Origin: Imperialibacter roseus
GTDB lineage: Bacteria > Bacteroidota > Bacteroidia > Cytophagales > Cyclobacteriaceae
NCBI RefSeq assembly: GCF_032999765.1
Contig: NZ_CP136051.1
Span: 248,001 to 312,000 of the forward strand
Direction of reading: 5' to 3'
Length of the DNA: 64,000 nt
Of this stretch, positions 1 through 64,000 are shown one piece after another; position 1 is the stretch's first letter; the number at the start of each line of letters is the position of its first letter. Made by a program: the position numbers and the translations under genes. The notes beneath the pieces are model-generated. The model saw only the letters and a program-made list of their open reading frames with translations, did not search any database and had not been told where the DNA came from.

Positions 1-122
1 GGCATGCAAGTCGACGGTGCTGGCAACCGATGACGACGCCGCTTAACCTGCTGGAATTACCAGTTTAGAATATTTGTTTTCGTAGGACTATTCCTTGACA
101 CTTAAATCACGAACAAACATGG

Positions 123-851
123 TTAACCGGTAGGATAAAGGCCATAATCAAGCATCCAAGAAATAGAATCTCGAATTTCGTCAAGCTTATATTTCTGCTT
201 ATGATCCGACCAACCATAAAACTTAGGCACTAAAGATTCAACGCTAAATTCGTCTTCCTCTTCAATAATCTCTTTCCAGCACGCATAGATAGTCCCAATA
301 AGTTCAACCTTGGAAGTTTTCATTGTTCTAAAGACATCAATCAGAGTTTGGATTTCCTCTCGTTGCTTGGAGAAATATCTTTCATACCACTCCTTATGGC
401 CTCCTGCCTTTCCCAAGGGCCAATATTTTTGACTGGAATCTCTACGAAACTCAAACCATTCATTCCGTTTAAATTGAGCATCAATTGATCTCATTAATTT
501 CGGATCATAAGGGCCCATAGCTTGTTTCAAAAAATTGGTATGGATAGCCATGTCAGTTGTGTTCTGGCATAGATAAATGAGTTTCTGAAGTTTGACATGG
601 CCAAGTGACCACTCTCGGTGAAGCTCATGGACAATTTCTGCCGCAAGGACTGTTCTTTTGTGATAGTCGATTCTAGTTATCTCGACTGGTTTCTGACGAA
701 CCGAAGCAAGGATTTTCATCGGGTCAATACGTGATGGGTTCGCCCTGAACTCATAGTCCCTGTAAACCTCATTAAACAGGTCGATCTGCTCCGGGGTTTC
801 AGGGAACCCAAAACCCAACGAGTTTAAAAGATGGTCTATTTTTTGATTCAT
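123..851 (-). CDS. Panacea (DUF4065-like) domain protein
   Basis: A 242-residue protein. Its middle part (about residues 75-200) shows the hallmarks of the Panacea/SocA-like antitoxin domain: an initial helix ending in KLQKLIYL, then a GPYDP segment and a late conserved tryptophan-lysine. The first 70 residues are a separate segment that I do not recognise. Panacea domains in other bacteria neutralise many unrelated toxins, so an antitoxin or chaperone-like role is likely from the family. The gene starts 7 bp after the stop of the sigma-like gene on the same strand, so the two are probably one operon. No classical toxin lies beside it, which makes the sigma-like protein the obvious partner (inference). 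Confidence 0.6.
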   Translation of the reverse strand: MNQKIDHLLNSLGFGFPETPEQIDLFNEVYRDYEFRANPSRIDPMKILASVRQKPVEITRIDYHKRTVLAAEIVHELHREWSLGHVKLQKLIYLCQNTTDMAIHTNFLKQAMGPYDPKLMRSIDAQFKRNEWFEFRRDSSQKYWPLGKAGGHKEWYERYFSKQREEIQTLIDVFRTMKTSKVELIGTIYACWKEIIEEEDEFSVESLVPKFYGWSDHKQKYKLDEIRDSISWMLDYGLYPTG

Positions 852-858
852 TATTTCA

Positions 859-1503
859 CTATTCTTCTTTGATGAACTTAAAGCCCTTCAACGCCAACTC
901 AAATCTATCCAAGACTTCCTTCTTGTAAACTCGGACAGTTGGCTGACTTATTCCAAGGTACTCCCTAAGCGCCTTTTGCAACTTCCTTGGCAGATAGCAA
1001 CCCATGTTTTCGTATGACATGTATGTTAGATAGACTACTCGATGAGTAAACGGTAATTCCTGTAATACCTCGTATTTGACCTGGTCTTCAATAGTTGCAT
1101 TTTTGGGGAGAGGAGGTATTTCTGTTACTATTCTCTCCAAACCATCAGACCATTTGCCCTCCTGCTTCTTTTTTTGGTCTCGATAAATGTTGGTTAGTTC
1201 ATTACGGGCTATGCCGTTGAGATAAACAAGAAAGGCTTTATTGTCGTCCTTAAGCTTCGCATTAGCAAAGTCAAAAAGGGGGTTTCTTGCAAACGCTGCG
1301 AAAACATTATCGACAAGATATTCAGCCACAGATGGTGGCTGACCGAACCCGGAACACCGAACTTCACAAAAACGTAGCAGATCGGATTTGAAGCGATCGA
1401 CCAATGCATAGAAAGCATTGTCACGGTCTGGGTGAGTTGTGCTCTGGAAGGTCATAAGGAGCTCCCTTGTACTGGCATTTGATAAATGTTTCCAGCTATT
1501 CAT
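859..1503 (-). CDS. Sigma-70-family (ECF-like) RNA polymerase sigma factor
   Basis: A 214-residue protein with the two-domain layout of a short sigma factor. Residues about 30-115 resemble region 2, with an aromatic/basic helix ending around NELTNIYRDQKKKQ. Residues about 150-205 resemble region 4, with an HTH near LGISQPTVRVYKKEV. An acidic linker joins them. It should direct core RNA polymerase to a small promoter set. It is the first gene of a two-gene operon with the Panacea protein and has no FecR-type anti-sigma next to it. Region 4 is diverged, so a sigma-like regulator rather than a working sigma factor cannot be excluded. Confidence 0.6.
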   Translation of the reverse strand: MNSWKHLSNASTRELLMTFQSTTHPDRDNAFYALVDRFKSDLLRFCEVRCSGFGQPPSVAEYLVDNVFAAFARNPLFDFANAKLKDDNKAFLVYLNGIARNELTNIYRDQKKKQEGKWSDGLERIVTEIPPLPKNATIEDQVKYEVLQELPFTHRVVYLTYMSYENMGCYLPRKLQKALREYLGISQPTVRVYKKEVLDRFELALKGFKFIKEE

Positions 1504-2255
1504 TCCCTATACGCAAAAGCGTTAGTCACTCTTTGTCGTAATCCAATTGACGCATCGCCGCATAAATAAAATGTGGTAAGCACAAGCAATATAAATTAAA
1601 CATTAAATATGATGCAGAATGGCAACAAATAAACCTTACGGAGACAATGCCCGAAGCTGTTCCGGCGATCGTCATTGTGTCTCTGATTAGATAGGCGCTC
1701 TCATAGGGAGTCTGTTTCTTGCGCCGGACATGTAAGCATATATCAGCGTTTCGTTGCCCTTCATTTGTAGGGATAGCTGAACTAACTTAGGTCTATCTCT
1801 TCAACGCTGAGAGTAATTGCCCCCATTGTTTATCCTTTTCTATATCATTAACCGTAGGGAATATTGGAGTGCTGAGATTCAGAAAAGACATTTTTTATTC
1901 AAGCTAACTTTAGTTTGAAAATGCCAAGGTCATTTTTCGATAGTCTTTTCCTTAAGGCAGCATAGTAATTGAATAAAAAAATTGTGATCATTCTTGAGCT
2001 TGAAAAGCTAGTCAAAAGGCTTGAACCCTAATTCTGTTTTTTTAAAGGAAATCTACGATCCTGAGTTTAGACGAATATATAATAATAAAAATATTTTTTT
2101 TGGAGTTAATAAATATAGGGAAATACCAAAAATAACCGTTGTAAGATAAAAGTATTATCATAAATCGGTAATTCTATTTTGCGGAAGTGATATTATGAAT
2201 ATTATCCATATGAACAATGACTTTTCTTGGCATAGTCGAGGCTAAAAAAAATATT
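1504..2255. other. Intergenic region with an imperfect hairpin
   Basis: No convincing coding sequence in about 750 bp; the sequence is AT-rich. The clearest structure is an inverted repeat with arms GAGACAATG at 1641-1649 and CATTGTGTCTC at 1673-1683 around a GC-richer loop. It could be a structured RNA, a terminator without a T run, or part of a plasmid origin, since it lies upstream of the iteron array. I see no replication initiator gene here. Confidence 0.4.
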
Positions 2256-2400
2256 ACCAAAATAAACCACAAAAGTGACCAAATCTGATTTTTGAAGTGA
2301 TCAAAATAGACCACAAAAGTGACCAAATATGAGTGCGTAGATGACCAAAAACGAGTGTAAAAGAGATCAAAAGTGATATTATTTCGTATCAAAAATGATC
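2256..2400 (+). repeat. Tandem 22-bp iterons, six copies plus a partial seventh
   Basis: Units start at 2256, 2278, 2300, 2322, 2344 and 2366, each exactly 22 bp, with a partial unit at 2388. Each begins A(C/T)CAAAA or ACCAAAT, and most end in AGTG, AGAG or GATG. Units 1 and 3 share ACCACAAAAGTG. A strict two-helical-turn period in directly repeated units is typical of plasmid iterons bound by Rep_3-type initiators. It sits 90 bp upstream of the first gene of a mobilisation module. No initiator gene is visible nearby, so the origin function is an inference. Confidence 0.65.
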
Positions 2401-2489
2401 CTTTAGATAAAATATACTAAAATAATTAATTGTCAATATTGACAATTGTTATTCTCCTGTGCTTCTTGACCAAAAAAAGAGAAGGACAT

Positions 2490-2762
2490 ATGTCATTGAT
2501 TTGCATTCAGGACTTGTTCCTGGTAAAACTTACCGAACAGGTTATCGACCAAACGTGCCCAACTTATAAGGGTAAACCGAAAGACCTTTGGGTGTCTCCA
2601 GAAGAAGCCATGCGGCTGCTGAGGATTAACTCGGTCACTACGCTTCTTAAGTATAAAGACACAGGTAAGGTTCGGGCTGCCAGGCTTTCTCTCAAGCACA
2701 TTCTTTACGACTCCGAGTCTATTCTAAAATTTTTGGACGATCAATCACTAAACCGATTCTAG
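2490..2762 (+). CDS. Small helix-turn-helix protein (excisionase-like)
   Basis: 91 residues from the ATG at 2490, which has AGAAGGA just upstream; an earlier in-frame start at 2430 would add an unlikely hydrophobic leader and reach almost into the iterons. The core SPEEAMRLLRINSVTTLLKY followed by a basic turn is a MerR/excisionase-type winged HTH of the HTH_17 kind. Such proteins sit next to mobilisation genes of Bacteroidota elements, where they control transfer or excision. The next gene starts 2 bp after its stop, and the iterons end about 90 bp upstream. DNA binding is likely; the target is unknown. Confidence 0.6.
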   Translation: MSLICIQDLFLVKLTEQVIDQTCPTYKGKPKDLWVSPEEAMRLLRINSVTTLLKYKDTGKVRAARLSLKHILYDSESILKFLDDQSLNRF

Positions 2763-2764
2763 CC

Positions 2765-2956
2765 ATGAATGAATATCAACTCACCGTGAAAGGTTTTAAT
2801 CACGGCTACATGCTAGCTAAGGAGAATCCGAACTTTTTACAAGAGCTATTGGACTCCATTCGAGACGCACAAAGTCCATACAGAGTTGGGCTTGTGAAGG
2901 GGATGGAGGTTGCCCAAGGGAAGGATAGAGGCAAAAATAAAGGGATGAGTTTTTAA
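2765..2956 (+). CDS. Small conserved-looking protein of the mobilisation module
   Basis: 63 residues, start 2 bp after the HTH gene, so translation is probably coupled. It has an FNHGYMLAKENP-like segment and ends in a lysine/arginine-rich tail. The same kind of tiny protein accompanies mobile-element HTH genes in Bacteroidota, but I cannot assign a function. No signal peptide or membrane segment is seen. Confidence 0.5.
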   Translation: MNEYQLTVKGFNHGYMLAKENPNFLQELLDSIRDAQSPYRVGLVKGMEVAQGKDRGKNKGMSF

Positions 2957-3062
2957 CGGTATACCCATTTGTGGGATGAAGTGCCAGCGAGGGTTTAGCA
3001 TGGTACTGAGGAAAGGAGGGGGGAGTGAGCAAGTGGGAACGGGGCAGAGCCACCGTTCGCAA

Positions 3063-3182
3063 CTTGAAAACCCCCTAAAACGGGTTTTAAGGCCGATTCA
3101 CTCCCCAAAGACTATAAGTTGACTTATAAGGTGATTTCCAAGTGACTGGTAATCAATATGTAAAGTTATAAAGTAGATTATA
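3063..3182 (+). other. Candidate origin of transfer (oriT)
   Basis: Non-coding DNA directly upstream of the accessory mobilisation protein and relaxase genes, the usual place for oriT. It contains an inverted repeat with arms AAAACCC (3067-3073) and GGGTTTT (3082-3088), then CTATAAGT and CTTATAAG near 3111-3130. A hairpin next to a nick site is the general oriT pattern. The nick position cannot be read from sequence alone. Confidence 0.4.
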
Positions 3183-3749
3183 ATGGATAGCTCCGAAAGG
3201 GTAAAAACCATCGCAATTTCAGAATTAGGCCATGCGAAGCTGGTGAAAATTAGTAAACGATGCAGCCTTCCGTTGGGTCGCTCGGCTGAGTTCTGCATCT
3301 TCTATGTTGATAAACTTAAGATCGATCCAACTAACCAAAGTGAAGGTAATCCGACGGATGCCATTGAAGCACTAAGGAATGATTTGGTGGGGTTCATAAG
3401 AACCCAGGAGAAGACCAAGCTTAATCCTATGTTAGAAAATCTATCCATGGCATCTCAGAAGATTTCAAGTGTAATGGATAACCTGCCATCGAAGGGTGAT
3501 TTCCATTTTCTCAAAGATCAAGCTGACTGGTTGAAAAAAAGCAGTGAAAGTCAGCTTAAGGAAATACGAAACTTCCAAAGCGACCTCAAATGGATTCGAA
3601 CCACTAGAATTGACCTGGCCAATAACCTTATTCGGGTATTTAGAATTTATCTGTCCGAACGGGAAAAACTCAATAGTATGCTCGATTCAAAGAAAATTAA
3701 AGAACTGGAAGAGCAGACGATAAAAAAGATGACCGAATTCGCCAGATGA
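3183..3749 (+). CDS. BfmA/BtgA-like mobilisation accessory protein
   Basis: 188 residues. The N-terminal 45 residues look like a ribbon-helix-helix DNA-binding segment (VKTIAISELGHAKLVKISKR), followed by long coiled-coil helices and a basic C-terminus. This is the layout of BfmA/BtgA-type proteins, which bind oriT and help the relaxase form the relaxosome in Bacteroidota mobilisable elements. Its stop overlaps the relaxase start by 4 bp (ATGA), so the two are translationally coupled. Family assignment rests on layout and context rather than a strong single motif. Confidence 0.6.
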   Translation: MDSSERVKTIAISELGHAKLVKISKRCSLPLGRSAEFCIFYVDKLKIDPTNQSEGNPTDAIEALRNDLVGFIRTQEKTKLNPMLENLSMASQKISSVMDNLPSKGDFHFLKDQADWLKKSSESQLKEIRNFQSDLKWIRTTRIDLANNLIRVFRIYLSEREKLNSMLDSKKIKELEEQTIKKMTEFAR

Positions 3750-4573
3750 ACATTAAGGTTTCGTCAACGGAAAAAGGCAACAACAAGGGCTCCTGCCAGC
3801 AATTGGTCGATTACCTGAATAAGGAAAATGAAAAAAAGGATATTGATACCTACCGTCACTTCTTTTCACATACCGAAGACATGGTGACTAGTTATGAAGT
3901 GCAAAGTGCTATTGATTCTAATCATCGGAAGCTATCTAAGAAGGATTCGAAGTTCTTTATGCTCACTATTTCGCCTTCTGAGCTTGAATTATGGCACATT
4001 AAATGCAGCGAAAAGGCCCTTAGGGACTATACAAGGGAAGTGATGAACGCCTATGCTGCCAACTTCAATAAGGGCTTGAAAGGAGAAGACCTGGTTTGGT
4101 TTGGTAAAATCGAAGAGTATAGGATAGATAAAAAGACCAAAGTACCTAAGCCTGGTTTACAATGGCACGTGCATGTTGTTGTCTCACGGAGAGATAACCA
4201 GCAATTTCACAAACTATCTCCTCAAAGTAACCACCGAAATACAACAATGGGGGCGGTGAAGGGTGGTTTTGACAGAAACGTACTGAGAGAACAGAGTGAG
4301 GAGGTTTTTGACAAGCTATTTCGATATGAGAGGGCCTGGAAGGACAGCTTCCTTTATCAAAATACGCTTAAAAACGGCTCAACGAAAGAAAAGGATAGAA
4401 TCACCACTATCACTGCTGCTCATAATCCTTCGACCAGTAGGAGTGGTGCGATTTTGTTCGGCAAATTATCAGCTGCCATGGCAAAGTTAAGTGCAGAAGC
4501 AGACTATGAGGAGGCTAAACGGAAGAGGTGGAGAGAGCGAGGGGAAGATGACGAGGTAACGATGGGAATGTAG
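3746..4573 (+). CDS. Relaxase/mobilisation protein (DUF5712/BtgB-like)
   Basis: 275 residues. It carries the metal-binding histidine signature HVHVVVSR at residues 141-148, matching the HxH core of MOB relaxases. Further conserved features are an N-terminal KGSCQQLVDYLNKE segment and a PQSNHRNTT segment shortly after the HxH. It should nick one strand at oriT and pilot it into a conjugation apparatus supplied by another element; no type IV secretion genes occur in this window. The length is typical of the small Bacteroidota relaxases. It looks intact, with a charged C-terminus. Confidence 0.75.
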   Translation: MNIKVSSTEKGNNKGSCQQLVDYLNKENEKKDIDTYRHFFSHTEDMVTSYEVQSAIDSNHRKLSKKDSKFFMLTISPSELELWHIKCSEKALRDYTREVMNAYAANFNKGLKGEDLVWFGKIEEYRIDKKTKVPKPGLQWHVHVVVSRRDNQQFHKLSPQSNHRNTTMGAVKGGFDRNVLREQSEEVFDKLFRYERAWKDSFLYQNTLKNGSTKEKDRITTITAAHNPSTSRSGAILFGKLSAAMAKLSAEADYEEAKRKRWRERGEDDEVTMGM

Positions 4574-4605
4574 ACTGTAATATCGACTAATATGCTGAAA
4601 TACTG

Positions 4606-4729
4606 TATTACGACATATTACAAAATATTACCCAGGCACTTTAGTTCAGTTTTGGGTAAAGGTGATTGACATCTGAAATATTCATTAATACCCAGAAATA
4701 TTATATTACTCAATATTACAAAATATTAC
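4606..4729 (+). repeat. Two arrays of 10-bp-phased TATTAC repeats upstream of parA
   Basis: Two 26-bp arrays (4606-4631 and 4704-4729) each contain three TATTAC boxes exactly 10 bp apart, with AAAA as the second spacer in both. A reverse box GTAATA lies at 4577-4582. Ten-bp phasing places the boxes on one face of the helix, as expected for cooperative binding by a ribbon-helix-helix partner protein. The second array ends one base before the parA ATG, so it probably serves as centromere-like site and operator together. Confidence 0.6.
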
Positions 4730-4730
4730 C

Positions 4731-5549
4731 ATGACCAAAGTAATCAGTATTCTCAACGAAAAGGGTGGGGTTGGCAAGACTACCACCACGTCTTCACTTG
4801 GTAGCATCCTTGCCAGCAGAGGATTTAAAGTGGTGATGCTGGATTTGGATCCGCAGGCGGATTTGACCCTGGCGTGCAAAAAAGCAGGCGAGGCCACCAA
4901 TATTTATGACATTCTGTTTGAGACTAAAAAAGTAACTGGCATCAATGTCAATCCTAACCTGGTGCTCATACCTGGGTCAAATAAAATGGCGGCGACCAAG
5001 TTCAAGACGAAGATTCAGGATGAGTATTCCCTGATGCACCCAATCACTGTTTTAAGGAGCGTTTTCAAATCGCTACTTGTGCGGGACGATATTCACTTCG
5101 TACTGATTGATTGCCCACCCAATCTTGACCTGGTGGTTCAAAATGCGCTGGCCATGAGCACGCACGTTCTCATTCCGATTGTCGCTCATTCTTTTGCCGT
5201 GAATGGAGCGTGGTCGATTGTTGATTTCATTAAGAAGTTCCGTGAATCAGATATCAATCCAGAATTAGCTCCGGTGGGTATTTTGATGAATAGCTTTGAT
5301 CAGAGATTGAATATTCACCGAGGCGTCTACGAACTGTGCCTGGAGAGTTTTCCAAATCTGCTATTCGATACAAAGATCAGGGTCAATACTAAGCTGGCTG
5401 AGAACACCCATTTGGGTCAGGAGATAGTCACATACGCCAAGGCGCTGTCGGAGGGGAAGTTCCCGAATAAATTTAGTGGGTTCGAAGACTTTACTCAATT
5501 GGCTGACGAACTTCTCGACAGACTGGGGTATAAAGAATTGGCGATATGA
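4731..5549 (+). CDS. parA: ParA-family partition ATPase
   Basis: 272 residues. The deviant Walker A motif KGGVGKTT lies at residues 11-18, followed by Walker A' (MLDLDPQADLT) and Walker B (FVLIDCPPNLD). This is the ParA/Soj ATPase that positions plasmid or chromosomal cargo on the nucleoid. There is no N-terminal HTH, so it belongs to the short type that relies on a separate small DNA-binding partner. The stop overlaps the next gene by 4 bp. The phased TATTAC boxes abut its start codon and probably mediate autoregulation. Confidence 0.85.
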   Translation: MTKVISILNEKGGVGKTTTTSSLGSILASRGFKVVMLDLDPQADLTLACKKAGEATNIYDILFETKKVTGINVNPNLVLIPGSNKMAATKFKTKIQDEYSLMHPITVLRSVFKSLLVRDDIHFVLIDCPPNLDLVVQNALAMSTHVLIPIVAHSFAVNGAWSIVDFIKKFRESDINPELAPVGILMNSFDQRLNIHRGVYELCLESFPNLLFDTKIRVNTKLAENTHLGQEIVTYAKALSEGKFPNKFSGFEDFTQLADELLDRLGYKELAI

Positions 5550-5884
5550 GCAAGGATAAATTCAAGGCACTATCTGCTCGGGGAGGAGGCCTGTTTGATG
5601 AAAAGATAACAGAGCTCAGGAATGACAGGAAGCCAGATATTGATGAGGCCAAAGTGCATACCTTCAGGATCAAGCAATCCAACATTGAGAAGCTCAAAAA
5701 CTATGTTCACCAACAGAAGTTTGTAGGCTTTCCCTATATATCTCAGGGCGAAGTAATTGATGAAGCACTGGAGAGGTTTTTTGAGAGTGTTGGACAGATA
5801 AGTGAAAGGCCTGAGGAGTTGAAGAAAAAGGAAAGAAAACGTACGGGTCGAAGGAAGAAGGAGCAGAGTGACTTTGAGCTTTAA
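5546..5884 (+). CDS. Small ParA partner, probable DNA-binding protein
   Basis: 112 residues, overlapping parA by 4 bp. Residues about 38-90 (VHTFRIKQSNIEKLKNYV, then ISQGEVIDEALERFFE) fit a ribbon-helix-helix fold, and the last 25 residues are strongly basic. Short ParA ATPases normally pair with such a centromere-binding protein, and the phased TATTAC sites upstream are a plausible target. There is no sequence match to classical ParB. Confidence 0.6.
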   Translation: MSKDKFKALSARGGGLFDEKITELRNDRKPDIDEAKVHTFRIKQSNIEKLKNYVHQQKFVGFPYISQGEVIDEALERFFESVGQISERPEELKKKERKRTGRRKKEQSDFEL

Positions 5885-5961
5885 TATTTTGGTTGAAAGG
5901 TTAAATACTAATTTCGGAGTTTTATTGTAGATCGAATCGAGAAATTAGATACTTTCAATAC

Positions 5962-6459
5962 ATGAACGACATAAAATACCACAACTTGACGAGACTTGCC
6001 ATCTTCAGTGTATTCGTTCTGTTCTTTTTTGGGTGTTCTCTGGAAGCCAGCAAAGAGAAAAATACCGATAACAGGGAAGGTACGGTTGTCAGGCAAGACA
6101 CTTCCCAGCAGACGAGAAGAGATCTTTGTGAAGTAGCTTCATTCCTGGAAATGGAAAATTTTTCAGGCGACTTTTATGTCTACGGCAGCAACATCCAATT
6201 TACATTGGGTACTGATTCTATACTTATTCCTAAGGAGATAATTGTGCTGCTTCAAGGAAAAAACATTGAGTATGTTGCACGGAGCAGAGGTATTATTGAA
6301 TTTGGATTTAACCCGACCGGAAACGGTGAAAGTGGATTATTATTAAATACAGAGCCGAATAACCCTGCAATTGATTCAGGAAATGTTAGACCTGAATTTA
6401 CTAAACTGTCGAATGAGACATGCCTGGGCTTGAATTGGTACTACCAAACCTTTCGATAG
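5962..6459 (+). CDS. Hypothetical lipoprotein
   Basis: 165 residues with a lipoprotein signal: basic start, hydrophobic stretch (about residues 11-24) and lipobox ending FFGC. The mature part begins with a charged linker and continues as a beta-rich domain with two cysteines. I do not recognise the family. It is monocistronic in appearance, between the partition genes and the AbiE-like pair, and may be cargo of the mobile backbone. Confidence 0.6.
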   Translation: MNDIKYHNLTRLAIFSVFVLFFFGCSLEASKEKNTDNREGTVVRQDTSQQTRRDLCEVASFLEMENFSGDFYVYGSNIQFTLGTDSILIPKEIIVLLQGKNIEYVARSRGIIEFGFNPTGNGESGLLLNTEPNNPAIDSGNVRPEFTKLSNETCLGLNWYYQTFR

Positions 6460-6627
6460 GGTGACTTAGCCAAGTCAAAGTAGACTTGATCCCATTCGGT
6501 TACTGACAACAACCCTTAAGCTACCTTACACACTTTTCGGAATCGAATCTCCAGTATTTCATAACGAACTTTGTCGCTTTTGTTAAGTTTTTAATATTAA
6601 AAACTTATATTATATGTCTTACGTTTA

Positions 6628-6635
6628 TATCTTTG
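6628..6635 (+). promoter_or_regulatory. Bacteroidota -7 promoter element for the AbiE-like operon
   Basis: TATCTTTG matches the Bacteroidota -7 consensus TAnnTTTG. Transcription would begin a few bases downstream, i.e. past the GTG at 6637, which supports the ATG at 6709 as the real start of the next gene. No clear -33 TTG at normal spacing was found. Confidence 0.45.
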
Positions 6636-6708
6636 TGTGGTAGTAGATGCTTCTATAGAAGTATCGAAACCTTCTGTTAGAGCAATTCCTATATCAAGTA
6701 CTTTACCT

Positions 6709-7437
6709 ATGCCAACAGCAGCATCTTTAGTAAGGAAGCAAATAGATAGGCTAGATCCCGGGTCAGTTTTTGGCTACACTGAGTTTAGTTCGAAGGATAT
6801 TGACCAAAATGCTTTGGCCATGACCTTAAGTCGGCTAAGCAACGAAGGAGTGATTGTTCGTTTGGCGAAGGGGAAGTATTACAAGCCTGAGGAATCTAGA
6901 TTTGGGAGACTGAGGCCCAGGGAATCGGCCGTTGTTGAGGCAATGACCACTCGCAATGGCAAGAAGTTTGGCTATTTAACTGGCCTGTCGGTGTACAACC
7001 GGCTTGGACTTACCTCTCAGGTATCCAATGTCCTGGAAATTGCCACCAGCAAGCAACTTCCTTCACGAGATATTGAAGGATATAAAATCAAATACCAGAT
7101 AAGGAATCTGCCCTTCAAAGAGATGGACATTCCTTTGCTACAGCTGCTCGATGCTGTAAAGGATATCAAGCGTATACCCGATGCATCTCCCAATGATGTT
7201 TTAAAAGTGCTTATGAAGAGAGTTAGTGACTTGTCAGAGAAAGAACAGAGCAGAATGGTATCATTAACGTCTTATTACAATCCAGCTACCAGAGCTTTGG
7301 TTGGCGCAATTTTGGAGCAAATAGGATCTGGCGTTTCGTTGGAAAGCATTAGCGCATCCTTGAACGGACTGACAAGGTACAACATCGGGATTGACGTACA
7401 GCTTCTGCCCACTAAGGCTAACTGGAGCATTGTATGA
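6709..7437 (+). CDS. AbiEi-type antitoxin/transcriptional regulator (DUF6088-like)
   Basis: 242 residues from the ATG at 6709. The N-terminal winged HTH includes FGYTEFSSKDIDQNALAMTL and LSRLSNEGVIVRLAKGKYY, the typical start of AbiEi/DUF6088 antitoxins, followed by a larger helical domain. The gene overlaps the nucleotidyltransferase toxin by 4 bp (ATGA). In type IV AbiE systems this protein represses the operon and counteracts the toxin without binding it. A longer reading from GTG 6637 is possible but would start upstream of the probable transcription start. Confidence 0.7.
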   Translation: MPTAASLVRKQIDRLDPGSVFGYTEFSSKDIDQNALAMTLSRLSNEGVIVRLAKGKYYKPEESRFGRLRPRESAVVEAMTTRNGKKFGYLTGLSVYNRLGLTSQVSNVLEIATSKQLPSRDIEGYKIKYQIRNLPFKEMDIPLLQLLDAVKDIKRIPDASPNDVLKVLMKRVSDLSEKEQSRMVSLTSYYNPATRALVGAILEQIGSGVSLESISASLNGLTRYNIGIDVQLLPTKANWSIV

Positions 7438-8414
7438 CTTTTCACCTTTCGCCAGAATTTGAGCCGGCTGTTCGTGCCGCCGCAGCGCACTTCAAACAAA
7501 GGGACATTTTCATTGAAAAAGACTATTGGGTCACTTTCGTTTTGAAAGCATTGTCGCAATCGGAATTTCGGGACAAAGTTATTTTCAAAGGAGGTACCTC
7601 ACTTTCGAAAGCCTTTAATTGTATTGACCGGTTTTCTGAGGACATCGATTTGGCCATCTTAAATACAGAAGGGTTGTCTGATAATCGATTGAAGAAGTTA
7701 ATCAAGGAGGTTGCGGAAAAAATTACTGAAGCCTTGAGCTACTTCGAACATCCGAATGAGGAGAAAAGAGGAAGGAACCGGAGAACTTTTTACAGCTATC
7801 AAAAAGTCATTTTTGACGATGATGGAACCAGTCCGGTAAAAAGCGATATCCAGCTTGAGATCAACTGTTTCACCAATCCAGTACCTTTTGAGGAGAAACA
7901 ATTAGATAGCTATCTGTCACAATTTTTAGCGCTCAGGGGAGAAAATCAACTCATTAAGGAGTTTCAGCTTGATCGCTTTTCAGTGAACGTGCTCAGGAGG
8001 GAGAGAACCTTCTTTGAGAAGCTGATGTCTTTGGTTCGACTTTCCTATGAAGGTCCTGAAAAGTTGAGAGAGAAAATTCGACATTTTTACGACCTGCATA
8101 AGCTGCTGCAGCTTGATGACCTAAGAGGGCAATTGTTGATCCCTGAAAACCATGAGTTGATCACACAGGTGCTAAACGATGACTATGTGAACAGTACCTT
8201 TGCAGGTGCCTGGATTGTAAAGCCCATGGCCGAGTCGCCTCTGCTTGGCAACATAAGCGAGATTTGGAGTACTTTGGAAGAGACTTATCAAAGGGAGCTT
8301 TCTCGCCTGGTTTGGTCTACTGAGGCCTTGCCGACAACCGACCACATAGTTGCCATGCTGAAAGAAATATCAGCTTTTATGGAGGGCTATAGCTTCCAAT
8401 CGGTTAATTCATAG
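7434..8414 (+). CDS. AbiEii-type nucleotidyltransferase toxin
   Basis: 326 residues. The nucleotidyltransferase signature is clear: FKGGTSLSKAF, then FSEDIDLAI about 12 residues on, giving the GS/GT motif and the DxD metal ligands at about residues 52-76. AbiEii/MenT-like enzymes transfer nucleotides to RNA targets and stall growth, often as phage-abortive-infection effectors. The toxin is translationally coupled to its antitoxin. All key residues are present, so the pair looks functional. Confidence 0.8.
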   Translation: MTFHLSPEFEPAVRAAAAHFKQRDIFIEKDYWVTFVLKALSQSEFRDKVIFKGGTSLSKAFNCIDRFSEDIDLAILNTEGLSDNRLKKLIKEVAEKITEALSYFEHPNEEKRGRNRRTFYSYQKVIFDDDGTSPVKSDIQLEINCFTNPVPFEEKQLDSYLSQFLALRGENQLIKEFQLDRFSVNVLRRERTFFEKLMSLVRLSYEGPEKLREKIRHFYDLHKLLQLDDLRGQLLIPENHELITQVLNDDYVNSTFAGAWIVKPMAESPLLGNISEIWSTLEETYQRELSRLVWSTEALPTTDHIVAMLKEISAFMEGYSFQSVNS

Positions 8415-8602
8415 CCTTGCTCGATCTGGTATTACTAGGTCTGTCAACAAAAAGCTAGTTTAACCTTTTGATCAGCTTTGAGGTAACTAGTTGCCAACAT
8501 CTTTGTTCGTTCAAGTTAGGTTGTCGTATTGAAATGACTAAATTCAAAATTGTTTAGCTTTTGGAAGCTAATTGAACCATCGATATGATTTAAACCTTTT
8601 AT

Positions 8603-8878
8603 ATGGAGCCAATGACATTAAGGGATATAACCTACATTGGGGTAATTCTGCTTACAGGTGTTGTGACTTTCCTTACTACGAAGCATAATCTGAGCGATAA
8701 AATTCAGCAGGCAAAGGAAACGTTAAAAGAGAATATCAAGTCCCTAGAATTAGAGATTGAACGATTAAAAGGGAAAGACGAAAACCAGCAACAGATAATT
8801 GATCAGTTTCAGAAGCAAATTCTGGATCATTTACCTGATTTATTTGAAATTTTAAAAGATAAAAAGGGGAAGAAATGA
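8603..8878 (+). CDS. Small membrane-anchored coiled-coil protein
   Basis: 91 residues: one N-terminal transmembrane helix (about residues 9-26, ITYIGVILLTGVVTFLTT), then a long heptad-patterned helix with many E/K/Q residues and a basic end. It overlaps the next gene by 4 bp, so the two are coupled. I do not recognise the family. The layout suggests a membrane-tethered scaffold or a spanin-like or holin-like partner, without direct proof. Confidence 0.5.
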   Translation: MEPMTLRDITYIGVILLTGVVTFLTTKHNLSDKIQQAKETLKENIKSLELEIERLKGKDENQQQIIDQFQKQILDHLPDLFEILKDKKGKK

Positions 8879-9111
8879 ACAACAGCGACCTTCAAAAACT
8901 TCTTTCCCTAAGCCAGAAAGTGCAGTCCGGGAAAGCAACTAAAGACCAAACAGATCAGTATATGAGCTTATTATTGCAGAATAAGTCCATTACGGCAAAG
9001 CAGTATAGTGACTACAAATCTAACAGAAACGTCGACGATATTGTCAATGCAGCGGTTGTAATTGGGGGCATTGTTCTATTGGGATACTTATTAGGTAAAC
9101 TGACTGAATAG
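8875..9111 (+). CDS. Small tail-anchored membrane protein
   Basis: 78 residues. A soluble helical N-terminal part (about 50 residues, with the SLSQKVQSGKATKDQTDQY pattern) is followed by a C-terminal transmembrane helix (about 58-74, AAVVIGGIVLLGYLLGKL). It is coupled to the preceding N-anchored coiled-coil gene by a 4-bp overlap, so the two probably form a membrane complex. Function unknown. Confidence 0.5.
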   Translation: MNNSDLQKLLSLSQKVQSGKATKDQTDQYMSLLLQNKSITAKQYSDYKSNRNVDDIVNAAVVIGGIVLLGYLLGKLTE

Positions 9112-9379
9112 GGCTTCAGTCCTCAACATGAGTTTCCGCTGGCCATGAGGCCAATAAATTGGCTGTAATAATGCTTTCTTACGGTGATGGGAAGAATTAA
9201 ATCGATTGAGATCAGCCTTAGATGAGGTCTCAATACACGAAACACTCTTCGAAGGCTACCTAGTCATTAAATACAATATGCCTTTATTCGCCCGTGGAGG
9301 ATAGATAGAATGTTCCACAAGATTGGGAGGGGGCAGGAGAATGTAGGTAAACATCAGACTAGTCTTACATAATTAGTAT

Positions 9380-10429
9380 ATGATATCGGAGGAAGAGTTC
9401 TTCTTAGAAAGAAAAATTAAGAAATGGCTAGATGAACGCAAGGCCTCTTTTAAAGGGACAGACGAGGAGTTCGATAAAAAAATTGACAAAGAATTTTCGA
9501 AACTAGTATTCACAATTTCGAAAGGTATTGCCAAATCGATTACAGATTACTGTATTAGCCCCAAAAGCGATTTTCGTAGGCATGAGAAGCAGATTGGAAA
9601 GAAGATAAAAAACAGATATAGCCTCGGTTTAGAGTTGTTCACAAGCTATATCGAACTAAACACTCAAATTAGCTCTATAACTTACAATAAATACTACAAG
9701 CTTTTCACCACTTTGGAGGATCACCAAAAGTTGGATACACTCATTGCGTTACACGTTAGGGCCTGTCAAATTGCATCAGAAATAAGGATATTAGTTTTTG
9801 GGGGCTTCGCTGACGGAGCTCATGCCAGATGGAGAACACTTCACGAGGTGTGTATTACTTTTCTTTTTTTGTACGATGGAGACTATGAGCTAGTAAGTAT
9901 GTACAAGGATTACCTTGTAATTGAGCAATGGCGGAAAGCCGTCGAATATCAGAATAGCTATAAAAGGCTAGGTTGGGATCCAATACCTAATGATGAATTG
10001 GAAGAGTTAGAAGGTGAACAGAAGCGGATCGTTCAGAGCCGGGGGAGGGCTTTCTCCAAGAGTTACGGATGGGCCATGGATATATTGCCCGAAGGACGAA
10101 GGAATATCAGAGAAATTGAGAAATATGTTGGCATGGATCATTTTCGATCAATTTATGCATGGGCAGGCGATAATGTACATGCAGGAGTGGCCGGAATAAC
10201 TGAAAGATTGAGCCTAAGAGATAGTGAACAATACAATTTTTTGACAGGCCCCAACGACCACGGATTCCTTGATCCCATACAATTCACAGTTAGTTCTTTG
10301 TCAGAAATGAGTTACACTCTTTTAGCAATGGAGAAATCCACGTTCAACAAGATTTTTGAAGAACTTTTAAGATTTTTTGGAGAAGAGGTTGTCCAAGAAT
10401 TTTCTAAGCAAGAGGAGAAAGACAACTGA
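9380..10429 (+). CDS. Helical protein, DUF5677-like
   Basis: 349 residues, almost entirely helical, no signal peptide. The stretch around FADGAHARWRTLHEVCITF, a later YKDYLVIEQWR and a SIYAWAGDNVHAG region recall the DUF5677 pattern of an ARxLxE helix followed by conserved histidines. Members are scattered in defence and accessory islands and have no known activity. It stands alone between the two small membrane genes and a gene on the other strand. Confidence 0.5.
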   Translation: MISEEEFFLERKIKKWLDERKASFKGTDEEFDKKIDKEFSKLVFTISKGIAKSITDYCISPKSDFRRHEKQIGKKIKNRYSLGLELFTSYIELNTQISSITYNKYYKLFTTLEDHQKLDTLIALHVRACQIASEIRILVFGGFADGAHARWRTLHEVCITFLFLYDGDYELVSMYKDYLVIEQWRKAVEYQNSYKRLGWDPIPNDELEELEGEQKRIVQSRGRAFSKSYGWAMDILPEGRRNIREIEKYVGMDHFRSIYAWAGDNVHAGVAGITERLSLRDSEQYNFLTGPNDHGFLDPIQFTVSSLSEMSYTLLAMEKSTFNKIFEELLRFFGEEVVQEFSKQEEKDN

Positions 10430-10597
10430 CAAATAGATGTCGGGTGTCAACATAGACCTTGGTAGTCGCAACCCGTCAAGAGGTAGGCTTCATTCGGTCG
10501 TATACAACAAAAACGCAGTGCAGAATTGTACGTCTTGCGACTGCCCTATATTTTCATCGTTTTAGGTGAGAAGAAAGGCAGTAGATTATGCATGAAT

Positions 10598-11089
10598 TCA
10601 TGAAAAGTTGAGTATTCCGTCGTCAATAAGCTGAATCACCATTCTGCCCCTGGAATCAGCCTCAGTTTCGCCCCAACTCAAAAGATTGTGAAACATTCCC
10701 TTTTGCAATTTCATAGCGATTACCATCCTACCACCCAATGCGTACTTGGTTAAAAAAGGTTCAGAATCGTCGACAGTTTGTAACGAAATTAATAGAGCAC
10801 CCTCAGATCGAAATTCTTCCAAGTCTTCATCAGAAATCAGTTCGTAAGTTTTACCGTTCGGAACAAAAATCCCTTTATCAATAGGAATACTTAAAGGCAA
10901 AAATTGGAGCAACTCTTCGCTTGTAAATGACGAACAAAGCGAGTCTACTTCACCCGTAAACGTGGGGACTTGGTCTCGTGATACTTCTGTTTCAGAATTG
11001 CGATAAAACAAGCTTTCTTGTGGAACTTGTAATTCCTTTAGCCTCAAAGCGATTTCATAAGAACAGATAAATTTTTCGAGCGGAAACAT
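10598..11089 (-). CDS. Hypothetical protein
   Basis: 163 residues, mixed alpha/beta, no signal peptide. It begins with CSYEIALRLKELQVPQESLF, a start also seen in short Bacteroidota mobile-element proteins that I cannot name. The rest gives no motif. It stands alone and faces the gene before it. Confidence 0.4.
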   Translation of the reverse strand: MFPLEKFICSYEIALRLKELQVPQESLFYRNSETEVSRDQVPTFTGEVDSLCSSFTSEELLQFLPLSIPIDKGIFVPNGKTYELISDEDLEEFRSEGALLISLQTVDDSEPFLTKYALGGRMVIAMKLQKGMFHNLLSWGETEADSRGRMVIQLIDDGILNFS

Positions 11090-11404
11090 ATAGTTAGTGA
11101 GGTTTTATAATAGCCTCAAATTATTAAAATAAATCCATCTTGCCCGCTAATGCTGCACGATTTACATGTGACAAATTTTTCAAGGTATTAGCTAAAATGA
11201 GAACTTTAGCTGAAATCTGATAGTGCAAGGAGGGCTGGTTGGTGGACTAATTCAAATAATGAAGTTTACCAGTAAGTCGTTTTGACTTGATATGAATTTT
11301 TCGGAGTAGAAATGGAGTTGGCTTTTGCTTGAAAATAAAGTGGGGAATTATTTGACAGGCTTCGCCAAATCCCTAGTTTGATCTTGCGACTTTACGTCAG
11401 AGAA

Positions 11405-11557
11405 ATGAACACAAGAATTCATATAGATACGTTTTGTGCTTTACTGCATGATGCGCAGGTAGAATTTGTTCTTAAAGAAGGGGAATATAAAAGTCATAAT
11501 TATGATAGCAATTCCGACGAAATGAACTTTTACCAATTGGGGTCTTTTTTGTCATAA
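11405..11557 (+). CDS. Very small hypothetical protein, first of a coupled pair
   Basis: A 50-residue reading frame from ATG 11405 to TAA 11555-11557. Its stop codon overlaps the next start as TAATG, which argues for real translation or for one older gene split by a stop. No motif. It may also be a relic. Confidence 0.3.
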   Translation: MNTRIHIDTFCALLHDAQVEFVLKEGEYKSHNYDSNSDEMNFYQLGSFLS

Positions 11558-11769
11558 TGGTGAGAAATGCGAGCGAGGAAAATGAGCCGATAGGCGCTGT
11601 GAAATCTATCCGTGCTTATAGTCCTTTCGATCTGCTGCTATGCTATCCTGAGTATGCCAAAAACATTATTTTAGATCGCTCCGATTATCATTCGACAAAA
11701 ACGCAATCGATCTTTCCAGAAAAGCCGGAAACGCAAATAGTTGGTAGTTTCAAGAAGTACCTCAATTGA
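11557..11769 (+). CDS. Small hypothetical protein, second of a coupled pair
   Basis: 70 residues; the start overlaps the previous stop (TAATG). It contains SPFDLLLCYPEYAKNIILDR and ends in FKKYLN. No recognised domain. It could be a re-initiated C-terminal part of a broken gene. Confidence 0.3.
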   Translation: MVRNASEENEPIGAVKSIRAYSPFDLLLCYPEYAKNIILDRSDYHSTKTQSIFPEKPETQIVGSFKKYLN

Positions 11770-11823
11770 CGACCGCAAGTGTGTGCGAAGGCCGGGCGGA
11801 TTATCTGTTGTGTACTAAAACAC

Positions 11824-12045
11824 TTACCCCATTCTACGTTTACGTTCCAAGTTTGAAATCCTTTGCTCGTGATCAGCCAGCCCCTGGCCGACGAATGCCA
11901 TAAAATTATTCAAGTCATCTTGAAAGCCTTTGTGAGAGTCGGCTAAATCTTTGATCCCCTCCTGTACAGACGTAATTCTCGAACCCATGTGTACCATCCT
12001 GGCTTCGATCTTCGTTCTATGCTCTTTAAAGGGCTGTAAATACAT
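11824..12045 (-). CDS. Small coiled-coil protein
   Basis: 73 residues with a long amphipathic helix that carries heptads (about residues 8-70) and a basic C-terminus (LERKRRMG). No membrane segment. It is convergent with the small pair to its left. Function unknown; the size and coiled coil fit a small regulator or element-encoded accessory protein. Confidence 0.35.
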   Translation of the reverse strand: MYLQPFKEHRTKIEARMVHMGSRITSVQEGIKDLADSHKGFQDDLNNFMAFVGQGLADHEQRISNLERKRRMG

Positions 12046-12319
12046 ATTGTAAAAGTTAAATCAAAAGGCGGCTGATTCCAAAAAAAGGAGGGAGGTAATA
12101 CAAATATGGAAGGCTAGACAAGCCACGCTGCTTTCACTCTCAATCAAAACGCACTTGCTTTGGCTATGCGTGAAAGCGATATCAGTCCGCTGTCCTGGTG
12201 GATGGTTATGATAGGGCGGTATTTGAAAATGGTAGTAAACCCCGGTAGGCACCAGCAAATCATCATTGAAGCAACATTTTCCTGCTAAAATTTGTTTAAA
12301 TTTGACTAATCGCCTAGAT

Positions 12320-12688
12320 ATGAGAGTATTCGAGCCAGTTAGGAACGCACAGTTGAAAGAAGAGCTTGTTGAAAAGCTCTTCAGTGAGAATAGTGTGTGG
12401 CTGTGGTCTTATGACTTGAAAAAGGCTGACAAAGCCAACGTGCCAGATAGGCTTCTTATTGAAAAGTACCTTCTTCTGGGTAGTGTTGAAGACTGGGAAA
12501 AGCTCAAACAGGTTTATGATGAAAAGGTGCTCTATAGCCATTGGATCGAAAACATCGTGCCTTCAGAGCGATATCACCAGAAGCAAATTGAAATGGCCAG
12601 GTTCTTTTTCGATATGGAAAATCCGGAACAATTTTTAGTAGAGGCCAGAAAGCAACATTTAGCCAATGTTATTGCGAGCAGTCCCTGA
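12320..12688 (+). CDS. DUF6922-like antitoxin partner of AbiEii
   Basis: 122 residues from the ATG at 12320; a start at 12266 would add 18 unsupported residues. The pattern WLWSYDLKKAD, then RLLIEKYLLLGSVEDWEKL, then a late RYHQKQIEMARFFF fits DUF6922-like small proteins that precede AbiEii-type nucleotidyltransferases in Bacteroidota. It overlaps the toxin gene by 23 bp, consistent with a tightly coupled antitoxin-toxin pair. The antitoxin role is inferred from position. Confidence 0.6.
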   Translation: MRVFEPVRNAQLKEELVEKLFSENSVWLWSYDLKKADKANVPDRLLIEKYLLLGSVEDWEKLKQVYDEKVLYSHWIENIVPSERYHQKQIEMARFFFDMENPEQFLVEARKQHLANVIASSP

Positions 12689-13412
12689 AACCACCGAGAG
12701 AGTACTTTCGAAACTTCAAACCTATAAAGAACTCGACCAGTATTATCTGGTTGGAGGCACAGCACTGGCTCTGCTGACTAATCACCGGCTCAGCGAGGAC
12801 ATAGACCTTTTCTATTACAACCAGTATCCCGGTGAAAAGCTGCCACTGCCCAGGATCAATGCCATCATGGAAAATATCAAGAGAGACTTTTCGGATGTTG
12901 AGTACATGTTCCGGGAAGGGGATACTTTTGTGCAGCTTCGTGTAGATGGAGTAAAAGTCGATTTTTTCTCTGAAAACAATTTTCACAGAAGTAAGAACTA
13001 CACCGACTTAGGCTCGATTCGGTTGCCCGACAAAAAATCTCTCGCTGGCATGAAGCTCATTGCCGTCACGTTACGTACGGCATCCAGGGATTTGTATGAT
13101 TTGTATTGCCTTCGACAGGAGTTTAATGAAATAGACTTTTTCAACGGCTTTTCTTCTATTGTTAGCTCCAAGTACTGCGGATCAAAGTCTCAAAAAATCA
13201 AACTATTTAAGTCTACAGTCCACAATAAGCTGAAAAACCAACAATGGCTTGAGAAGAACTATGACGAGAAAAGTTTCGTAGAGCTGAGGCCAAAGTATGA
13301 TGTCTCAGCAGTGGACATTTTTAATGCTTTTAAAAGCTTTGATCTTGAGTTGGACTTTGATGAGCTTTTAAAAAAGCAGAAAAAAGATAGGGAGAAGGGG
13401 AAATTGATCTAG
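12666..13412 (+). CDS. AbiEii-like nucleotidyltransferase toxin, second copy
   Basis: 248 residues. The nucleotidyltransferase signature is YLVGGTALALLTNHRLSEDI with DLFYY, at about residues 27-52, followed by a KVDFF strand that supplies the third acidic residue. This compact version differs from the 326-residue toxin at 7434 and belongs to another AbiEii branch. It overlaps the DUF6922-like gene. The active-site residues are all present. Confidence 0.75.
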   Translation: MLLRAVPETTERVLSKLQTYKELDQYYLVGGTALALLTNHRLSEDIDLFYYNQYPGEKLPLPRINAIMENIKRDFSDVEYMFREGDTFVQLRVDGVKVDFFSENNFHRSKNYTDLGSIRLPDKKSLAGMKLIAVTLRTASRDLYDLYCLRQEFNEIDFFNGFSSIVSSKYCGSKSQKIKLFKSTVHNKLKNQQWLEKNYDEKSFVELRPKYDVSAVDIFNAFKSFDLELDFDELLKKQKKDREKGKLI

Positions 13413-13508
13413 CGCTTGTTTGGACTCGAATGTCCTGCCTTTGCTTTTCGTCTACAGTTCAAGTGAGTAGTGAGCCTTCACGTCTGGGTAGTGGAAAGGA
13501 TGTCAGTC

Positions 13509-13527
13509 ACGCCTATGCTGCCAACTT
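13509..13527 (+). repeat. 19-bp exact match to the relaxase gene
   Basis: ACGCCTATGCTGCCAACTT here is identical to 4047-4065 inside the relaxase gene, in the same relative frame (AYAAN). The surroundings read SGKDVSHAYAANLLNYL, loosely like the relaxase segment. It is probably a scrap of a second, lost mobilisation gene next to the fic gene. Confidence 0.3.
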
Positions 13528-13529
13528 GC

Positions 13530-14267
13530 TTAACTATCTAGCGATGCATCATGGATTCTTTCCAAAAGATTATCAAGAAAGTAGTTAGCATAAGGGCTAT
13601 AGTCCTTTGTCTCATAGAAGGCAAGCAGAGAGTTTCTATACTTTAGTATGTCTTCGTCTCTGGTTGAGAAAATAGGAATCAGATCAGCTTGCATTAGCAC
13701 AATGCTTTCAATGAGGCGGGCCGTCCTTTTATTTCCATCAATAAAGGGCTGAATCCTGGCCAAATTACAATGAACGTAGATGGCCTTTTCTAAAGGATTA
13801 GGGGCCGTCACTAAAGAAAAGAAAACTTCGTTCAACCCTAGGCTGATTTCTTGCGGGCTTTTGGGTGGCAGGTAGCTGGTTCCCGTTATCTGAACCGGCC
13901 TGTTGCGCAAAGTCCCTTTTTGTGAATCATCCACCAGATCGGCAATAAGGCTGGAATGGAGAGAGAACACGCTGGCTTCATCAATCTTTCTTCTGTGCCC
14001 GGCGTGAATTTCTGCCACAATGGAGTTAAAGGTATTATGCAGGTTCTTCAGCATCCTGGCATCCTCGTAACGTTTGGGGGAAGTAACACCATCGAGCAGC
14101 AGCGATTCTGTTTCCACATAGGTGTAGGTATTACCTTCGATCTTACCGCTGTAATAAGACCAGGCGACAGCGAGCTTTCTGATGTCGTTGGAATTGAGTG
14201 AGGATAATTTTGCGTTGGCGTTACCCAAAACAAACTCACTTTTCAGCTTTTGCTCCTTGTTGAACAT
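13530..14267 (-). CDS. Fic-domain protein with catalytic His replaced by Gln
   Basis: 245 residues. Fic fold features are present: the N-terminal inhibitory motif SGKIEG (S40 to G45) and an LRNRPVQITGTSYLPP hairpin. The Fic core reads QPFIDGNKRTAR, where the first residue is Q173 (codon CAG) instead of the catalytic histidine of HPFxxGNxR. The rest of the anion hole and the arginines are intact. Canonical Fic enzymes AMPylate proteins and use that His as base, so this copy is either inactive or uses another chemistry. A hipA relic lies just upstream of its start. Confidence 0.75.
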   Translation of the reverse strand: MFNKEQKLKSEFVLGNANAKLSSLNSNDIRKLAVAWSYYSGKIEGNTYTYVETESLLLDGVTSPKRYEDARMLKNLHNTFNSIVAEIHAGHRRKIDEASVFSLHSSLIADLVDDSQKGTLRNRPVQITGTSYLPPKSPQEISLGLNEVFFSLVTAPNPLEKAIYVHCNLARIQPFIDGNKRTARLIESIVLMQADLIPIFSTRDEDILKYRNSLLAFYETKDYSPYANYFLDNLLERIHDASLDS

Positions 14268-14480
14268 TTGGTCTTGTTTACTTTACTTTCACTCTGGGTG
14301 AATGCCCCATAAATGTGGTTCCTCTGTAAATATAGGGGTTTAAAAACCGCTCATAGCTACCTAAATATACAAAAAGCAATGCATTCAACCCGGTTTTCAT
14401 TTATCAACAAAGCCACCCTAAGCAGCAACAGAGGCTGGAAGGGTCGGTGCATCTGCAGTGCAGCAAATGATAACAAAATG

Positions 14481-14558
14481 CTAGATGCCCAGCTCCCTAC
14501 CTTTTGATTGGCCTTTGACCATCGTCTTTAGCCTCTCTTCAATTCTGAATTAGATGTG
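14481..14558 (-). pseudogene. Relic of a hipA 3' end
   Basis: Read on the minus strand, this gives FRIEERLKTMVKGQSKGREL then GI and a stop. It matches the C-terminus of the intact HipA at 17182-18498 (SRIEERLKRLATGQSKGQEL), with an in-frame stop just upstream. No more of the gene is visible, so only about 25 codons of an older hipA copy remain. Confidence 0.65.
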
Positions 14559-14741
14559 AGCAACATTGGTGCTTTAATTGAATATAACACAGCTGGTAGC
14601 GAATTTCCGGACAATTTATTTCTCTCTAAACTATCTGAAAGACATTTCATGGTACTTAATGGCGTTGATTGAATGACTTAAGTATTTGCTTTTATTAAAA
14701 TATAAGATATATTTAGTATAGATTACGAAAAATATTCAGCT

Positions 14742-16568
14742 ATGTGGAACAAAGACATTACCTTGAAAATTATTGTATTTGGCTTCTTATTTTCTATCGT
14801 TTTAGATGCCAAATCTCAGGAATCGACGAGAAAACTCTACGACGCCCTCTCTAAAAACACAACTCTAAATACCAAACAGCAAAACGCCCTTGCGAAAATC
14901 AAAACTAGACTCGGCTTCAATAGCTATGACCTAGTTAAGATGCGTCACATTGATATGTCCAAAAGGACGGAAAAAATGGAGTTTAGGCTTCCAGGCACCA
15001 ATGAAGCAATTTTGTTCACTCCTGACAGGGTAGAATTTGGGGAAAGTGGCGAAATTATCTGGCACGGCCACAGCGAGGAAGGATTTAGCGAAATCAACTT
15101 GATTTTATATGATGGTGTTTATCGGGGGCAAATCTTCACCGATAGCCGAGTATTTGAGATTTACACATTGGATGAGAATATCCAGGCTATTGCAGAATTT
15201 GACCAGTCTACTCTTGAAGGAAAATTTTGTAGCACACTAGAAGCTGGGGAAGGTTCGCCCAGCAATGATAAACCCGAGTTACCGGGCGGTGGTTCAGAAG
15301 ACGGAAGGATTGTATCCTGTAATTTACGAATACAATTGTTAGCATTGTATACCCCCGCTGCTCTTGCCGCTGATCCGTCAATCGTACAAACCATTATTTC
15401 CGCTATGAGCCAATATTCTAATGTAGTCTATTCAAGTGGAATGTCCTCACTTGCCATTCCCACCCTCAAAGCGAGCAATATCGTTCAATATAATGTTGTA
15501 GAAACGCCTCAAATAGACAACAATTTGATAAACCTTAGAAATGATGCTGCAATTGTAACACTACGGAATCAACGAAATGCGGATATCGTTGTACTATTTG
15601 TCAATGGTAACTATACAGGAGTTACAGGAATTTCTTACGAAGGTCCTGATGCTGCACAAGCTTATGCTGTGGTGGAAATCCCTGAAGCAACTACTGATTA
15701 TGTATTTACTCACGAGATGGGACATCTCTTCGGGGCAAGGCATCAGAGGTGCGACATAGCCAATACAACTAATTGTGTCAACACTATCAGCGGCTATCGG
15801 CATGGATACAACTTTCAATATGGACTGTTTAACACCTACAAAAGACGGACTGTGATGCATGAATATTATGAAGGGTATACAAGAATTGGAAGATATTCAA
15901 ATCCAGATATTCAATGGAATGGAAATGCCACTGGAACTTCAGCTCATGAAGACAATGCAAGACAAATTGATGAACAGGGCTTGACAGTAGCATCTTTTCG
16001 GCTTGGTCAGGACGTCGCATGCTATGTTGATGGCCCAACAAACATTTACAGTCCTGGCAACTACTCATGGGAGGCCGTGGTGAGTTGCGGGCAATCCCCC
16101 TATACCTACGAGTGGCGATATAGCACTAACGGGACTACTTTTGGTTCGGTATTGAGTACTTCTGCCATCTACACCAGGCCCGTGAATTATTCGGAAAACT
16201 TCTATTTACGCCTGAGGGTAGGCTCAAACGATGGCACGGAATCTATTAGTATACAAACAGTATATGCTAATGTAGGTGGATACTATAGAACATCAAGTGA
16301 AAGCTCCGGTACTAGAGATATTGAATTATTCCCAAATCCCGCTGGCGACTTTAGCGATTTAGTATTTAGCCTTAGTAAAGAGGCGGTTGTTGAAATAGTC
16401 TTGACAGACTTAAGTGGCAAGACGATCAAAAAAGTCGGAGATGGTTCTTATCTGTCCGGAAATCATAAAGTGAGGGTTAGCACAAGGGAATTAAATAACG
16501 GCATATATTTGTTGATATTCAATAACGGAGAATCACGACTCACAAGGAAACTGATTGTTTCAAAATAA
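14742..16568 (+). CDS. Secreted zinc metalloprotease with T9SS sorting domain
   Basis: 608 residues. A signal peptide (about residues 1-27) precedes a propeptide-like region and a metzincin-type protease domain with HEMGHLFGARH at about residue 323, supplying three zinc histidines, and a later MHE that may be the Met-turn. Residues about 440-515 are a beta-sandwich linker. The last 80 residues (ELFPNPAGD start, GIYLLIF near the end, basic tail) are a type A T9SS C-terminal sorting domain. The protein should be exported across the outer membrane by T9SS. A lipoprotein gene starts 10 bp after the stop. Confidence 0.8.
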   Translation: MWNKDITLKIIVFGFLFSIVLDAKSQESTRKLYDALSKNTTLNTKQQNALAKIKTRLGFNSYDLVKMRHIDMSKRTEKMEFRLPGTNEAILFTPDRVEFGESGEIIWHGHSEEGFSEINLILYDGVYRGQIFTDSRVFEIYTLDENIQAIAEFDQSTLEGKFCSTLEAGEGSPSNDKPELPGGGSEDGRIVSCNLRIQLLALYTPAALAADPSIVQTIISAMSQYSNVVYSSGMSSLAIPTLKASNIVQYNVVETPQIDNNLINLRNDAAIVTLRNQRNADIVVLFVNGNYTGVTGISYEGPDAAQAYAVVEIPEATTDYVFTHEMGHLFGARHQRCDIANTTNCVNTISGYRHGYNFQYGLFNTYKRRTVMHEYYEGYTRIGRYSNPDIQWNGNATGTSAHEDNARQIDEQGLTVASFRLGQDVACYVDGPTNIYSPGNYSWEAVVSCGQSPYTYEWRYSTNGTTFGSVLSTSAIYTRPVNYSENFYLRLRVGSNDGTESISIQTVYANVGGYYRTSSESSGTRDIELFPNPAGDFSDLVFSLSKEAVVEIVLTDLSGKTIKKVGDGSYLSGNHKVRVSTRELNNGIYLLIFNNGESRLTRKLIVSK

Positions 16569-16578
16569 ATTTACAGCT

Positions 16579-17136
16579 ATGAAAAATATTTCTATTTCTT
16601 TATTTGCTTTGACCTTGGTGGCATGTGGACAGAGCGACGACGCAATCTCACCCAATTCTTCTGGAGAAGTTGAGTATTATCTAAACGGTGTAAATCAGAA
16701 AACCGCTAATGTCTATTTCGAGTTGAACAGCTCCCCAGACTCCAAATTCTGCGACTTTGATAGTTACCTTTTTCGAATAGATAATTATGAACGTAAAGTC
16801 AACGATAATATTCCTACATATGAAAGTTTCTACTTTGATAAATTGACCCTTGACCCTGGTAAAAGAGTGCTTGGAATAGTCGGTTGCAATAAATCTCTAA
16901 ACCCAGGAGTATCTTTTTTTTCAAAGTTTTCTGACGATCTTCTAGCTGCAACTTATGATATTAGTCAAGAAGAACTGGAGAATAATTGGATTGCCATCGA
17001 TGAAATCGATGAGGACACTAAAACGGTTTCAGGACGGTTTAGTTTGAGCTTCATTATGAATTGGGGGCACGAAGAGAATGCTATTCCGGATACTATCCGA
17101 ATCACGAATGGTAGTTTTAATTTGACTCTTGATTGA
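16579..17136 (+). CDS. Hypothetical lipoprotein behind the metalloprotease
   Basis: 185 residues from ATG 16579, chosen because it begins the signal MKNISISLFALTLVACG with lipobox cysteine at about residue 16. The mature part is beta-rich with two further cysteines. It follows the metalloprotease by 10 bp, so the two are probably co-transcribed; an inhibitor or surface partner role is possible but unproven. Confidence 0.6.
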   Translation: MKNISISLFALTLVACGQSDDAISPNSSGEVEYYLNGVNQKTANVYFELNSSPDSKFCDFDSYLFRIDNYERKVNDNIPTYESFYFDKLTLDPGKRVLGIVGCNKSLNPGVSFFSKFSDDLLAATYDISQEELENNWIAIDEIDEDTKTVSGRFSLSFIMNWGHEENAIPDTIRITNGSFNLTLD

Positions 17137-17181
17137 TTTTCATTTATGAAAATGGATGAGAAATCAATGGAGAAAGAACGG

Positions 17182-18498
17182 CTAGATGTCCAGTTCTTGG
17201 CCTTTTGACTGGCCCGTAGCAAGCCTCTTTAGCCGTTCCTCTATTCTGGATTGGATGAGCCCGACAAAGTCCTGATTAACCTGGCTTGCCCTGGCATAGT
17301 CTGGCCAGCGGGAAACGACTTCTGCTACCTGATCGATGATCGCTTCCGGCCGCATGATCGAATTCTTCTTTCCTTCAGAAATCAGATCCTTTCTGGTAAT
17401 GCCGGTTTTCTTTCCATTCACAGCCATGTTGCTATTTACCCAGGGATTTCCAGGATCATAACTATAGCAAACGTCATAGGCGGGTGCCGCTCTCCATTCT
17501 TTGTTCTGATCAAGCAGAAAACTGAAGTTTTTGGTGTGGTCGTCGCAGTTAACGCCGAGCACATTGAAAACCATTTGCCGATAGAGCTGCTCCCTGTCTG
17601 GGTAGGGTAGCTTCAGGTACCTGGCGGTTTCAAACAAATGAGCGTAGGTGTGGCTGCTCACATCTTCGTAGTCAAAATGACGAATTCCACACAAGGTGTG
17701 AATGTGCTGCTTGCTGCCATGCTGCCGATCAAACCGGGCAGTCATAAAGTGGCCACGTCCATTTTCCTCCATCAACCGGCAATCCTGCATCTTAACACCG
17801 GCATCTTTAGCCATTTGAGAATAAGCGTACTCGATGCGGCCAAAGCCGGCCGAATCCCCCAGGTGATTGGTGCCAGCGCCAACATCGAGCTTGATGAGCC
17901 AATGTTTAAATTCTGGGCCATGGTCCAGCTGGCCAGACCGTATTTCTCCGGTGGCCTGATTCCAGGCGATCACCGCTTTTGCCCTGGCTCCACCAGCTGA
18001 GGTGCCTATGCTCAGGATGTCTTGAAATCCTTCGGCTCTGTCTGGCTCCAGGTGGGTAGTAAGTTTACTGGCCTGCTTGACGCCGAAGGCGGCAAGCTGC
18101 TCCAGCTCATCGATAGAAATGCGAGAACGCTTTTCCTGTACCTCCCTGGCGGGGTGATATTCGATAGCACCCATGCCACGAACACCAATATAGGCCAGCC
18201 TGTCTAGGGGAGTAAGATCAGCAAAGCTGACATCCTTATTTTTGAAATACGAATTCATGAGCCCTTCACCGAACCGGTCTGGCAGGGAATCTGCAAAAAC
18301 ACCGGGAAGGCCCTTGAAGGAAGCAAAGGGAAGGCCGGGAAATGAATAGAATGTTGGACTAGCTTTCAAATGAATGGGGGATATTTCAACCCCCATCATC
18401 CTGAAATTATCTTCGTACCTAAACCTGGCTGAATTTGTGGTTTGATCCCAAACCAGGAAGCCCACATCCTGGCCCCATATTTTAACCTTTAGTGCCAT
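17182..18498 (-). CDS. hipA: HipA-family serine/threonine kinase toxin
   Basis: 438 residues. It has the N-terminal coupling domain (AFADSLPDRFGE-like GLPGVFADSLPDRFGEG), a glycine-rich nucleotide segment (GTSAGGARAKA at about 170) and the kinase core CDDHTKNFSFL at about residue 317, followed by APAYDV. HipA kinases phosphorylate translation factors or tRNA synthetases and induce dormancy. It overlaps the HipB gene by 17 bp, with the antitoxin first. All catalytic residues are present. Confidence 0.8.
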   Translation of the reverse strand: MALKVKIWGQDVGFLVWDQTTNSARFRYEDNFRMMGVEISPIHLKASPTFYSFPGLPFASFKGLPGVFADSLPDRFGEGLMNSYFKNKDVSFADLTPLDRLAYIGVRGMGAIEYHPAREVQEKRSRISIDELEQLAAFGVKQASKLTTHLEPDRAEGFQDILSIGTSAGGARAKAVIAWNQATGEIRSGQLDHGPEFKHWLIKLDVGAGTNHLGDSAGFGRIEYAYSQMAKDAGVKMQDCRLMEENGRGHFMTARFDRQHGSKQHIHTLCGIRHFDYEDVSSHTYAHLFETARYLKLPYPDREQLYRQMVFNVLGVNCDDHTKNFSFLLDQNKEWRAAPAYDVCYSYDPGNPWVNSNMAVNGKKTGITRKDLISEGKKNSIMRPEAIIDQVAEVVSRWPDYARASQVNQDFVGLIQSRIEERLKRLATGQSKGQELDI

Positions 18499-18802
18499 GT
18501 TTAACCCGTTGTGGTTGTTTCTGTTCCATTTCGTAAATTAGCTTGGGATCAAGGCGAAGATCACGCTTTAGCACTTGCGAAAATGTCGTGAGCTCATCGA
18601 CATAGCGAAGCAGGGTGATGAAGTTAAGCAGGGAGATATTCTTACCCCCTTCAAGCCTGGCCACAGTAGGCCTGCTGACTCCGGAATGCTGGGCTAGCTC
18701 GCCTTGCGTGAAGCCAGCTTGAATACGAGCTACCTTGAGGCGGTGGCCTAATTCCTGAAGGATATCGGTATCTGAGGCAAAAAGGTAATCCATGTGTATC
18801 AT
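18482..18802 (-). CDS. hipB: HipB-like XRE antitoxin
   Basis: 106 residues with a Cro/C1-type HTH at about residues 17-70 (LKVARIQAGFTQGELAQHSG, then SRPTVARLEGGKN). It precedes and overlaps hipA. It should neutralise HipA and repress the operon. Upstream (18795-18850) are TGTA/TACA half-sites in GTGTATC and ATTACAC that could be its operators, but they are not perfect inverted repeats. Confidence 0.8.
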   Translation of the reverse strand: MIHMDYLFASDTDILQELGHRLKVARIQAGFTQGELAQHSGVSRPTVARLEGGKNISLLNFITLLRYVDELTTFSQVLKRDLRLDPKLIYEMEQKQPQRVKHGTKG

Positions 18803-18908
18803 TTTTAATACATTACACGTAAATCTACCACATAATGTTTGATATTAGATACAAATTAACTTTCCTCTTTTTGGAGCAACCGAGCAATATCGTAGTTAAC
18901 CAACAAGT

Positions 18909-19415
18909 ATGGAAGAATCAAATAAAACCCCTCAAAATATAAACGCATTAGTTAGTGAAATAGGTGAAAGAATGGTCTTATTCAAGCTTTACTCGATCAT
19001 TCACGATAACAGCGGATTGGAAATATTTAAGAACTATTCGGAGCCTGGGTACGACATTGGCATAAGAAATACTCATTTAAACAAAAAAGTCAAAATTGAA
19101 GTCAAAACAAGGCAACATTTGGTTACTACCACCGCTGAAAAGAGTAAGAATACTTGTCACTTTACATTAACAGAGAATGAATGGAATCATTCAAATTTTC
19201 TAATCGGCTACTGGATTGATTACAATGACTTTTTTATCGTGCCGACATCCGAATTGACCAAGACTAACAGCAACAATAAGTTTGTCTACAAATTGGTGTT
19301 TACTAGATTGAAAAAGGCACAAAGTAAGTTGATATACTCCGAACAGGTTATGCCTTATTTGAACGATTGGTCAACACTACTAAAATTTTTGGGAACACCG
19401 CCCGAACAAAAATAG
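18909..19415 (+). CDS. Putative PD-(D/E)XK nuclease-like protein
   Basis: 168 residues, divergent from hipBA. The pattern GYDIGIRNT, then VKIEVKTRQ about 12 residues later, fits the D...ExK core of the PD-(D/E)XK fold, here with an aromatic C-terminal half. No DNA-binding domain is evident. It could be a restriction-like or repair nuclease, or an inactive family member. Nothing in the neighbourhood fixes the role. Confidence 0.45.
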   Translation: MEESNKTPQNINALVSEIGERMVLFKLYSIIHDNSGLEIFKNYSEPGYDIGIRNTHLNKKVKIEVKTRQHLVTTTAEKSKNTCHFTLTENEWNHSNFLIGYWIDYNDFFIVPTSELTKTNSNNKFVYKLVFTRLKKAQSKLIYSEQVMPYLNDWSTLLKFLGTPPEQK

Positions 19416-19574
19416 CTGTTCGCAAGGTGTTGAAGCGGTCAAGCAGAGAAATATTTAGAAGCAGGTACAAACAGATAGTGAGAAAAAGAAGGACACTCAA
19501 ATTACTCGCTGACATCTTCTGGCCACTCCTAAAAACTCCTCTTTATACCTTTCATTTATCATGTCATTAAACTT

Positions 19575-20174
19575 CTAATTACACAGTTTCTCAATGAGAT
19601 CATATGCATCTCTGTGACCGAATTCTCCAGCCTTACTTAAATCAAGACAACCACCATTTTTATCACCTAGTTCTGTTTTAGCGTAGCCTCTATATAAATA
19701 GGCGTTGGAATTTGCCGGGTCTAGCTCAATTACTTTATTGAAGTCCTTGACTGCTCCGTCCGAGTCTTTAAGTGATGCTTTCATAACACCTCTATTAGTG
19801 TAAGCCTCTAAATTATTGGGCTCCAACTCTATTGCCTTACTGTAGTCTTGTATCGCTCCCCTGTAGTCTTGCAGTTTGCCTTTAACCTTACCTCTTTCCG
19901 TATATGCTTCTGCAACACCTTTGTCAAGCCCTATTGCCTTGGTGAAGTCCATTACTGCTCCTCTATAGTCTTCCAGCTGATGCTTAATAAGACCTCTATT
20001 GAAATAAGCAGCAAAATTTGGGATAGTTTCTATTGACTTGGTGTAGTCTAGTATTGCTCCTCTATAGTCTCCTAATTTGTATTTAGCTTGAGCGTTATTA
20101 AAATGCTCATTTGCTGTCTGAGAATGACAAAAAAAACTAAAACAAATTAATATGAGGGAGAGTATCAATTTCAT
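19575..20174 (-). CDS. Exported TPR-repeat protein
   Basis: About 199 residues from the ATG that starts the signal peptide (MKLILSLILICFSFFCHSQ); an ATG 18 bp earlier is possible. The mature part consists of four to five tetratricopeptide repeats with the GDYRGAILDYTKSIE pattern at 34-residue spacing. It is a periplasmic or outer-membrane interaction protein of unknown partner. The repeat DNA is well conserved between units. Confidence 0.7.
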   Translation of the reverse strand: MKLILSLILICFSFFCHSQTANEHFNNAQAKYKLGDYRGAILDYTKSIETIPNFAAYFNRGLIKHQLEDYRGAVMDFTKAIGLDKGVAEAYTERGKVKGKLQDYRGAIQDYSKAIELEPNNLEAYTNRGVMKASLKDSDGAVKDFNKVIELDPANSNAYLYRGYAKTELGDKNGGCLDLSKAGEFGHRDAYDLIEKLCN

Positions 20175-20283
20175 GAATGTTAATTTGGTCATTTTTAGCT
20201 GATTATCATTTAGGTAAATATTATAATTCCAGTAACTTTTTTTTTCACTGACTGATAAGTGGTGACAAAAGAGACCTAATCGT

Positions 20284-20291
20284 TATTTTTG
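20284..20291 (+). promoter_or_regulatory. Bacteroidota -7 promoter element
   Basis: TATTTTTG fits TAnnTTTG. The next ATG begins 5 bp later, so the transcript of the small gene would have almost no leader. No firm -33 element was identified. Confidence 0.35.
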
Positions 20292-20295
20292 TTGT

Positions 20296-20451
20296 ATGAG
20301 CAGTGAGAAAAAAAAGAAAGCCAAAAACTTCCACACAGCAGCTGAGGTATCTGGTGAAACCTTTACCAGGATTACCCAACACGTTACTCAATTGGTGTTA
20401 GCTGACCAGGCTAAATTGAAGGAGTTGAGAGCCTCTAAAAAGAAAAAATAA
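20296..20451 (+). CDS. Very small lysine-rich protein
   Basis: 51 residues, starting MSSEKKKKAKNFHTAAEVSG and ending in a lysine run. A central amphipathic helix (FTRITQHVTQLVLADQAKL) is flanked by basic ends, suggesting a nucleic-acid-associated peptide. It is too short for confident assignment and may be the residue of a larger gene. Confidence 0.35.
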   Translation: MSSEKKKKAKNFHTAAEVSGETFTRITQHVTQLVLADQAKLKELRASKKKK

Positions 20452-20466
20452 ATTCGGGCTATGACC

Positions 20467-20690
20467 CTAATACCTCGGATCGGGAATAAATGGTACCTTG
20501 GCCGTGCGTTACACCTCGACAGCGAACACCCCAAATTCTTCTACCACATTGCCTTCCATCAGGTATACCCCTGGTCCCTTGAACGGATATGCCTTTATCG
20601 ATGGGGGAAAATGTACGGTATCAAAGAAGTCTCCTGACAGATCGACAAAGTGGCCTAAAGCATAGCCTTCATTGGAAGCAACTGGCTAAT
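20467..20690 (-). pseudogene. 3' fragment of DNA polymerase III alpha subunit (dnaE)
   Basis: The minus strand reads SNEGYALGHFVDLSGDFFDT, then VHFPPSIKAYPFKGPGVYL, then VVEEFGVFAVEV, an in-frame stop (TAA at 20509-20511), and continues AKVPFIPDPRY to a TAG at 20467. This is the C-terminal end of Bacteroidota DnaE-type polymerase subunits. Only about 70 codons remain and one is a stop, so it is a relic left by a rearrangement. Confidence 0.6.
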
Positions 20691-20695
20691 TGAAT

Positions 20696-21157
20696 TTAGA
20701 GACCTCTCGTCTTTTCTGCAATCCGTAATTCACAATAATGACTACGGGCATACATTTGCTGATCAGTATACTCTGGCGATTCGATTTCCCCTTCGTATTC
20801 TTCCGGAATCAGACTGTTGAACTCGGTCAATACGATTTGCATCTCATCCGAGAGTGCTTTTTCTTCATTTGCGTGGTCGTCAAGAGAGTCTTTAGTGGTG
20901 CGGTCAATGTCTATCGCTTTTTTAGTTTTCAAATAAAGCTTCCAGAAACGAAGCTGTTTTAGCCTTATTGCTGGAGGCTCAAGCGTTAGGTCATTCTCAT
21001 TCGCCCGATTCTGACTAATTTCTTCATCAACCAACCGTTTGATCGTTAAAATTTCAGCCCGCTGTGTTAAAGGCGAATTAGAGTCTTGCGGCCGCTGGTA
21101 GTTGGTGATAATCCGCACCGCCCATGCTGTCACAGAAGCAAAAAACAAAGCGTCCAT
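20696..21157 (-). CDS. Hypothetical protein with WAVRIITNYQR N-terminus
   Basis: 153 residues. The N-terminal 35 residues (SVTAWAVRIITNYQR, then SPLTQRAE) match the start of a 57-residue protein encoded at 32028-32201. The rest is helical and charged, with no domain I recognise. The IS inserted 12 bp upstream of its start codon, so its own promoter is probably displaced. It lies beside the dnaE relic. Confidence 0.45.
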   Translation of the reverse strand: MDALFFASVTAWAVRIITNYQRPQDSNSPLTQRAEILTIKRLVDEEISQNRANENDLTLEPPAIRLKQLRFWKLYLKTKKAIDIDRTTKDSLDDHANEEKALSDEMQIVLTEFNSLIPEEYEGEIESPEYTDQQMYARSHYCELRIAEKTRGL

Positions 21158-21168
21158 TGGCTAAGTTA

Positions 21169-22755
21169 GGGCTTGCTGAAAAAGTTGGGTTTCAAGTATG
21201 AGTAACCAGTCGGAATGAGTAATTCCGACTGATTTTCTGTTTAGAATGATAGTGTAGTAGTAGAATCAGTGCTGAAAAAGTCTGCACCAATTTTTGACAA
21301 TAGGATGTTACCCTGGCCACTTTGACCAGGTTGGTAACAAACAATATCATGGCTATCCATGTCTGGGAGGTTGTTCTGAGCTTTGCTGCTACTCGGTTGA
21401 GTCCGTAAGCAAGCTTGGTCTGACCAAACCGAAAGTCGGCCCTGCTCTCCTCTATGGGGTTGCGCTCCCCCGCTGAAAAACATAGCTTTCTCTTTTGTTT
21501 TGGGGGTCTTCCCAGGGGTTTTTTGCCAATGGTTTGATGTTCAAGTTGGAAAGGTATTTTCTGTTCTCACGGTTACAGTATATCCGGTCTGCAAGCACCT
21601 CTTTAGGATAGTGACCCATCCTTGTTTTGTATCCTTCGATGTAGGCCATCAGGTGTGTCCCTTCATTGAAGGCATCCCAACTTAGCTCATCAAGAAAACA
21701 AAAGCCATTGATTAGTGATACGTTGATCTTAGATCCAAACTCCACATTATGGGCCGCTTTACCCCTTACAATAGGACGCACACGTGGCTGGTGTAAGCTC
21801 ACGATCCGGTCTTCCACACTTCGTACATTGGAGCGGTACATATGTAGCTGCTGCTTGTAGAAGGTTTGGATGACCAATAGGTACTTGTATGTCTAGCCTT
21901 TAGCTCGGCCAATCTGGCCGGGCTACTATCGAGAAGCTGGTTGATACTTTTCAGGTTCCTGCGCAGGTACCTTAGCTGTTTGCCAATGGCCTTGTGTAGC
22001 TTTTCTTTTGCTTGATTTTCTTCTGAGCAAGGTGAAGGTATTCCTTTCTGGCTAGCTTCCTGTAAGTACGAGGTTTGCTCGAATCTAAGCTCGGATCATA
22101 AAGTGTATCGATGAGATGTTCGGTAAGCAGTCTGGCCTCTGACAATAAATTCAGGTCGGTCGGGTACCTGATAGCTTGAGGGCAGGCAGTGGCATCAAAG
22201 AGCACACGGCCTTTGTTGGTAGTGTGTCCTTTGTGCTCGGAAATAAGCCCTGAAAACCTCGCCAAAGCATCATTCATCATGCTGACACCTTCTAAACCCA
22301 GTCTAGTCTGATCTCAACAAAGAGAGAGGCGTCAAAGGGCGGCTTGCTACTAAACCCCGTGTAGCCTAAGAAATACTGCATGTAAATATTCTCCTTGATG
22401 TGTTCTATGGTTTCCCGATCACTGAAGTTGCACAGGTGTTTGATAATCATTGCCCCCAGTACGATCCGTCCGTTGAGTGGAGGTCGGCCTTGATCTGCAT
22501 TCATCTTGCGGTTATAAACTGCAACTAGCTCACCCCAGGGGATACGTTCACTCATCCTCACCCAGCGGTTGTTGCGATCCATTTCCTTGATGAAACTCGT
22601 CTCAAAACCATCGATTGTTAGCTGGTTGGGGCTCTGGTAAGGCACACGAAGTGCACGGGTTTTTCGCAACATCGGTAAGTTCTTTTGCACTTATTGCAAA
22701 ATATCAATCCCTAACCCCTTTTCCAACAGTATCTTAACTGTTTCTCAGCAGGCCC
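21169..22755 (-). mobile_element. IS5/IS1182-like insertion sequence, 1587 bp
   Basis: The ends are imperfect inverted repeats: GGGCTTGCTGAAAAA at the left and, reading inward from the right, GGGCCTGCTGAGAAA. Both ends are flanked by the 7-bp direct repeat TAAGTTA (21162-21168 and 22756-22762), a target-site duplication. The internal transposase is split by several frameshifts. Intact ends with a broken gene suggest an insertion that is now immobile unless helped in trans, or sequencing errors in the gene. Confidence 0.8.
21241..22690 (-). pseudogene. Frameshifted IS transposase
   Basis: The N-terminal frame (22292-22690) carries the DUF772-type start with LSDRETIEHIKENIYMQYF. It is followed in other frames by 21972-22280, then 21452-21877 (with a catalytic-region segment GSKINVSLINGF and VLADRIYCNRENRKYL), and 21241-21483. 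At least three frameshifts separate the parts. The first lies near 22290, where one base lost restores RLGLEGVSMMND. Family: IS4/IS5 superfamily, IS1182-like DDE transposase. Confidence 0.75.
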
Positions 22756-22762
22756 TAAGTTA

Positions 22763-23164
22763 GGTTTGTTGTTGCCTCAGGGTTCCAAAACGAAGTTCAC
22801 CAGTGTAAACAGAATCCAACACAGCGTAAACCAGCCTTGACCCTTGCACTTGCCACAAACCTTCCGGGTCAAACCGCTTTCTCTGATCCGGTTACCATAG
22901 GTTCACTTTTATCCTATTTGTCATGGATTATTAGCTTATCATTCATCGGCACTTTCGGCGTTTTTTTTTCATCGTGAATAATTTTTTTTGTTCTTCACCC
23001 ACCTCGCTCTATTGAGATCAAGTTTTTGCGGCATCATGGCCTTTTTTCATTTAGCATCCGCATTGGTCGCTATCAGTTCGGTGTTTGTTCAGTCCCTTAT
23101 GAATAGGGACTTTATTGGTCAACCCTCCCACCCTTTCATTTTTGGCACAAACAAATTAAAATCT
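22763..23164. other. Intergenic region between the IS and the acidic lipoprotein gene
   Basis: About 400 bp with no credible gene; a 71-codon frame from 22988 has no homology-like features and runs into the promoter element. It probably carries the rest of the sequence that was upstream of the IS target before insertion. Confidence 0.4.
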
Positions 23165-23204
23165 CCGGTAGGGATTTTTAGGACTTTTCTGTTTTCTAAT
23201 TGAA
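23165..23204 (+). promoter_or_regulatory. Candidate ECF-sigma promoter, copy 1
   Basis: CCGGTAGGGATTTTT, six variable bases, then TTTCTGTTTTCTAATTGAA. The same 40-bp arrangement recurs at 28102-28141 with 32 of 40 identical positions. Both precede lipoprotein genes that flank the FecI-like sigma operon, so this is a good candidate for the target of that sigma factor. Confidence 0.6.
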
Positions 23205-23221
23205 CACAAACAATAAAAACG

Positions 23222-23956
23222 ATGAAAAGAACAATTTTAGTTGCTTTGATGGCTTTTGCAGTAGTACTAATTCAAAGCTGTGGAGAAGATGAAAACATTC
23301 CTACCGGTGCTCAGACAGGTTTTGAAATGAGAGCAGTGACCGGTACAACAGGGTCAACTAGCGGACGAGTGGCTAATACCGGATACACTTTTACTGAAGT
23401 ATTTGCTGGAGTTACTGAAATCGAATTGGAAACGCTTGAGGACAACCTGGAAGAAGAAGAAAATGGTGAGGATGAAAACGAGGAGGTGGAATTTGAAGGG
23501 AATTTTGTCATAAACCTTCTTACTGGAACTAGCGAACCTGACTTTGGACTTTCCGAACTTCTGGCTGGTGTTTATCAGGAAGTAGAAGTTGAATTTGAGA
23601 ACATTCTTGAAGGTGATAAAACCCTCATAGTGAATTTCAACTTCACTGCTGAAGGTGCCACTGAACCGACTTATGTTGAGTTCTCTACTTCTGAAGAGTT
23701 TGAGCTTGAAATTGAAAATGAAGCGGGATTCGTATTGGACGGAGGTACAGTGAACTCCATTCTAGTGACACTTGACCTTGAGGTACTTTTCGCATCCATT
23801 GATTTTAGTTCTTTGGTTGCTGACGAAGATGGTGTTATCAGAATCAATGAAAATTCTAATAGTGACCTTATGCATGAAATTGTAGAAAAACTGGAAGAAG
23901 CGCTAGAGGCTGAAGAAGAAGATGAGGACGACGAGGACGAAAATGATGAGGATTAA
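23222..23956 (+). CDS. Acidic lipoprotein, family member 1
   Basis: 244 residues with lipoprotein signal (VVLIQSCGED). After an SGR...G start come an acidic insert (EEEENGEDENEEVEFEG), then FVINLLTGTSEPDFG and a G-VYQEVEVEFE strand pair, then a beta-rich C-terminal half. The tail is almost purely acidic (DEDDEDENDED). The same plan occurs at 29214 and 42138. The acidic blocks suggest cation (Ca2+ or other metal) binding at the cell surface; this is inference. Terminated by the hairpin at 23978. Confidence 0.6.
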   Translation: MKRTILVALMAFAVVLIQSCGEDENIPTGAQTGFEMRAVTGTTGSTSGRVANTGYTFTEVFAGVTEIELETLEDNLEEEENGEDENEEVEFEGNFVINLLTGTSEPDFGLSELLAGVYQEVEVEFENILEGDKTLIVNFNFTAEGATEPTYVEFSTSEEFELEIENEAGFVLDGGTVNSILVTLDLEVLFASIDFSSLVADEDGVIRINENSNSDLMHEIVEKLEEALEAEEEDEDDEDENDED

Positions 23957-23977
23957 TGCAGCTATATTAAAGAATTG

Positions 23978-24001
23978 GGCCCTTTTTGGGCCTTTTTTTT
24001 T
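23978..24001 (+). terminator. Intrinsic terminator, probably bidirectional
   Basis: GGCCC, loop TTTTT, GGGCC, then a run of nine T. It lies between the convergent lipoprotein gene and the TonB-receptor gene and can end transcription from the left. Confidence 0.7.
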
Positions 24002-24010
24002 GCTCATCGC

Positions 24011-26527
24011 TTAAAAGCTATGTGCAACTCGAACACTTAGATTGGGTGTAATACCAAGTGCTTTTTGATTTATCTGCGACAATTCCCCATCCTCCGTGAT
24101 GCTTGTCAATGTTTTAATGGTATTGTCTTTATTCGTAATGTTCCAGATGGCAATGCCACAGTTACCACTCCAATTATCAGATAAGACGAATTTGTATTTA
24201 GCCGAAAAATCCATTCGGAAATAGTTATCAAGCGTCATTGCATTGGGAAAGTCAAAGACAATCTCATCATTGGTCTTGTCAATTCCTTGCGGTTCAGTAA
24301 AAGGCATACCACTTCGGTAATTCACGCCAGAGGAAAGCTCCAGATTGTTTAATTGGTAGGTCAATCCAACCGACAATGCATGGGAAATATCAAAGTTATT
24401 TCTAAACTCCGGGGGGACAAGATCAGAAAAAGTATAGTCGCTGTTTAGGTATGAATAAGTAACCCAGCTATCTAAATTTCCAAAACTCGGATTGACAAGT
24501 AGCTCTATCCCACGTGACACGTAGCTACCAAAAGTCCGCTCAAACTGGAACTGATTTAAGAATCCCTGACTTGCTGTTACAACACCATCTACACCCTTAA
24601 TAAAACCCTCCAAAGAGACCAGCAAAGATTTCTTTTGATAGTTTACCCCAACAGAAGCCTGTCCACTCGTCAAAAGGGGAATATTCTCGCCATTAACAAG
24701 CACCCATTTACGATTCTCTACACCCAAAAAATCAGTCTGAAAATCCACTACTTGTACAGTCGTTTGACTTTTTGTTTCCGCTAAAACTTCTAAAGAAAAA
24801 GATCCTCCAAGTCTTGTTGACATTGCCAGTCGTGGCTCAATTCTGTACTGGTCAAGCTTATCAAAATAATTGGCTCGGATTCCGGCAGCTATAGTTGTGT
24901 GTGTTTGTAGCTGTGCATTACCTTCCATATATAAGCTGGAAGTTCGAAGTACTTCTTTGCTCAAAGAACGAAATGCGGGTAGATTGATGTCCCTGAAATT
25001 ACGAATTCCAGTCTCCACTAGTTGAATCCCGACTGCTACATCCCATGTATCATTTAGAAAGTACGAGCCCTCTGCTCTTATCGTTTCTTCCAGTACTTCA
25101 TTATCAAGGATATGTTCTTGTCCGGTAAGTACGTCAAAGTTTACAGACTCTTGCCTGTAGTCCATGATCGATGAATACAGTTTGGTTTTTAATCGATCGG
25201 ACCACCGTTGATCATAGGAAAGGTAGCCTGCTATTGTACCCTGATCAAGATTGCTCACTTTAGATTCTACCCTATTACTTACCAAATCACTCTCCTCATA
25301 ACTTATACCATTATCAAGACCCAGGACACCTCCCTTGATACCTGCTGTCGACGATAGTTTATAAGTCGCATTAAATGAAAAATCATAAAAGCTGAATTTT
25401 TCATCCGAGTTGATCACCTGAGAGCTGGGATCATTAATGACATCAGAAAATCGAAACGCCCGATCAAAGTATTGATCATAGGTAGGTGTGTTAAATATAC
25501 CTCCAATCGATTGTCTCGATGCGATTAATAAATGTAGCTTATCTGTTGGTACTTCGAGAAGCAGATCACTATTGATCAGGTTACTGCCGGCATGTGCAGT
25601 GATTTCACTCGTACTTTTCTTTCTTGTTTCTACTTGTATAGTGCCAGATACCCCTTCACCAAGTCGCGCTGGTGTTCCATTTTTCATGAGGGTAGTTTTT
25701 CCAATAATATGAGGGTTGATTGCAGATATTAATCCAAAAAAATGACCCGTTTGGTAAAGTCTAAGCCCATCCCATAAAATCAGGTTTTGATCGTTTGATC
25801 CCCCTCTAATATTAATATCTGTGACTGTTTCATTCATACTTTGAATCCCCGGAAGATTTTGCAAAGTGAAGAAGATATCCGGCTCCGTCAAGCCCGGAAG
25901 TATGTTGGTGTTTTGAACGTCCACTACTGTTTTTCCATTGTCTCTCTTGTCAATTCCCCTGGTGATATAGTTCTTAATGATAACTTCCTCTAACCGTTCA
26001 GTGGATGGGGTGAGGTAAGATTTAATGCACTCTTCTGACGAGTTATCAAATCTTAATACCAAATCCTGATAACTTACATGACTAATCAGTACTTTGAGGG
26101 GTATTTCTGCATTTGCTAATTCGAAATACCCATTTTGATCTGACGTTGTGGAAGTGGATTGACTAAAAATGAGTGCGTCGGAAACTGAACTTCCATCGTC
26201 TTTATCCAATAGATATCCGCAAATTTTTACTATTGTTATTAGCCTTCTAATGGAAATAAAACTTTCATCAAGCTTAATGAAATCAATAGCAACTTGACTC
26301 TCCAAATGGTCAAGGGCTTGATCCAGGTCAAGGTCAGATCCAGGCAGCTGGACCTGGATACTATCAATGGTCTGATCCATGTAAGAAAAACGTACAGAGA
26401 ATTGTTCTTCGAGTTGATCCAGTACATCACGCAGAGGTTTTTCACCAATACCCTGCGCATTTCCTTCCTCTAACAAGAAAAAAGGAAAAAATAGAATGAA
26501 CCATATTTTTGGATAACTACTTCCCAC
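24011..26527 (-). CDS. TonB-dependent outer-membrane receptor with STN domain (FecA-like)
   Basis: 838 residues: signal peptide, an STN signalling domain (about residues 27-95, PLRDVLDQLEEQFSVRFSYM), a carboxypeptidase-like regulatory segment (about 105-180), a plug (TEPDIFFTLQNLPGIQS, INIRGGSNDQNLIL) and a 22-strand barrel ending in a terminal aromatic (VRVAHSF). The STN domain lets a loaded receptor signal to the FecR protein encoded just upstream, overlapping by 11 bp. Substrate unknown; the acidic lipoproteins nearby may be partners. Confidence 0.8.
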   Translation of the reverse strand: MGSSYPKIWFILFFPFFLLEEGNAQGIGEKPLRDVLDQLEEQFSVRFSYMDQTIDSIQVQLPGSDLDLDQALDHLESQVAIDFIKLDESFISIRRLITIVKICGYLLDKDDGSSVSDALIFSQSTSTTSDQNGYFELANAEIPLKVLISHVSYQDLVLRFDNSSEECIKSYLTPSTERLEEVIIKNYITRGIDKRDNGKTVVDVQNTNILPGLTEPDIFFTLQNLPGIQSMNETVTDINIRGGSNDQNLILWDGLRLYQTGHFFGLISAINPHIIGKTTLMKNGTPARLGEGVSGTIQVETRKKSTSEITAHAGSNLINSDLLLEVPTDKLHLLIASRQSIGGIFNTPTYDQYFDRAFRFSDVINDPSSQVINSDEKFSFYDFSFNATYKLSSTAGIKGGVLGLDNGISYEESDLVSNRVESKVSNLDQGTIAGYLSYDQRWSDRLKTKLYSSIMDYRQESVNFDVLTGQEHILDNEVLEETIRAEGSYFLNDTWDVAVGIQLVETGIRNFRDINLPAFRSLSKEVLRTSSLYMEGNAQLQTHTTIAAGIRANYFDKLDQYRIEPRLAMSTRLGGSFSLEVLAETKSQTTVQVVDFQTDFLGVENRKWVLVNGENIPLLTSGQASVGVNYQKKSLLVSLEGFIKGVDGVVTASQGFLNQFQFERTFGSYVSRGIELLVNPSFGNLDSWVTYSYLNSDYTFSDLVPPEFRNNFDISHALSVGLTYQLNNLELSSGVNYRSGMPFTEPQGIDKTNDEIVFDFPNAMTLDNYFRMDFSAKYKFVLSDNWSGNCGIAIWNITNKDNTIKTLTSITEDGELSQINQKALGITPNLSVRVAHSF

Positions 26528-27425
26528 CAGTTATTAGTACTTTCTCATCCTTTTGTCGATAGAGGTAACCGGAAGGCACAGTAACAGCGTCGAGCGCTAC
26601 GTGAAGGTCATCGTTTGGAAAGCTACCTGTAAAGGTATCATTTAGATCAATGCCTTTTGTTTCAATAACAACCTCATATTGATTTTCTAGCTCTTCCAGC
26701 ACGGCATAATATGGGGTTCTTAAAAAGGAACTTCTGCCATTGAGCCATTCGGATTCGCTGCCAGAAGCAACCTGAAATCTTTCTTCGTGGCCAGCAACTT
26801 CACGATAGCCATCACCTGCAATAAGTGTCAGGTTTTGTGTTGAAGTTTCCACTCCGACCTTTCCCTCGTAACATATTACTTCGTAATAATCGCCACGTTG
26901 TTTAACATTAAATGAAGTACCCAATACGCTTACGGTTCCATTTGAAGTAGCCACCTCAAACGTGGAACCCTTTTTTACTTGAAAAAATCCTTCTCCCTGG
27001 AGCATCACTTTACGGGAAGCAGCCCATTTTTCAGTTTCATAGGCCAACTCAGATCCTTTATTAAGGGTAACCAGTGAAGAATCAGGCAAATAATGAGCTT
27101 TCAACCCTTCAGATAGCATGATGGTTTGAGTATCTGATGAAGGTCGAAGAAGCAAAAACCCAATAACGGAGATAAGAATAACAGAGGCTGCAATCCCGAC
27201 CCATCGTGGCTGCCAAGACACTTTAATAACTTTAGCTTGTTTGTTGTCTGCTGAATGAAAGCGCTTCAATTCCTCTTCAACAGAATAGTCCGGTGGCATG
27301 GCAACACTCAGGCCATTCCATATTTTTAGCAATTGGGCGAACTCATCAGTATCCCTGAGAAGCTTTTCTTCTGCTTCTGTAAGCTGACCTGCCAGCCATT
27401 TCCTTATGAGTTCTTCATTTTTCAT
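26517..27425 (-). CDS. FecR-family anti-sigma regulator
   Basis: 302 residues from ATG 27425 (MKNEELIRKWLAGQL), 15 bp after an alternative earlier in-frame start. N-terminal cytoplasmic helices bind sigma, one transmembrane helix follows at about residues 86-103 (VGIAASVILISVIGFLLL), and the periplasmic FecR domain starts with SEGLKAHYLPDSSLVTL. The C-terminal secretin-like subdomain would contact the STN domain of the receptor. It is the middle gene of sigma, FecR, receptor. Confidence 0.8.
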   Translation of the reverse strand: MKNEELIRKWLAGQLTEAEEKLLRDTDEFAQLLKIWNGLSVAMPPDYSVEEELKRFHSADNKQAKVIKVSWQPRWVGIAASVILISVIGFLLLRPSSDTQTIMLSEGLKAHYLPDSSLVTLNKGSELAYETEKWAASRKVMLQGEGFFQVKKGSTFEVATSNGTVSVLGTSFNVKQRGDYYEVICYEGKVGVETSTQNLTLIAGDGYREVAGHEERFQVASGSESEWLNGRSSFLRTPYYAVLEELENQYEVVIETKGIDLNDTFTGSFPNDDLHVALDAVTVPSGYLYRQKDEKVLITGGK

Positions 27426-27485
27426 AATCCTTCCCTTCAAAAAACCGCAATGTCCGCTATTTCCCTACCGCTCATAATTATTTAT

Positions 27486-28001
27486 TTACAAAATGTTTCC
27501 AAGTTTCTCCCGCAAAGTGTTCATTGCTTTGTATAGTCTTTTTTCTACAGCCTTCTCTGAAATGCCTAACATTTCAGCAATTTCTTTCTGTTTCTTGCCT
27601 TCTATCCGCTTCAATAATAAGGTCACCCGTTGTTCCTCCGGAAGCTCCTGAAGGGCCCGATTCAACTTGTCCTCAAATTCAGATTCCTCCATTAAATACT
27701 GTGGGTTCTCCTTGCTACTCTCGTCTACTTTCAGATCGGGCTGATGCTTTAGTGCCGTATTTTTCTTTGACAAATTGTTTTTCATCAAATTATTGGCACA
27801 TACGAAAAGAAATCCTCTCGCCTTTTCAATAGTTACTTTATTACAATTATCCCACAGCTTTCCAAAGGCCTCTTGAACAAGGTCCTTTGCTTCGTCTTCA
27901 TCCTGATATTTGAAATGCAGGAAATTAAACAGGTCCTTGGCATTATCCACAAAGACCTGATTGAAAACCTTTTCTTTACATACGTTATCACTTTTTTCCA
28001 T
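27486..28001 (-). CDS. ECF RNA polymerase sigma factor (FecI-like)
   Basis: 171 residues with sigma region 2 (FNFLHFKYQDEDEAKDLVQEAF) and region 4 (LKRIEGKKQKEIAEMLGISE, then KAVEKRLYKAM). It heads the operon with the FecR and receptor genes. Its likely targets are the 40-bp elements at 23165 and 28102; no copy lies in front of its own gene, so autoregulation is not evident. Confidence 0.8.
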   Translation of the reverse strand: MEKSDNVCKEKVFNQVFVDNAKDLFNFLHFKYQDEDEAKDLVQEAFGKLWDNCNKVTIEKARGFLFVCANNLMKNNLSKKNTALKHQPDLKVDESSKENPQYLMEESEFEDKLNRALQELPEEQRVTLLLKRIEGKKQKEIAEMLGISEKAVEKRLYKAMNTLREKLGNIL

Positions 28002-28101
28002 TTCTCGCTACTGAATTAGCATCAGTATGACATTGTGTTCAAACCAACACTTAAAGTCTCATAACCCAAAATTGAAAGTAAAAAAAAATAATTACTCTCA
28101 G

Positions 28102-28141
28102 CCGGTAGGGATTTTTTTAGGGTTTCTGTTTTTTGATTGAA
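28102..28141 (+). promoter_or_regulatory. Candidate ECF-sigma promoter, copy 2
   Basis: CCGGTAGGGATTTTT, six variable bases, then TTTCTGTTTTTTGATTGAA, matching 23165-23204 in 32 of 40 positions at identical spacing. The element ends immediately before the ATG at 28142, so the transcript may lack a leader. Confidence 0.6.
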
Positions 28142-29176
28142 ATGAAGCATACACTATTCATATTGATAAAACACTTGATTTTAGGCATCAGCTTAATGGC
28201 TTTGACTAGTTGTCAAGTTGAAATTGAACCTGAACTTGAAATAGGTATGGATGGGATCATTTCAGATGATCCAGTAGCGCGGTCAATTGTAGCCGTTTCG
28301 ACTAAAGATGGCTCTGGAGACAACATCATTGATCAATCAAGCTGTACAACGGTCGTATTCCCAATTAAAGGAATTTTCGAAGATGAAGAGCAGGTGTTCG
28401 AGACTTTCGACGAAGTGGATGCCCTTGGAGCAGGAATTTTAGAAGTAGAATGGTTATTTCCTCTCAATGTCATCCTATATGACCACTCAGAAATCACCTT
28501 GAATTCTGAAGAAGAGCTTGAAGCCATACAAGATAGCTGTATTGAGGGAGGAAGTGATGCAGACAATGAATGCATTGATTTCAACTATCCATTCACCATT
28601 CAGGTTTTTGACACTCGAACAGAGAGTATAGACTCTCGGGAAATAAATAGCGATCGAGCGGCATACACTACTTTTATATCACCTGATTTGATTACCACAA
28701 TTGAGTATCCGATCAGCATGAATGATGTAACAGGAAATACCATAGAAGCTTTTAGCAATGAAGAATTAGCCAGTATAATATCTAATGCTGATAATTTATG
28801 CGATGAACAGGATGTTATTGAATTTGAAGAAATTTTTGAAGAAGAGCTAAGATTAATTTTCTCCTCAGCAAACTGGCGAGTAAGTTTTTATGAAGAATAT
28901 GGTAGTCAAAACACTTCGCTTTTCTCTGGCTATACGATTCAGTTCAATGAAGACCTGACTATGCAAACTCAAGGTGTAGAGGCCGTAGAGGGTGAATGGG
29001 AAATTGAGTTATTGGACACAGGAGAGGCTATCTCAATGGAATTCGATACTGAAGATCAGCCGCTCGTCCTGTTAAATGAGATCTGGATAATAATAGATTA
29101 TAATCAAACACAAATCACACTGGAATACCAAGACATTGAAGAAGGCATGAAACGACTTCAGCTTTCATCAATTTAA
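28142..29176 (+). CDS. Lipoprotein with C-terminal lipocalin-like domain
   Basis: 344 residues from ATG 28142; an upstream TTG reading would start inside the promoter element. Lipobox LTSC lies near residue 24. The central part has a four-cysteine domain (CTTVVFPIKG, CIEGG, ECIDFNYPF). The last 110 residues look like a small lipocalin-type barrel (WRVSFYEEYG, YTIQFNEDLTMQTQG, VEGEWEIE). It heads an operon with the acidic lipoprotein at 29214. Role unknown; surface binding is likely. Confidence 0.6.
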   Translation: MKHTLFILIKHLILGISLMALTSCQVEIEPELEIGMDGIISDDPVARSIVAVSTKDGSGDNIIDQSSCTTVVFPIKGIFEDEEQVFETFDEVDALGAGILEVEWLFPLNVILYDHSEITLNSEEELEAIQDSCIEGGSDADNECIDFNYPFTIQVFDTRTESIDSREINSDRAAYTTFISPDLITTIEYPISMNDVTGNTIEAFSNEELASIISNADNLCDEQDVIEFEEIFEEELRLIFSSANWRVSFYEEYGSQNTSLFSGYTIQFNEDLTMQTQGVEAVEGEWEIELLDTGEAISMEFDTEDQPLVLLNEIWIIIDYNQTQITLEYQDIEEGMKRLQLSSI

Positions 29177-29213
29177 ATTTTAAGCAAAAAGTACAATTAA
29201 AATAAAACAAACA

Positions 29214-29918
29214 ATGAAACAAACAATGAAACAATTAATGAAGTATGCAGCAGTGATGATGCTTGCAGTTACACTTGCATCCTGCGGTGGTGATGATGAT
29301 AATGTTTCATCTAACCCTACTATTAGCATGAGCTTTAAAGGCAACAGCTCGTCAATCAACGTGCCTGAAGGAAGAGTTATGGCAAATGCCTTACAATTCA
29401 CTTCCGGAACTATCAGACTAAGACAGATTCAATTCCAAGCTGAGACTGAAGCAGGAGATTCTATCGAAGTGGATCTTGAGCAGATTGTAGATATTGATTT
29501 TGCAACTGGCACAACGACTCCTGATCTTAGCAATCTGGTTTTTCCAGTTGGTATTTACACTGAAATTGAGGTAGAATTAGAATTGCAAGACGAGGACAAT
29601 AACCCTTCAGTAGTAATTGAAGGTACGTTCACGGACGCAGACGATAAGGCGCACCCAATTCGCTTTGAATTCAATTCGGGAGAAACCTTTGAAGTAGAGA
29701 AAGAAGGAAGAATAGTTTTTGGAGAAGGGGCCAATGTTTTAGCTGAGGTAACTTTTGATCCGGGAGTTTGGTTTGCCGGAGTAACCACAGAAGAGCTGTC
29801 GATGGCAACTAAGAACAATGCTGGGGTAATTGTAATCAGCGAAACAAGCAATGAAGAGATTTTTGATATTGTAGCTGATGGCCTTGACTTAGCCACTGAA
29901 ATAGAAATTAGATTATAA
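29214..29918 (+). CDS. Acidic lipoprotein, family member 2
   Basis: 234 residues; lipobox LASC, followed by GGDDDN. It shares the plan of the proteins at 23222 and 42138: an early GR...SG segment, IVDIDFATGTTTPD, and a GIYTEIEVELELQ strand pair with the pattern G-Y-EIE. The acidic insert is shorter here. Probably transcribed with the gene 37 bp upstream. Function unknown. Confidence 0.6.
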   Translation: MKQTMKQLMKYAAVMMLAVTLASCGGDDDNVSSNPTISMSFKGNSSSINVPEGRVMANALQFTSGTIRLRQIQFQAETEAGDSIEVDLEQIVDIDFATGTTTPDLSNLVFPVGIYTEIEVELELQDEDNNPSVVIEGTFTDADDKAHPIRFEFNSGETFEVEKEGRIVFGEGANVLAEVTFDPGVWFAGVTTEELSMATKNNAGVIVISETSNEEIFDIVADGLDLATEIEIRL

Positions 29919-29939
29919 GTTAAGTTGATTTTGGTTCAA

Positions 29940-29969
29940 AAGTCTGGGTGAAAACTCAGGCTTTTTTTC
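29940..29969 (+). terminator. Intrinsic terminator
   Basis: The stem CTGGGT/ACTCAG with loop GAAA (one G-T pair) is followed by seven T. It ends the lipoprotein operon. Confidence 0.6.
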
Positions 29970-30051
29970 ATGCTGTTTTTTCTACGGAATTTTTGAAGCA
30001 GAGTGTTTAAGAAACTTTTTTACCCAAAGACCAGCATTTCATTCAATTATC

Positions 30052-31477
30052 TTTTACTGTCATCCGGGGAAAACGCTAATGAATTTGGTGAAGGTTAAAA
30101 AAGTACAATAGCGAGGTAGTTAAACCCCGCTAAAGTCATGATGTTTGGTGCGACTAAACAACCTACATCATGGATAAAAATACAAATTTAAGTGGTCAGC
30201 CCATACTTTGCCAGCTACTTTCCTTCTTACCTCGGGAAATTGTGGACTCCAGCGTAGCAGAGCACCAAAGTGATCGTTACTACAAAACACTGACCACTTA
30301 CAGGCAATTGGTTTTCATGCTTTATGGAGTAGTAACCAAATGCTATTCACTCAACAGCCTTTGTAAGAATTTGCTATTTCTGGAAGATAAGCTGACCTAT
30401 TTGGGTATTGACAGACTTCCGGCAGTGAGTACACTGAGCGATGCGAATATCAATCGTTGTAGTGATGTTTTTGCTACCATCTATCAACGCTTGTACCACT
30501 ACTACCAAGACAGGTTGAAGCCAGTTCACTGTGGCTTGCTTTTAGATGAGATAGATGTAGAAAAAGTAGCCATTTTTGACTCCTCCACCATCACTTTGTT
30601 TGTAGATGTGTTTAAGGGAGCAGGCCGTAATTCACTCACAGGCAGAAAGAAGGGAGGGCTAAAGATTCATACCAAGCTGCCCTTGGGTGGCTTTGTTCCC
30701 GATCTGGTTCACATCAGTGAAGCTGCTTGCAACGATAGATCCTTTCTCGGACAGCTTGAAGTAGAGAAGGGAGGGATTTATGTATTTGATAAGGGCTATG
30801 TTAACTATCAAAAATGGGCTGCCTGGACACAGATGGGAGCCTTCTTTATAACCAGGCTAAATGAAAATGCCAATTATCATGTTTTAACCGGACAGCATAA
30901 TCACATCATTGATTATGCAGACGGAGGAGTTACTAGCGACCAGCTAGTCTTGCTCAATCCAACTGGGAAGGCAGTAAAAGCACGATTGATTGTGTATAAA
31001 GATTCAGAAAGTGGTCATATCCTCAAATTTCTCTCTAACATGTTTGACTATCAGGCCGACACAATCATACTCCTCAATAAATATCGGTGGAATATCGAAG
31101 TGGTCTTCAAACGGCTAAAACAGAATTTTGAGTTGAGTTATTTTTTCTCGGACAGCACAGAGGGGATTAAAACTCAGATATGGATTGCATTGATAGCCAA
31201 CCTACTGTTCTCGGTCATTCATAAACAGTGCAAAGAAGCTGAAGTGTTTGTCACTTTAGTAAGTCTTGCTGTCAACAACATGGGCTCCTATATATCTCTG
31301 GTGAAAATTGTGAACGCTGGTAGGCTAACCGAGTCGGAGCGTGACCTCAAAATAATATGACTCCATTTATTTAACATCAAACAGGGGGGTGGTTCTCAAT
31401 TCACAGGAAAATCACCTTAATTTCAACAAACACAGCAATTATCTCCTAAATTAAAATTTAGTCGGATGACAGTAAAA
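30052..31477 (+). mobile_element. IS4-type insertion sequence, 1426 bp
   Basis: Perfect 15-bp terminal inverted repeats TTTTACTGTCATCCG lie at 30052-30066 and, inverted, 31463-31477. A single full-length transposase lies inside. No target duplication is seen: the left flank ends ...CAATTATC and the right flank starts CGGAACC. Lost flanks suggest a deletion or recombination between copies after insertion. The right end supplies the C-terminus of a neighbouring gene. Confidence 0.8.
30170..31360 (+). CDS. IS4-family DDE transposase
   Basis: 396 residues, apparently intact. The catalytic residues are visible: FDSST (D at about 137), VFDKGY (D at about 207) and YRWNIEVVFKRLKQ (the Y-W-IE...K-K signature of IS4, E at about 310). 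A DUF4372-like N-terminal helical part precedes them. Spacing to both inverted repeats is about 115 bp. Likely still able to move the element. Confidence 0.85.
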   Translation: MDKNTNLSGQPILCQLLSFLPREIVDSSVAEHQSDRYYKTLTTYRQLVFMLYGVVTKCYSLNSLCKNLLFLEDKLTYLGIDRLPAVSTLSDANINRCSDVFATIYQRLYHYYQDRLKPVHCGLLLDEIDVEKVAIFDSSTITLFVDVFKGAGRNSLTGRKKGGLKIHTKLPLGGFVPDLVHISEAACNDRSFLGQLEVEKGGIYVFDKGYVNYQKWAAWTQMGAFFITRLNENANYHVLTGQHNHIIDYADGGVTSDQLVLLNPTGKAVKARLIVYKDSESGHILKFLSNMFDYQADTIILLNKYRWNIEVVFKRLKQNFELSYFFSDSTEGIKTQIWIALIANLLFSVIHKQCKEAEVFVTLVSLAVNNMGSYISLVKIVNAGRLTESERDLKII

Positions 31478-31814
31478 CGGAACCATACTTTTTCAGAAAT
31501 CTTTCCTTTGATACAACCCTACCAACACCAAGATAAAATTCTTCTCCAATTCCGAAATAAAGTAACTTTTTATTTCCAATGTCTAAAAACATGGGACTCT
31601 TACTTTGTCGCCATTTGTTGGTTCGAAGTACTGTAGGCAAATCAATTACAACTTTCTCCGAACCTAGTTCTTCGATGTCCACGAGCAATCCATGGGTTTC
31701 CATCAGCCATATCATTCGACTCCCAAAGAATTTCTCAAACAAATTTATTTTTTGATTCAGCATTACCGAGCTTAGTCTTATTACTAGACCAGACTTAGTT
31801 TTAACGTCCGTCAA
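31458..31814 (-). CDS. Hypothetical protein, 3' end replaced by the IS
   Basis: 118 residues; the last five codons (LLSSD region) and the stop come from the IS4-type inverted repeat, so the original C-terminus is lost. The body (VIRLSSVMLNQKINLF, IGNKKLLYFGIGEEFYLG) is beta-rich and unrecognised. It may be a broken gene. Confidence 0.4.
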   Translation of the reverse strand: MTDVKTKSGLVIRLSSVMLNQKINLFEKFFGSRMIWLMETHGLLVDIEELGSEKVVIDLPTVLRTNKWRQSKSPMFLDIGNKKLLYFGIGEEFYLGVGRVVSKERFLKKYGSVLLSSD

Positions 31815-32027
31815 ATGGATGCCCTCTGAGGAACGTATCGGTATATCAACTAATGAGGGTGGAAATGATTTTTTCCAGGTTGCTGACCAGACAGATTTGA
31901 CTTGAGCCCAAGGGAATCATGTATTTCATCCAACGTGATCGAGGTACCCAAACTCCAAAGTGGCTAGAGAACATAGTGCGAGAGACGTAAAGAGAAAAAT
32001 GCAAAGGAGCGTAGATAGGTTTGTTTG
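31815..32027. other. Short non-coding stretch
   Basis: No gene recognised. It contains GAGGGTGGAAATG and other low-information sequence between the trimmed gene and the small WAVR-type gene. Confidence 0.3.
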
Positions 32028-32201
32028 TTATGCTTTTCCTATTGGAGGCTGCTTGCCAGCTGCAGAAGTCTTTACTTCTTTTTTCTTTATCGCTTCAGCT
32101 CGCTGCGTCAACGCAGCGTTGTAGTCGGGCCATCGCTGGTAGTTGGTAATAATCCGCACCGCCCAGGTTGATGTGTTTTTGATGGTAGGGGTTGTTTTCA
32201 C
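32028..32201 (-). CDS. Small protein with WAVRIITNYQR motif
   Basis: 57 residues from a GTG start at 32201 to TAA at 32028. Residues 12-38 (TWAVRIITNYQRWPDYNAAL, then TQRAEA) match the N-terminus of the 153-residue protein at 20696-21157 at protein and DNA level. The tail is basic. The motif has no domain name I know. Low expression signals; it may be a truncated paralogue. Confidence 0.4.
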   Translation of the reverse strand: MKTTPTIKNTSTWAVRIITNYQRWPDYNAALTQRAEAIKKKEVKTSAAGKQPPIGKA

Positions 32202-32292
32202 ACCTCAATTTATTTAATCCAACCAAATAATTAAAGCATTGATTGTCACGATGTTCACTTCTCCATGGTAATGTGGGTTTGTTTTACTCACC

Positions 32293-33051
32293 TCAAATCT
32301 CCAAAACCATATCTCTTCGAAAGGCCGTATGTTCGTTGGCCACCGTATAGCCAAGCTGGTTGGTGTAAAATGTTGTCTTCCCTATTGTCAATGGCTCCTG
32401 GTTGTGGTGAGTGTGGCCGTGAATCCAGTGATCGACTTTGTGTTTCTCAGTCAACCATAGCAAGTCTACATGGAAGGCCTCGTTCAAAGACATTGAGTCA
32501 GGATAGTCACAATAGTCCGGAGGGTAGGGGGCATGGTGACTGACTACGACCGTTTGGCCGTCAAATAGCTTGGCCAATTCCGTTTCGAGAAATGCCAGGC
32601 ACAGGGCATGACATTCATTGTACTCATGAGTAGAGAACCTTTCTCCTTGATATTTACAAACATGAAAATCATTCAACTTGTAATCAATGAATTTGTGATT
32701 TGTAATTTGAGTGAACAAGGTGCTAAACAGGAGCCGAACCTTGCCGATCACAACGACTTGATTGTTCAGATAAAAAACTTTATCCCGAGCAGCCATATTT
32801 AGCGAGGGGAATAGGCCATCAATATCGAAGCTATAATTATAAAATTCGTGGTTACCTGGAACGATGTAGACTTTGTCGAATTGACTTGACAACAAGTCAA
32901 AGAACGGTGAACTGAGGTGCAGATCGGATAGATAGGTGATATCTCCGGCTAAAATCAAAATCTCAGCTGATGGGATAATTGGGTTCTTGTATATCCAGGC
33001 TGCATTGGCTGGCATTTCCAGGTGTAAATCTGAGGCGTATTGGATTTTCAA
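32293..33051 (-). CDS. Calcineurin-like metallophosphoesterase
   Basis: 252 residues with all five signature blocks: DLHLE (residue 8), AGDITYLSD, GNHEFY, SHHAPYP and GHTHHN. These bind a dinuclear metal centre that hydrolyses phosphomono- or diesters. No signal peptide, so cytoplasmic. The short stand-alone form occurs often in accessory regions; the substrate cannot be inferred. The gene looks monocistronic. Confidence 0.8.
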   Translation of the reverse strand: MKIQYASDLHLEMPANAAWIYKNPIIPSAEILILAGDITYLSDLHLSSPFFDLLSSQFDKVYIVPGNHEFYNYSFDIDGLFPSLNMAARDKVFYLNNQVVVIGKVRLLFSTLFTQITNHKFIDYKLNDFHVCKYQGERFSTHEYNECHALCLAFLETELAKLFDGQTVVVSHHAPYPPDYCDYPDSMSLNEAFHVDLLWLTEKHKVDHWIHGHTHHNQEPLTIGKTTFYTNQLGYTVANEHTAFRRDMVLEI

Positions 33052-33215
33052 TGATGATGGTTTGGAGTAGCTGAAAGTAGTTAAATTTCTGGACGAGGGA
33101 CTAAGAATAATCCTGTTATTTTAGTTAACATAAAATTACGTCTCTAACACGCATTACCCAAAGTGCAATTTTCTGCATTCTGAGTTTCAGTAAAAACTCC
33201 CTGTTTTGGGCGCCA

Positions 33216-33491
33216 TTATTTCTTGCCAAAAGACGGGTCGGCCGTTAACACAACATAGGCCTCCGGACCATAGGTGCGCAGGTGAAAATGGGCCTCGTCG
33301 GAAAGGTCTAATTTTTCGAGCTGCTCGGAAAGCCTGCTCTGACTTCTAATGTATTCTACTTCAAATTGCGGCGTCTGTTTCAACCTCCTTTGATCGGCTA
33401 ACTGAAAAGCAATCTTTTTCATGGCCAGGTCCAGGAACAAGTGAGCGTACTGTTCGTTTTTCAGGAATTCTTTGAATTCGGTTTCTTCCAT
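33216..33491 (-). CDS. Small hypothetical protein, third gene of the C-box operon
   Basis: 91 residues, helical, starting MEETEFKEFLKNEQYAHLFL, with a later LRTYGPEAYVVLTADPSFGKK. No recognised domain. It lies 68 bp beyond the preceding gene in the same direction, so it probably belongs to the same divergent operon as 33560 and 33907. Function unknown. Confidence 0.45.
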   Translation of the reverse strand: MEETEFKEFLKNEQYAHLFLDLAMKKIAFQLADQRRLKQTPQFEVEYIRSQSRLSEQLEKLDLSDEAHFHLRTYGPEAYVVLTADPSFGKK

Positions 33492-33559
33492 AAATTGACA
33501 GATTGGGTAGTGATAGTTTAGATTTCTAGGAGTATAAGAGCGTGATTATGTTATCGTAA

Positions 33560-33901
33560 CTATTTCGCAACGTCAAGGTCGAGATCAGTCACCTGGTCTT
33601 GTGCTTGCTCAAAATTGCTTAGCATCTCGTAGTGATTGGCTAGCTTATGTGATATAGCCTTCGTAAGCGAGCTAAATATGCAAGCCTGGCTATATTGCCG
33701 ACCTTCCCGAAAGGTGGTTATCATCGTGTTCAGCGTCTTAAGCGATTCTTCATATTGATTAACGAGCTCCAGGTGATCTTCTTCATCCAACGAACTTATT
33801 GTGTTCAAATGGGCCTCATCCAGCGATTCATAGAAGCCGAATAATTCACTTTCAGTTAACAGCCGGCGAATGGAAAGTAGGGCTTTAGGTTTGACTGACA
33901 T
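33560..33901 (-). CDS. Small hypothetical helical protein, second gene of the C-box operon
   Basis: 113 residues from ATG 33901, selected because it follows the preceding stop by 5 bp; a longer reading would run through the upstream gene. It is entirely helical, with conserved-looking ESELFGFYESLDEAHLNTIS. No domain recognised. Confidence 0.45.
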   Translation of the reverse strand: MSVKPKALLSIRRLLTESELFGFYESLDEAHLNTISSLDEEDHLELVNQYEESLKTLNTMITTFREGRQYSQACIFSSLTKAISHKLANHYEMLSNFEQAQDQVTDLDLDVAK

Positions 33902-33906
33902 ATCGG

Positions 33907-34143
33907 TTAAAATTCGTTTTTGCTTATTCTTTTCAAAAGGTCTTCTTTGATGTCTCCCTGGTGTTCTTGCTTCCACTGAATCAGAACATTGTGGATCACG
34001 GTCGAAATAGGCAAGTCGTAATTAGCTGCAACGCTTTTGAAAAATGAGTGCAGCGACTCAGTAATATTCACCGTGCGCTTCCGTTCATCTTTTTCCTCGA
34101 ACTCCCTCAGGAAGGCTTTAAAGTCCTGTTTCGTGATGTCCAT
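33907..34143 (-). CDS. Small putative DNA-binding protein (RHH-like), first gene of the C-box operon
   Basis: 78 residues. After an acidic start, RKRTVNITESLHSFFKSVAA then LPISTVIHNVLIQWKQEH resembles a ribbon-helix-helix or short HTH protein of mobile elements. It starts 48 bp from the C-box palindrome and is divergent from the controller gene, so it may be regulated by the same operator. Confidence 0.5.
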   Translation of the reverse strand: MDITKQDFKAFLREFEEKDERKRTVNITESLHSFFKSVAANYDLPISTVIHNVLIQWKQEHQGDIKEDLLKRISKNEF

Positions 34144-34191
34144 ATCTCCACCTTTTTGAAGGGCCTATTATAAACAATTTATTTTATAACG

Positions 34192-34217
34192 TGACTATAG
34201 TCTGTAGACTATAGTCA
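34192..34217. promoter_or_regulatory. C-box type operator
   Basis: Half-sites TGACTATAGTCT and AGACTATAGTCA flank a central GT. Each half contains the self-complementary decamer GACTATAGTC, and the two decamers are 14 bp apart with TGTA between. This is the form of the C-boxes bound by controller proteins of type II restriction-modification systems. It sits 21 bp before the controller start codon. Confidence 0.75.
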
Positions 34218-34238
34218 GAGCTCGGCTTAGTTTTCATC

Positions 34239-34463
34239 ATGAATGAGAACCAAGTGGCTTTGATTTTTGGAAAAAGACTTAAAGAATTAAGACTTGAAAA
34301 ATCATTGTCTCAGGAAAAACTCGCACATCATGCTGGATTACATCGTACTTATATCTCTTTGTTGGAGAAGGGTAAAAGACAGCCTTCATTGTCCTCTGCA
34401 ATTAATTTGGCTGATGCTCTTGAGATTAAACTGTCATATTTGCTGACACCATTTTTGAATTGA
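34239..34463 (+). CDS. Controller-type (C protein) XRE regulator
   Basis: 74 residues made almost only of a Cro/C1 HTH. The segment LEKSLSQEKLAHHAGLHRTY then ISLLEKGKRQPSL is characteristic of restriction-modification controller proteins (RTYIS-LE-G-R). The length fits. A C-box lies right upstream, so it should autoregulate as those proteins do. No methyltransferase or endonuclease gene follows: the next 730 bp are non-coding. It may instead control the divergent three-gene operon. Confidence 0.7.
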   Translation: MNENQVALIFGKRLKELRLEKSLSQEKLAHHAGLHRTYISLLEKGKRQPSLSSAINLADALEIKLSYLLTPFLN

Positions 34464-35195
34464 AATTGGGCTGATAGCGTTCGCATACCAACCCTTTCTT
34501 CCAATCCTTAGGAGATAGGTTTGATACATTCCCTGGCTGGCCCAGTCGATAAGATGTTAAGGGAATATGCGTAAATTAGAAAGTGGTGTTTTTACTTGGG
34601 AACTAAATTCCCGTCGTTCATATAGTTTCCCCTTTTTATTCCATTCTCAATTTTGCATATTCGGCACCTGTGCTAATCGCATTAATTAGATTTACAGCAG
34701 TTCTTGAGGTAGCACCGGAGTATTTTGTTGTTGAGGACTCGAAAAAACTGGTGTGATTGAAATAGAAACTTTTTCGTTGATCTGCATTGTGTTAATGGGG
34801 AGATGCTGATTTACCCACACCCAGTAAAGACCTTTAAGGCAGATAGAAGCCAAGGATTTTGCGGCCTATTCCGACACCGATAATTTAAAAATCTTGGCGA
34901 TGAAACCCGAGAGCAAAGGGTTAAAAAAAAGTGCAGTTAGGAGAAACTAACCTTCCGGTCAGGTGTTGACCGTGGCAAGTCTGGCTACTTCTGCCACGAA
35001 AGATATGTTGCACAGGTACTTGACCTGGTGATGAAAAATGGCTGCGGCTATTTATATCAATTTCTTTACTTTCTTTTAGGTTTCGGTTGAGCCTAAAAGT
35101 GCTAAATAGAGGCCAAAGCAAAGACTAATTTGATAGAACGAAGCTTTTTGAGAGAGAATTGGTGCCGGAGAAGACATCCAATACCTCATTGTGAA
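34464..35195. other. Non-coding gap where R-M genes would be expected
   Basis: About 730 bp without a credible gene. A short open stretch around 34834-34950 reads QIEAKDFAAYSDTDNLKILA and then stops after about 40 codons; it looks like a relic. No methyltransferase or nuclease motif is visible in any frame. Confidence 0.4.
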
Positions 35196-37607
35196 TCAAA
35201 ACTTATAACTATAGCCCACTCTCACCACCTGGGTTTCGTAGTAGTCGGTAGCCAGGTACTTAAACCCATCGCCCTGAATTTCCCGCTTTACTCTCATGGT
35301 GTTGAGCAAGTCAGTGGCGTTGGCATAAAGCTCACCTCTTCCTTTCTGCATTGATTTCTTTACACCCAGATCCAGCGAAAAGCGGGTGCCAATGGTTCCC
35401 TGGGGGATGATGTCAGGGGCCAGGTAAGTGCCGCTTAGCTGAATATCCACTTGCTTTGCCAGGTGAAAGACGCTATTGAGCTTTACGTTTCCTGAAAGGA
35501 TTTCCTGCCGGGCAGCTGTGAACATGTTCACTTCGGGATAAAGGTTGGTTACCGTAAAGGCCTCGATGATGTTCTGGTAGCCATTCACACTAAAGTTGAT
35601 GGTGGCCCATTTGTCCAGGTTTTGAGAAAGCAGCACTTCAAAACCCGTATTGTAGCTTTTGCCGGCATTTTGAAAGATGTTGTAGATAAGTACGCTGCCA
35701 GGCAGAATGCTTCCGATGCGGGTGATGGTGGCGTCCATTTGCTTATGGTAAACGGATGAGTACAAATAGCCCGTGTTCCAGCTGCCCTTATGGCCCAGCT
35801 CATAGTTGGTAGTAAACTGTGGCCGAAGCCCCGGGTTACCCACTTTGATGATCTCTGCATCGTCATACTTGGGAAAGATCCTGATGTCGACCTCGTTGGG
35901 CCTGTCAACACGGCGGTTGTAAAAGACCGACAGTTTGTTGTTGTCGTTAAGCTTGTAGGCCAGGCGCACGTTAGGAAAGGGCTGAGTATAGTTGTACCCG
36001 CTGGTTTTGTATGTGGGGTGATCCGGGTTTACCTTGTAGTCAATCTTCACATACTCCATCCGCACACCCGCTTCCACTTCATACTTTTCGTTTTCGAAGA
36101 CGTAGTTACCATACACGGCTGGAATTAGCTCCCCGTAATTGGCCCAGCCACCTGCTGCCGAGTCGATTGGGGAGTTGAGTCCCGGAAAGAACTGCATGTT
36201 GGTTGGGATCGCCCGTCTGCGAAACTTAAGACCTGTTTCAAAGCGGCCGTATTGCAATGGCTGCGTGTAGTCGAGGTTGAAATCGGCCACATGTTCGTCG
36301 GAGATGAGCTTGAAGGCATCCCTTCCAGTTGACTCCGGCAGAATATTGTCGAAGAAGTACTGCTCATTTTCCCGGTGGTAGGTGTAGTTGAAACCAATAT
36401 TGAGCAAGCGGCCTGGCTGTTTGTACTTGTGCTGGTAGGCAGCAGTAGCCATCACGGTTGTTTTTAGCTCATCCTCCAGAAATTGCCACAGCCTGTAACG
36501 GTTGCTGAGGTCTCCTTCGAAAAAGGGCTCATCGCCACGATCCAGTATTTTTTCGCTGCTGAAAAAGCCAGAGACAGTGAGGCTGTTGGCATCGTCGATA
36601 CTCCAGTCCATGCCGGTTTTGCCTGAAAAGAGGTTGGTGTCCCTGTTACGCTTTGTTTGGTTGTAGATCACCGTGCCATCGTCATAGGTCCTGGTGACAA
36701 ACTCATTTTTATTGAGCGTATGGGTATAGAGGTTATCGGCTTGCAAAAAGGTATTGACCTTATTTTTCTTGTAGTTAAGAGATAGTGACGGATTGATTTT
36801 GGGTGTTGCCTGGTATTGAGGGCGAATGGTGGGCAGGTTTTCGTTTTTCACCCAAAGTGCCCCCAGGCCTGATGAAAGGCCGACTTTTCCATTGAAGCCT
36901 TCCTGCTTGTCTTTTTTGTAAATGATGTTGATGATGCCTGCGTTGCCGTTGGCGTCGTACTTCGAGGAGGGATTGTTGATGATTTCAATTTTCTCGATGG
37001 CCGATGCCGGCAGGTTATCCAGTCCCGATTGAGAGCCAAAGCCTGTCAGGGCAGTTTGCTTGCCATCGATGAGCACTGCCACCCGATCATTGCCCCGCAA
37101 GAGCACCTTACCATCTTGTACAGTCACTCCGGGTAGGTTTTGCATGGCCTGGAGCACCGAGCCACCCGCCTGGCTAACGTTGTCGGCCACGGCGAAGGTC
37201 TTTTTGTCGAGCGATTCACTTACCGCATCTTGCTGACCGGTGACAACCACTTCGCTTAACGTTTCTATGTCCTCCTCCAAGGTGATGGGCGCTACCTCTA
37301 AAAACCTGCTCAGGCTACCTACAAAGAGCGGTTGCTTTACAGGCTTGTAACCAACATAAGAGGCTTCCAGTACATACTTTCCTGGTTTCACTCCCGTGAG
37401 CACAAATAACCCTTCGTCATTGGTGATGGTGCCTGACACAAACGCACTATCTGCCTCAGTTTTCAACACGACGCTAACATAAGCCAGTGCCGATTGTGAC
37501 TTGTCGTCTTTTATCGATCCTGATATTGTGATGGCGCTGTTTTGGGCTGACAGCAATATTGGAACAAAGAATGAAATACTAAGGAAAAGGCTTTTTATGT
37601 GCTTCAT
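35196..37607 (-). CDS. TonB-dependent receptor family protein with outer-membrane barrel
   Basis: 803 residues: signal peptide (MKHIKSLFLSISFFVPILLS), carboxypeptidase-like regulatory domain (about residues 27-110, ISGSIKDDKSQSALAYVSV), plug (VLQAMQNLPGVTVQDGKVLL, GNAGIINIIYKK) and OMP_b-brl_3-type barrel ending YSYKF. No STN domain. It lies downstream of the regulator-kinase operon with its own upstream copy of the 44-bp element (37666-37709), so it is a likely target of that response regulator. Substrate unknown. Confidence 0.8.
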   Translation of the reverse strand: MKHIKSLFLSISFFVPILLSAQNSAITISGSIKDDKSQSALAYVSVVLKTEADSAFVSGTITNDEGLFVLTGVKPGKYVLEASYVGYKPVKQPLFVGSLSRFLEVAPITLEEDIETLSEVVVTGQQDAVSESLDKKTFAVADNVSQAGGSVLQAMQNLPGVTVQDGKVLLRGNDRVAVLIDGKQTALTGFGSQSGLDNLPASAIEKIEIINNPSSKYDANGNAGIINIIYKKDKQEGFNGKVGLSSGLGALWVKNENLPTIRPQYQATPKINPSLSLNYKKNKVNTFLQADNLYTHTLNKNEFVTRTYDDGTVIYNQTKRNRDTNLFSGKTGMDWSIDDANSLTVSGFFSSEKILDRGDEPFFEGDLSNRYRLWQFLEDELKTTVMATAAYQHKYKQPGRLLNIGFNYTYHRENEQYFFDNILPESTGRDAFKLISDEHVADFNLDYTQPLQYGRFETGLKFRRRAIPTNMQFFPGLNSPIDSAAGGWANYGELIPAVYGNYVFENEKYEVEAGVRMEYVKIDYKVNPDHPTYKTSGYNYTQPFPNVRLAYKLNDNNKLSVFYNRRVDRPNEVDIRIFPKYDDAEIIKVGNPGLRPQFTTNYELGHKGSWNTGYLYSSVYHKQMDATITRIGSILPGSVLIYNIFQNAGKSYNTGFEVLLSQNLDKWATINFSVNGYQNIIEAFTVTNLYPEVNMFTAARQEILSGNVKLNSVFHLAKQVDIQLSGTYLAPDIIPQGTIGTRFSLDLGVKKSMQKGRGELYANATDLLNTMRVKREIQGDGFKYLATDYYETQVVRVGYSYKF

Positions 37608-37665
37608 TTTACTACAGGGCGTTTTTTATTAATTGTTTTCATCAAGATGCCAGAAGTTTCCGCTG

Positions 37666-37709
37666 GTCTTTGAGTCAAAGTTGTAAGCTGAATTTGAAGA
37701 AATTCTGAA
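37666..37709 (-). promoter_or_regulatory. 44-bp regulatory element, copy 1 (upstream of TonB receptor)
   Basis: Read on the minus strand it starts TTCAGAATTTC TTCAAATTC and contains ACAACTTTGACTCAAAG. It matches the copy at 43081 gaplessly in 33 of 44 positions. The first half contains two TTCARAAT-like boxes 11 bp apart, the spacing typical of OmpR-family binding sites. It lies 59 bp upstream of the receptor start. Confidence 0.65.
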
Positions 37710-37711
37710 TT

Positions 37712-38998
37712 TCAAAATGTGGCTGAAAACGTGTGTAGACCATCTTTAAAATCATATCGGATTTTCCAGTTGTATCGCTGACAAATTTCCCTCACTATGG
37801 AAAGCCCCAGGCCACTGCTTGGGTTGTCTGGAGAGGCATTTCCAAACCTTTGGAAAAGCCGCTCTTCTTTTAACGGCTTACTGCCGGAATTCGAGATCGT
37901 TAATACACGACCGGTGAGATCAATGGCGACTGCCCCCCCAGACACATTGTGCCGAATAGCGTTGACCAGCAGGTTGGTGAGCATTATTTCCACCAGGTAC
38001 TTGTTCCCGGTCACCATTGTTTGATGATCAATTTTCAGCACGGTGCTGATATCCCTGGCTTCGGCCTGGTCAGCTAGCAGGCTGGTGGTTTCATCGATCA
38101 ACGCTCCCAAATCTATAGGGAAGCTTTCGTCAAATTGCTGATTTTCGAGTTTGGCAAGCAGTAGCAGGTTCTTGTTGATCCTTGATACCCGGGAAAGCGG
38201 CAAATTGAGTGAGGAAATCTTTTCGTATTGCGCCTCAGAAAGGGTGTCGTCTTGCAGCATCATGTCGAGTTTTGACTTCAGTAGGGCCAGGGGTGTTTGA
38301 AGTTCATGGGAGGCGTTTTCGGAAAACTGCTTTTGGCGGAGATAGACTGACGCATTGTTTTGAATCAATTGCTTCAGCACTGTTTGCAATTCTTCAAACT
38401 CTTCAATGTCCGTCTTGTCAAATACAACCTCAGATTGTTTATTCAAGTCGAAGTCTTTCAACTTGTCAAGTGTTTTTTTAAATGGGAGCCACACCTGTCC
38501 AGAGATTCTTCTATTGAGCAAAATGAAACCAAGTACAAGGAAGCCAAAGAACAGGAAAGTGATCAAAGCGATGGCAAACAATGTTTCGTCAACTTCCTCC
38601 ACATTGGTTTCTATCGTGAGCTTGTATGGCCTTCCATAGATGTTGAGATAAGTTTGTAAGCCTCTGAATCGGTCGATTTCGCCATCGTCGGAGTAAATAT
38701 TGAGCTTGGAGGCCGTGTAGATACTGTCTTCTCTCACGTCATTTGGCAGGGCGGGAGCAATGGTTGTGCCTGGCTGCACATTGTTCCAAACGTTGAGGGT
38801 TTGCGCAAGGGTTTGCTCGTCGATATCAATATCGTTCAACCCCTGCTCCATTCTTGTTCTGATGATTTCGTTGTGCTCGTCCAACTCATTGAGCCAGATA
38901 TAGTCGACCACCAGGTAATAGGCAGGAATGCTGCACGCCAGAATGAACAGGGCGTACAGGGTGAATGTTTTGAGGGGTTTGTCTAAAAGCTTGCTCAT
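37712..38998 (-). CDS. Sensor histidine kinase (QseC/CusS-type)
   Basis: 428 residues from ATG 38998 (MSKLLDKPLKTF), overlapping the regulator stop as ATGA. Two transmembrane helices (about residues 8-27 and 145-165) enclose a periplasmic sensor of about 115 residues. HisKA has the phosphoacceptor in ASHELQTPLALLKSKL, and the ATPase domain carries the N box NAIRHN and GLGLSIV. It should phosphorylate the regulator encoded upstream. The signal is unknown; PepSY-like and receptor targets hint at envelope or metal sensing. Confidence 0.85.
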   Translation of the reverse strand: MSKLLDKPLKTFTLYALFILACSIPAYYLVVDYIWLNELDEHNEIIRTRMEQGLNDIDIDEQTLAQTLNVWNNVQPGTTIAPALPNDVREDSIYTASKLNIYSDDGEIDRFRGLQTYLNIYGRPYKLTIETNVEEVDETLFAIALITFLFFGFLVLGFILLNRRISGQVWLPFKKTLDKLKDFDLNKQSEVVFDKTDIEEFEELQTVLKQLIQNNASVYLRQKQFSENASHELQTPLALLKSKLDMMLQDDTLSEAQYEKISSLNLPLSRVSRINKNLLLLAKLENQQFDESFPIDLGALIDETTSLLADQAEARDISTVLKIDHQTMVTGNKYLVEIMLTNLLVNAIRHNVSGGAVAIDLTGRVLTISNSGSKPLKEERLFQRFGNASPDNPSSGLGLSIVREICQRYNWKIRYDFKDGLHTFSATF

Positions 38999-39669
38999 CC
39001 TTCCCATTTGTAGCCTGTGCCGTACACCGTTTTGAGGTGGTTGTCGCAATGCACCTCATTGAGCTTCTTTTTCAGGTTTTTGATGTGGGCGTAGACAAAA
39101 TCATGACTGTCGAGCATGTCGGCCAGGTCGCCGGAAAGATGTTCTGCCAAAGCACTTTTGGAGATCACCCTGTTTTTATTGCCTACAAAAAAGAGCAAAA
39201 GGTCGAACTCCTTCTTTGTTAGGTTAATTACCTGATTGGCAACTTTCACTGTTTTGCCAAGAAGGTCAATCTCCAACTCATTCTGCCTCACTATATTGCT
39301 GTTTCCAAACTGCTTTCTCCGAATGATGGAGTACACTCTGGCAGAAAGTTCTGATAGGTGGAAGGGCTTGGCCAGGTAGTCGTCGGCGCCGATTTGCAGG
39401 CCTTTTACTTTATCATCAATAGCGTTTTTGGCTGAGATAATGATCACACCTTCCTGTTTGTTCTGTTTTTTCAGCGACTCCAGTATCTCCAGGCCGCTTC
39501 CTCCCGGCAGCATTAAGTCCAGCAGGATGCAGTCGTAGCTAAAGCTTTCTATTTTGTCTATTGCCTGGCCGAAGGTGGCAGCATGCTCACACAGGTAGCT
39601 TTCCCCCGACAGGTAGTCAGCGATGTTTTGTGCCAGTTCTTGCTCGTCTTCAATGATTAGGATTTTCAT
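38995..39669 (-). CDS. OmpR-family response regulator
   Basis: 224 residues from the ATG before MKILIIEDEQELAQNIADYL; a longer frame upstream is unsupported. The receiver has acidic pocket E9/D10, phosphoacceptor D in CILLDLMLPGG, and K in AKPFHLSE. A winged-helix trans_reg_C domain follows (LTKKEFDLLLFFVGN, VYAHIKNLKKKL, KTVYGTGYKW). Operon with the kinase. A 44-bp element lies 88 bp upstream of its start. Confidence 0.9.
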   Translation of the reverse strand: MKILIIEDEQELAQNIADYLSGESYLCEHAATFGQAIDKIESFSYDCILLDLMLPGGSGLEILESLKKQNKQEGVIIISAKNAIDDKVKGLQIGADDYLAKPFHLSELSARVYSIIRRKQFGNSNIVRQNELEIDLLGKTVKVANQVINLTKKEFDLLLFFVGNKNRVISKSALAEHLSGDLADMLDSHDFVYAHIKNLKKKLNEVHCDNHLKTVYGTGYKWEG

Positions 39670-39756
39670 TGCCGTAAAGTAACCAACGAATTCTGAATAA
39701 ATCTTGAAGGCGTGCTTTCGCCATGCCCCCAAAGTTTTCCCCATACTGATACTCAA

Positions 39757-39800
39757 TTCAAAATTTCTACAGAATCGTGCTGTTACTTTGAACCTAAGCT
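39757..39800 (+). promoter_or_regulatory. 44-bp regulatory element, copy 2 (upstream of the response regulator)
   Basis: TTCAAAATTTCTACAGAATC, then a less conserved middle, then ACTTTGAACCTAAGCT. It matches copy 3 in 33 of 44 positions without gaps. The 11-bp-phased boxes TTCAAAAT and TACAGAAT are preserved. Orientation is opposite to the regulator gene and toward the ECF sigma gene 257 bp away, so either could be the target. Confidence 0.6.
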
Positions 39801-40010
39801 GTTGGCATGCTAAAGTTTGTGACTTAGTTCTCAAACTCGAATGAGTAGTAATTGGCGAAATCCAATGCCGTATGTTAACACAGATATTGAACATAACCAT
39901 CTAGCGTCGCAAAACTGTGTGGATATCGGGACTGCGAACAGGTTTTTGTAAGCGCCGTATGGCCTGAATTTCAGGAGCAGCCGCCCTGAAAAAATAAAAT
40001 TGATTTAGCC

Positions 40011-40041
40011 ACCCAACCTTTGGGCGAAAAAATGATCTTTT
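40011..40041 (+). promoter_or_regulatory. Candidate autoregulated ECF promoter
   Basis: ACCCAACCTTT, 12 bp, GATCTTTT, 17 bp before the sigma gene. The same two blocks at the same 12-bp spacing occur at 42069-42098 before the acidic lipoprotein gene and nowhere else that I found. Confidence 0.6.
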
Positions 40042-40057
40042 AAAAAACAACCTCGAA

Positions 40058-40621
40058 TTGGCCAGAGAAGTATTTCTAAAAAAACTCGTAAAAGACTGCT
40101 CAAAAGGTAGCTCTGATGCCAGAAGGGAGTTATATGAGTTATATGCTTCACGGTTCATGGGGCTTTGCTATCGCTACGCAAAGTCGGTCGATGATGCTGA
40201 AGATATTTTTCAAGATGGCTTTATCAAGGTTTTTGAAAACCTTCATACACTGAAAAACCCGGATGCCCTGGAAGCCTGGATGAAAAGAATATTTGTGAAT
40301 GAGGCTCTGAAATTTATCGGAAGGAATAATACGTTTATGATGGTAGATTATTCGTATGCTGAAATGCGTCCGATTGAAGATTTTGGTGTCATCGACAAGT
40401 TGGCCATTGAAGACATGACCGCCATCATTCGGCGGCTTCCGGACAAAATGAGGATTGCCTTTAATATGTATGCAATTGAGGGCTATTCACATGCTGAAAT
40501 CGCCGAATCGCTCAACATTTCTGTGGGAACCTCGAAGTCTAACTTGCATGATGCCAGGGTTTACATTCAGAAGGAGATTGCAAAATTAAATATCATAAAG
40601 TGCGCAACTGCTCATGAGTAA
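40058..40621 (+). CDS. ECF RNA polymerase sigma factor
   Basis: 187 residues from a TTG start (MAREVFLKKLVKDCSKG...). Region 2 (DARRELYELYASRFMGLCYR, DAEDIFQDGFIKVFENL) and region 4 (RLPDKMRIAFNMYAIEGYSH, then AEIAESLNISVGTSKSNLHD) are clear. The TTG choice is supported by the short distance to the candidate promoter. It overlaps the next gene by 8 bp, which encodes a membrane-anchored putative anti-sigma. It probably drives its own gene and the lipoprotein at 42138. Confidence 0.8.
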   Translation: MAREVFLKKLVKDCSKGSSDARRELYELYASRFMGLCYRYAKSVDDAEDIFQDGFIKVFENLHTLKNPDALEAWMKRIFVNEALKFIGRNNTFMMVDYSYAEMRPIEDFGVIDKLAIEDMTAIIRRLPDKMRIAFNMYAIEGYSHAEIAESLNISVGTSKSNLHDARVYIQKEIAKLNIIKCATAHE

Positions 40622-42044
40622 AGATTTAAATCATATCGAAAGCGAGCTTGACGCAAAACTAAAGGAGAAGTATGCTAATTACTCTGTTCAGCCTGATGAA
40701 GCGTTGTGGAACAACGTTAATAGCAGGGTAGCTGAAAAGAAGCTACTTCTCAGCCAAACAAAAATTAAGTGGTTGCGGGCTGCTTCTATCGTCTTCGCAC
40801 TTGGGTTTCTGGGCTTGTTGGCCAATCAGGTTGTGCAGTACTACGGCTACCAGCGCAATGAAATTGGGGACAAAACGCTTTCGTCTCCGCAATACCCTAG
40901 CCAATCTCCTACAGATTCAGGAGGTAGCCCTGTAGAAACCGACAGCGCTGTCACCGAAATTTTCGACCAGAGCGCTTCAAAGCTGAAAGTCGATAGCGTT
41001 AGGATGACACCCAATTTTCAAGAAACTGATAACACGAAGGCTGAAAATGACGCTGGAGTGAACACTTCCGAAATGGAGCCGTTGGCTTCTGCCGAAGTGG
41101 AGGAGCAGCAAGAGGAGCAAGGCAATCTCGAAGGTGGCAACAGGCATGGGCCTGTCTCATCAGCCCCGGCTCGTCCAGAAGCTGTGGGTCATCTCCCAGC
41201 CATATTTGATAGGGCGTCGGTTCGGTCAGAAGAAAGTATGACTGGAGGTGGCCCGATAACTGTTTTGGAGAGTGTGGAAGGAAGCCAGGAAATACAAATA
41301 GCGGGTAGCGAGGTTCCTGTAGAGCAACTGAAAACCATGGAAGGAAAATGGTTTGCTGAGGGCTTTGCCAGCCCCTCTGTTTCATACAGAACTGTAGCCG
41401 CAAACCCCGAATTTGTCAAAGTTGCCCTATACGACAAGTCCTATTTCAACTCCAGGGAAAAGGCACAATTAAACTGGGCCTACGGACTGAACGGGGGCTA
41501 CAGACTCTCGGAGAAAATAAAGGTAAAAACGGGGCTGAACCTGAGCAGCTACTCAATAAAGTTTAAAACTGGAGGGAAGTTTTTCGAGAAAAAGAGTGCG
41601 TCGGAATATACGCTGTATACGTCCTTTGGAGAGGCTCTGATATCTTTGACGGGGGTAGACGATGTTCCCGTGGAGACGGTCATTAAATCCAATATTGCTC
41701 TTCACTATGTGTCTGTGCCATTGGCGATTGAGTACCAGTTATTGAAACATACTGCGATTTCCTTCGGAGTGAATTTTGAATCTTTGCGGTCTCAGGAGCT
41801 GAATTGGGAAAGCAATGACCAAAATGTTGACAGCGATGAACGTGTGACTCAAATATCTGGGGTAAATAAGAGGAGTATAAGTCTGTCCTTCGGCGTAGTG
41901 CATGAGCAAACCCTTTTTAACAACACCTCTGTATTAGTGAATCCCATCTTTTTAAGCCATATAAAGTCGCCGAGCAGCTCCGGGCCCTACCATGCATACC
42001 CCAATTCATTGGGGATTCGCATCGGCGTGAGGAGGTATTTTTAA
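40614..42044 (+). CDS. Membrane-anchored probable anti-sigma with barrel-like C-terminal domain
   Basis: 476 residues. A cytoplasmic N-terminus of about 50 residues (SELDAKLKEKYANYSVQPDE) precedes one transmembrane helix at about 55-72 (AASIVFALGFLGLLANQVV), then a long acidic, low-complexity periplasmic linker rich in E/S/P. The last 190 residues look like an outer-membrane-type eight-strand barrel (LNWAYGLNGGYRLSEKIKVK, ALHYVSVPLAIEYQLLKHT, ending GIRIGVRRYF). One chain with an inner-membrane helix and an outer-membrane barrel would span the envelope. The anti-sigma role is inferred from operon position. Confidence 0.6.
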   Translation: MSKDLNHIESELDAKLKEKYANYSVQPDEALWNNVNSRVAEKKLLLSQTKIKWLRAASIVFALGFLGLLANQVVQYYGYQRNEIGDKTLSSPQYPSQSPTDSGGSPVETDSAVTEIFDQSASKLKVDSVRMTPNFQETDNTKAENDAGVNTSEMEPLASAEVEEQQEEQGNLEGGNRHGPVSSAPARPEAVGHLPAIFDRASVRSEESMTGGGPITVLESVEGSQEIQIAGSEVPVEQLKTMEGKWFAEGFASPSVSYRTVAANPEFVKVALYDKSYFNSREKAQLNWAYGLNGGYRLSEKIKVKTGLNLSSYSIKFKTGGKFFEKKSASEYTLYTSFGEALISLTGVDDVPVETVIKSNIALHYVSVPLAIEYQLLKHTAISFGVNFESLRSQELNWESNDQNVDSDERVTQISGVNKRSISLSFGVVHEQTLFNNTSVLVNPIFLSHIKSPSSSGPYHAYPNSLGIRIGVRRYF

Positions 42045-42068
42045 AATTGTGAAAGTAATATCGGAGCG

Positions 42069-42098
42069 ACCCAACCTTTTCTCAGTTTGCTGATCTTT
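42069..42098 (+). promoter_or_regulatory. Candidate ECF promoter of the acidic lipoprotein gene
   Basis: ACCCAACCTTT, 12 bp, GATCTTT, the same as at 40011-40041. It lies 39 bp before the ATG at 42138. Confidence 0.6.
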
Positions 42099-42137
42099 AA
42101 TACATAGGGCTTTTCCTCGAACTAAAAACAAAGAAAA

Positions 42138-42884
42138 ATGAAAACAAGGTATTTTAGTATGGCCATCGTGTTCAGTATGTTTCTTTTAGCAGGATGTACT
42201 TCGGACGGGCCTGCACCCACAAAATCAGCATCATTAGGTATAAAGTTTTCTTCTTCTGCCTTGGTAGCAGCAGGTGCCAATAGCGGAAGAATGTCGGCGA
42301 CGGATTTTCTGTTAACCGGCTTTTCAGTCAGCGTGGCGGATGTGGTGATTGAAGAAAATTCCGGCAATGATGGAGAGAGCGACGGAAACAACAATGATGG
42401 CAGGAAAGCAAAGAAAGAGGATAAGAACGAGGGTGCTGAAGCTGAGGATATAGTCCTTCCTGGCCCCTTCCTTCTCGACCTTGCCAGCGGTTCTGCTTCT
42501 ATCGAGCAGGTGGCGGTTTATCCCGGTACTTTCAAGAAAATCGATTTTACTTTCTCTCCCTCATCAAGCGCCGATTTTGGTGGAAGCTCAATTGTCATAG
42601 CTGGCGATTACACAATGGCGGATGGCAGCGTGGTTTCAGTTCTTCTACAATCTGATTTCGACCAGCAAATTCAGTTACCTCTGGCCAATGGCGGCGTGAC
42701 TGTCGCCAATAATTCATCTGTGGATTTATCCGTCACTTTGGACGCCAATGGCTTGCTTTCGACGGTAGATTTGGCAAGCGCAATGATAGTAGGTGGAACG
42801 ATTACCATCAACAAAGCCAACAATGCCGACCTGCTGGCACAATTCGAAACAGTGCTTAGTCAATACATTGATGTAGAAGACTAG
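42138..42884 (+). CDS. Acidic lipoprotein, family member 3
   Basis: 248 residues; lipobox LLAGC. Follows the plan of 23222 and 29214: SGRMSATDFLLTGFSVSVAD, an insert rich in D/N/G and charged residues (NDGESDGNNNDGRKAKKEDK), then PFLLDLASGSASIEQ and VYPGTFKKIDFTF. The insert resembles calcium-binding loops in composition. Regulated with the ECF sigma judging from the shared promoter blocks. Function unknown. Confidence 0.6.
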   Translation: MKTRYFSMAIVFSMFLLAGCTSDGPAPTKSASLGIKFSSSALVAAGANSGRMSATDFLLTGFSVSVADVVIEENSGNDGESDGNNNDGRKAKKEDKNEGAEAEDIVLPGPFLLDLASGSASIEQVAVYPGTFKKIDFTFSPSSSADFGGSSIVIAGDYTMADGSVVSVLLQSDFDQQIQLPLANGGVTVANNSSVDLSVTLDANGLLSTVDLASAMIVGGTITINKANNADLLAQFETVLSQYIDVED

Positions 42885-43080
42885 GAACTAATTGGTTAAG
42901 CGATCCTGGAAGGGCATGCATCTTTTGTGTGTCCTTTTTTTAGCCACCAAGTGACTTGGTTTGCCAGGGTATAAAGTCAGAGCCGAGTTGAATTTCAATT
43001 GCGCAACAAGTGCTCCTGGTAAATCTCCCGAATAACGGCTACATTCTTGAATGTTTTTTTGAGGTGTTATCGGGCAAAAA

Positions 43081-43124
43081 TTCAGAATTCCTACAAAATC
43101 GCTTTTCAACTTTGAGCCAAAGCT
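43081..43124 (+). promoter_or_regulatory. 44-bp regulatory element, copy 3 (upstream of the PepSY-like gene)
   Basis: TTCAGAATTCC TACAAAATC begins the element, which ends in AACTTTGAGCCAAAGCT, 24 bp before the start codon. It matches copies 1 and 2 in 33 of 44 positions each. The boxes TTCAGAAT and TACAAAAT are 11 bp apart. Confidence 0.65.
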
Positions 43125-43148
43125 TGTAAACCAATAAATTGAAACGTT

Positions 43149-43616
43149 ATGAGAAATCTGAAAAATTTGCCTGTCCTGATTCTTTCGTTGCTAATGGTGG
43201 CTTGTTCTCCTTCCAACAAAAAGACGCCTACAACAGTCAAAACGGCCTTTGAAAAAAGGTTTTCGAAAGCAACCGATGTGGAATGGAGCATGGAGAATGA
43301 AACCGAATGGGAAGCCGAGTTCGAACTCGGTGGAAAAGAATATTCGGCTAACTTTAGTGTGGAAGGAGTGTGGATGGAGACAGAACATGAAATAGAAGAG
43401 GCCGAGGTGCCTGTTAGAGTTAAAAATACTCTTGATTCCGCTTTTGCCGGGTACATGATAGAAGCGATAGAAATGACAGAAAGTCCTACCGGAGCGGCAT
43501 ATGAATTTTTGTTGGAGAAAGGTTTGTCCGACATAGAGGTAGTGATTTCTTCGGTTGGGAAAGTTGTGAAAACTGAGGTCATTAAGGAAGATGGCATGGA
43601 TGATGATGGACAATAA
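43149..43616 (+). CDS. PepSY-like lipoprotein (DUF2874-type)
   Basis: 155 residues; lipobox MVACSPS. Two PepSY-like repeats follow: TAFEKRFSKATDVEWSMENE, then YSANFSVEGVWMETE, and VPVRVKNTLDSAFAGYMIE. PepSY-like proteins in Bacteroidota are small periplasmic lipoproteins often next to two-component systems, with no settled function. The 44-bp element immediately upstream makes it a direct target of the OmpR-type regulator (inference). Acidic C-terminus. Confidence 0.75.
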   Translation: MRNLKNLPVLILSLLMVACSPSNKKTPTTVKTAFEKRFSKATDVEWSMENETEWEAEFELGGKEYSANFSVEGVWMETEHEIEEAEVPVRVKNTLDSAFAGYMIEAIEMTESPTGAAYEFLLEKGLSDIEVVISSVGKVVKTEVIKEDGMDDDGQ

Positions 43617-43737
43617 GCGAACAGCCGTCGAACATTGGCAGGTTGCGAATTGTGCTATTATTACTGAAGCGGAGGATAAACTCGTGTCAAGTTGCTGCCT
43701 CCTTTTGTAAAAAGTATTGAAAAAAAACAATTATGAA

Positions 43738-44499
43738 ATGGAAAATCTGAATAAGGTAGCAGGGATTACCCTGCTTTTTTGGATCATGAAAATTTTGGCA
43801 ACGACACTTGGAGAGACCCTTGGCGACCTTTTGTCGATGACACTCAATATTGGGTACCTCATTAGTTTGTTAGTGACATTGGCTTTGTTTCTGATTGTGC
43901 TCATCATTCAACTGAAAGCTGATCGCTACCATGCCGTTCGGTACTGGCTCGTGATCGTGGGCACTACTACTGCAGGCACTGAAATATCCGATTTTATGGA
44001 CAGGACTCTGGGGCTGGGCTATGCCCTGGGTTCTTCCATTTTATTTGCTTCCCTGGTGCTTGTTTTGTTTGCATGGCATCGTGGTGAAGAGAAGATAGAA
44101 GTATACCCGATTGTGAGTCGAAAAGTCGAGATCTACTTCTGGGCAGCTGTATTGTTTTCCAATAGTCTGGGTACAGCTTTCGGTGATTTCCTGAGTGATA
44201 ATTTGGGCCTTAGCTACCTGAATGGTGCACTGGTGACAGCGGCCATTATTGTTGTGGTAGTAATGCTGCATTATTTCACCAGGCTCAACGAAGTGATACT
44301 CTTCTGGATTGCCTTCATTTTTACCAGGCCTTTCGGTGCCACCTTCGGGGATTTGTTAACCAAGCCGCTTGCCAAAGGCGGGCTTGACCTGGGTACTATT
44401 CCAGCCACTGTTATTACCACCGTTTTGCTTGGCTTGCTGATGGCTTACTCGGTATGGAACGACAGTAAGAATAACGTTCGAAAGATGTATCCAGAATAG
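43738..44499 (+). CDS. COG4705-type integral membrane protein with four internal repeats
   Basis: 253 residues from ATG 43738; a TTG 21 bp upstream is less likely. About eight transmembrane helices. The motif TLGETLGDLLS recurs as TEISDFMDRTLGLGY, GTAFGDFLSDNLGLSY and GATFGDLLTKPLAKGG, one per helix pair, giving an internally repeated transporter-like architecture. Such proteins are uncharacterised and often linked to metal or stress regulators. It follows the PepSY-like gene by 121 bp and may share its control. Confidence 0.7.
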   Translation: MENLNKVAGITLLFWIMKILATTLGETLGDLLSMTLNIGYLISLLVTLALFLIVLIIQLKADRYHAVRYWLVIVGTTTAGTEISDFMDRTLGLGYALGSSILFASLVLVLFAWHRGEEKIEVYPIVSRKVEIYFWAAVLFSNSLGTAFGDFLSDNLGLSYLNGALVTAAIIVVVVMLHYFTRLNEVILFWIAFIFTRPFGATFGDLLTKPLAKGGLDLGTIPATVITTVLLGLLMAYSVWNDSKNNVRKMYPE

Positions 44500-44711
44500 T
44501 TTTTGAAAACTGATTAGCTACTTTACCCCTGCTAAAAGAGGGTAGCTAAGGTCAAACCACACAGTTTTTATAAAATACTGAAAATCAGTTTTTTACTAAT
44601 CTTTAGGAAGCTCAAAAATGGCTTTCATGCCCTTCCTATGTCTCTAAACCAAATAGATAATGCTGTGTTAGTCTTTAACGAATCGTCTAAACACATTGAA
44701 AATCAATAAAA
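44500..44711. other. Intergenic region with hairpin
   Basis: Contains arms TTAGCTAC and GTAGCTAA around 44514-44550, without a T run; a weak terminator or regulatory hairpin. No other feature. Confidence 0.3.
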
Positions 44712-47021
44712 ATGCACGCAGGAAGAGAAGTATTTAAAACCATGCTGACGATAATGTTGTTTCTCATTGCAACAAGTCAGCTTGCAGCGCAAAAGGTGAC
44801 CTTAAGTGGCTTCATAAAAGATGAAGACACGAAAGAAGCGCTGATAGGCGCTACTATTTATGAGACCGGTCTACAAAGAGGATCCACCACTAATGAGTAT
44901 GGCTTCTTTTCGCTTACTTTGAGCTCGTCCGACACCCTCAACCTGATCATTTCTTACACAGGCTACACGCCTCAGGCCAGAAAGGTGTTTTCGAAACAAA
45001 ACATCAGACTCGATGTTTTGTTGTCCAGTTCTAACCTACTTGACGAAATTGAAATTACCGCCACCCGAAATGATGACAATGTTAATAGGGCTCAGGTGGG
45101 CGTCATCAATGTACCAATGCGAGAGATCAAAAACCTCCCGGTGTTGGCTGGCGAAAGAGATATTTTAAAAATCATACAGTTTTTGCCTGGAGTGCAGCAG
45201 GCCCAGGAGGGAACAACAGGCTTTTTTGTGAGAGGAGGAAATACGGATCAAAATCTTGTGCAACTCGATGAGGCAACCGTGTATAATCCGAATCACCTCT
45301 TCGGCCTTGTCAGCACGTTCAATATCAACTCAATCAACGATGTGAGGCTCATAAAAGGTGGATTCCCTGCTCAATATGGCGGTAGGCTCAGCTCAATATT
45401 AGACATCACAATGAAGGATGGCAACAAGGAGAAAACCCAGGTTGAGGGTGGGGTAGGCTTGCTTTCTACTAACCTGACGGTGCAGGGACCGATTGTAAAG
45501 AAGAAAGCCTCTTTTATTGTGTCAGGACGAAGAAGCTACCTGGATTTGCTTCAAAGGGCGTTTGTACCCAAAAGCACCACTTTGTATTCGTTCTACGATT
45601 TTAATGCCAAGCTCAACTTTGATTTAGGGAAAAACGATAAGCTGTTTATCAGCACATTTAAAGGAAAAGACAATGGAGCTTACACCGGTGCCAACAGTTT
45701 GAACTATGGGATAGGTTTTGGGAACGCTACCGGCACCGTGCGGTGGAATCACTTGTTCGGAAGCCGACTATTCTCCAATACATCATTTGTCCTCAATAGC
45801 TACGACCTTGGTTTGAACACCACGCAAGGCAATTACTATTCTCTACTCTTTACAGGTATTCGTGATGTCAATTTGAAAAGTGACTTCACCTGGATTGCCA
45901 ACCCAAAAAATATTGTCACGTTTGGGGCATCCTATTTTTATCACACCTTACTAGCTGCCTCCGTCTCTTCAAAAATACCAAAGAAAGGGAAAAGCAGGCT
46001 GGTGATCGACAAAAAACTGGTGCCAAAGAAGTATGCCAACGAGTCGGCTATATATGCCAACCATGAATGGGAGGTGACCAAAAATTTTGGACTCAATTAC
46101 GGCGTCCGAATCCCATACTATGTTTCTTATAAGAAAACCTATGTCTTGGCAGAGCCCAGAATTACAGCAAAGTTCAATCTCAGCAGTACTACGTCAATAA
46201 AAGGTTCTTATACTGTTATGAACCAATTTCTGCACGCAGTGCCCTACAGCACAGCAAGCTTGCCGACGGACATTTGGATACTTTCCAGTGGCATGGTTAA
46301 GCCTCAAAACAGCCAGCAGTACACACTTGGGATTTTTAAGAATTTGCAGAACAATCTGTTTGAGCTAAGCGTTGAGGGTTACTACAAAAAAATGAAAAAT
46401 CAGGTACTGTTTAAGCAGGGAACACAAATCGTGCTTGAAACAGTTATTCAGGATCAACTTACGTTTGGCAATGGCAATTCTTACGGTGTCGAGTTCTTCG
46501 CTAAGAAAAGTACTGGCCGGTACACAGGTTGGCTGAGCTACACACTGTCGAAAACCACCCAATCGTTTGCTGAACTAAACTTTGGCAACCCATTTCCTTT
46601 TACGTACGACAGACGGCACAACCTTTCCGTTGTGAGTACTTACGACATTAGCAAAAGATGGTCGGTGTCGGCTGATTTCGTTTTCAGAACCGGCAGCGCT
46701 TACACTTTACCCTCCGGAAGAATTCCTGTCGGCCAGGATGGAACACTGTACGACGGCTTTTATAATGACTATGCCACCAAAAACAATGCCCGGCTGGGTG
46801 CTTATCACAGGCTTGATGTTAGCTTTTCTTACAAAAAGGAAAAATTGCTCTTCAACCATAAATATGAAAGCGAACTAGTGTTCGGGGTCTACAATCTCTA
46901 CAGTAGGCAGAACCCCTATTTCGTTTACCTGACAGTCGATCCAGTTTCAAAGCAGCCGCAGGCTTTTCAGGCCTCTTTGCTTCCCATTATCCCAAGTATT
47001 GGTTACAATTTTAAATTTTGA
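44712..47021 (+). CDS. TonB-dependent receptor
   Basis: 769 residues: signal peptide, carboxypeptidase-like domain (about residues 28-105, LSGFIKDEDTKEALIGATIY), plug (ILKIIQFLPGVQQAQEGTTG, FFVRGGNTDQNLVQLDEATV) and barrel, ending IGYNFKF. Followed after 4 bp by a DUF4249 lipoprotein gene; this pair is a common Bacteroidota uptake unit, in which the lipoprotein is the surface partner. Substrate unknown. Confidence 0.8.
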   Translation: MHAGREVFKTMLTIMLFLIATSQLAAQKVTLSGFIKDEDTKEALIGATIYETGLQRGSTTNEYGFFSLTLSSSDTLNLIISYTGYTPQARKVFSKQNIRLDVLLSSSNLLDEIEITATRNDDNVNRAQVGVINVPMREIKNLPVLAGERDILKIIQFLPGVQQAQEGTTGFFVRGGNTDQNLVQLDEATVYNPNHLFGLVSTFNINSINDVRLIKGGFPAQYGGRLSSILDITMKDGNKEKTQVEGGVGLLSTNLTVQGPIVKKKASFIVSGRRSYLDLLQRAFVPKSTTLYSFYDFNAKLNFDLGKNDKLFISTFKGKDNGAYTGANSLNYGIGFGNATGTVRWNHLFGSRLFSNTSFVLNSYDLGLNTTQGNYYSLLFTGIRDVNLKSDFTWIANPKNIVTFGASYFYHTLLAASVSSKIPKKGKSRLVIDKKLVPKKYANESAIYANHEWEVTKNFGLNYGVRIPYYVSYKKTYVLAEPRITAKFNLSSTTSIKGSYTVMNQFLHAVPYSTASLPTDIWILSSGMVKPQNSQQYTLGIFKNLQNNLFELSVEGYYKKMKNQVLFKQGTQIVLETVIQDQLTFGNGNSYGVEFFAKKSTGRYTGWLSYTLSKTTQSFAELNFGNPFPFTYDRRHNLSVVSTYDISKRWSVSADFVFRTGSAYTLPSGRIPVGQDGTLYDGFYNDYATKNNARLGAYHRLDVSFSYKKEKLLFNHKYESELVFGVYNLYSRQNPYFVYLTVDPVSKQPQAFQASLLPIIPSIGYNFKF

Positions 47022-47025
47022 TCCA

Positions 47026-47952
47026 ATGAAAATCTTAAAAGATAATTTGCTAAGATATTTGTTTGCAGTATCCATTGCCACGATAGCTTTTAGCTGCCAA
47101 AAAGAAATTATGATTCCACAGCCTGATTATACAGGCAAAGTAAGCATTGAGGGGATAATGGAACCTGATTCGCTGCCGCTGGTGTACCTTTTCAGAACTG
47201 TTCCGTATCTCACAGGAAGCACAAACCCGTCCGATCTGGTAATAAGAGATGCCATTGTAAAAATAAGTAGTGTTGACGGAACTGATGTATTACACCTGGA
47301 CAGTGTTTATAGCAAGCTGGATTGCCGTTACAACTTTTATTATAAAGGAAATGTGAAGACCAAAACCAATGTTACTTATAAACTGGAAGTTGTGGATGGG
47401 GAGAAGATTTATGAAGCCACTACAAGTACCACGTTAAGTAAAGTAACTATCGATAGCGTGACCTACACATCAGTTTTCCAGGATTTGTATGGTGAACACG
47501 AAGGTGTCATTACTTATTTCAATGATATACCCGGCGAAGATAATTTTTACCGCTACGAAATGTATCGGGCGGTGGACTCGACTGTTAAGAGAGGTGAAAA
47601 GAAACTGTATGGTTCATGCCTTGCTGGCGACACGATCATGTTTACAGAGTTGGGTAGATCAGTTTACAATGACTTGAACCTTGCAGGGCAGCAAATTAGT
47701 ATCGTGGCTGAGCCTGCACTTTCTCACAACTACGATTCACTAAGAGGATACGTGGTGGGGTATGTAAGAATTCAGTCCATTGATAAAGCAACCTACAACT
47801 TTTATGACCAGACTGACCGGCAAAAGCTTGGTGTGTATAATCCATTTGTGGAGCCTCTCTTTTTAAAAGAGGGACAATTTGGCAAAGACGCCTTTGGTTT
47901 TTTTGGGAGCATGGTCAGGAGCGATTCAGTTTATTTTGTGTACCCAGAATAG
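47026..47952 (+). CDS. DUF4249 lipoprotein, partner of the TonB receptor
   Basis: 308 residues from ATG 47026; the frame also has an earlier start inside the receptor gene. Lipobox IAFSC. The DUF4249 start VSIEGIMEPDSLPLVYLFRT and a tail with FFGSMVRSDSVYF are typical. Followed by the terminator at 47996. Probably binds ligand at the outer membrane for the receptor. Confidence 0.75.
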   Translation: MKILKDNLLRYLFAVSIATIAFSCQKEIMIPQPDYTGKVSIEGIMEPDSLPLVYLFRTVPYLTGSTNPSDLVIRDAIVKISSVDGTDVLHLDSVYSKLDCRYNFYYKGNVKTKTNVTYKLEVVDGEKIYEATTSTTLSKVTIDSVTYTSVFQDLYGEHEGVITYFNDIPGEDNFYRYEMYRAVDSTVKRGEKKLYGSCLAGDTIMFTELGRSVYNDLNLAGQQISIVAEPALSHNYDSLRGYVVGYVRIQSIDKATYNFYDQTDRQKLGVYNPFVEPLFLKEGQFGKDAFGFFGSMVRSDSVYFVYPE

Positions 47953-47995
47953 ATCGGAGTTCTTTGCTCATGCCTAGTTAGTTAAATGTTGGTTT

Positions 47996-48034
47996 GGAGT
48001 GAGGTAACTGGTACTCACTCCACCTTTATCTTTT
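47996..48034 (+). terminator. Intrinsic terminator
   Basis: Perfect 8-bp stem GGAGTGAG/CTCACTCC (47996-48003 and 48014-48021), loop of 10, followed by a T-rich tail ACCTTTATCTTTT. Ends the receptor/DUF4249 operon. Confidence 0.65.
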
Positions 48035-48153
48035 GATATTATACCATAGGTTACCTCCGATGGCAAGCGTCCACAGCAGCATTTCCCTAGATTTATTACC
48101 GCTAGTATCCCCTTTATGACCGGGCCAACACCACCTCGTTCCCCAACCTCAAA

Positions 48154-48967
48154 CTATCGTATCATGAAAAAATGTGTGACCTTCACCAAATCCTTTAAAT
48201 TTAAAGTTTCTTCATTTGCCACCGGATAGATTACTTCCCGGACAGTATGGTCTGGGTAGTTGAGAGAGTTTTCGGCTATTCTTAGCAGAATGCCATATTT
48301 ACCACTGACTTTTTTGAAATCATTCACAAACTCTTTTACGACCTTGTTTTCGGCATTGCTGCTAATTTTGTGAATAACTTGGACTAGCAGCTCAACTAAG
48401 TTGTCGGTTATTTCTTGAGTCCTTATTGAGAAAAAAATTGAAAGAAGAGTGTATCTGATTTTTTCTGGATGAAACCTCCATTCGCCAACAAGCTCCGAAG
48501 CCACTCTCAGCTTGTATCGTTTTGGCACTCCAGGGTGAGTCGAAGAGAAAAGACCCTGCGGAATGTTAAGATCTCGTAAGACTTTCAATTTTTCAATTTT
48601 CCGAAAGACACTTTTAAGACCTATTCGCTCGGGATCGCTTCTAAGGGTACTTAAGGTTATTGCGCTATCGTCTAGCTCATTATCAGAAAGTGTTTATCAG
48701 GAAATCTATTCCTTCTTTTGTATCTGTTGAAAGCTTTTGATCAACATCGTTGAAAAATTCCATCTCGCCATTGCTTGCCACAGAATCAACGAACCTGGTC
48801 ATTCTGTCAGTAGATGGTGGCTCTACTTTTAGTTCTCTAAATTTTCTGTACGCTTCAGATGTTGCCTTTTCCTTGTTAAACCATTGGGCATTCTCTTCCA
48901 TCCACTGGCTGACCTGGTCAAGGGAATCTACCGAAATCTCGTCAAACCCAAAGTGTTTTCTTAACAT
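48154..48967 (-). pseudogene. Tn3-family transposase (TnpA) fragment
   Basis: Minus-strand pieces read through TnpA-like sequence: EISVDSLDQVSQWMEENAQW, a frameshift near 48680, then DDSAITLSTLRSDPERIGLK, KIRYTLLSIFFSIRTQEITD, LVELLVQVIHKISSNAENK and YPDHTVREVIYPVANEETLN. This is the central Tn3 transposase region, before the DDE domain, which is missing. Only about 270 codons remain. It ends 1.9 kb from the ArsR gene of the mercury-type cluster. Confidence 0.75.
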
Positions 48968-49313
48968 AGAACAATAACTATCAGCCGACGACTAATTTTC
49001 CTCGTACCATCATCTAGTGCCAAAATAGTAACGATGTTTAAATGATATCACTTTTGTTGTTAGCTTGAGCATCAGTCGATGACCTGCGAGATATCCTACA
49101 ACTCTTGGGTAAAGGAAATCGGTAGAGTAAATCTATTGTGGAATAAGCTGCCGGTGGGCGCAGCGGGTGCATTGTTTACGGCCGTGGCCGCAGCAAGTAG
49201 TTAATTGACATTTTCTAGTGGCTGGTTGCATCCTGAACTTTTGACTCCAAATAGATAGGAAGGCATCGCTTAAAAGATTTCCTTGCTCGTTGCGGCAGTA
49301 GTGTCAACCGTGC

Positions 49314-49625
49314 TTAATCTTTTGTCTTTGCATCCACCAACCCTGAGTAAGGTTTAATTCTATTATACCTTTCCAGCTGTTGCATTCCTTCAACCAGATC
49401 AAACCTGTTTTGCGCATTCAACCAAAAGTCAGCCGACATATTAAAATACTTCGCTAGTCGTAAACAGGTATCAGCACTAAACCGTCGTTTTCCCTTTATC
49501 AATTGACTAATCCTGATCTGATCAACCCCTATAGACTTAGCCAGTTTGTAGGTAGTGATATTCAGTGGCTGTAAGAAGTCCTGCTCCAGTATTTCTCCAG
49601 GGTGTACGTTAATGAGTTCTTCCAT
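49314..49625 (-). CDS. higA: HigA-family antitoxin, apparently orphan
   Basis: 103 residues from ATG 49625 (MEELINVHPGEILEQDFLQP). XRE HTH with LAKSIGVDQIRISQLIKGKR and the HigA signature FSADTCLRLAKYFNMSADFW. No HigB-type toxin gene lies upstream or downstream, so it may be a leftover or act on another toxin. Confidence 0.75.
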   Translation of the reverse strand: MEELINVHPGEILEQDFLQPLNITTYKLAKSIGVDQIRISQLIKGKRRFSADTCLRLAKYFNMSADFWLNAQNRFDLVEGMQQLERYNRIKPYSGLVDAKTKD

Positions 49626-49983
49626 TTTTATGGTTCCAATTGAAAATGGTGCCAATGTAGCACACCGCCAATTAATCCGCAGTCAAATTTAGCACTCTTA
49701 GTTAGGATGTCATAGTTAGGAGTCGAAAAGGGCTATTTGAAACCGTTCAAAAGGCCTTTTATAGGCCTAGTCAAAATGTTATAGTTAGGCTCATTGGGTG
49801 CAGCAGGAAGTCTGTTGCTCCTACACCGTATTTACAAATGGAATATTATTGTAAATTTAATGTGGACAAGATTGACAATCCGGTTTAGGATAGTTCCAAC
49901 TATGCTTAGCGGTGATGGCTGGTACAAGAAGTACAGCATCTTTAAGTTTTTTCTTAAATTATTAAACCTTTTCTTGCACCTTT
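49626..49983. other. Intergenic region before the mercury-type operon
   Basis: No gene recognised. The word TAGTTAGG occurs three times (near 49699, 49714 and 49783), and AGGCCTTTTATAGGCCT forms a short inverted repeat near 49757. It may include the main promoter of the ArsR operon. Confidence 0.3.
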
Positions 49984-50007
49984 ATGTTTTAGTAATCGCT
50001 AAAACAT
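49984..50007. promoter_or_regulatory. ArsR-type operator
   Basis: Perfect inverted repeat ATGTTTTAG, six bases, CTAAAACAT, ending 6 bp before the ArsR start codon. This is the usual size and place for autoregulation by an ArsR/SmtB repressor. Confidence 0.6.
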
Positions 50008-50013
50008 TAAAAG

Positions 50014-50388
50014 ATGAGCAAGACCTGTATTAGAGTATTGGCGGATCCCGTCCAAATTAAGGAATGCAAGGAATCCCTAAATCAACTTGATGAGCAACTA
50101 GACCAAGCTACCCGGATATTCAATCTTTCAGGAAACCCTATGAGATTGAAAATTCTTTTTCTCCTATTCAAGGAAGGAGAAATGTGTCCGTGCGACCTGA
50201 GCGATGTACTGGATATATCCGTAGGCGGTGTTTCACAGCATTTGCGTAAGCTAAAAGACGGGAAGCTCGTCAAAGACAAGAAAGTAGGTCAAACTGTTTT
50301 CTACTCACTGATAGAAGAAAATATACGGGTGATCAAGCCCGTCTTAAAAAGCTTATTTGATAACAATAAAAGAGAACCAGTGTCATGA
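50014..50388 (+). CDS. ArsR/SmtB-family metal-responsive repressor
   Basis: 124 residues; winged HTH (LSGNPMRLKILFLLFKEGEM, VGGVSQHLRKLKDGKLV). The metal-site motif reads MCPCDLSD in the recognition region, equivalent to ELCVCDL of ArsR/SmtB sensors, with an extra Cys at residue 5. It heads the mercury-type operon, overlapping the MerTP gene by 4 bp, and its operator lies just upstream. Metal identity is not fixed by sequence. Confidence 0.8.
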   Translation: MSKTCIRVLADPVQIKECKESLNQLDEQLDQATRIFNLSGNPMRLKILFLLFKEGEMCPCDLSDVLDISVGGVSQHLRKLKDGKLVKDKKVGQTVFYSLIEENIRVIKPVLKSLFDNNKREPVS

Positions 50389-51038
50389 GCAATTCATATC
50401 AAACAAATACATCATCCAAAAGTATAGGAGCCGGTTTGTTGGCAGCCTTTACTGCATCCCTTTGTTGCATTACCCCCGTTTTTGCCACCCTGGCAGGGAT
50501 TGGTGGTATTGCTTCGTCCTTTTCATGGATGGACCCTTTCAGGCCCTATTTAATAGGCCTTACCGTTTTGGTATTAGGGTTTGCCTGGTATCAAAAATTA
50601 AGACCCAGAACACAGGAGGAAATCGACTGTGCCTGTGAAGACGATGAGCGTCCCTCCTTTTGGCAGTCAAAGAAGTTTCTGGGAATCGTTACCATCTTTG
50701 CGGTATTGATGCTTGCTTTTCCATCCTATTCCGGCATTTTTTTTCCGGACAACAGCAAAGGGGATAAAGTTATCGTGGTGAAAGAAAGTGATATTCTGAA
50801 TGCAGAGCTTAGTATCAAAGGCATGACCTGCACAGGATGCGAGCATAGTGTGAATGCAGCACTTAATAATAGCGAAGGTGTTCTTGAAGCTTCTTCATCC
50901 TACGAAAGTGGTATTGCTACAGTCAAATTTGACCAATCAAAAGTATCCGTTGATCAATTGGCAACCAATGTTGAGGAAGCCACAGGGTATAAAGTCACCG
51001 ACAGGAAAATCATACAAGAAGAAACCTCAAATAGATAA
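50385..51038 (+). CDS. merTP: MerTP fusion: mercuric-type transporter with HMA domain
   Basis: 217 residues. The N-terminal MerT part has three transmembrane helices with the paired cysteines in SLCCITP, and a cytoplasmic CAC motif (DCACEDD). From about residue 145 an HMA domain follows with GMTCTGCEH, equivalent to MerP. The fusion carries ions from the periplasmic HMA to the membrane Cys pair. A decayed second copy is at 56089. Mercury is the expected substrate from family. Confidence 0.8.
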   Translation: MSNSYQTNTSSKSIGAGLLAAFTASLCCITPVFATLAGIGGIASSFSWMDPFRPYLIGLTVLVLGFAWYQKLRPRTQEEIDCACEDDERPSFWQSKKFLGIVTIFAVLMLAFPSYSGIFFPDNSKGDKVIVVKESDILNAELSIKGMTCTGCEHSVNAALNNSEGVLEASSSYESGIATVKFDQSKVSVDQLATNVEEATGYKVTDRKIIQEETSNR

Positions 51039-51041
51039 AGA

Positions 51042-51372
51042 ATGAAATCCATAGTATTAAGTGTTGCACTGGTTGCTTTGCTGGCAGGGCACGGCACAAT
51101 CTACTGAATCTCAAAAAACAGCTAAAATCGGTCAAAAAAGTGAGACAGTTAAGCTGAAAGTAACGGGGCTCACCTGTGCCGGCTGTGCCAGTCTCCTTTA
51201 CAAGGTGTTAAAGGAAACAAAAGGCGTTATCGACAACTCCGTGGAATATCCCGGAGATATAGCTGTAGTGGATTATGACCCCAAACAAACCCAACCCGAG
51301 AAGCTTATAGCAGCTATTGAAGAAAAGACCAGCTATAAAGCTGAATTACTAAAACCTAACAACGACGAATAA
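51042..51372 (+). pseudogene. MerP-like periplasmic HMA protein, frameshifted in the signal peptide
   Basis: The ATG at 51042 starts a signal peptide MKSIVLSVALVALLAG, but the frame reaches a stop at once. One base less near 51090 (GCAGGGC) would join it to TAQSTESQ and an HMA domain with GLTCAGCAS, ending at 51372. So it is either a pseudogene or a 1-base sequencing error. In the operon it stands between merTP and the GDCCVxC gene. Confidence 0.65.
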
Positions 51373-51593
51373 TGGAAAAAGAAATCGTTTTACAATCCAC
51401 TATTACCTGTCCTAATTGTGGACATCAAAAAGAAGAAACAATGCCAACAGATGCATGTCAGTACTTCTATGAGTGTGAAAGCTGCAAACAAGTCCTAAAG
51501 CCAAAAGACGGGGATTGCTGTGTGTATTGCTCGTATGGAACTGTGGCATGTCCTCCCATTCAGGAAGGTGGAAAAAGTAGCTGTTGTTCATGA
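51372..51593 (+). CDS. GDCCVxC-family small Cys-rich protein
   Basis: 73 residues with STITCPNCGHQKEETMP, a DACQYFYECESCKQ centre and the family signature GDCCVYCSYG, then CPPIQ and a terminal SSCCS. Eleven cysteines suggest zinc-ribbon-like or soft-metal chelation. Family members accompany mercury genes. It starts in the stop of the preceding frame (TAATG) and overlaps the flavoprotein gene as ATGA. A second copy lies at 56640. Confidence 0.8.
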   Translation: MEKEIVLQSTITCPNCGHQKEETMPTDACQYFYECESCKQVLKPKDGDCCVYCSYGTVACPPIQEGGKSSCCS

Positions 51594-52930
51594 AATATGA
51601 TGTAATCGTCATCGGATCCGGAATGGCCGGTATGACCATAGCCAATAAATGTGCTAAGAAAGGATTGAAGACTGCAGTTACAGATTCCAGACCGTACGGT
51701 GGTACATGCGCATTACGAGGTTGTGATCCCAAGAAAATATTGGTTGGAGCTGCTGAGATCATTGACCGGGCCAATAAAATGAAGGGGATCGGCATTCAAG
51801 GAGATATCTTTATTAACTGGCAAGACTTGATGGCTTACAAGAACGACTTTGTTGCCAAAATACCGAAAGGTGTGGAGAAAGGTTATGAAAAAGCAGGCGT
51901 TGACATGTATCACGGAGCAGCCAGCTTTGAATCGGAAAACACCGTCCGTATTGGAAAAGACCTACTGGAAGCGGATAAAATTGTAATTGCAACAGGTGCA
52001 CGACCCGTGACCCTTGATATACCTGGAGGTGACTTACCCATTGACAGCACGGATTTTCTAAACCTGGAAGAGCTTCCTAAGGAAATCACATTTATAGGAG
52101 GCGGTTACATTGCCATGGAGTTTGCTCACCTGGCTGCGAGAGGAGGAAGTAAAGTAACCATAATTCACAGAGGTAAAACGCCCTTGGAAAACTTTGAAGC
52201 TGATATCGTAAAGCATTTGGTAAATGCTACTGAAGAATTGGGTATCGACCTTCACCTTGAGTGGGATGTGGTGGCAGTTGAAAAAACGGATAACGGGCAT
52301 GCCGTAAAGGCAGCATCAAAAAATGGTGAAAAAACTATTCAAACGGACTTAGTTGTTAATGCTGCGGGTAGAGTGCCTGAATTGGATGACATGAACCTTG
52401 AAAAGGCTAATATTTCTTACTCCAAAAAAGGAATACAGGTAAACGAATACCTTCAAAGCGAAAGTAATCCATCAATATATGCAGCTGGAGATGCTGTAGC
52501 GAGCAAGGGTTTGAATCTTACACCCGTTGCGGTGCTGGAAGGGCATGCCGTAGCTGCCAATATTATTCGTGGTAATTCCAAAACACCCGACTACACAGAA
52601 ATGCCGAGTGCGGTATTCACCTTACCAACTTTGGCATCTGTAGGGATGACGGAAAAGCAGGTAAAAGAAATAGGTAAAGAATATCGGGTAAAAGATGGCT
52701 CAGTATCAAACTGGTACAATGCCAAACGAATCAATGAATCAACTTATGCGTATAAAGTCCTTTCAGACAATGAGGGGTACATTTTAGGAGCACACATTAT
52801 TGGCCCACATGCAGAGGAAATGATTAACCTTTTTGCAATGGCTATTCGTGGAAAGCTTACGGTTTCTGACATACGGAACATGGTTTATGCATATCCATCG
52901 ATGGGCTCGGATATCGGATCAATGGTTTAA
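51590..52930 (+). CDS. MerA-like pyridine nucleotide-disulfide oxidoreductase
   Basis: 446 residues from ATG 51590. FAD-binding GSGMAGMTIA, the redox-active pair in GGTCALRGC (C40 and C45), NAD(P)-binding GGGYIAMEFAHLA and second FAD motif YAAGDA are present, and a dimerisation domain ends YAYPSMGSDIGSMV. Mercuric reductases have an additional CC pair at the C-terminus; it is absent here, and the His/Glu region is not that of typical MerA. So it may reduce another soft metal or disulfide. Coupled to the GDCCVxC gene. Confidence 0.75.
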   Translation: MKYDVIVIGSGMAGMTIANKCAKKGLKTAVTDSRPYGGTCALRGCDPKKILVGAAEIIDRANKMKGIGIQGDIFINWQDLMAYKNDFVAKIPKGVEKGYEKAGVDMYHGAASFESENTVRIGKDLLEADKIVIATGARPVTLDIPGGDLPIDSTDFLNLEELPKEITFIGGGYIAMEFAHLAARGGSKVTIIHRGKTPLENFEADIVKHLVNATEELGIDLHLEWDVVAVEKTDNGHAVKAASKNGEKTIQTDLVVNAAGRVPELDDMNLEKANISYSKKGIQVNEYLQSESNPSIYAAGDAVASKGLNLTPVAVLEGHAVAANIIRGNSKTPDYTEMPSAVFTLPTLASVGMTEKQVKEIGKEYRVKDGSVSNWYNAKRINESTYAYKVLSDNEGYILGAHIIGPHAEEMINLFAMAIRGKLTVSDIRNMVYAYPSMGSDIGSMV

Positions 52931-52942
52931 ATCTTGATAAAC

Positions 52943-53320
52943 ATGCTACCAAAAGACTTAACAAAAGACATAAAAACCCGCCTGCAAAGCATCAAAGGCC
53001 AAATGGATGGCTTGATAAGAATGCTGGATGAAGGCAAAGACCCGGAGAAGATTCTCATACAATTCAAAGCGGCAAAAAGTGGCTTGGATAAAGCACACTA
53101 CCTCTTATTGGACGAAACATTTAGAAAATCCCTGGCCATTAAGATATCCGAAACTTCAAGTGCCTGTCCTGGAAATTGTGGTAATGAAGAACAAATAGAG
53201 ATGCTACGACAACAATTTCCGGCGATTGGAGCAGATGATCTCACCGAAAAAATGAAAGAAATTTCGAGACTTAAAAACCACTTAGATCGATTCAATCAAT
53301 TAGATCAAAATAACTCCTAA
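52943..53320 (+). CDS. CsoR/FrmR-family metal-sensing repressor
   Basis: 125 residues from ATG 52943. The four-helix core RLQSIKGQMDGLIRMLDEGK then KILIQFKAAKSGLDKAHYLL is characteristic. The usual CsoR copper cysteines are not at the standard positions, but CPGNCGNEE occurs later in a longer C-terminal helix. It is followed directly by the candidate operator at 53329. Confidence 0.75.
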   Translation: MLPKDLTKDIKTRLQSIKGQMDGLIRMLDEGKDPEKILIQFKAAKSGLDKAHYLLLDETFRKSLAIKISETSSACPGNCGNEEQIEMLRQQFPAIGADDLTEKMKEISRLKNHLDRFNQLDQNNS

Positions 53321-53328
53321 GTTTTTTT

Positions 53329-53371
53329 GGAGACCACCCCATAGCACCTCGTACGTTTGTTTCAGCTTTTA
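53329..53371 (+). promoter_or_regulatory. Candidate CsoR-controlled promoter, copy 1
   Basis: GGAGACCACCCC at 53329-53340, then TACGTTTG (the TAnnTTTG -7 element) starting 23 bp later, and TTG before it. The same layout with 31 of 43 identical positions is at 53865. The C-tract lies in the promoter spacer, a usual site for CsoR-type repressors. Confidence 0.55.
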
Positions 53372-53395
53372 TTCAAACCCATAATAGAGAATAAT

Positions 53396-53665
53396 ATGAA
53401 ACGAAATGTAGAAATATTTACAGCAAACTGCCCCGTTTGCGATCCGGTAGTCCAAATGGTGAAGGAACTGGCTTGTGATCAATGTGAAATCACTATTTAT
53501 GATTTGATCAAGTTATGTGATGACAAGGTTTGTTTGAGCAAACTGGAAGAATATCAGATTAAAAAAGTACCAGCCATAGCGGTCAATGGCAAATTGCTAA
53601 ACTGTTGTCAGGATCAGAACATATCCAAAGAAGAACTGATAAAGGCAGGTATTGGCCAGGGTTGA
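53396..53665 (+). CDS. Small thioredoxin/glutaredoxin-like protein
   Basis: 89 residues from ATG 53396. The thioredoxin-like fold shows FTANCPVCDPVVQ with a CxxC active site at the end of the first strand, cis-proline segment KVPAIAVNG, and extra cysteines (ACDQC, LNCCQ). It may reduce or carry metal-thiol species in the metal-resistance pathway. Preceded by the CsoR-type promoter element. Confidence 0.7.
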   Translation: MKRNVEIFTANCPVCDPVVQMVKELACDQCEITIYDLIKLCDDKVCLSKLEEYQIKKVPAIAVNGKLLNCCQDQNISKEELIKAGIGQG

Positions 53666-53724
53666 CAAAAGCAATTCATGGCTGATTGCAGCTACTGCAG
53701 TTTCTCCACCAACGTGTTTCTACT

Positions 53725-53847
53725 ATGCTGGCCATTTTTGAAAGTCTGATTGGCATTTTATTGATTTCAGGGAGACTCCTAAAATCTGTTCTGGTACTGG
53801 CAGCCATACTGATCATTTGGCCGCAGAGCGAAACATATCAAAAATAA
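53725..53847 (+). CDS. Possible very small membrane peptide
   Basis: 40 residues, MLAIFESLIGILLISGRLLK, then SVLVLAAILIIWPQ. Two hydrophobic stretches. It could be a genuine micropeptide or the tail of a decayed membrane-protein gene between the two CsoR-type elements. Confidence 0.25.
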   Translation: MLAIFESLIGILLISGRLLKSVLVLAAILIIWPQSETYQK

Positions 53848-53864
53848 TATTTAAAAAAGGATTA

Positions 53865-53907
53865 GGTGACCACCCCTAACCCCATCATACATTTGAAACA
53901 ACATTTA
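53865..53907 (+). promoter_or_regulatory. Candidate CsoR-controlled promoter, copy 2
   Basis: GGTGACCACCCC at 53865-53876 and TACATTTG at 53888-53895; spacing from first G to TA is 23 bp, as in copy 1. It lies 27 bp upstream of the HMA gene at 53922. Confidence 0.55.
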
Positions 53908-53921
53908 CAAAAAAAGAAGTT

Positions 53922-54263
53922 ATGAGACAAATGATTATTGCAGCAATCCTGGCTAGTGGATTTGCACTGATGAACGTGACAGCTAAAGCACAGACAACAA
54001 ATGGCGTAGATACTCTTAAAGTCACACATCAAATAGAGTTTGAAGTGCAAGGGATGAGCTGCCAGGCTGGTTGTGCCAATGGCATAGACAATATGCTCAA
54101 ACAGCAAAAAGGGGTCGTAAAAAGCAAGACAACCTATGATACCGGCACCTCAACGATCTGGTATAACAAAGAACTGATATCACAAAAAGAGATCGAAAAT
54201 TTGATCAAAGACAGGGGCTTCAAAGTGAAAGTAAAAACAGAAGATCAAGAGGAAGACTTATAA
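53922..54263 (+). CDS. Periplasmic HMA-domain metal-binding protein
   Basis: 113 residues; signal peptide ending NVTAKAQT. The HMA domain follows with an unusual motif GMSCQAGC (C-x3-C spacing by insertion of Gln-Ala instead of the usual CxxC). A beta-alpha-beta core continues to residue 105. A MerP-like ion carrier; the motif spacing hints at a different metal geometry. First gene of an operon with the CC-motif membrane protein. Confidence 0.75.
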   Translation: MRQMIIAAILASGFALMNVTAKAQTTNGVDTLKVTHQIEFEVQGMSCQAGCANGIDNMLKQQKGVVKSKTTYDTGTSTIWYNKELISQKEIENLIKDRGFKVKVKTEDQEEDL

Positions 54264-54269
54264 TCAGTT

Positions 54270-54674
54270 ATGCGAAAATTAATAAAATTAAAAGACGATT
54301 TCGTCAGCATAGCATCCTTATTTACCTCAGTATCTACCTTGCTGTGCTGTGCCCTTCCGTCATTACTCGTGGCAGTGGGTATGGGAGCGGTGGTGGCGGG
54401 AATGGTTTCGGACTTTCCAGCATTGATCTGGCTGAGCAAGTATAAGGAATGGACTTTTCTGATAGCAGGTATTTTGATCGGATTTAACTTTTGGCTGTTT
54501 TATGGCCGCAAAGGAGATCTGGCCTGTGAAATAGACGAATATGGCAATGAAACGCCTTGTGATACAGCCGCCCGTTGGAGTAAAATAATCCTATGGATAT
54601 CCTTTGGGTTGTACCTACTCGGATTGTTCTCAGCCTACCTGCTACTACCAATTCAACAATTTTTAGGTCTTTAA
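54270..54674 (+). CDS. Membrane protein with CC motif, MerT/MerC-like
   Basis: 134 residues, about four transmembrane helices. The first helix carries LLCCALPSLLVAVGMGA, like the paired Cys of MerT/MerC; a cytoplasmic loop has DLACEIDEYGNETPCD. It follows the HMA gene by 6 bp, so a periplasmic-HMA to membrane relay is likely. The metal is unproven. Confidence 0.65.
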   Translation: MRKLIKLKDDFVSIASLFTSVSTLLCCALPSLLVAVGMGAVVAGMVSDFPALIWLSKYKEWTFLIAGILIGFNFWLFYGRKGDLACEIDEYGNETPCDTAARWSKIILWISFGLYLLGLFSAYLLLPIQQFLGL

Positions 54675-54682
54675 CACACACA

Positions 54683-55519
54683 ATGAAAAGAACAGTCATT
54701 TTAATATTACTAACTATTAAAGCCATTTATCAGATCAGTGCTCAGGGACACGGACCTCTTTATGGTTTACAAACCCCTACATTGGCAAAAGGAGGATTTG
54801 ACTTTAATGCAGCAGCTATGAGCCTGGCTACCGAAGATGATCAATCGTTTATGCTTAGGTACATCTGGTCGTATGGGCTGACGGAAGATCTGCAAATTAA
54901 TATTACTACACCCACCGTGATCAACAGATTGTCTGAAGCCCCCAGAACAAGAGGTAACAACAACATGCCTGCAAATGGTGACATAGAAGCATCGGTATGG
55001 TACCGTTTCTTTTCCAATGCATTCGGCGTTGGCAAACGCTTTGAATCCACAGCTATTTTAAGTGTTTCGACACCTACTGAAGAAACCAGGAGTGGTATCA
55101 GCGTAAGCAACTCCATTCATGGAGCAATCTCTACCGGCTATGCTTCACGTACCTGGTATGCCTGGGTTGGCGGTGGTTATCAATATTATTTTGAGGAAAG
55201 CAATGATCAATTAGGCGACCTTCCTTACGCAAGTCTGGTGGTTGGTTATCGGCCGAATATATTTATGGGAGACTATCCAAAGCCGGACTGGAGGGTATTT
55301 GTGGAATCGCTGGCGGAGTTTCCCGGAGCTAATACCAGTGAAACTCAGCTTAGCCTCGTTGATCAAAGAGGGAAAAAAGTTATGATCGGTCCTTCATTTT
55401 TAGGGCTTTATGGAGCATGGGGTATATCCTTTGGAGCATTATTTCCGGTCTATCAGGATGTAACACAGGGTCCAAAAGAGGAATACAGGCTTTCATTAAA
55501 CATTAGTTACTGGTTATAA
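54683..55519 (+). CDS. Outer-membrane transporter-like barrel protein
   Basis: 278 residues from ATG 54683 (signal MKRTVILILLTIKAIYQISA, cleavage near AQG); the upstream part of the frame overlaps the previous gene and is not used. The body has alternating beta strands ending in the terminal aromatic pattern SLNISYWL, typical of outer-membrane barrels annotated as transporters in metal operons. Role: metal or metabolite passage across the outer membrane, inferred from context. Confidence 0.6.
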   Translation: MKRTVILILLTIKAIYQISAQGHGPLYGLQTPTLAKGGFDFNAAAMSLATEDDQSFMLRYIWSYGLTEDLQINITTPTVINRLSEAPRTRGNNNMPANGDIEASVWYRFFSNAFGVGKRFESTAILSVSTPTEETRSGISVSNSIHGAISTGYASRTWYAWVGGGYQYYFEESNDQLGDLPYASLVVGYRPNIFMGDYPKPDWRVFVESLAEFPGANTSETQLSLVDQRGKKVMIGPSFLGLYGAWGISFGALFPVYQDVTQGPKEEYRLSLNISYWL

Positions 55520-55538
55520 ATTTTAAAAACAGAAGAAA

Positions 55539-56030
55539 ATGAAAAGATTAGGAATAATAGCATTGTTGACAATTTTTAGTTTGAGCGGTGCAATGGCTCA
55601 GTTGATCAAAGTAGATCAGGAGGTTTTTGGAATGGATTGTGCACCTTGTGCCTATGGCCTGGAGCGTGGACTCAAGAAAATGGATGGGCTGGAAAGTGTA
55701 AAAGTAAGCCTCAATGATGGAAAAGCTTATCTTAAGCTTACTTCCGACAATGAACTGACCTTACAAAAAATCCAGAAAGAAGTGAAGAATAACGGATTTT
55801 CAGCCAGAAATGCAGAAGTCACTTTAAATGGAGAACTGCTTAAAGAGGGCAATGAGTGGACAATTAAGGTCAATGGAGAAACGTTCAAAGTCAGCGATGA
55901 TACTACCAGTGACATACTATCTAAGCTTAATCCGGGCAATATCCGGGCAAGAGGATGGGTAAAAGACGAAGAAGATGGTGAGTTAAGTAGTAAATGGGCT
56001 ATTAGAATAATGGAAGTCTTAAAATCTTAA
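55539..56030 (+). CDS. Periplasmic HMA protein with C-terminal extension
   Basis: 163 residues; signal peptide ending GAMAQ. HMA domain with GMDCAPCAYGLERGLKKMDG at about residues 31-50, then a second domain of about 75 residues with VTLNGELLKEGNEWTIKVNG. The second part is beta-rich and unrecognised. It extends the line of metal-binding proteins in this cluster. Confidence 0.65.
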   Translation: MKRLGIIALLTIFSLSGAMAQLIKVDQEVFGMDCAPCAYGLERGLKKMDGLESVKVSLNDGKAYLKLTSDNELTLQKIQKEVKNNGFSARNAEVTLNGELLKEGNEWTIKVNGETFKVSDDTTSDILSKLNPGNIRARGWVKDEEDGELSSKWAIRIMEVLKS

Positions 56031-56088
56031 AAGACCTACGAGAAATACTTTATTAAGTCTAATCCAGACATTCTATTGCTCCCTTCTT

Positions 56089-56639
56089 TTGTTATTTTGG
56101 GATATGCAATGCTCACCACCATGGCAGGAGTATCAGGCTCATTCTCGTAGGTTGTCCTGGCTGAATCCAGCTAGGCCCTTTTTTGTGGGCATTACGGTTG
56201 TAGTGTTGGGATTTGCCTGGTACCAAAAACTTAGACCAAAGGCCAAAGATGAAAAAGAATGTGCCTGTGATGAGGATTTACAGCCCTCCTTTTGGCGAAC
56301 AACAAAGTCCCTTTCAATAATCACGATCTTTGCCGCCCTGATGTCAGCATTTCCACTTTATGCGCATATTTTCTACCCGAAGACGACAAACAACTTATCA
56401 TAATTGACAAGTCAGATATACAGGCCGCAAATTTTGAAATCAAAGGCATGACTTGCCAGGGTTGCGCAGCTCATGTTGAACATGAGGTAAATAAGCTCAG
56501 TGGTATCCTTAAAGTAACCGCATCCTACGAACAGGGCAATGCCATTGTTGAATTTGACAATACCAAAACAGGCATCCTTGAAATTGAGCAAGCTATCAAC
56601 TCGACCGGATATTCTGTGACCAATAAAACAGGGAAATAA
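56089..56639 (+). pseudogene. Decayed second merTP
   Basis: The MerT part survives from about 56101 (MLTTMAGVSGSFS) with LGFAWYQKLRPKAKDEKECA in one frame, and the HMA part (GMTCQGCAAH) in another, switching near 56390. The N-terminal CC helix is missing, and a short duplication near 56140 (TCGTAGGTTG) breaks the frame. It is clearly derived from the same type as 50385, not functional as it stands. Confidence 0.7.
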
Positions 56640-56855
56640 ATGGAAATCATATTAGAATCAACCATCACCTGCCGGGAATGCGGACATCAAAAAGAAGAAA
56701 CCATCCCCACTGACGCCTGTCAGTACTTCTATGAATGGGAAAATTGCCACCAGGTACTAAAACCGAAGGAAGGGGATTGCTGCGTGTATTGCTCCTATGG
56801 CTCAGCACCTTGTCTACCTGTTCAGGAAGCAGGAAGTGGACATTGCTGTGAATAG
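56640..56855 (+). CDS. GDCCVxC-family protein, second copy
   Basis: 71 residues, closely similar to 51372 (TITCRECGHQKEETIP, GDCCVYCSYGS). One conserved cysteine of the central CESC motif is replaced (YEWENCHQ), so it may bind fewer ions. It starts directly after the stop of the decayed merTP, repeating the gene order of the first set. Confidence 0.7.
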   Translation: MEIILESTITCRECGHQKEETIPTDACQYFYEWENCHQVLKPKEGDCCVYCSYGSAPCLPVQEAGSGHCCE

Positions 56856-56880
56856 TAAACTGCTTAGAGTTGCAATAACC

Positions 56881-56947
56881 TGACATCAATCATTTTTTCA
56901 ACTAAGTCAAGTCATATAATCCCCGAAAGTGACCCGTTAGTTTTGAC
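56881..56947 (+). repeat. 67-bp direct repeat, copy A
   Basis: TGACATCAATCATTTTTTCA, then AGTCATATAATCCC and a conserved TTAGTTTTGAC end. Copy B is at 58183-58249. Both are about 125-150 bp before a metal-binding protein gene, so shared promoter or regulatory function is likely. Confidence 0.55.
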
Positions 56948-57075
56948 CTACAGTGATTTATCATTGCTGAGTCAACGAAGCTTTTGTACTTCGCCCTCTC
57001 ATGTTATGAAAATTTAAAAAAAGGGCTTTCTCCCGACAGGACTCAAATGATAAATGTTCACTAAACTCTTAAAAG

Positions 57076-57444
57076 ATGAAAAATTATTTTATCTCCATGG
57101 TGTTTATGGCAGTGGTTGCTCCTTTGCTTGCCCAAAACGAAATGGGTCAAATCCAACCCTCCCCCACAGATAGCATCGTGTATTCATGTCCGATGCACCC
57201 TGAAATTACACCGCATAAGCCTGGAAAATGCCCGAAGTGCGGAATGGATCTCGTCCAAAAAGATCCTGCTTCACCAGGACATGAGATGAATATGATGATG
57301 TGCCCGATGAATGGAATGGTAGACATGGACCACCAACATGATGAAAAAAAGCAGAACCGGAAAATGATGAATGGTATGGGGGTAATGGGTATAGCCATGG
57401 GGGCCATGATGGTTGTGGCACTTATCATTTTTGGGGGCAATTAA
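57076..57444 (+). CDS. Protein with heavy-metal-binding domain (HMBD)
   Basis: 122 residues; signal peptide, then the HMBD signature YSCPMHPEITPHKPGKCPKC then GMDLV, a Met/His/Cys-rich linker (MMMCPMNGMVDMDHQHDE) and a C-terminal transmembrane helix (about 102-119, MGVMGIAMGAMMVVALII). The HMBD occurs in CusB/copper ATPases; here it is a stand-alone small membrane protein, probably binding copper or mercury in the periplasm. Confidence 0.75.
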   Translation: MKNYFISMVFMAVVAPLLAQNEMGQIQPSPTDSIVYSCPMHPEITPHKPGKCPKCGMDLVQKDPASPGHEMNMMMCPMNGMVDMDHQHDEKKQNRKMMNGMGVMGIAMGAMMVVALIIFGGN

Positions 57445-57504
57445 ATCAAATGGAGCATCAATTATCATAATGAGTCTTCAATGAACTATCAAAGTATAAA
57501 GCAT

Positions 57505-58011
57505 ATGAAAACCTTAAAAATTGCGCTGGCTATTGCCGTGGCAACAACTATCGTTTCCTGCGAGATGAACAATGAACCAGAGCGTCCCATGTTGTCAAAT
57601 AAGGTAGCAGGCACCTACAACGGCACGCTGAGATCCAGTTTTTCACAAACTGAAACGCCTGCAACGGCTGAAATCACTACGATTAATGATTACACCATTC
57701 AGGTTCGCTGTTACAGTGCTGATGTCGACACCACATTTTCACTTGAACTTTATCTGGATGGAGATATGATGACGGTATGTTTCACGGACAATGATTTTAC
57801 GAATCAGTATGGTCACGGCATGTCGGCCAATCATCACATGATGGGAGGTAACAGCAACTGGACCTCATGGCAGCAGCACATGAGTGCGGAACACGACCCT
57901 GATGATGAGCATTACGGATATTTCGATATGAATTCTTCGACATTCAACTACACGTTTGATCTCATAGGTACTTCTGATGGCGGCACACAGTATTTCACTG
58001 GCAAAAGATAA
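57505..58011 (+). CDS. Hypothetical lipoprotein with His/Met-rich segment
   Basis: 168 residues from ATG 57505, giving lipobox IVSC. After a beta-rich half comes YGHGMSANHHMMGGNSNWTS, then HMSAEHDPDDEHYGYF, likely metal-binding. It follows the HMBD gene by 60 bp. No family recognised. Confidence 0.6.
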   Translation: MKTLKIALAIAVATTIVSCEMNNEPERPMLSNKVAGTYNGTLRSSFSQTETPATAEITTINDYTIQVRCYSADVDTTFSLELYLDGDMMTVCFTDNDFTNQYGHGMSANHHMMGGNSNWTSWQQHMSAEHDPDDEHYGYFDMNSSTFNYTFDLIGTSDGGTQYFTGKR

Positions 58012-58401
58012 TTGGTGCCTTTGATGACAATGGTGCCAGGTTCACCTGTTTATTATCAGGCATAAAAATGGGGGGTGGACCCGGGCAGGCATTGACAGAT
58101 TGCAACAAAACATCAGGCAAAGAAGCTACGGACAATTATATTTCCTTGTGCAGCTTTCACCGTATATGATCCTTCCGAAAGCTGACATCAATCATTTTTT
58201 CAACCAACTCAGGTCATATAATCCCAAAGTACGACCTCTTAGTTTTGACAGGTAATGTAATGATTTGCGAAATATAGCTGCAAAAAGATCATTCATTGTA
58301 AGAGCAAGCCAATAGGTAAAAAATTCTCTCTTGACACTATCAATTTGGAGTGGATTTAACGGGGCTAATGCAGATCTGCTCGCTAAACTTTTAGGTCACC
58401 T
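58012..58401 (+). other. Intergenic region with repeat copy B
   Basis: No gene seen. Repeat copy B occupies 58183-58249 (GACATCAATCATTTTTTCAA, GTCATATAATCCC, TTAGTTTTGAC), followed by about 150 bp to the next start. Presumed regulatory sequence for the His-rich protein gene. Confidence 0.45.
58183..58249 (+). repeat. 67-bp direct repeat, copy B
   Basis: Near-identical to copy A at 56881-56947, with a 2-bp deletion in the middle and a few substitutions. Contains CATATAAT, which may be a -10-like or -7-like element. Confidence 0.55.
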
Positions 58402-58920
58402 ATGATTATCAGGAAATTACATAAAATGCAAATGCACCTGGCCTTGAGCCTGCTCCTCGCCTTTTCCGGTGTATTCGTATGTAATTTTCTTTGCGACTTT
58501 GGCATCCTGGATATCCGCATATATTCTAGCGGGTCTGGGGGTATAGCCCATCGACACGACAGTAATCACAAACACGGCCATTCGGAAAATTCAGGCGATC
58601 ATCACAATATCCATCCTACCGGAGAAATAGCACCTCAGCATAACGATAACCACACCACACATCATCGGCACAACGGCAATAGTGAGGATGAGTGCTGCGA
58701 AGAAGAGACCAATCAGCTACTGGCCAGTTTGGCCCAATATGAACTACCAAAATTCGAAACCGAAAAAATACCGGTCTTGATCCAAGCAGTACTATACGAT
58801 ATTGATTTCGTAAGTTTTCATATACATAAAAACACCGATCCTTACCAACTAAACAGCTCGCTTTCTCCACCTGTTGGTGGTAGTTTCCTGCGCATTCTGT
58901 ATCAGTCTTTCCTATGCTAG
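58402..58920 (+). CDS. His/Cys-rich secreted protein of the metal cluster
   Basis: 172 residues; possible signal anchor at 10-30 with FVCNFLCDFG, then a histidine-rich stretch (HRHDSNHKHGHSENSGDHHN), an ECCEEE motif and a Pro-Pro segment (SLSPPVGGSFLRILYQSFLC). The CC and PP arrangement recalls the small HYC_CC_PP proteins of Bacteroidota metal loci, but the match is only partial. Probably metal sequestration. Confidence 0.55.
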   Translation: MIIRKLHKMQMHLALSLLLAFSGVFVCNFLCDFGILDIRIYSSGSGGIAHRHDSNHKHGHSENSGDHHNIHPTGEIAPQHNDNHTTHHRHNGNSEDECCEEETNQLLASLAQYELPKFETEKIPVLIQAVLYDIDFVSFHIHKNTDPYQLNSSLSPPVGGSFLRILYQSFLC

Positions 58921-59000
58921 ACATGCAATATTGATCATTTGGGGTCTCCTCCCAAGAAGAGGTTCTTATATCTCATTTTTTACACAAAATCAATATTGCA

Positions 59001-59699
59001 ATGAAAACTATCACAATACAGATAAAAAACATGGTATGCCCTAGGTGCATCCATGTGGTCAAGCAGATCCTGCGTGACTTGAATATTTCTTTCACAGAAG
59101 TAGACCTGGGCTATGCCACTTTAAACATCGATCCGTTTCCGGATTTTGATCTCATCAATGAAAAGCTCGAAGCGCTGGACCTGGGGCTGATCTGTGATCA
59201 GAATGAATTACTGATTACCGAAATCAATAAAGCCATCCATTGCTACATGGAAAATATAAGCTGGATAGGCCACCGGAAAAAGCTTTCAGATTATATCTCA
59301 AAGGAGGTGGCGAGAAACTACCACCAGCTGAGCAAAGTATATAGCCGGTACTCAGGGATCACCATCGAGCAGTATTTTATTGACCTCAGAACAAATAAAG
59401 TCAAAGAGCTGATCAGGCAAGGTAAACTCAACCTTAGCCAGATAGCCATTACGGTAGGTTACAGCGGTATCCACTATCTGTCGGGTCAGTTTAGGAAATA
59501 TACTGGGTTGTCCCTCTCAGAGTACAAGAGGAAATTGGAAGAGGAATCCGGGAAATCTGCTGGAAAGGAAGACCAGGCTGTTATCAGGAGGCTTATTCCT
59601 ATGCGCCCGGGGTATGAAGTAAGTTCCAGAAGCAATGGTGACCGAAGATTCAATACCCCAGGCGACTATCAGGACTACAAGGTTCACGTATCAGTTTAA
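59001..59699 (+). CDS. AraC-family regulator with N-terminal HMA-like domain
   Basis: 232 residues. The first 70 resemble an HMA/ferredoxin-like fold with a metal-binding-type MVCPRC (residues 11-16); a linker follows, then an AraC HTH pair (about 120-185: LSKVYSRYSGITIEQYFIDL, LSQIAITVGYSGIHYLSGQF). Such a fusion could sense a soft metal directly. A 40-residue basic tail is extra. It closes the metal cluster and may control the repeat-linked promoters. Confidence 0.65.
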   Translation: MKTITIQIKNMVCPRCIHVVKQILRDLNISFTEVDLGYATLNIDPFPDFDLINEKLEALDLGLICDQNELLITEINKAIHCYMENISWIGHRKKLSDYISKEVARNYHQLSKVYSRYSGITIEQYFIDLRTNKVKELIRQGKLNLSQIAITVGYSGIHYLSGQFRKYTGLSLSEYKRKLEEESGKSAGKEDQAVIRRLIPMRPGYEVSSRSNGDRRFNTPGDYQDYKVHVSV

Positions 59700-59704
59700 G
59701 GGCG

Positions 59705-60202
59705 ATGAAGACCATTGAAGCAGGATTGAAAATATTTCAATCCGTACAGGGGTATTTTATTGCTGACCGCAGGACGTTGAACTATGTGCATCTGAATCGC
59801 AACCTGTGGGACAGAGCGAGTGTAGTCTCCAAATTCGGGGCGCTCAGTCTCAACGGCCATATTCCCGACACCAGGTTTAATGATGTCCTGGCACGTTTTC
59901 TCCTGGATGATGTAAAAGAAGGAATTGCAACGCACAATTTGGAGATATTCAATACACTATGTGAGGACCTTGCATTTTTAAATAAGGCGAGGTTCGTAGT
60001 GTCCAGTGTACTCTGCGTACATGATCCCCGCTTTTTTCCTGTCTGGGATGACCGGAGGTGCCTGATCCAAGAATGGGAAAAGCAAAATGAGGTCTGCACT
60101 TACCGGGAGCTGAAGCAGAGGATTGACCTGTATAAAGCCGAAAACGGGTGCAATGGCCTGGACTATTTTATGTTCAATAAGCTACTGTGGCTTTGTGAAT
60201 GA
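59705..60202 (+). CDS. Hypothetical protein
   Basis: 165 residues, starts 5 bp after the AraC-type gene, so probably co-transcribed. A segment VVSSVLCVHDPRFFPVWDDRR resembles the conserved block of small Bacteroidota proteins with a 'xHxxPxxFPxxD/DR' pattern; no enzyme is assigned. No signal peptide. Confidence 0.4.
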   Translation: MKTIEAGLKIFQSVQGYFIADRRTLNYVHLNRNLWDRASVVSKFGALSLNGHIPDTRFNDVLARFLLDDVKEGIATHNLEIFNTLCEDLAFLNKARFVVSSVLCVHDPRFFPVWDDRRCLIQEWEKQNEVCTYRELKQRIDLYKAENGCNGLDYFMFNKLLWLCE

Positions 60203-60212
60203 GGAGGTAGAT

Positions 60213-60782
60213 ATGAGGTTTTGTAAAAGTATCAAAGTACTGCGATGTGCTCTGGTTGGCGTAGGTATACTGCTGGGATCAGGAGCAGTTGCCCAGAAGT
60301 ACTATGTAGCAAAAGAGGGCGACATGTCGATCCATTTTGGTTACAAAGACGGAATATCTACAGCTGAAAGCAAAGAGGTGGATATTATCTTTAACAGAAA
60401 GAAAATAACCTTGTGGATCACCATAAAAGGCTCAGACTTTAAGACAGGAAATTGGAAAATAGATAAACGGCTCTTCCGCAAGAATGAGAATGAATTTGTG
60501 ATCAAGGCCTATCTCATCCAGGAAAACGTTATTTATGGTGGAGATGAGTTCTTCCGGTTTTCACTGATCGGCAGGGTATTCAACAAGGTAGAGGGAGGAC
60601 CGGTGAGTATTATGGGAGCTTTCGGCGACAGCCCGGACGGCAGAAAGGAAAACTTGTCACTCTATATGTATTTCGGAGTTGCAAGCAAATGGATGGGCGA
60701 TCGTTTTCTGAAGCACTCGGATTATCCGGTGGTCAATATCCGTATCACTGCAGAACTGGAGCCAGTGATCGGGACGGACTAA
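60213..60782 (+). CDS. Exported protein of a YceI-like type, family member 1
   Basis: 189 residues from ATG 60213, with GAGGAGG upstream. Signal peptide ending GAVAQ, then YYVAKEGDMSIHFGYKDGIS and a beta-rich body with KHSDYPVVNIRITAEL near the end. The start resembles the truncated protein at 63777 (QRTYITRKG). The lipocalin-like YceI family is a tentative match only. Confidence 0.45.
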   Translation: MRFCKSIKVLRCALVGVGILLGSGAVAQKYYVAKEGDMSIHFGYKDGISTAESKEVDIIFNRKKITLWITIKGSDFKTGNWKIDKRLFRKNENEFVIKAYLIQENVIYGGDEFFRFSLIGRVFNKVEGGPVSIMGAFGDSPDGRKENLSLYMYFGVASKWMGDRFLKHSDYPVVNIRITAELEPVIGTD

Positions 60783-60965
60783 GTACAATAGTTAGCTGTT
60801 AAGCTATGAGCAGGTTGAAATTCCTTAAATATTACCCAAAACTTCGTAAGGCAGAGCCCTGTGCCGATACGTTGGTCTATTTAAATGACACTAAATCTCC
60901 GGATCGGGCTCACCTGTAACTATTTGTTAGGGGCGGTCGGTCGCCGGAGGCTAACTGACGAAATC

Positions 60966-61571
60966 ATGACAATTAAAAATATTTTCATTTTCATAGGGAT
61001 CATTACCGCAGTGGTTTCCTGCAACGTGTACCGGGACGTCCAGATCTTTAAAGACAAAAAAGCTGATTTTGGACAATACCAGACTTATGCCTGGTTACCC
61101 GAGGCAGAGCATCCGGCAGACTCTGCCTGCACAGATGATCTCATCAGGAGAAACATACGCAACTACTTTACGCATTGTCTTACGCAGCGCAAGCTCAGGT
61201 CAGATACCATAAATGCACAGCTTTTGCTCCGCATCGAATGGCTCAGCCATGCCAGGGAAGTAAACTTACCCCCGGTTTACGATCTGCCGGAGTTCTTCGA
61301 TATCGGGTATTACTACGCCCCGACCTTGTACCTCCGTGGCGGCAAGCTTACCGGCAAACCGGGATGGCGCAATCCGTATATGAGCCCTGAAAAGGTCGAA
61401 TATATACACGGTGGAGTAAAATTGACGGCCATCGACAGGCAAACGAACCAACTGGTATGGGAAGGAGTGGCCCAGGGAGACCTGTATGACCTCAAGGTGA
61501 TGCTTGAAGACCTGCATCCGGCCGTTCATAAGATGATGAAGCAGTTTTCAATCAAAATTACCACAAACTAA
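60966..61571 (+). CDS. DUF4136-type lipoprotein
   Basis: 201 residues from ATG 60966 (MTIKNIFIFIGIITAVVSCN, lipobox VVSC). The DUF4136 pattern is seen: FKDKKADFGQYQTYAWLPEA near the start, then LLLRIEWLSHARE and later LTAIDRQTNQLVWEGVAQGD near the end. Function of the family is unknown. The next gene starts 1 bp after its stop. Confidence 0.65.
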   Translation: MTIKNIFIFIGIITAVVSCNVYRDVQIFKDKKADFGQYQTYAWLPEAEHPADSACTDDLIRRNIRNYFTHCLTQRKLRSDTINAQLLLRIEWLSHAREVNLPPVYDLPEFFDIGYYYAPTLYLRGGKLTGKPGWRNPYMSPEKVEYIHGGVKLTAIDRQTNQLVWEGVAQGDLYDLKVMLEDLHPAVHKMMKQFSIKITTN

Positions 61572-61572
61572 G

Positions 61573-63666
61573 ATGGAGACCATATCAGAAGTAAAACCAA
61601 AGACGATACAGTACGACATCCTAAGCGGCGACCCAAATCCTCTAGGGGCTACCGTAGTGGATATGGGGGTAAATTTTTGCCTCTTTTCCAAAAGCGCATC
61701 AGGCGTAGACCTCTGCCTTTTCAAAGACGCAAACGACGATGAGCCTTTCCAGGTGATTTCCCTAAAAGCTTCCGGGAATCGCAGCTTCCATTACTGGCAT
61801 GTGCTTGTGAAGGAATTGCCTGTTGGCGCCCTGTATGGATACAAAGTATATGGCCCTTTTGATCCGGCAGTCGGCCGTAGATTTGATCAGTCCAGGCTGC
61901 TACTCGACCCTTACGCAAGAGCGGTGGTCACACCAAAAGCATATAATCGACAATCCCTGGCCCCAATTGGCCAAACAGAAGTAACTCATTCGCACTGTAT
62001 GAAATGTGTGGTGGTAGATCCGCAGGCTTACGACTGGAATGGAGATAAACACGTGCATCATCCCTATTCACGCTCTGTAATTTATGAGGTTCACCTTAAA
62101 GGATTCACCCGGCACCCCAATTCGAAAATAGAAAAGTCCCTGTTAGGTACCTATACCGGCCTGGTAAAGAAAATACCTTTCCTTAAAAAGCTGGGGATCA
62201 CTGCCGTAGAGCTCATGCCGGTCATCCAGTTCGATCCGCAGGATGTTGGCAATGGTCTTCCCACGAATTATTGGGGATACTCCCCCATTGCTTTTTTTGC
62301 ACCTCACAATGGATACTGTTATTGTCATGACCACAAAGTGATAGCCGATGAATTCCGGAACATGGTGAGAGCGCTTCATAAGGCCAATATTGAGGTGATC
62401 CTGGATGTGGTATTTAACCATACGGCTGAGGGCAATGAAGTCGGGCCTACGCTATCTTTCAAAGGACTGGAAAACGACACGTACTACATCCTGTCACATA
62501 AGCAGGAGTACTATATGAACTACTCCGGCTGTGGCAATACGTTCAACACCAATCACTCGGTGGTACGCAGGCTGATCATGGATGCGCTGAGAAGATGGGT
62601 GGTTGAAATGCATATTGATGGATTCCGGTTCGATCTGGCCTCCATCATGTCAAGGGATGAGCATGGCTACCCGATGGAAAACCCTCCGGTGTTGTGGGAA
62701 ATAGAATCAGATCCCGTGCTGGCCAGTACGAAGATCATAGCTGAAGCATGGGATGCCGGAGGGCTCTACCAGATAGGATCATTTGTAGGTGATAAATGGG
62801 CAGAGTGGAACGGCCGTTTCAGGGATGATATCAGACGGTTTCTGAGAGGAGATAACGGAGCTGTTAGTGATTTTGCCAATCGCATTGCAGGCAGCCCGGA
62901 TATTTACAACAAACCCTTTCGTGATCCAAACCGGAGCATCAATATGATCACCTGTCATGATGGATTCACCCTCAATGACCTGGTGAGCTATAATCATAAG
63001 CACAATGAAGCCAATGGAGAGAATAACCGGGACGGATGCAACGAGAACTATTCCTGGAATCATGGGGTGGAAGGCCCAACAAATGACCAGGAAATAGAAG
63101 CGCTTCGATTGAGGCAGATCAAAAACTTCATGGTGCTGCTATTACTTTCCCAGGGTACTCCCATGATCTCCATGGGGGACGAAGTGAGACGTACACAAAG
63201 CGGAAACAATAATACCTACTGCCAGGACAATGAAATCAGTTGGTTTGACTGGGACCTGGTAGAGAAAAACAAGGATTTGCTAGCCTTTGTGCAGCATTTG
63301 ATCAGGTTCAACCAGTCCCAAAAGATATTCAGAATGGAAAGGTTCTGGGGAGAAAAGCCTGAAAGAGGAAGTGAATGCATCACATGGCATGGCGTGAAAC
63401 TATTCGAACCGGACCGGAGCTACGATTCCCATTCTCTGGCTTATCAACTCAAAGAGGAGTTTGGCGACTATCAATACCATTTCATGATCAATGCCTGGCA
63501 TCAACCATTGACTTTCGAACTGCCTCAAACTGATCATCAGTGGTACAGGATCATAGATACATTTCAGCATAATTCATTTTGTTCGTTTGGGAAAAGTCCG
63601 GTGATCGAAAATACCTCTAAAGTAATGGAAAGATCACTAACCGTCCTTATGTCGAAGTTATACTAA
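61573..63666 (+). CDS. glgX: Glycogen debranching enzyme GlgX-type isoamylase
   Basis: 697 residues, full length for the family. An N-terminal CBM48 domain (LGATVVDMGVNFCLFSKSAS) precedes a GH13 barrel with the four conserved regions: DVVFNHT (about 277), DGFRFDLAS (about 349, nucleophile Asp), AEAWD (about 389, acid/base Glu) and TCHDGFTL (about 458). It cleaves alpha-1,6 branches of glycogen and phosphorylase-limit dextrin. Other glycogen genes are not in this window. Confidence 0.9.
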   Translation: METISEVKPKTIQYDILSGDPNPLGATVVDMGVNFCLFSKSASGVDLCLFKDANDDEPFQVISLKASGNRSFHYWHVLVKELPVGALYGYKVYGPFDPAVGRRFDQSRLLLDPYARAVVTPKAYNRQSLAPIGQTEVTHSHCMKCVVVDPQAYDWNGDKHVHHPYSRSVIYEVHLKGFTRHPNSKIEKSLLGTYTGLVKKIPFLKKLGITAVELMPVIQFDPQDVGNGLPTNYWGYSPIAFFAPHNGYCYCHDHKVIADEFRNMVRALHKANIEVILDVVFNHTAEGNEVGPTLSFKGLENDTYYILSHKQEYYMNYSGCGNTFNTNHSVVRRLIMDALRRWVVEMHIDGFRFDLASIMSRDEHGYPMENPPVLWEIESDPVLASTKIIAEAWDAGGLYQIGSFVGDKWAEWNGRFRDDIRRFLRGDNGAVSDFANRIAGSPDIYNKPFRDPNRSINMITCHDGFTLNDLVSYNHKHNEANGENNRDGCNENYSWNHGVEGPTNDQEIEALRLRQIKNFMVLLLLSQGTPMISMGDEVRRTQSGNNNTYCQDNEISWFDWDLVEKNKDLLAFVQHLIRFNQSQKIFRMERFWGEKPERGSECITWHGVKLFEPDRSYDSHSLAYQLKEEFGDYQYHFMINAWHQPLTFELPQTDHQWYRIIDTFQHNSFCSFGKSPVIENTSKVMERSLTVLMSKLY

Positions 63667-63776
63667 AGGATCGCCTAGAAGAATAGAAAAATTCCATTAA
63701 TCATTGTCAAAATATCATAAAACAAGGTGTCGGTTTGGCGGTACATTTAATTGAGTTTAATGTAAATAAACTAATT

Positions 63777-64000
63777 ATGAGACCAGTCATCTTTTTTATC
63801 AGCATTCTGTTTTTGCAAGGGATCTTATCCTGCACTGCCCATGCACAGCGTACCTACATTACCCGAAAAGGAACGCTGGTTGCCAAAACGCTCAAGGGAG
63901 ATTCATTGGTAACACATGAGTTCAAAAATATCAATGTGCTGCTGGACTATGACGAGGCTGAGGTGGTCATCAATTTCAAACTGGACGAGACCCTGGATGA
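63777..64000 (+). CDS. Exported protein of the 60213 type, truncated by window end
   Basis: Opens at ATG 63777 and runs off the right edge with 74 codons. Signal peptide ending AHAQ. The mature start YITRKGTLVAKTLKGDSLVT, then VNFKLDETL, resembles the protein at 60213 in strand pattern. Together they bracket glgX. Confidence 0.5.
   Translation, partial: MRPVIFFISILFLQGILSCTAHAQRTYITRKGTLVAKTLKGDSLVTHEFKNINVLLDYDEAEVVINFKLDETLD

Follow-up and report, generated by a model that had tools for sequence, protein, structure and literature searches.

What does a controller protein of the restriction-modification (R-M) type control when no R-M gene stands beside it? C proteins have been studied as timers of restriction enzymes, and a sequence-only reading of the DNA examined here, a stretch of 64,000 nucleotides from Imperialibacter roseus (hereafter the window), had drawn attention to a 74-residue C-protein-like regulator whose operator also faces three small genes. 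The gene (34239-34463, forward strand) is a single gene encoding a 74-aa HTH protein, and its assignment was borne out: the PADLOC model Control_protein matched it with an E-value of 8.9e-19, and the nearest solved proteins were C.BclI (2.7e-12) and C.AhdI (3.9e-11). C.Esp1396I was also matched (3.9e-6; residues 14-63 on 16-65 of an 82-residue chain), and within this ungapped range R36, T37, Y38, R47 and S53 of the window protein are the counterparts of C.Esp1396I R35, T36, Y37, R46 and S52. The one-residue numbering shift rests on the length of native C.Esp1396I, which we take to be 79 residues. In that protein R35, T36 and R46 contact bases, and Y37 and S52 the backbone (PMC4041747); these DNA-contact residues are present in the window protein. 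The PADLOC models CapH and RmrA, HTH regulators of other defence systems that likewise stand beside non-R-M genes, also matched, but in its operator and its nearest solved relatives the window protein goes with the C proteins of R-M systems. By sequence comparison, the product of 34239-34463 is identified as a C protein.

A two-operator C-box lies close upstream of the gene at 34193-34216, consisting of a left operator (OL, 34193-34202; distal to C and proximal to a divergent gene for a probable RHH-type protein) and a right operator (OR, 34207-34216; proximal to C). Both are perfect GACTATAGTC decamers set 14 bp apart from start to start with the spacer TGTA, in agreement with the near-perfect box and 14-bp distance described earlier; its placement directly upstream of C also held, with a gap to the ATG of 22 bp in place of the 21 bp given. 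C-controlled type II R-M systems (C.AhdI, C.BclI, C.Esp1396I, C.PvuII and C.EcoRV) likewise combine a C protein with paired GACT/AGTC operators and GT in the spacer, the half-sites being separated by AT in the window decamer and by tat in those of R-M systems. A search that tolerated up to three mismatches located a single C-box in the window, against 0 in 100 shuffles, and a single site in the 6.75-Mb genome. When 84,980 species genomes were scanned for exact copies, five other loci came up, one in Spirochaetia and four in betaproteobacterial records, and a C homologue adjoins the box in all five, which indicates that C-box and C protein belong together. Allowing up to two mismatches among 395 phylum genomes gave matches in three genomes besides that of the window; neither the ORF list nor tblastn showed a C homologue in any of the three, and we attribute these matches to chance because a reversed control pattern matched seven genomes. 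The exact C-box was absent from IMG/VR, where the C protein itself had nine relatives with 32-45% identity; a plasmid search gave two weak matches for it and one match for a betaproteobacterial C homologue.

No methyltransferase or endonuclease adjoins the C gene and no R-M-like gene follows it, as the sequence-only reading had stated, and the roughly 730 bp described as empty (34464-35195, 732 bp) indeed contain short ORFs only, which were left out of the family scan. The next gene encodes a convergent TonB-type receptor (35196-37607). Among the best 25 of 69 and best 25 of 83 families obtained by scanning 75 of the 82 window ORFs there was one R-M-type match, to the C-terminal part of a type I methyltransferase, at 126-851 and thus 33 kb from C. 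The same absence recurs around the five other exact C-box loci, where 27 of 35 ORFs were scanned and no R-M family appeared among the best 25 of 30 Pfam and best 25 of 57 PADLOC families, so C genes without R-M partners occur outside Bacteroidota too. In one betaproteobacterial locus (L041), an ORF cut by the contig end lies behind the C gene and matches SspB (1.4e-43), which belongs to a different defence system, and the divergent genes of L039 and L040 are mutually homologous (32% over 111 aa). L038-L041 are the betaproteobacterial C homologues with an exact C-box. Within the order, a further C homologue (L030) has a GACTATAGTC operator and lies upstream of a gene that matches PDC-S41, a candidate defence family (7.9e-189), with no obvious R-M partner.

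On the other side of the operator, the first gene of the divergent operon (P2; 33907-34143, reverse strand; 78 aa) gave weak single-sequence matches below cut-off to ParG (0.034) and RHH_9 (0.1), while a 13-sequence RHH profile matched ORF E73 (0.0027) and ParG (0.0041). Its single-sequence model (pLDDT 74) comprises four helices with an unassigned segment before the second, and no RHH structure was found among the best 50 rows of a Foldseek search with the monomer model. Judged by the profile, P2 is probably an RHH-type DNA-binding protein, so that the earlier description of three facing genes of unknown type stands for the second and third (P3 and P4) and falls for the first. P2 resembles the regulators Omega, PaaR and ParG as a small RHH DNA-binding protein with a weak ParG profile match, but differs from them in lacking an adjoining ParA gene or recognised toxin partner and in being paired with a C protein. 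The ParA-RHH adjacency of ParAG-type partition systems was not found; the ParA-like gene of the window lies at 4731-5549 (AAA_31; position by eye). One weak plasmid match to P2, in Hymenobacter and next to ParA, was set aside, and IMG/VR gave no confirmed relative of P2, P4 or the LRPV family described below.

The pairing of C with RHH is conserved. A joined query of the three facing proteins, searched in 295 family genomes, matched 14: the genome itself, 12 with an RHH homologue, and one (G605) that was dropped because it showed a single weak match over part of P3 and P4 (E 0.0017). The same-genus genome G554 gave no match. In all 12 other genomes a C homologue adjoins the RHH homologue, divergently in 11 and convergently in L075, and these RHH homologues were located without using the C sequence. 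The 13-sequence RHH profile matched six of 390 order genomes, namely the genome itself, the already known G581, a homologue in another family that also has a divergent C gene (L095), and three weaker matches (L096-L098) rejected for want of a C match, with ParA-like neighbours by eye. RHH-linked loci thus total 14, of which 13 are divergent. Genes for C-like HTH proteins turned up in 132 of 148 order genomes, but each matching genome has 1-11 of them, and by our estimate such numbers cannot explain adjacency in every case. Since 12 of 12 other family genomes and L095 pair the two genes, the arrangement is old and conserved, and the co-occurrence with C proteins envisaged by the sequence-only reading was found for the RHH gene. 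A review draws a comparison between C proteins and two RHH repressors, Omega and PaaR, with no pairing described in the passages concerned (PMC3874152), and Sorokin et al. 2009 are reported to have catalogued C proteins according to their motifs. In the open-licence literature we found no report of C proteins paired with RHH genes, and we regard the pairing as new with some doubt.

These data bear on whether the locus is the remnant of a type II R-M system that lost its methyltransferase and endonuclease, leaving a relic C gene and an operator that faces unrelated genes incidentally. The R-M type of the C protein and C-box would fit such a history, as would the 732 bp without supported genes behind C and the promoter spacing shared with the R-M-linked C genes L010 and L035 (and nearly with L011), but the C gene and its promoter look intact, the lone R-M-type match among the families listed is a partial type I methyltransferase 33 kb away, and the C-RHH neighbourhood is kept in 13 other genomes. 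Deletion of R-M genes, one of two options originally offered, is disfavoured by the pairing in 12 of 12 other family genomes and L095, and we consider a remnant very unlikely.

The remaining genes of the divergent set are less uniform. P3 (33560-33901, reverse strand; 113 aa) most likely starts at the ATG at 33901 rather than at the GTG at 33976, and sits where most relatives carry LRPV; its model is helical and of low confidence (pLDDT 49), too poor for a structure search. P4 (33216-33491, reverse strand; 91 aa) had no homologue in 147 other order genomes, plasmids or IMG/VR. Neither protein matched a family above cut-off, including in the search for defence families, neither is conserved among C-RHH loci, and the data searched hold no convincing relatives of either. 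A metallophosphoesterase gene (32293-33051, reverse strand; 252 aa; Metallophos 4.1e-13, phrog_1649 3.3e-40) begins 164 bp after P4 and may be the fourth and last gene of the set. Such a gene follows RHH and LRPV in L072, L073, L076 and L078, giving five of 14 loci with the window, and lies about 4 kb from the module in G561 (L084). The family occurs in nine of 60 family genomes, and eight of nine further copies showed no C, RHH or LRPV match in the fetched flanks (about 1.5 kb or less).

LRPV is a family of about 75 aa (alignment A3, 17 invariant columns) present in 10 of 12 family loci, either next to RHH or after C (L068 and L070). Two members scanned against Pfam gave no match, one had a weak match (7e-4) to a PHROG of unknown function, the profile found no credible relative among solved structures (best 0.093), and plasmids yielded no match to LRPV, P3 or P4. 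No LRPV remnant was detected in the window (best E 0.57), and among 395 phylum genomes LRPV was found in the genome itself only. In G581 (L103) a C gene faces LRPV, two small ORFs and a phosphoesterase gene, which is the layout of the window with LRPV replacing RHH.

Among the 14 RHH-linked loci, OL, chosen by eye at each, is a perfect palindrome in eight, and the OR position is so in none of the 13 other loci, two perfect decamers being found in the window only. The operator reads GACTATAGTC in four loci (window, L068, L070 and L076), GCCCTTTAGGC or one base off in five, and GAGTATACTC in two, with three singletons. The C.Esp1396I counterpart of residue 47 contacts the G of GTC (PMC4041747). 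Residue 47 is N in the two GAGTATACTC loci, L073 and L074, in which this G is replaced by C to give CTC, and R or K in 11 loci that keep the G (L095 by eye); in L075 it is I and the G is nevertheless kept. Further mismatches are that P36 and R36 both go with GACTATAGTC, and that L095 has A37 yet keeps the C contacted by T36. The match of C residues to operator bases across related loci therefore appears partial.

The predicted -7 element of the C promoter, TAGTTTTC (34228-34235, forward strand), lies 25 bp from OL and can be set against the Bacteroidota -33/-7 consensus TTTG/TANNTTTG with T at -12 (PMC6847099). In 13 of 14 loci an xANNTT motif stands exactly 25 bp from OL; the exception, L075, has TANNTT one base closer, at 24 bp. 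TANNTT itself is found at 25 bp in nine of 14 loci, a count reached in 0 of 2000 within-row shuffles, which leave relatedness uncontrolled, the 14 loci being related and their counts not independent. The 25-bp spacing is common to three of four R-M- or defence-linked C genes of the order, which precede a type II endonuclease (L010), a methyltransferase (L035) and a PDC-S41 candidate (L030); L011, also before a methyltransferase, is about one base off. Applying the Bacteroidota consensus to the -7 position places the predicted start of the C transcript at or within 1-2 nt of the ATG, which would make it leaderless, as is known for other C genes (PMC4824078). The weak -7 element of the window would fit an activated promoter.

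On the RHH side the -7 element is ambiguous. The candidate in the window, TAAATTGT (34174-34181, reverse strand), lies 11 bp from OL and is less certain than its C-side counterpart; TANNTT occurs 11-13 bp from OL in 10 of 13 divergent loci, and a second conserved candidate at 20 bp in eight, the first (34181-34174) fitting better in the window. If TAAATTGT is used, OL spans -24 to -33 relative to RHH and -38 to -47 relative to C, OR the reverse, and the two identical decamers are symmetric about a centre that has a candidate -7 element 23.5 bp away on either side. Start codons are separated by 94-126 bp in the 13 divergent loci with the starts chosen. Those of C in L071, L077 and L078 are not ATG, and for L071 and L077 the distance was measured from where the tblastn match begins, a few bases within the gene. 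Scans for terminators and sigma-70 promoters gave results close to those expected by chance. An AT-rich block beside the RHH start in most loci is possibly RHH's own operator. This block and the ambiguous RHH promoter would suit an arrangement in which C regulates itself only and RHH governs its operon from an independent promoter, an alternative to which we give little credence, since 10 of 13 divergent loci have the RHH-side element 11-13 bp from OL, where a bound dimer would probably block it.

We consider it probable that a functional C-protein switch controls a non-R-M operon at this locus. In EcoRV, the distal C site, which has high affinity, serves to activate transcription of c-res while also overlapping the promoter of the methyltransferase gene (PMC6237814), and since the window has this geometry with the RHH operon replacing the methyltransferase, the C switch appears to have been reused. 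Like the C-controlled type II R-M systems, the window has a C gene predicted to be leaderless and a distal site so placed that it would activate C and overlap the divergent promoter; unlike them, it holds no accompanying methyltransferase or endonuclease and its divergent gene encodes a probable RHH regulator. C.Kpn2I similarly represses a divergently transcribed gene, but its C-box lies inside the C gene and it is part of an R-M system (PMC6237814). The identity of C, its operator, the promoter spacing and the conserved RHH pairing are read from the sequence, whereas C binding, activation, repression and timing, and the function of the operon, are inferred, as follows. A C dimer on OL (centred near -42 from the C start and, if the nearer of the two -7 candidates is used, -28 from the RHH start) would recruit polymerase to the weak, leaderless C promoter, a positive feedback, and would block the divergent promoter of RHH. 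OR overlaps the -33 region of C, and its filling as C becomes more abundant would damp C transcription. The divergent RHH-P3-P4(-phosphoesterase) operon stands where divergent C/M systems have the methyltransferase gene. In a newly entered cell that lacks C, this operon would come on first and be switched off once C accumulates. The option that a C-protein circuit was recruited to another system is supported by the anatomy, with a timing role that is putative.

In flanking stretches of 17.6-19.9 kb read for 10 loci, the module stands near several recombination genes, some of them Tn7-like: TnsA, TniB, TniQ and a Mu-type transposase beside a ChlI-domain (comM-like) gene in L084, TnsC- and TniQ-like genes in L085 and an integrase-family gene in L089, with rve matches below the Pfam cut-off in L087 and L091. 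A PADLOC scan of 10 selected neighbour genes gave strong matches to a CBASS cyclase (L082), a protein matching Argonaute-associated models (L083), a CapP-like protein (L085), a type IIG enzyme (L087) and an E2 protein (L088), and no strong match among the selected neighbours in L086. In L087 the C gene runs toward the type IIG R-M gene.

Defence genes beside L082, L083, L087 and L088 raise the question of whether the unit itself serves in defence or resembles a toxin-antitoxin module, its RHH operon (P3, P4, LRPV or phosphoesterase) being the effector that C silences until needed. C homologues before SspB (L041) and before the PDC-S41 candidate (L030) point the same way, as do the phosphoesterase, which weakly resembles the candidate PDC-S10, and the AbiE, Fic and HipA genes of the window. 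The middle genes are unconserved, however, and no effector domain was found in P3, P4 or LRPV; we judge this reading quite unlikely.

The recombination genes bear on a further alternative, a phage-like CI/Cro immunity switch of the mobile element, with C and RHH acting as antagonists that determine its excision, transposition or copy number, their main targets being element genes elsewhere. Two small divergent DNA-binding proteins around a common operator would suit it. So would a second C gene in the same genome, which faces LRPV (G000:C1 247459-248000) beside a tyrosine integrase; it lies 34 kb from the module, its LRPV starting about 230 bp before the window. Against such a switch, the same module is found beside unrelated transposition systems and the genome has no second C-box at up to three mismatches, and we think it unlikely. 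The C-protein switch on a non-R-M operon, our preferred reading, would instead make the C-RHH unit a module carried on mobile and defence-rich DNA rather than an R-M relic.

If C and RHH form a conserved module free of R-M genes, the timer would prove to be portable and in use for other genes on mobile and defence-rich DNA, and the module highlights two uncharacterised partners, the LRPV family and the phosphoesterase. More speculatively, and with more doubt than belief on our part, C-protein circuits might serve as a general establishment timer of mobile elements, giving a pulse of RHH, small proteins and phosphoesterase in a newly entered cell before C closes the operon. On this reading the symmetric, identical decamers of the window might make a two-way switch, and the second operator could even favour the RHH side. 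Counter-points to our preferred reading, a C-protein switch on a non-R-M operon, are the unconserved P3 and P4, the ambiguous RHH -7 element, the convergent L075, the type IIG R-M gene ahead of C in L087, the 164 bp before the phosphoesterase gene and the missing LRPV in the window module.

Several observations concern the surrounding DNA. Of window positions 22-42 kb, G554 shares no more than the receptor gene (94%), 227 bp where the transposase region begins and three matches that are weak, so the region is variable. The receptor gene (35198-37625) is 94% identical in this same-genus genome while its surroundings differ, as if it alone had moved. Window positions 1-8414 together with G000:C1 246108-248000 (L100) resemble an integrative mobilisable element, with a tyrosine integrase, a C gene facing LRPV, a DUF5712 gene, AbiEi/AbiEii and a ParA-like gene with a possible RHH partner (positions by eye). 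The gene pair at 126-851 and 859-1503 (reverse strand), the first of which aligns with the C-terminal portion of a type I methyltransferase model, recurs by eye near C-RHH in L082 (13754-15125) and L088 (14066-15450). Within the window, a second AbiEii-like gene clusters with Fic-type and HipA genes at 12666-18498, a stretch rich in toxin-antitoxin and defence genes. A 72-bp direct repeat, 78% identical between copies about 11 kb apart, lies at 21053-21124 and 32094-32165, with the phosphoesterase gene ending about 130 bp from the latter copy.
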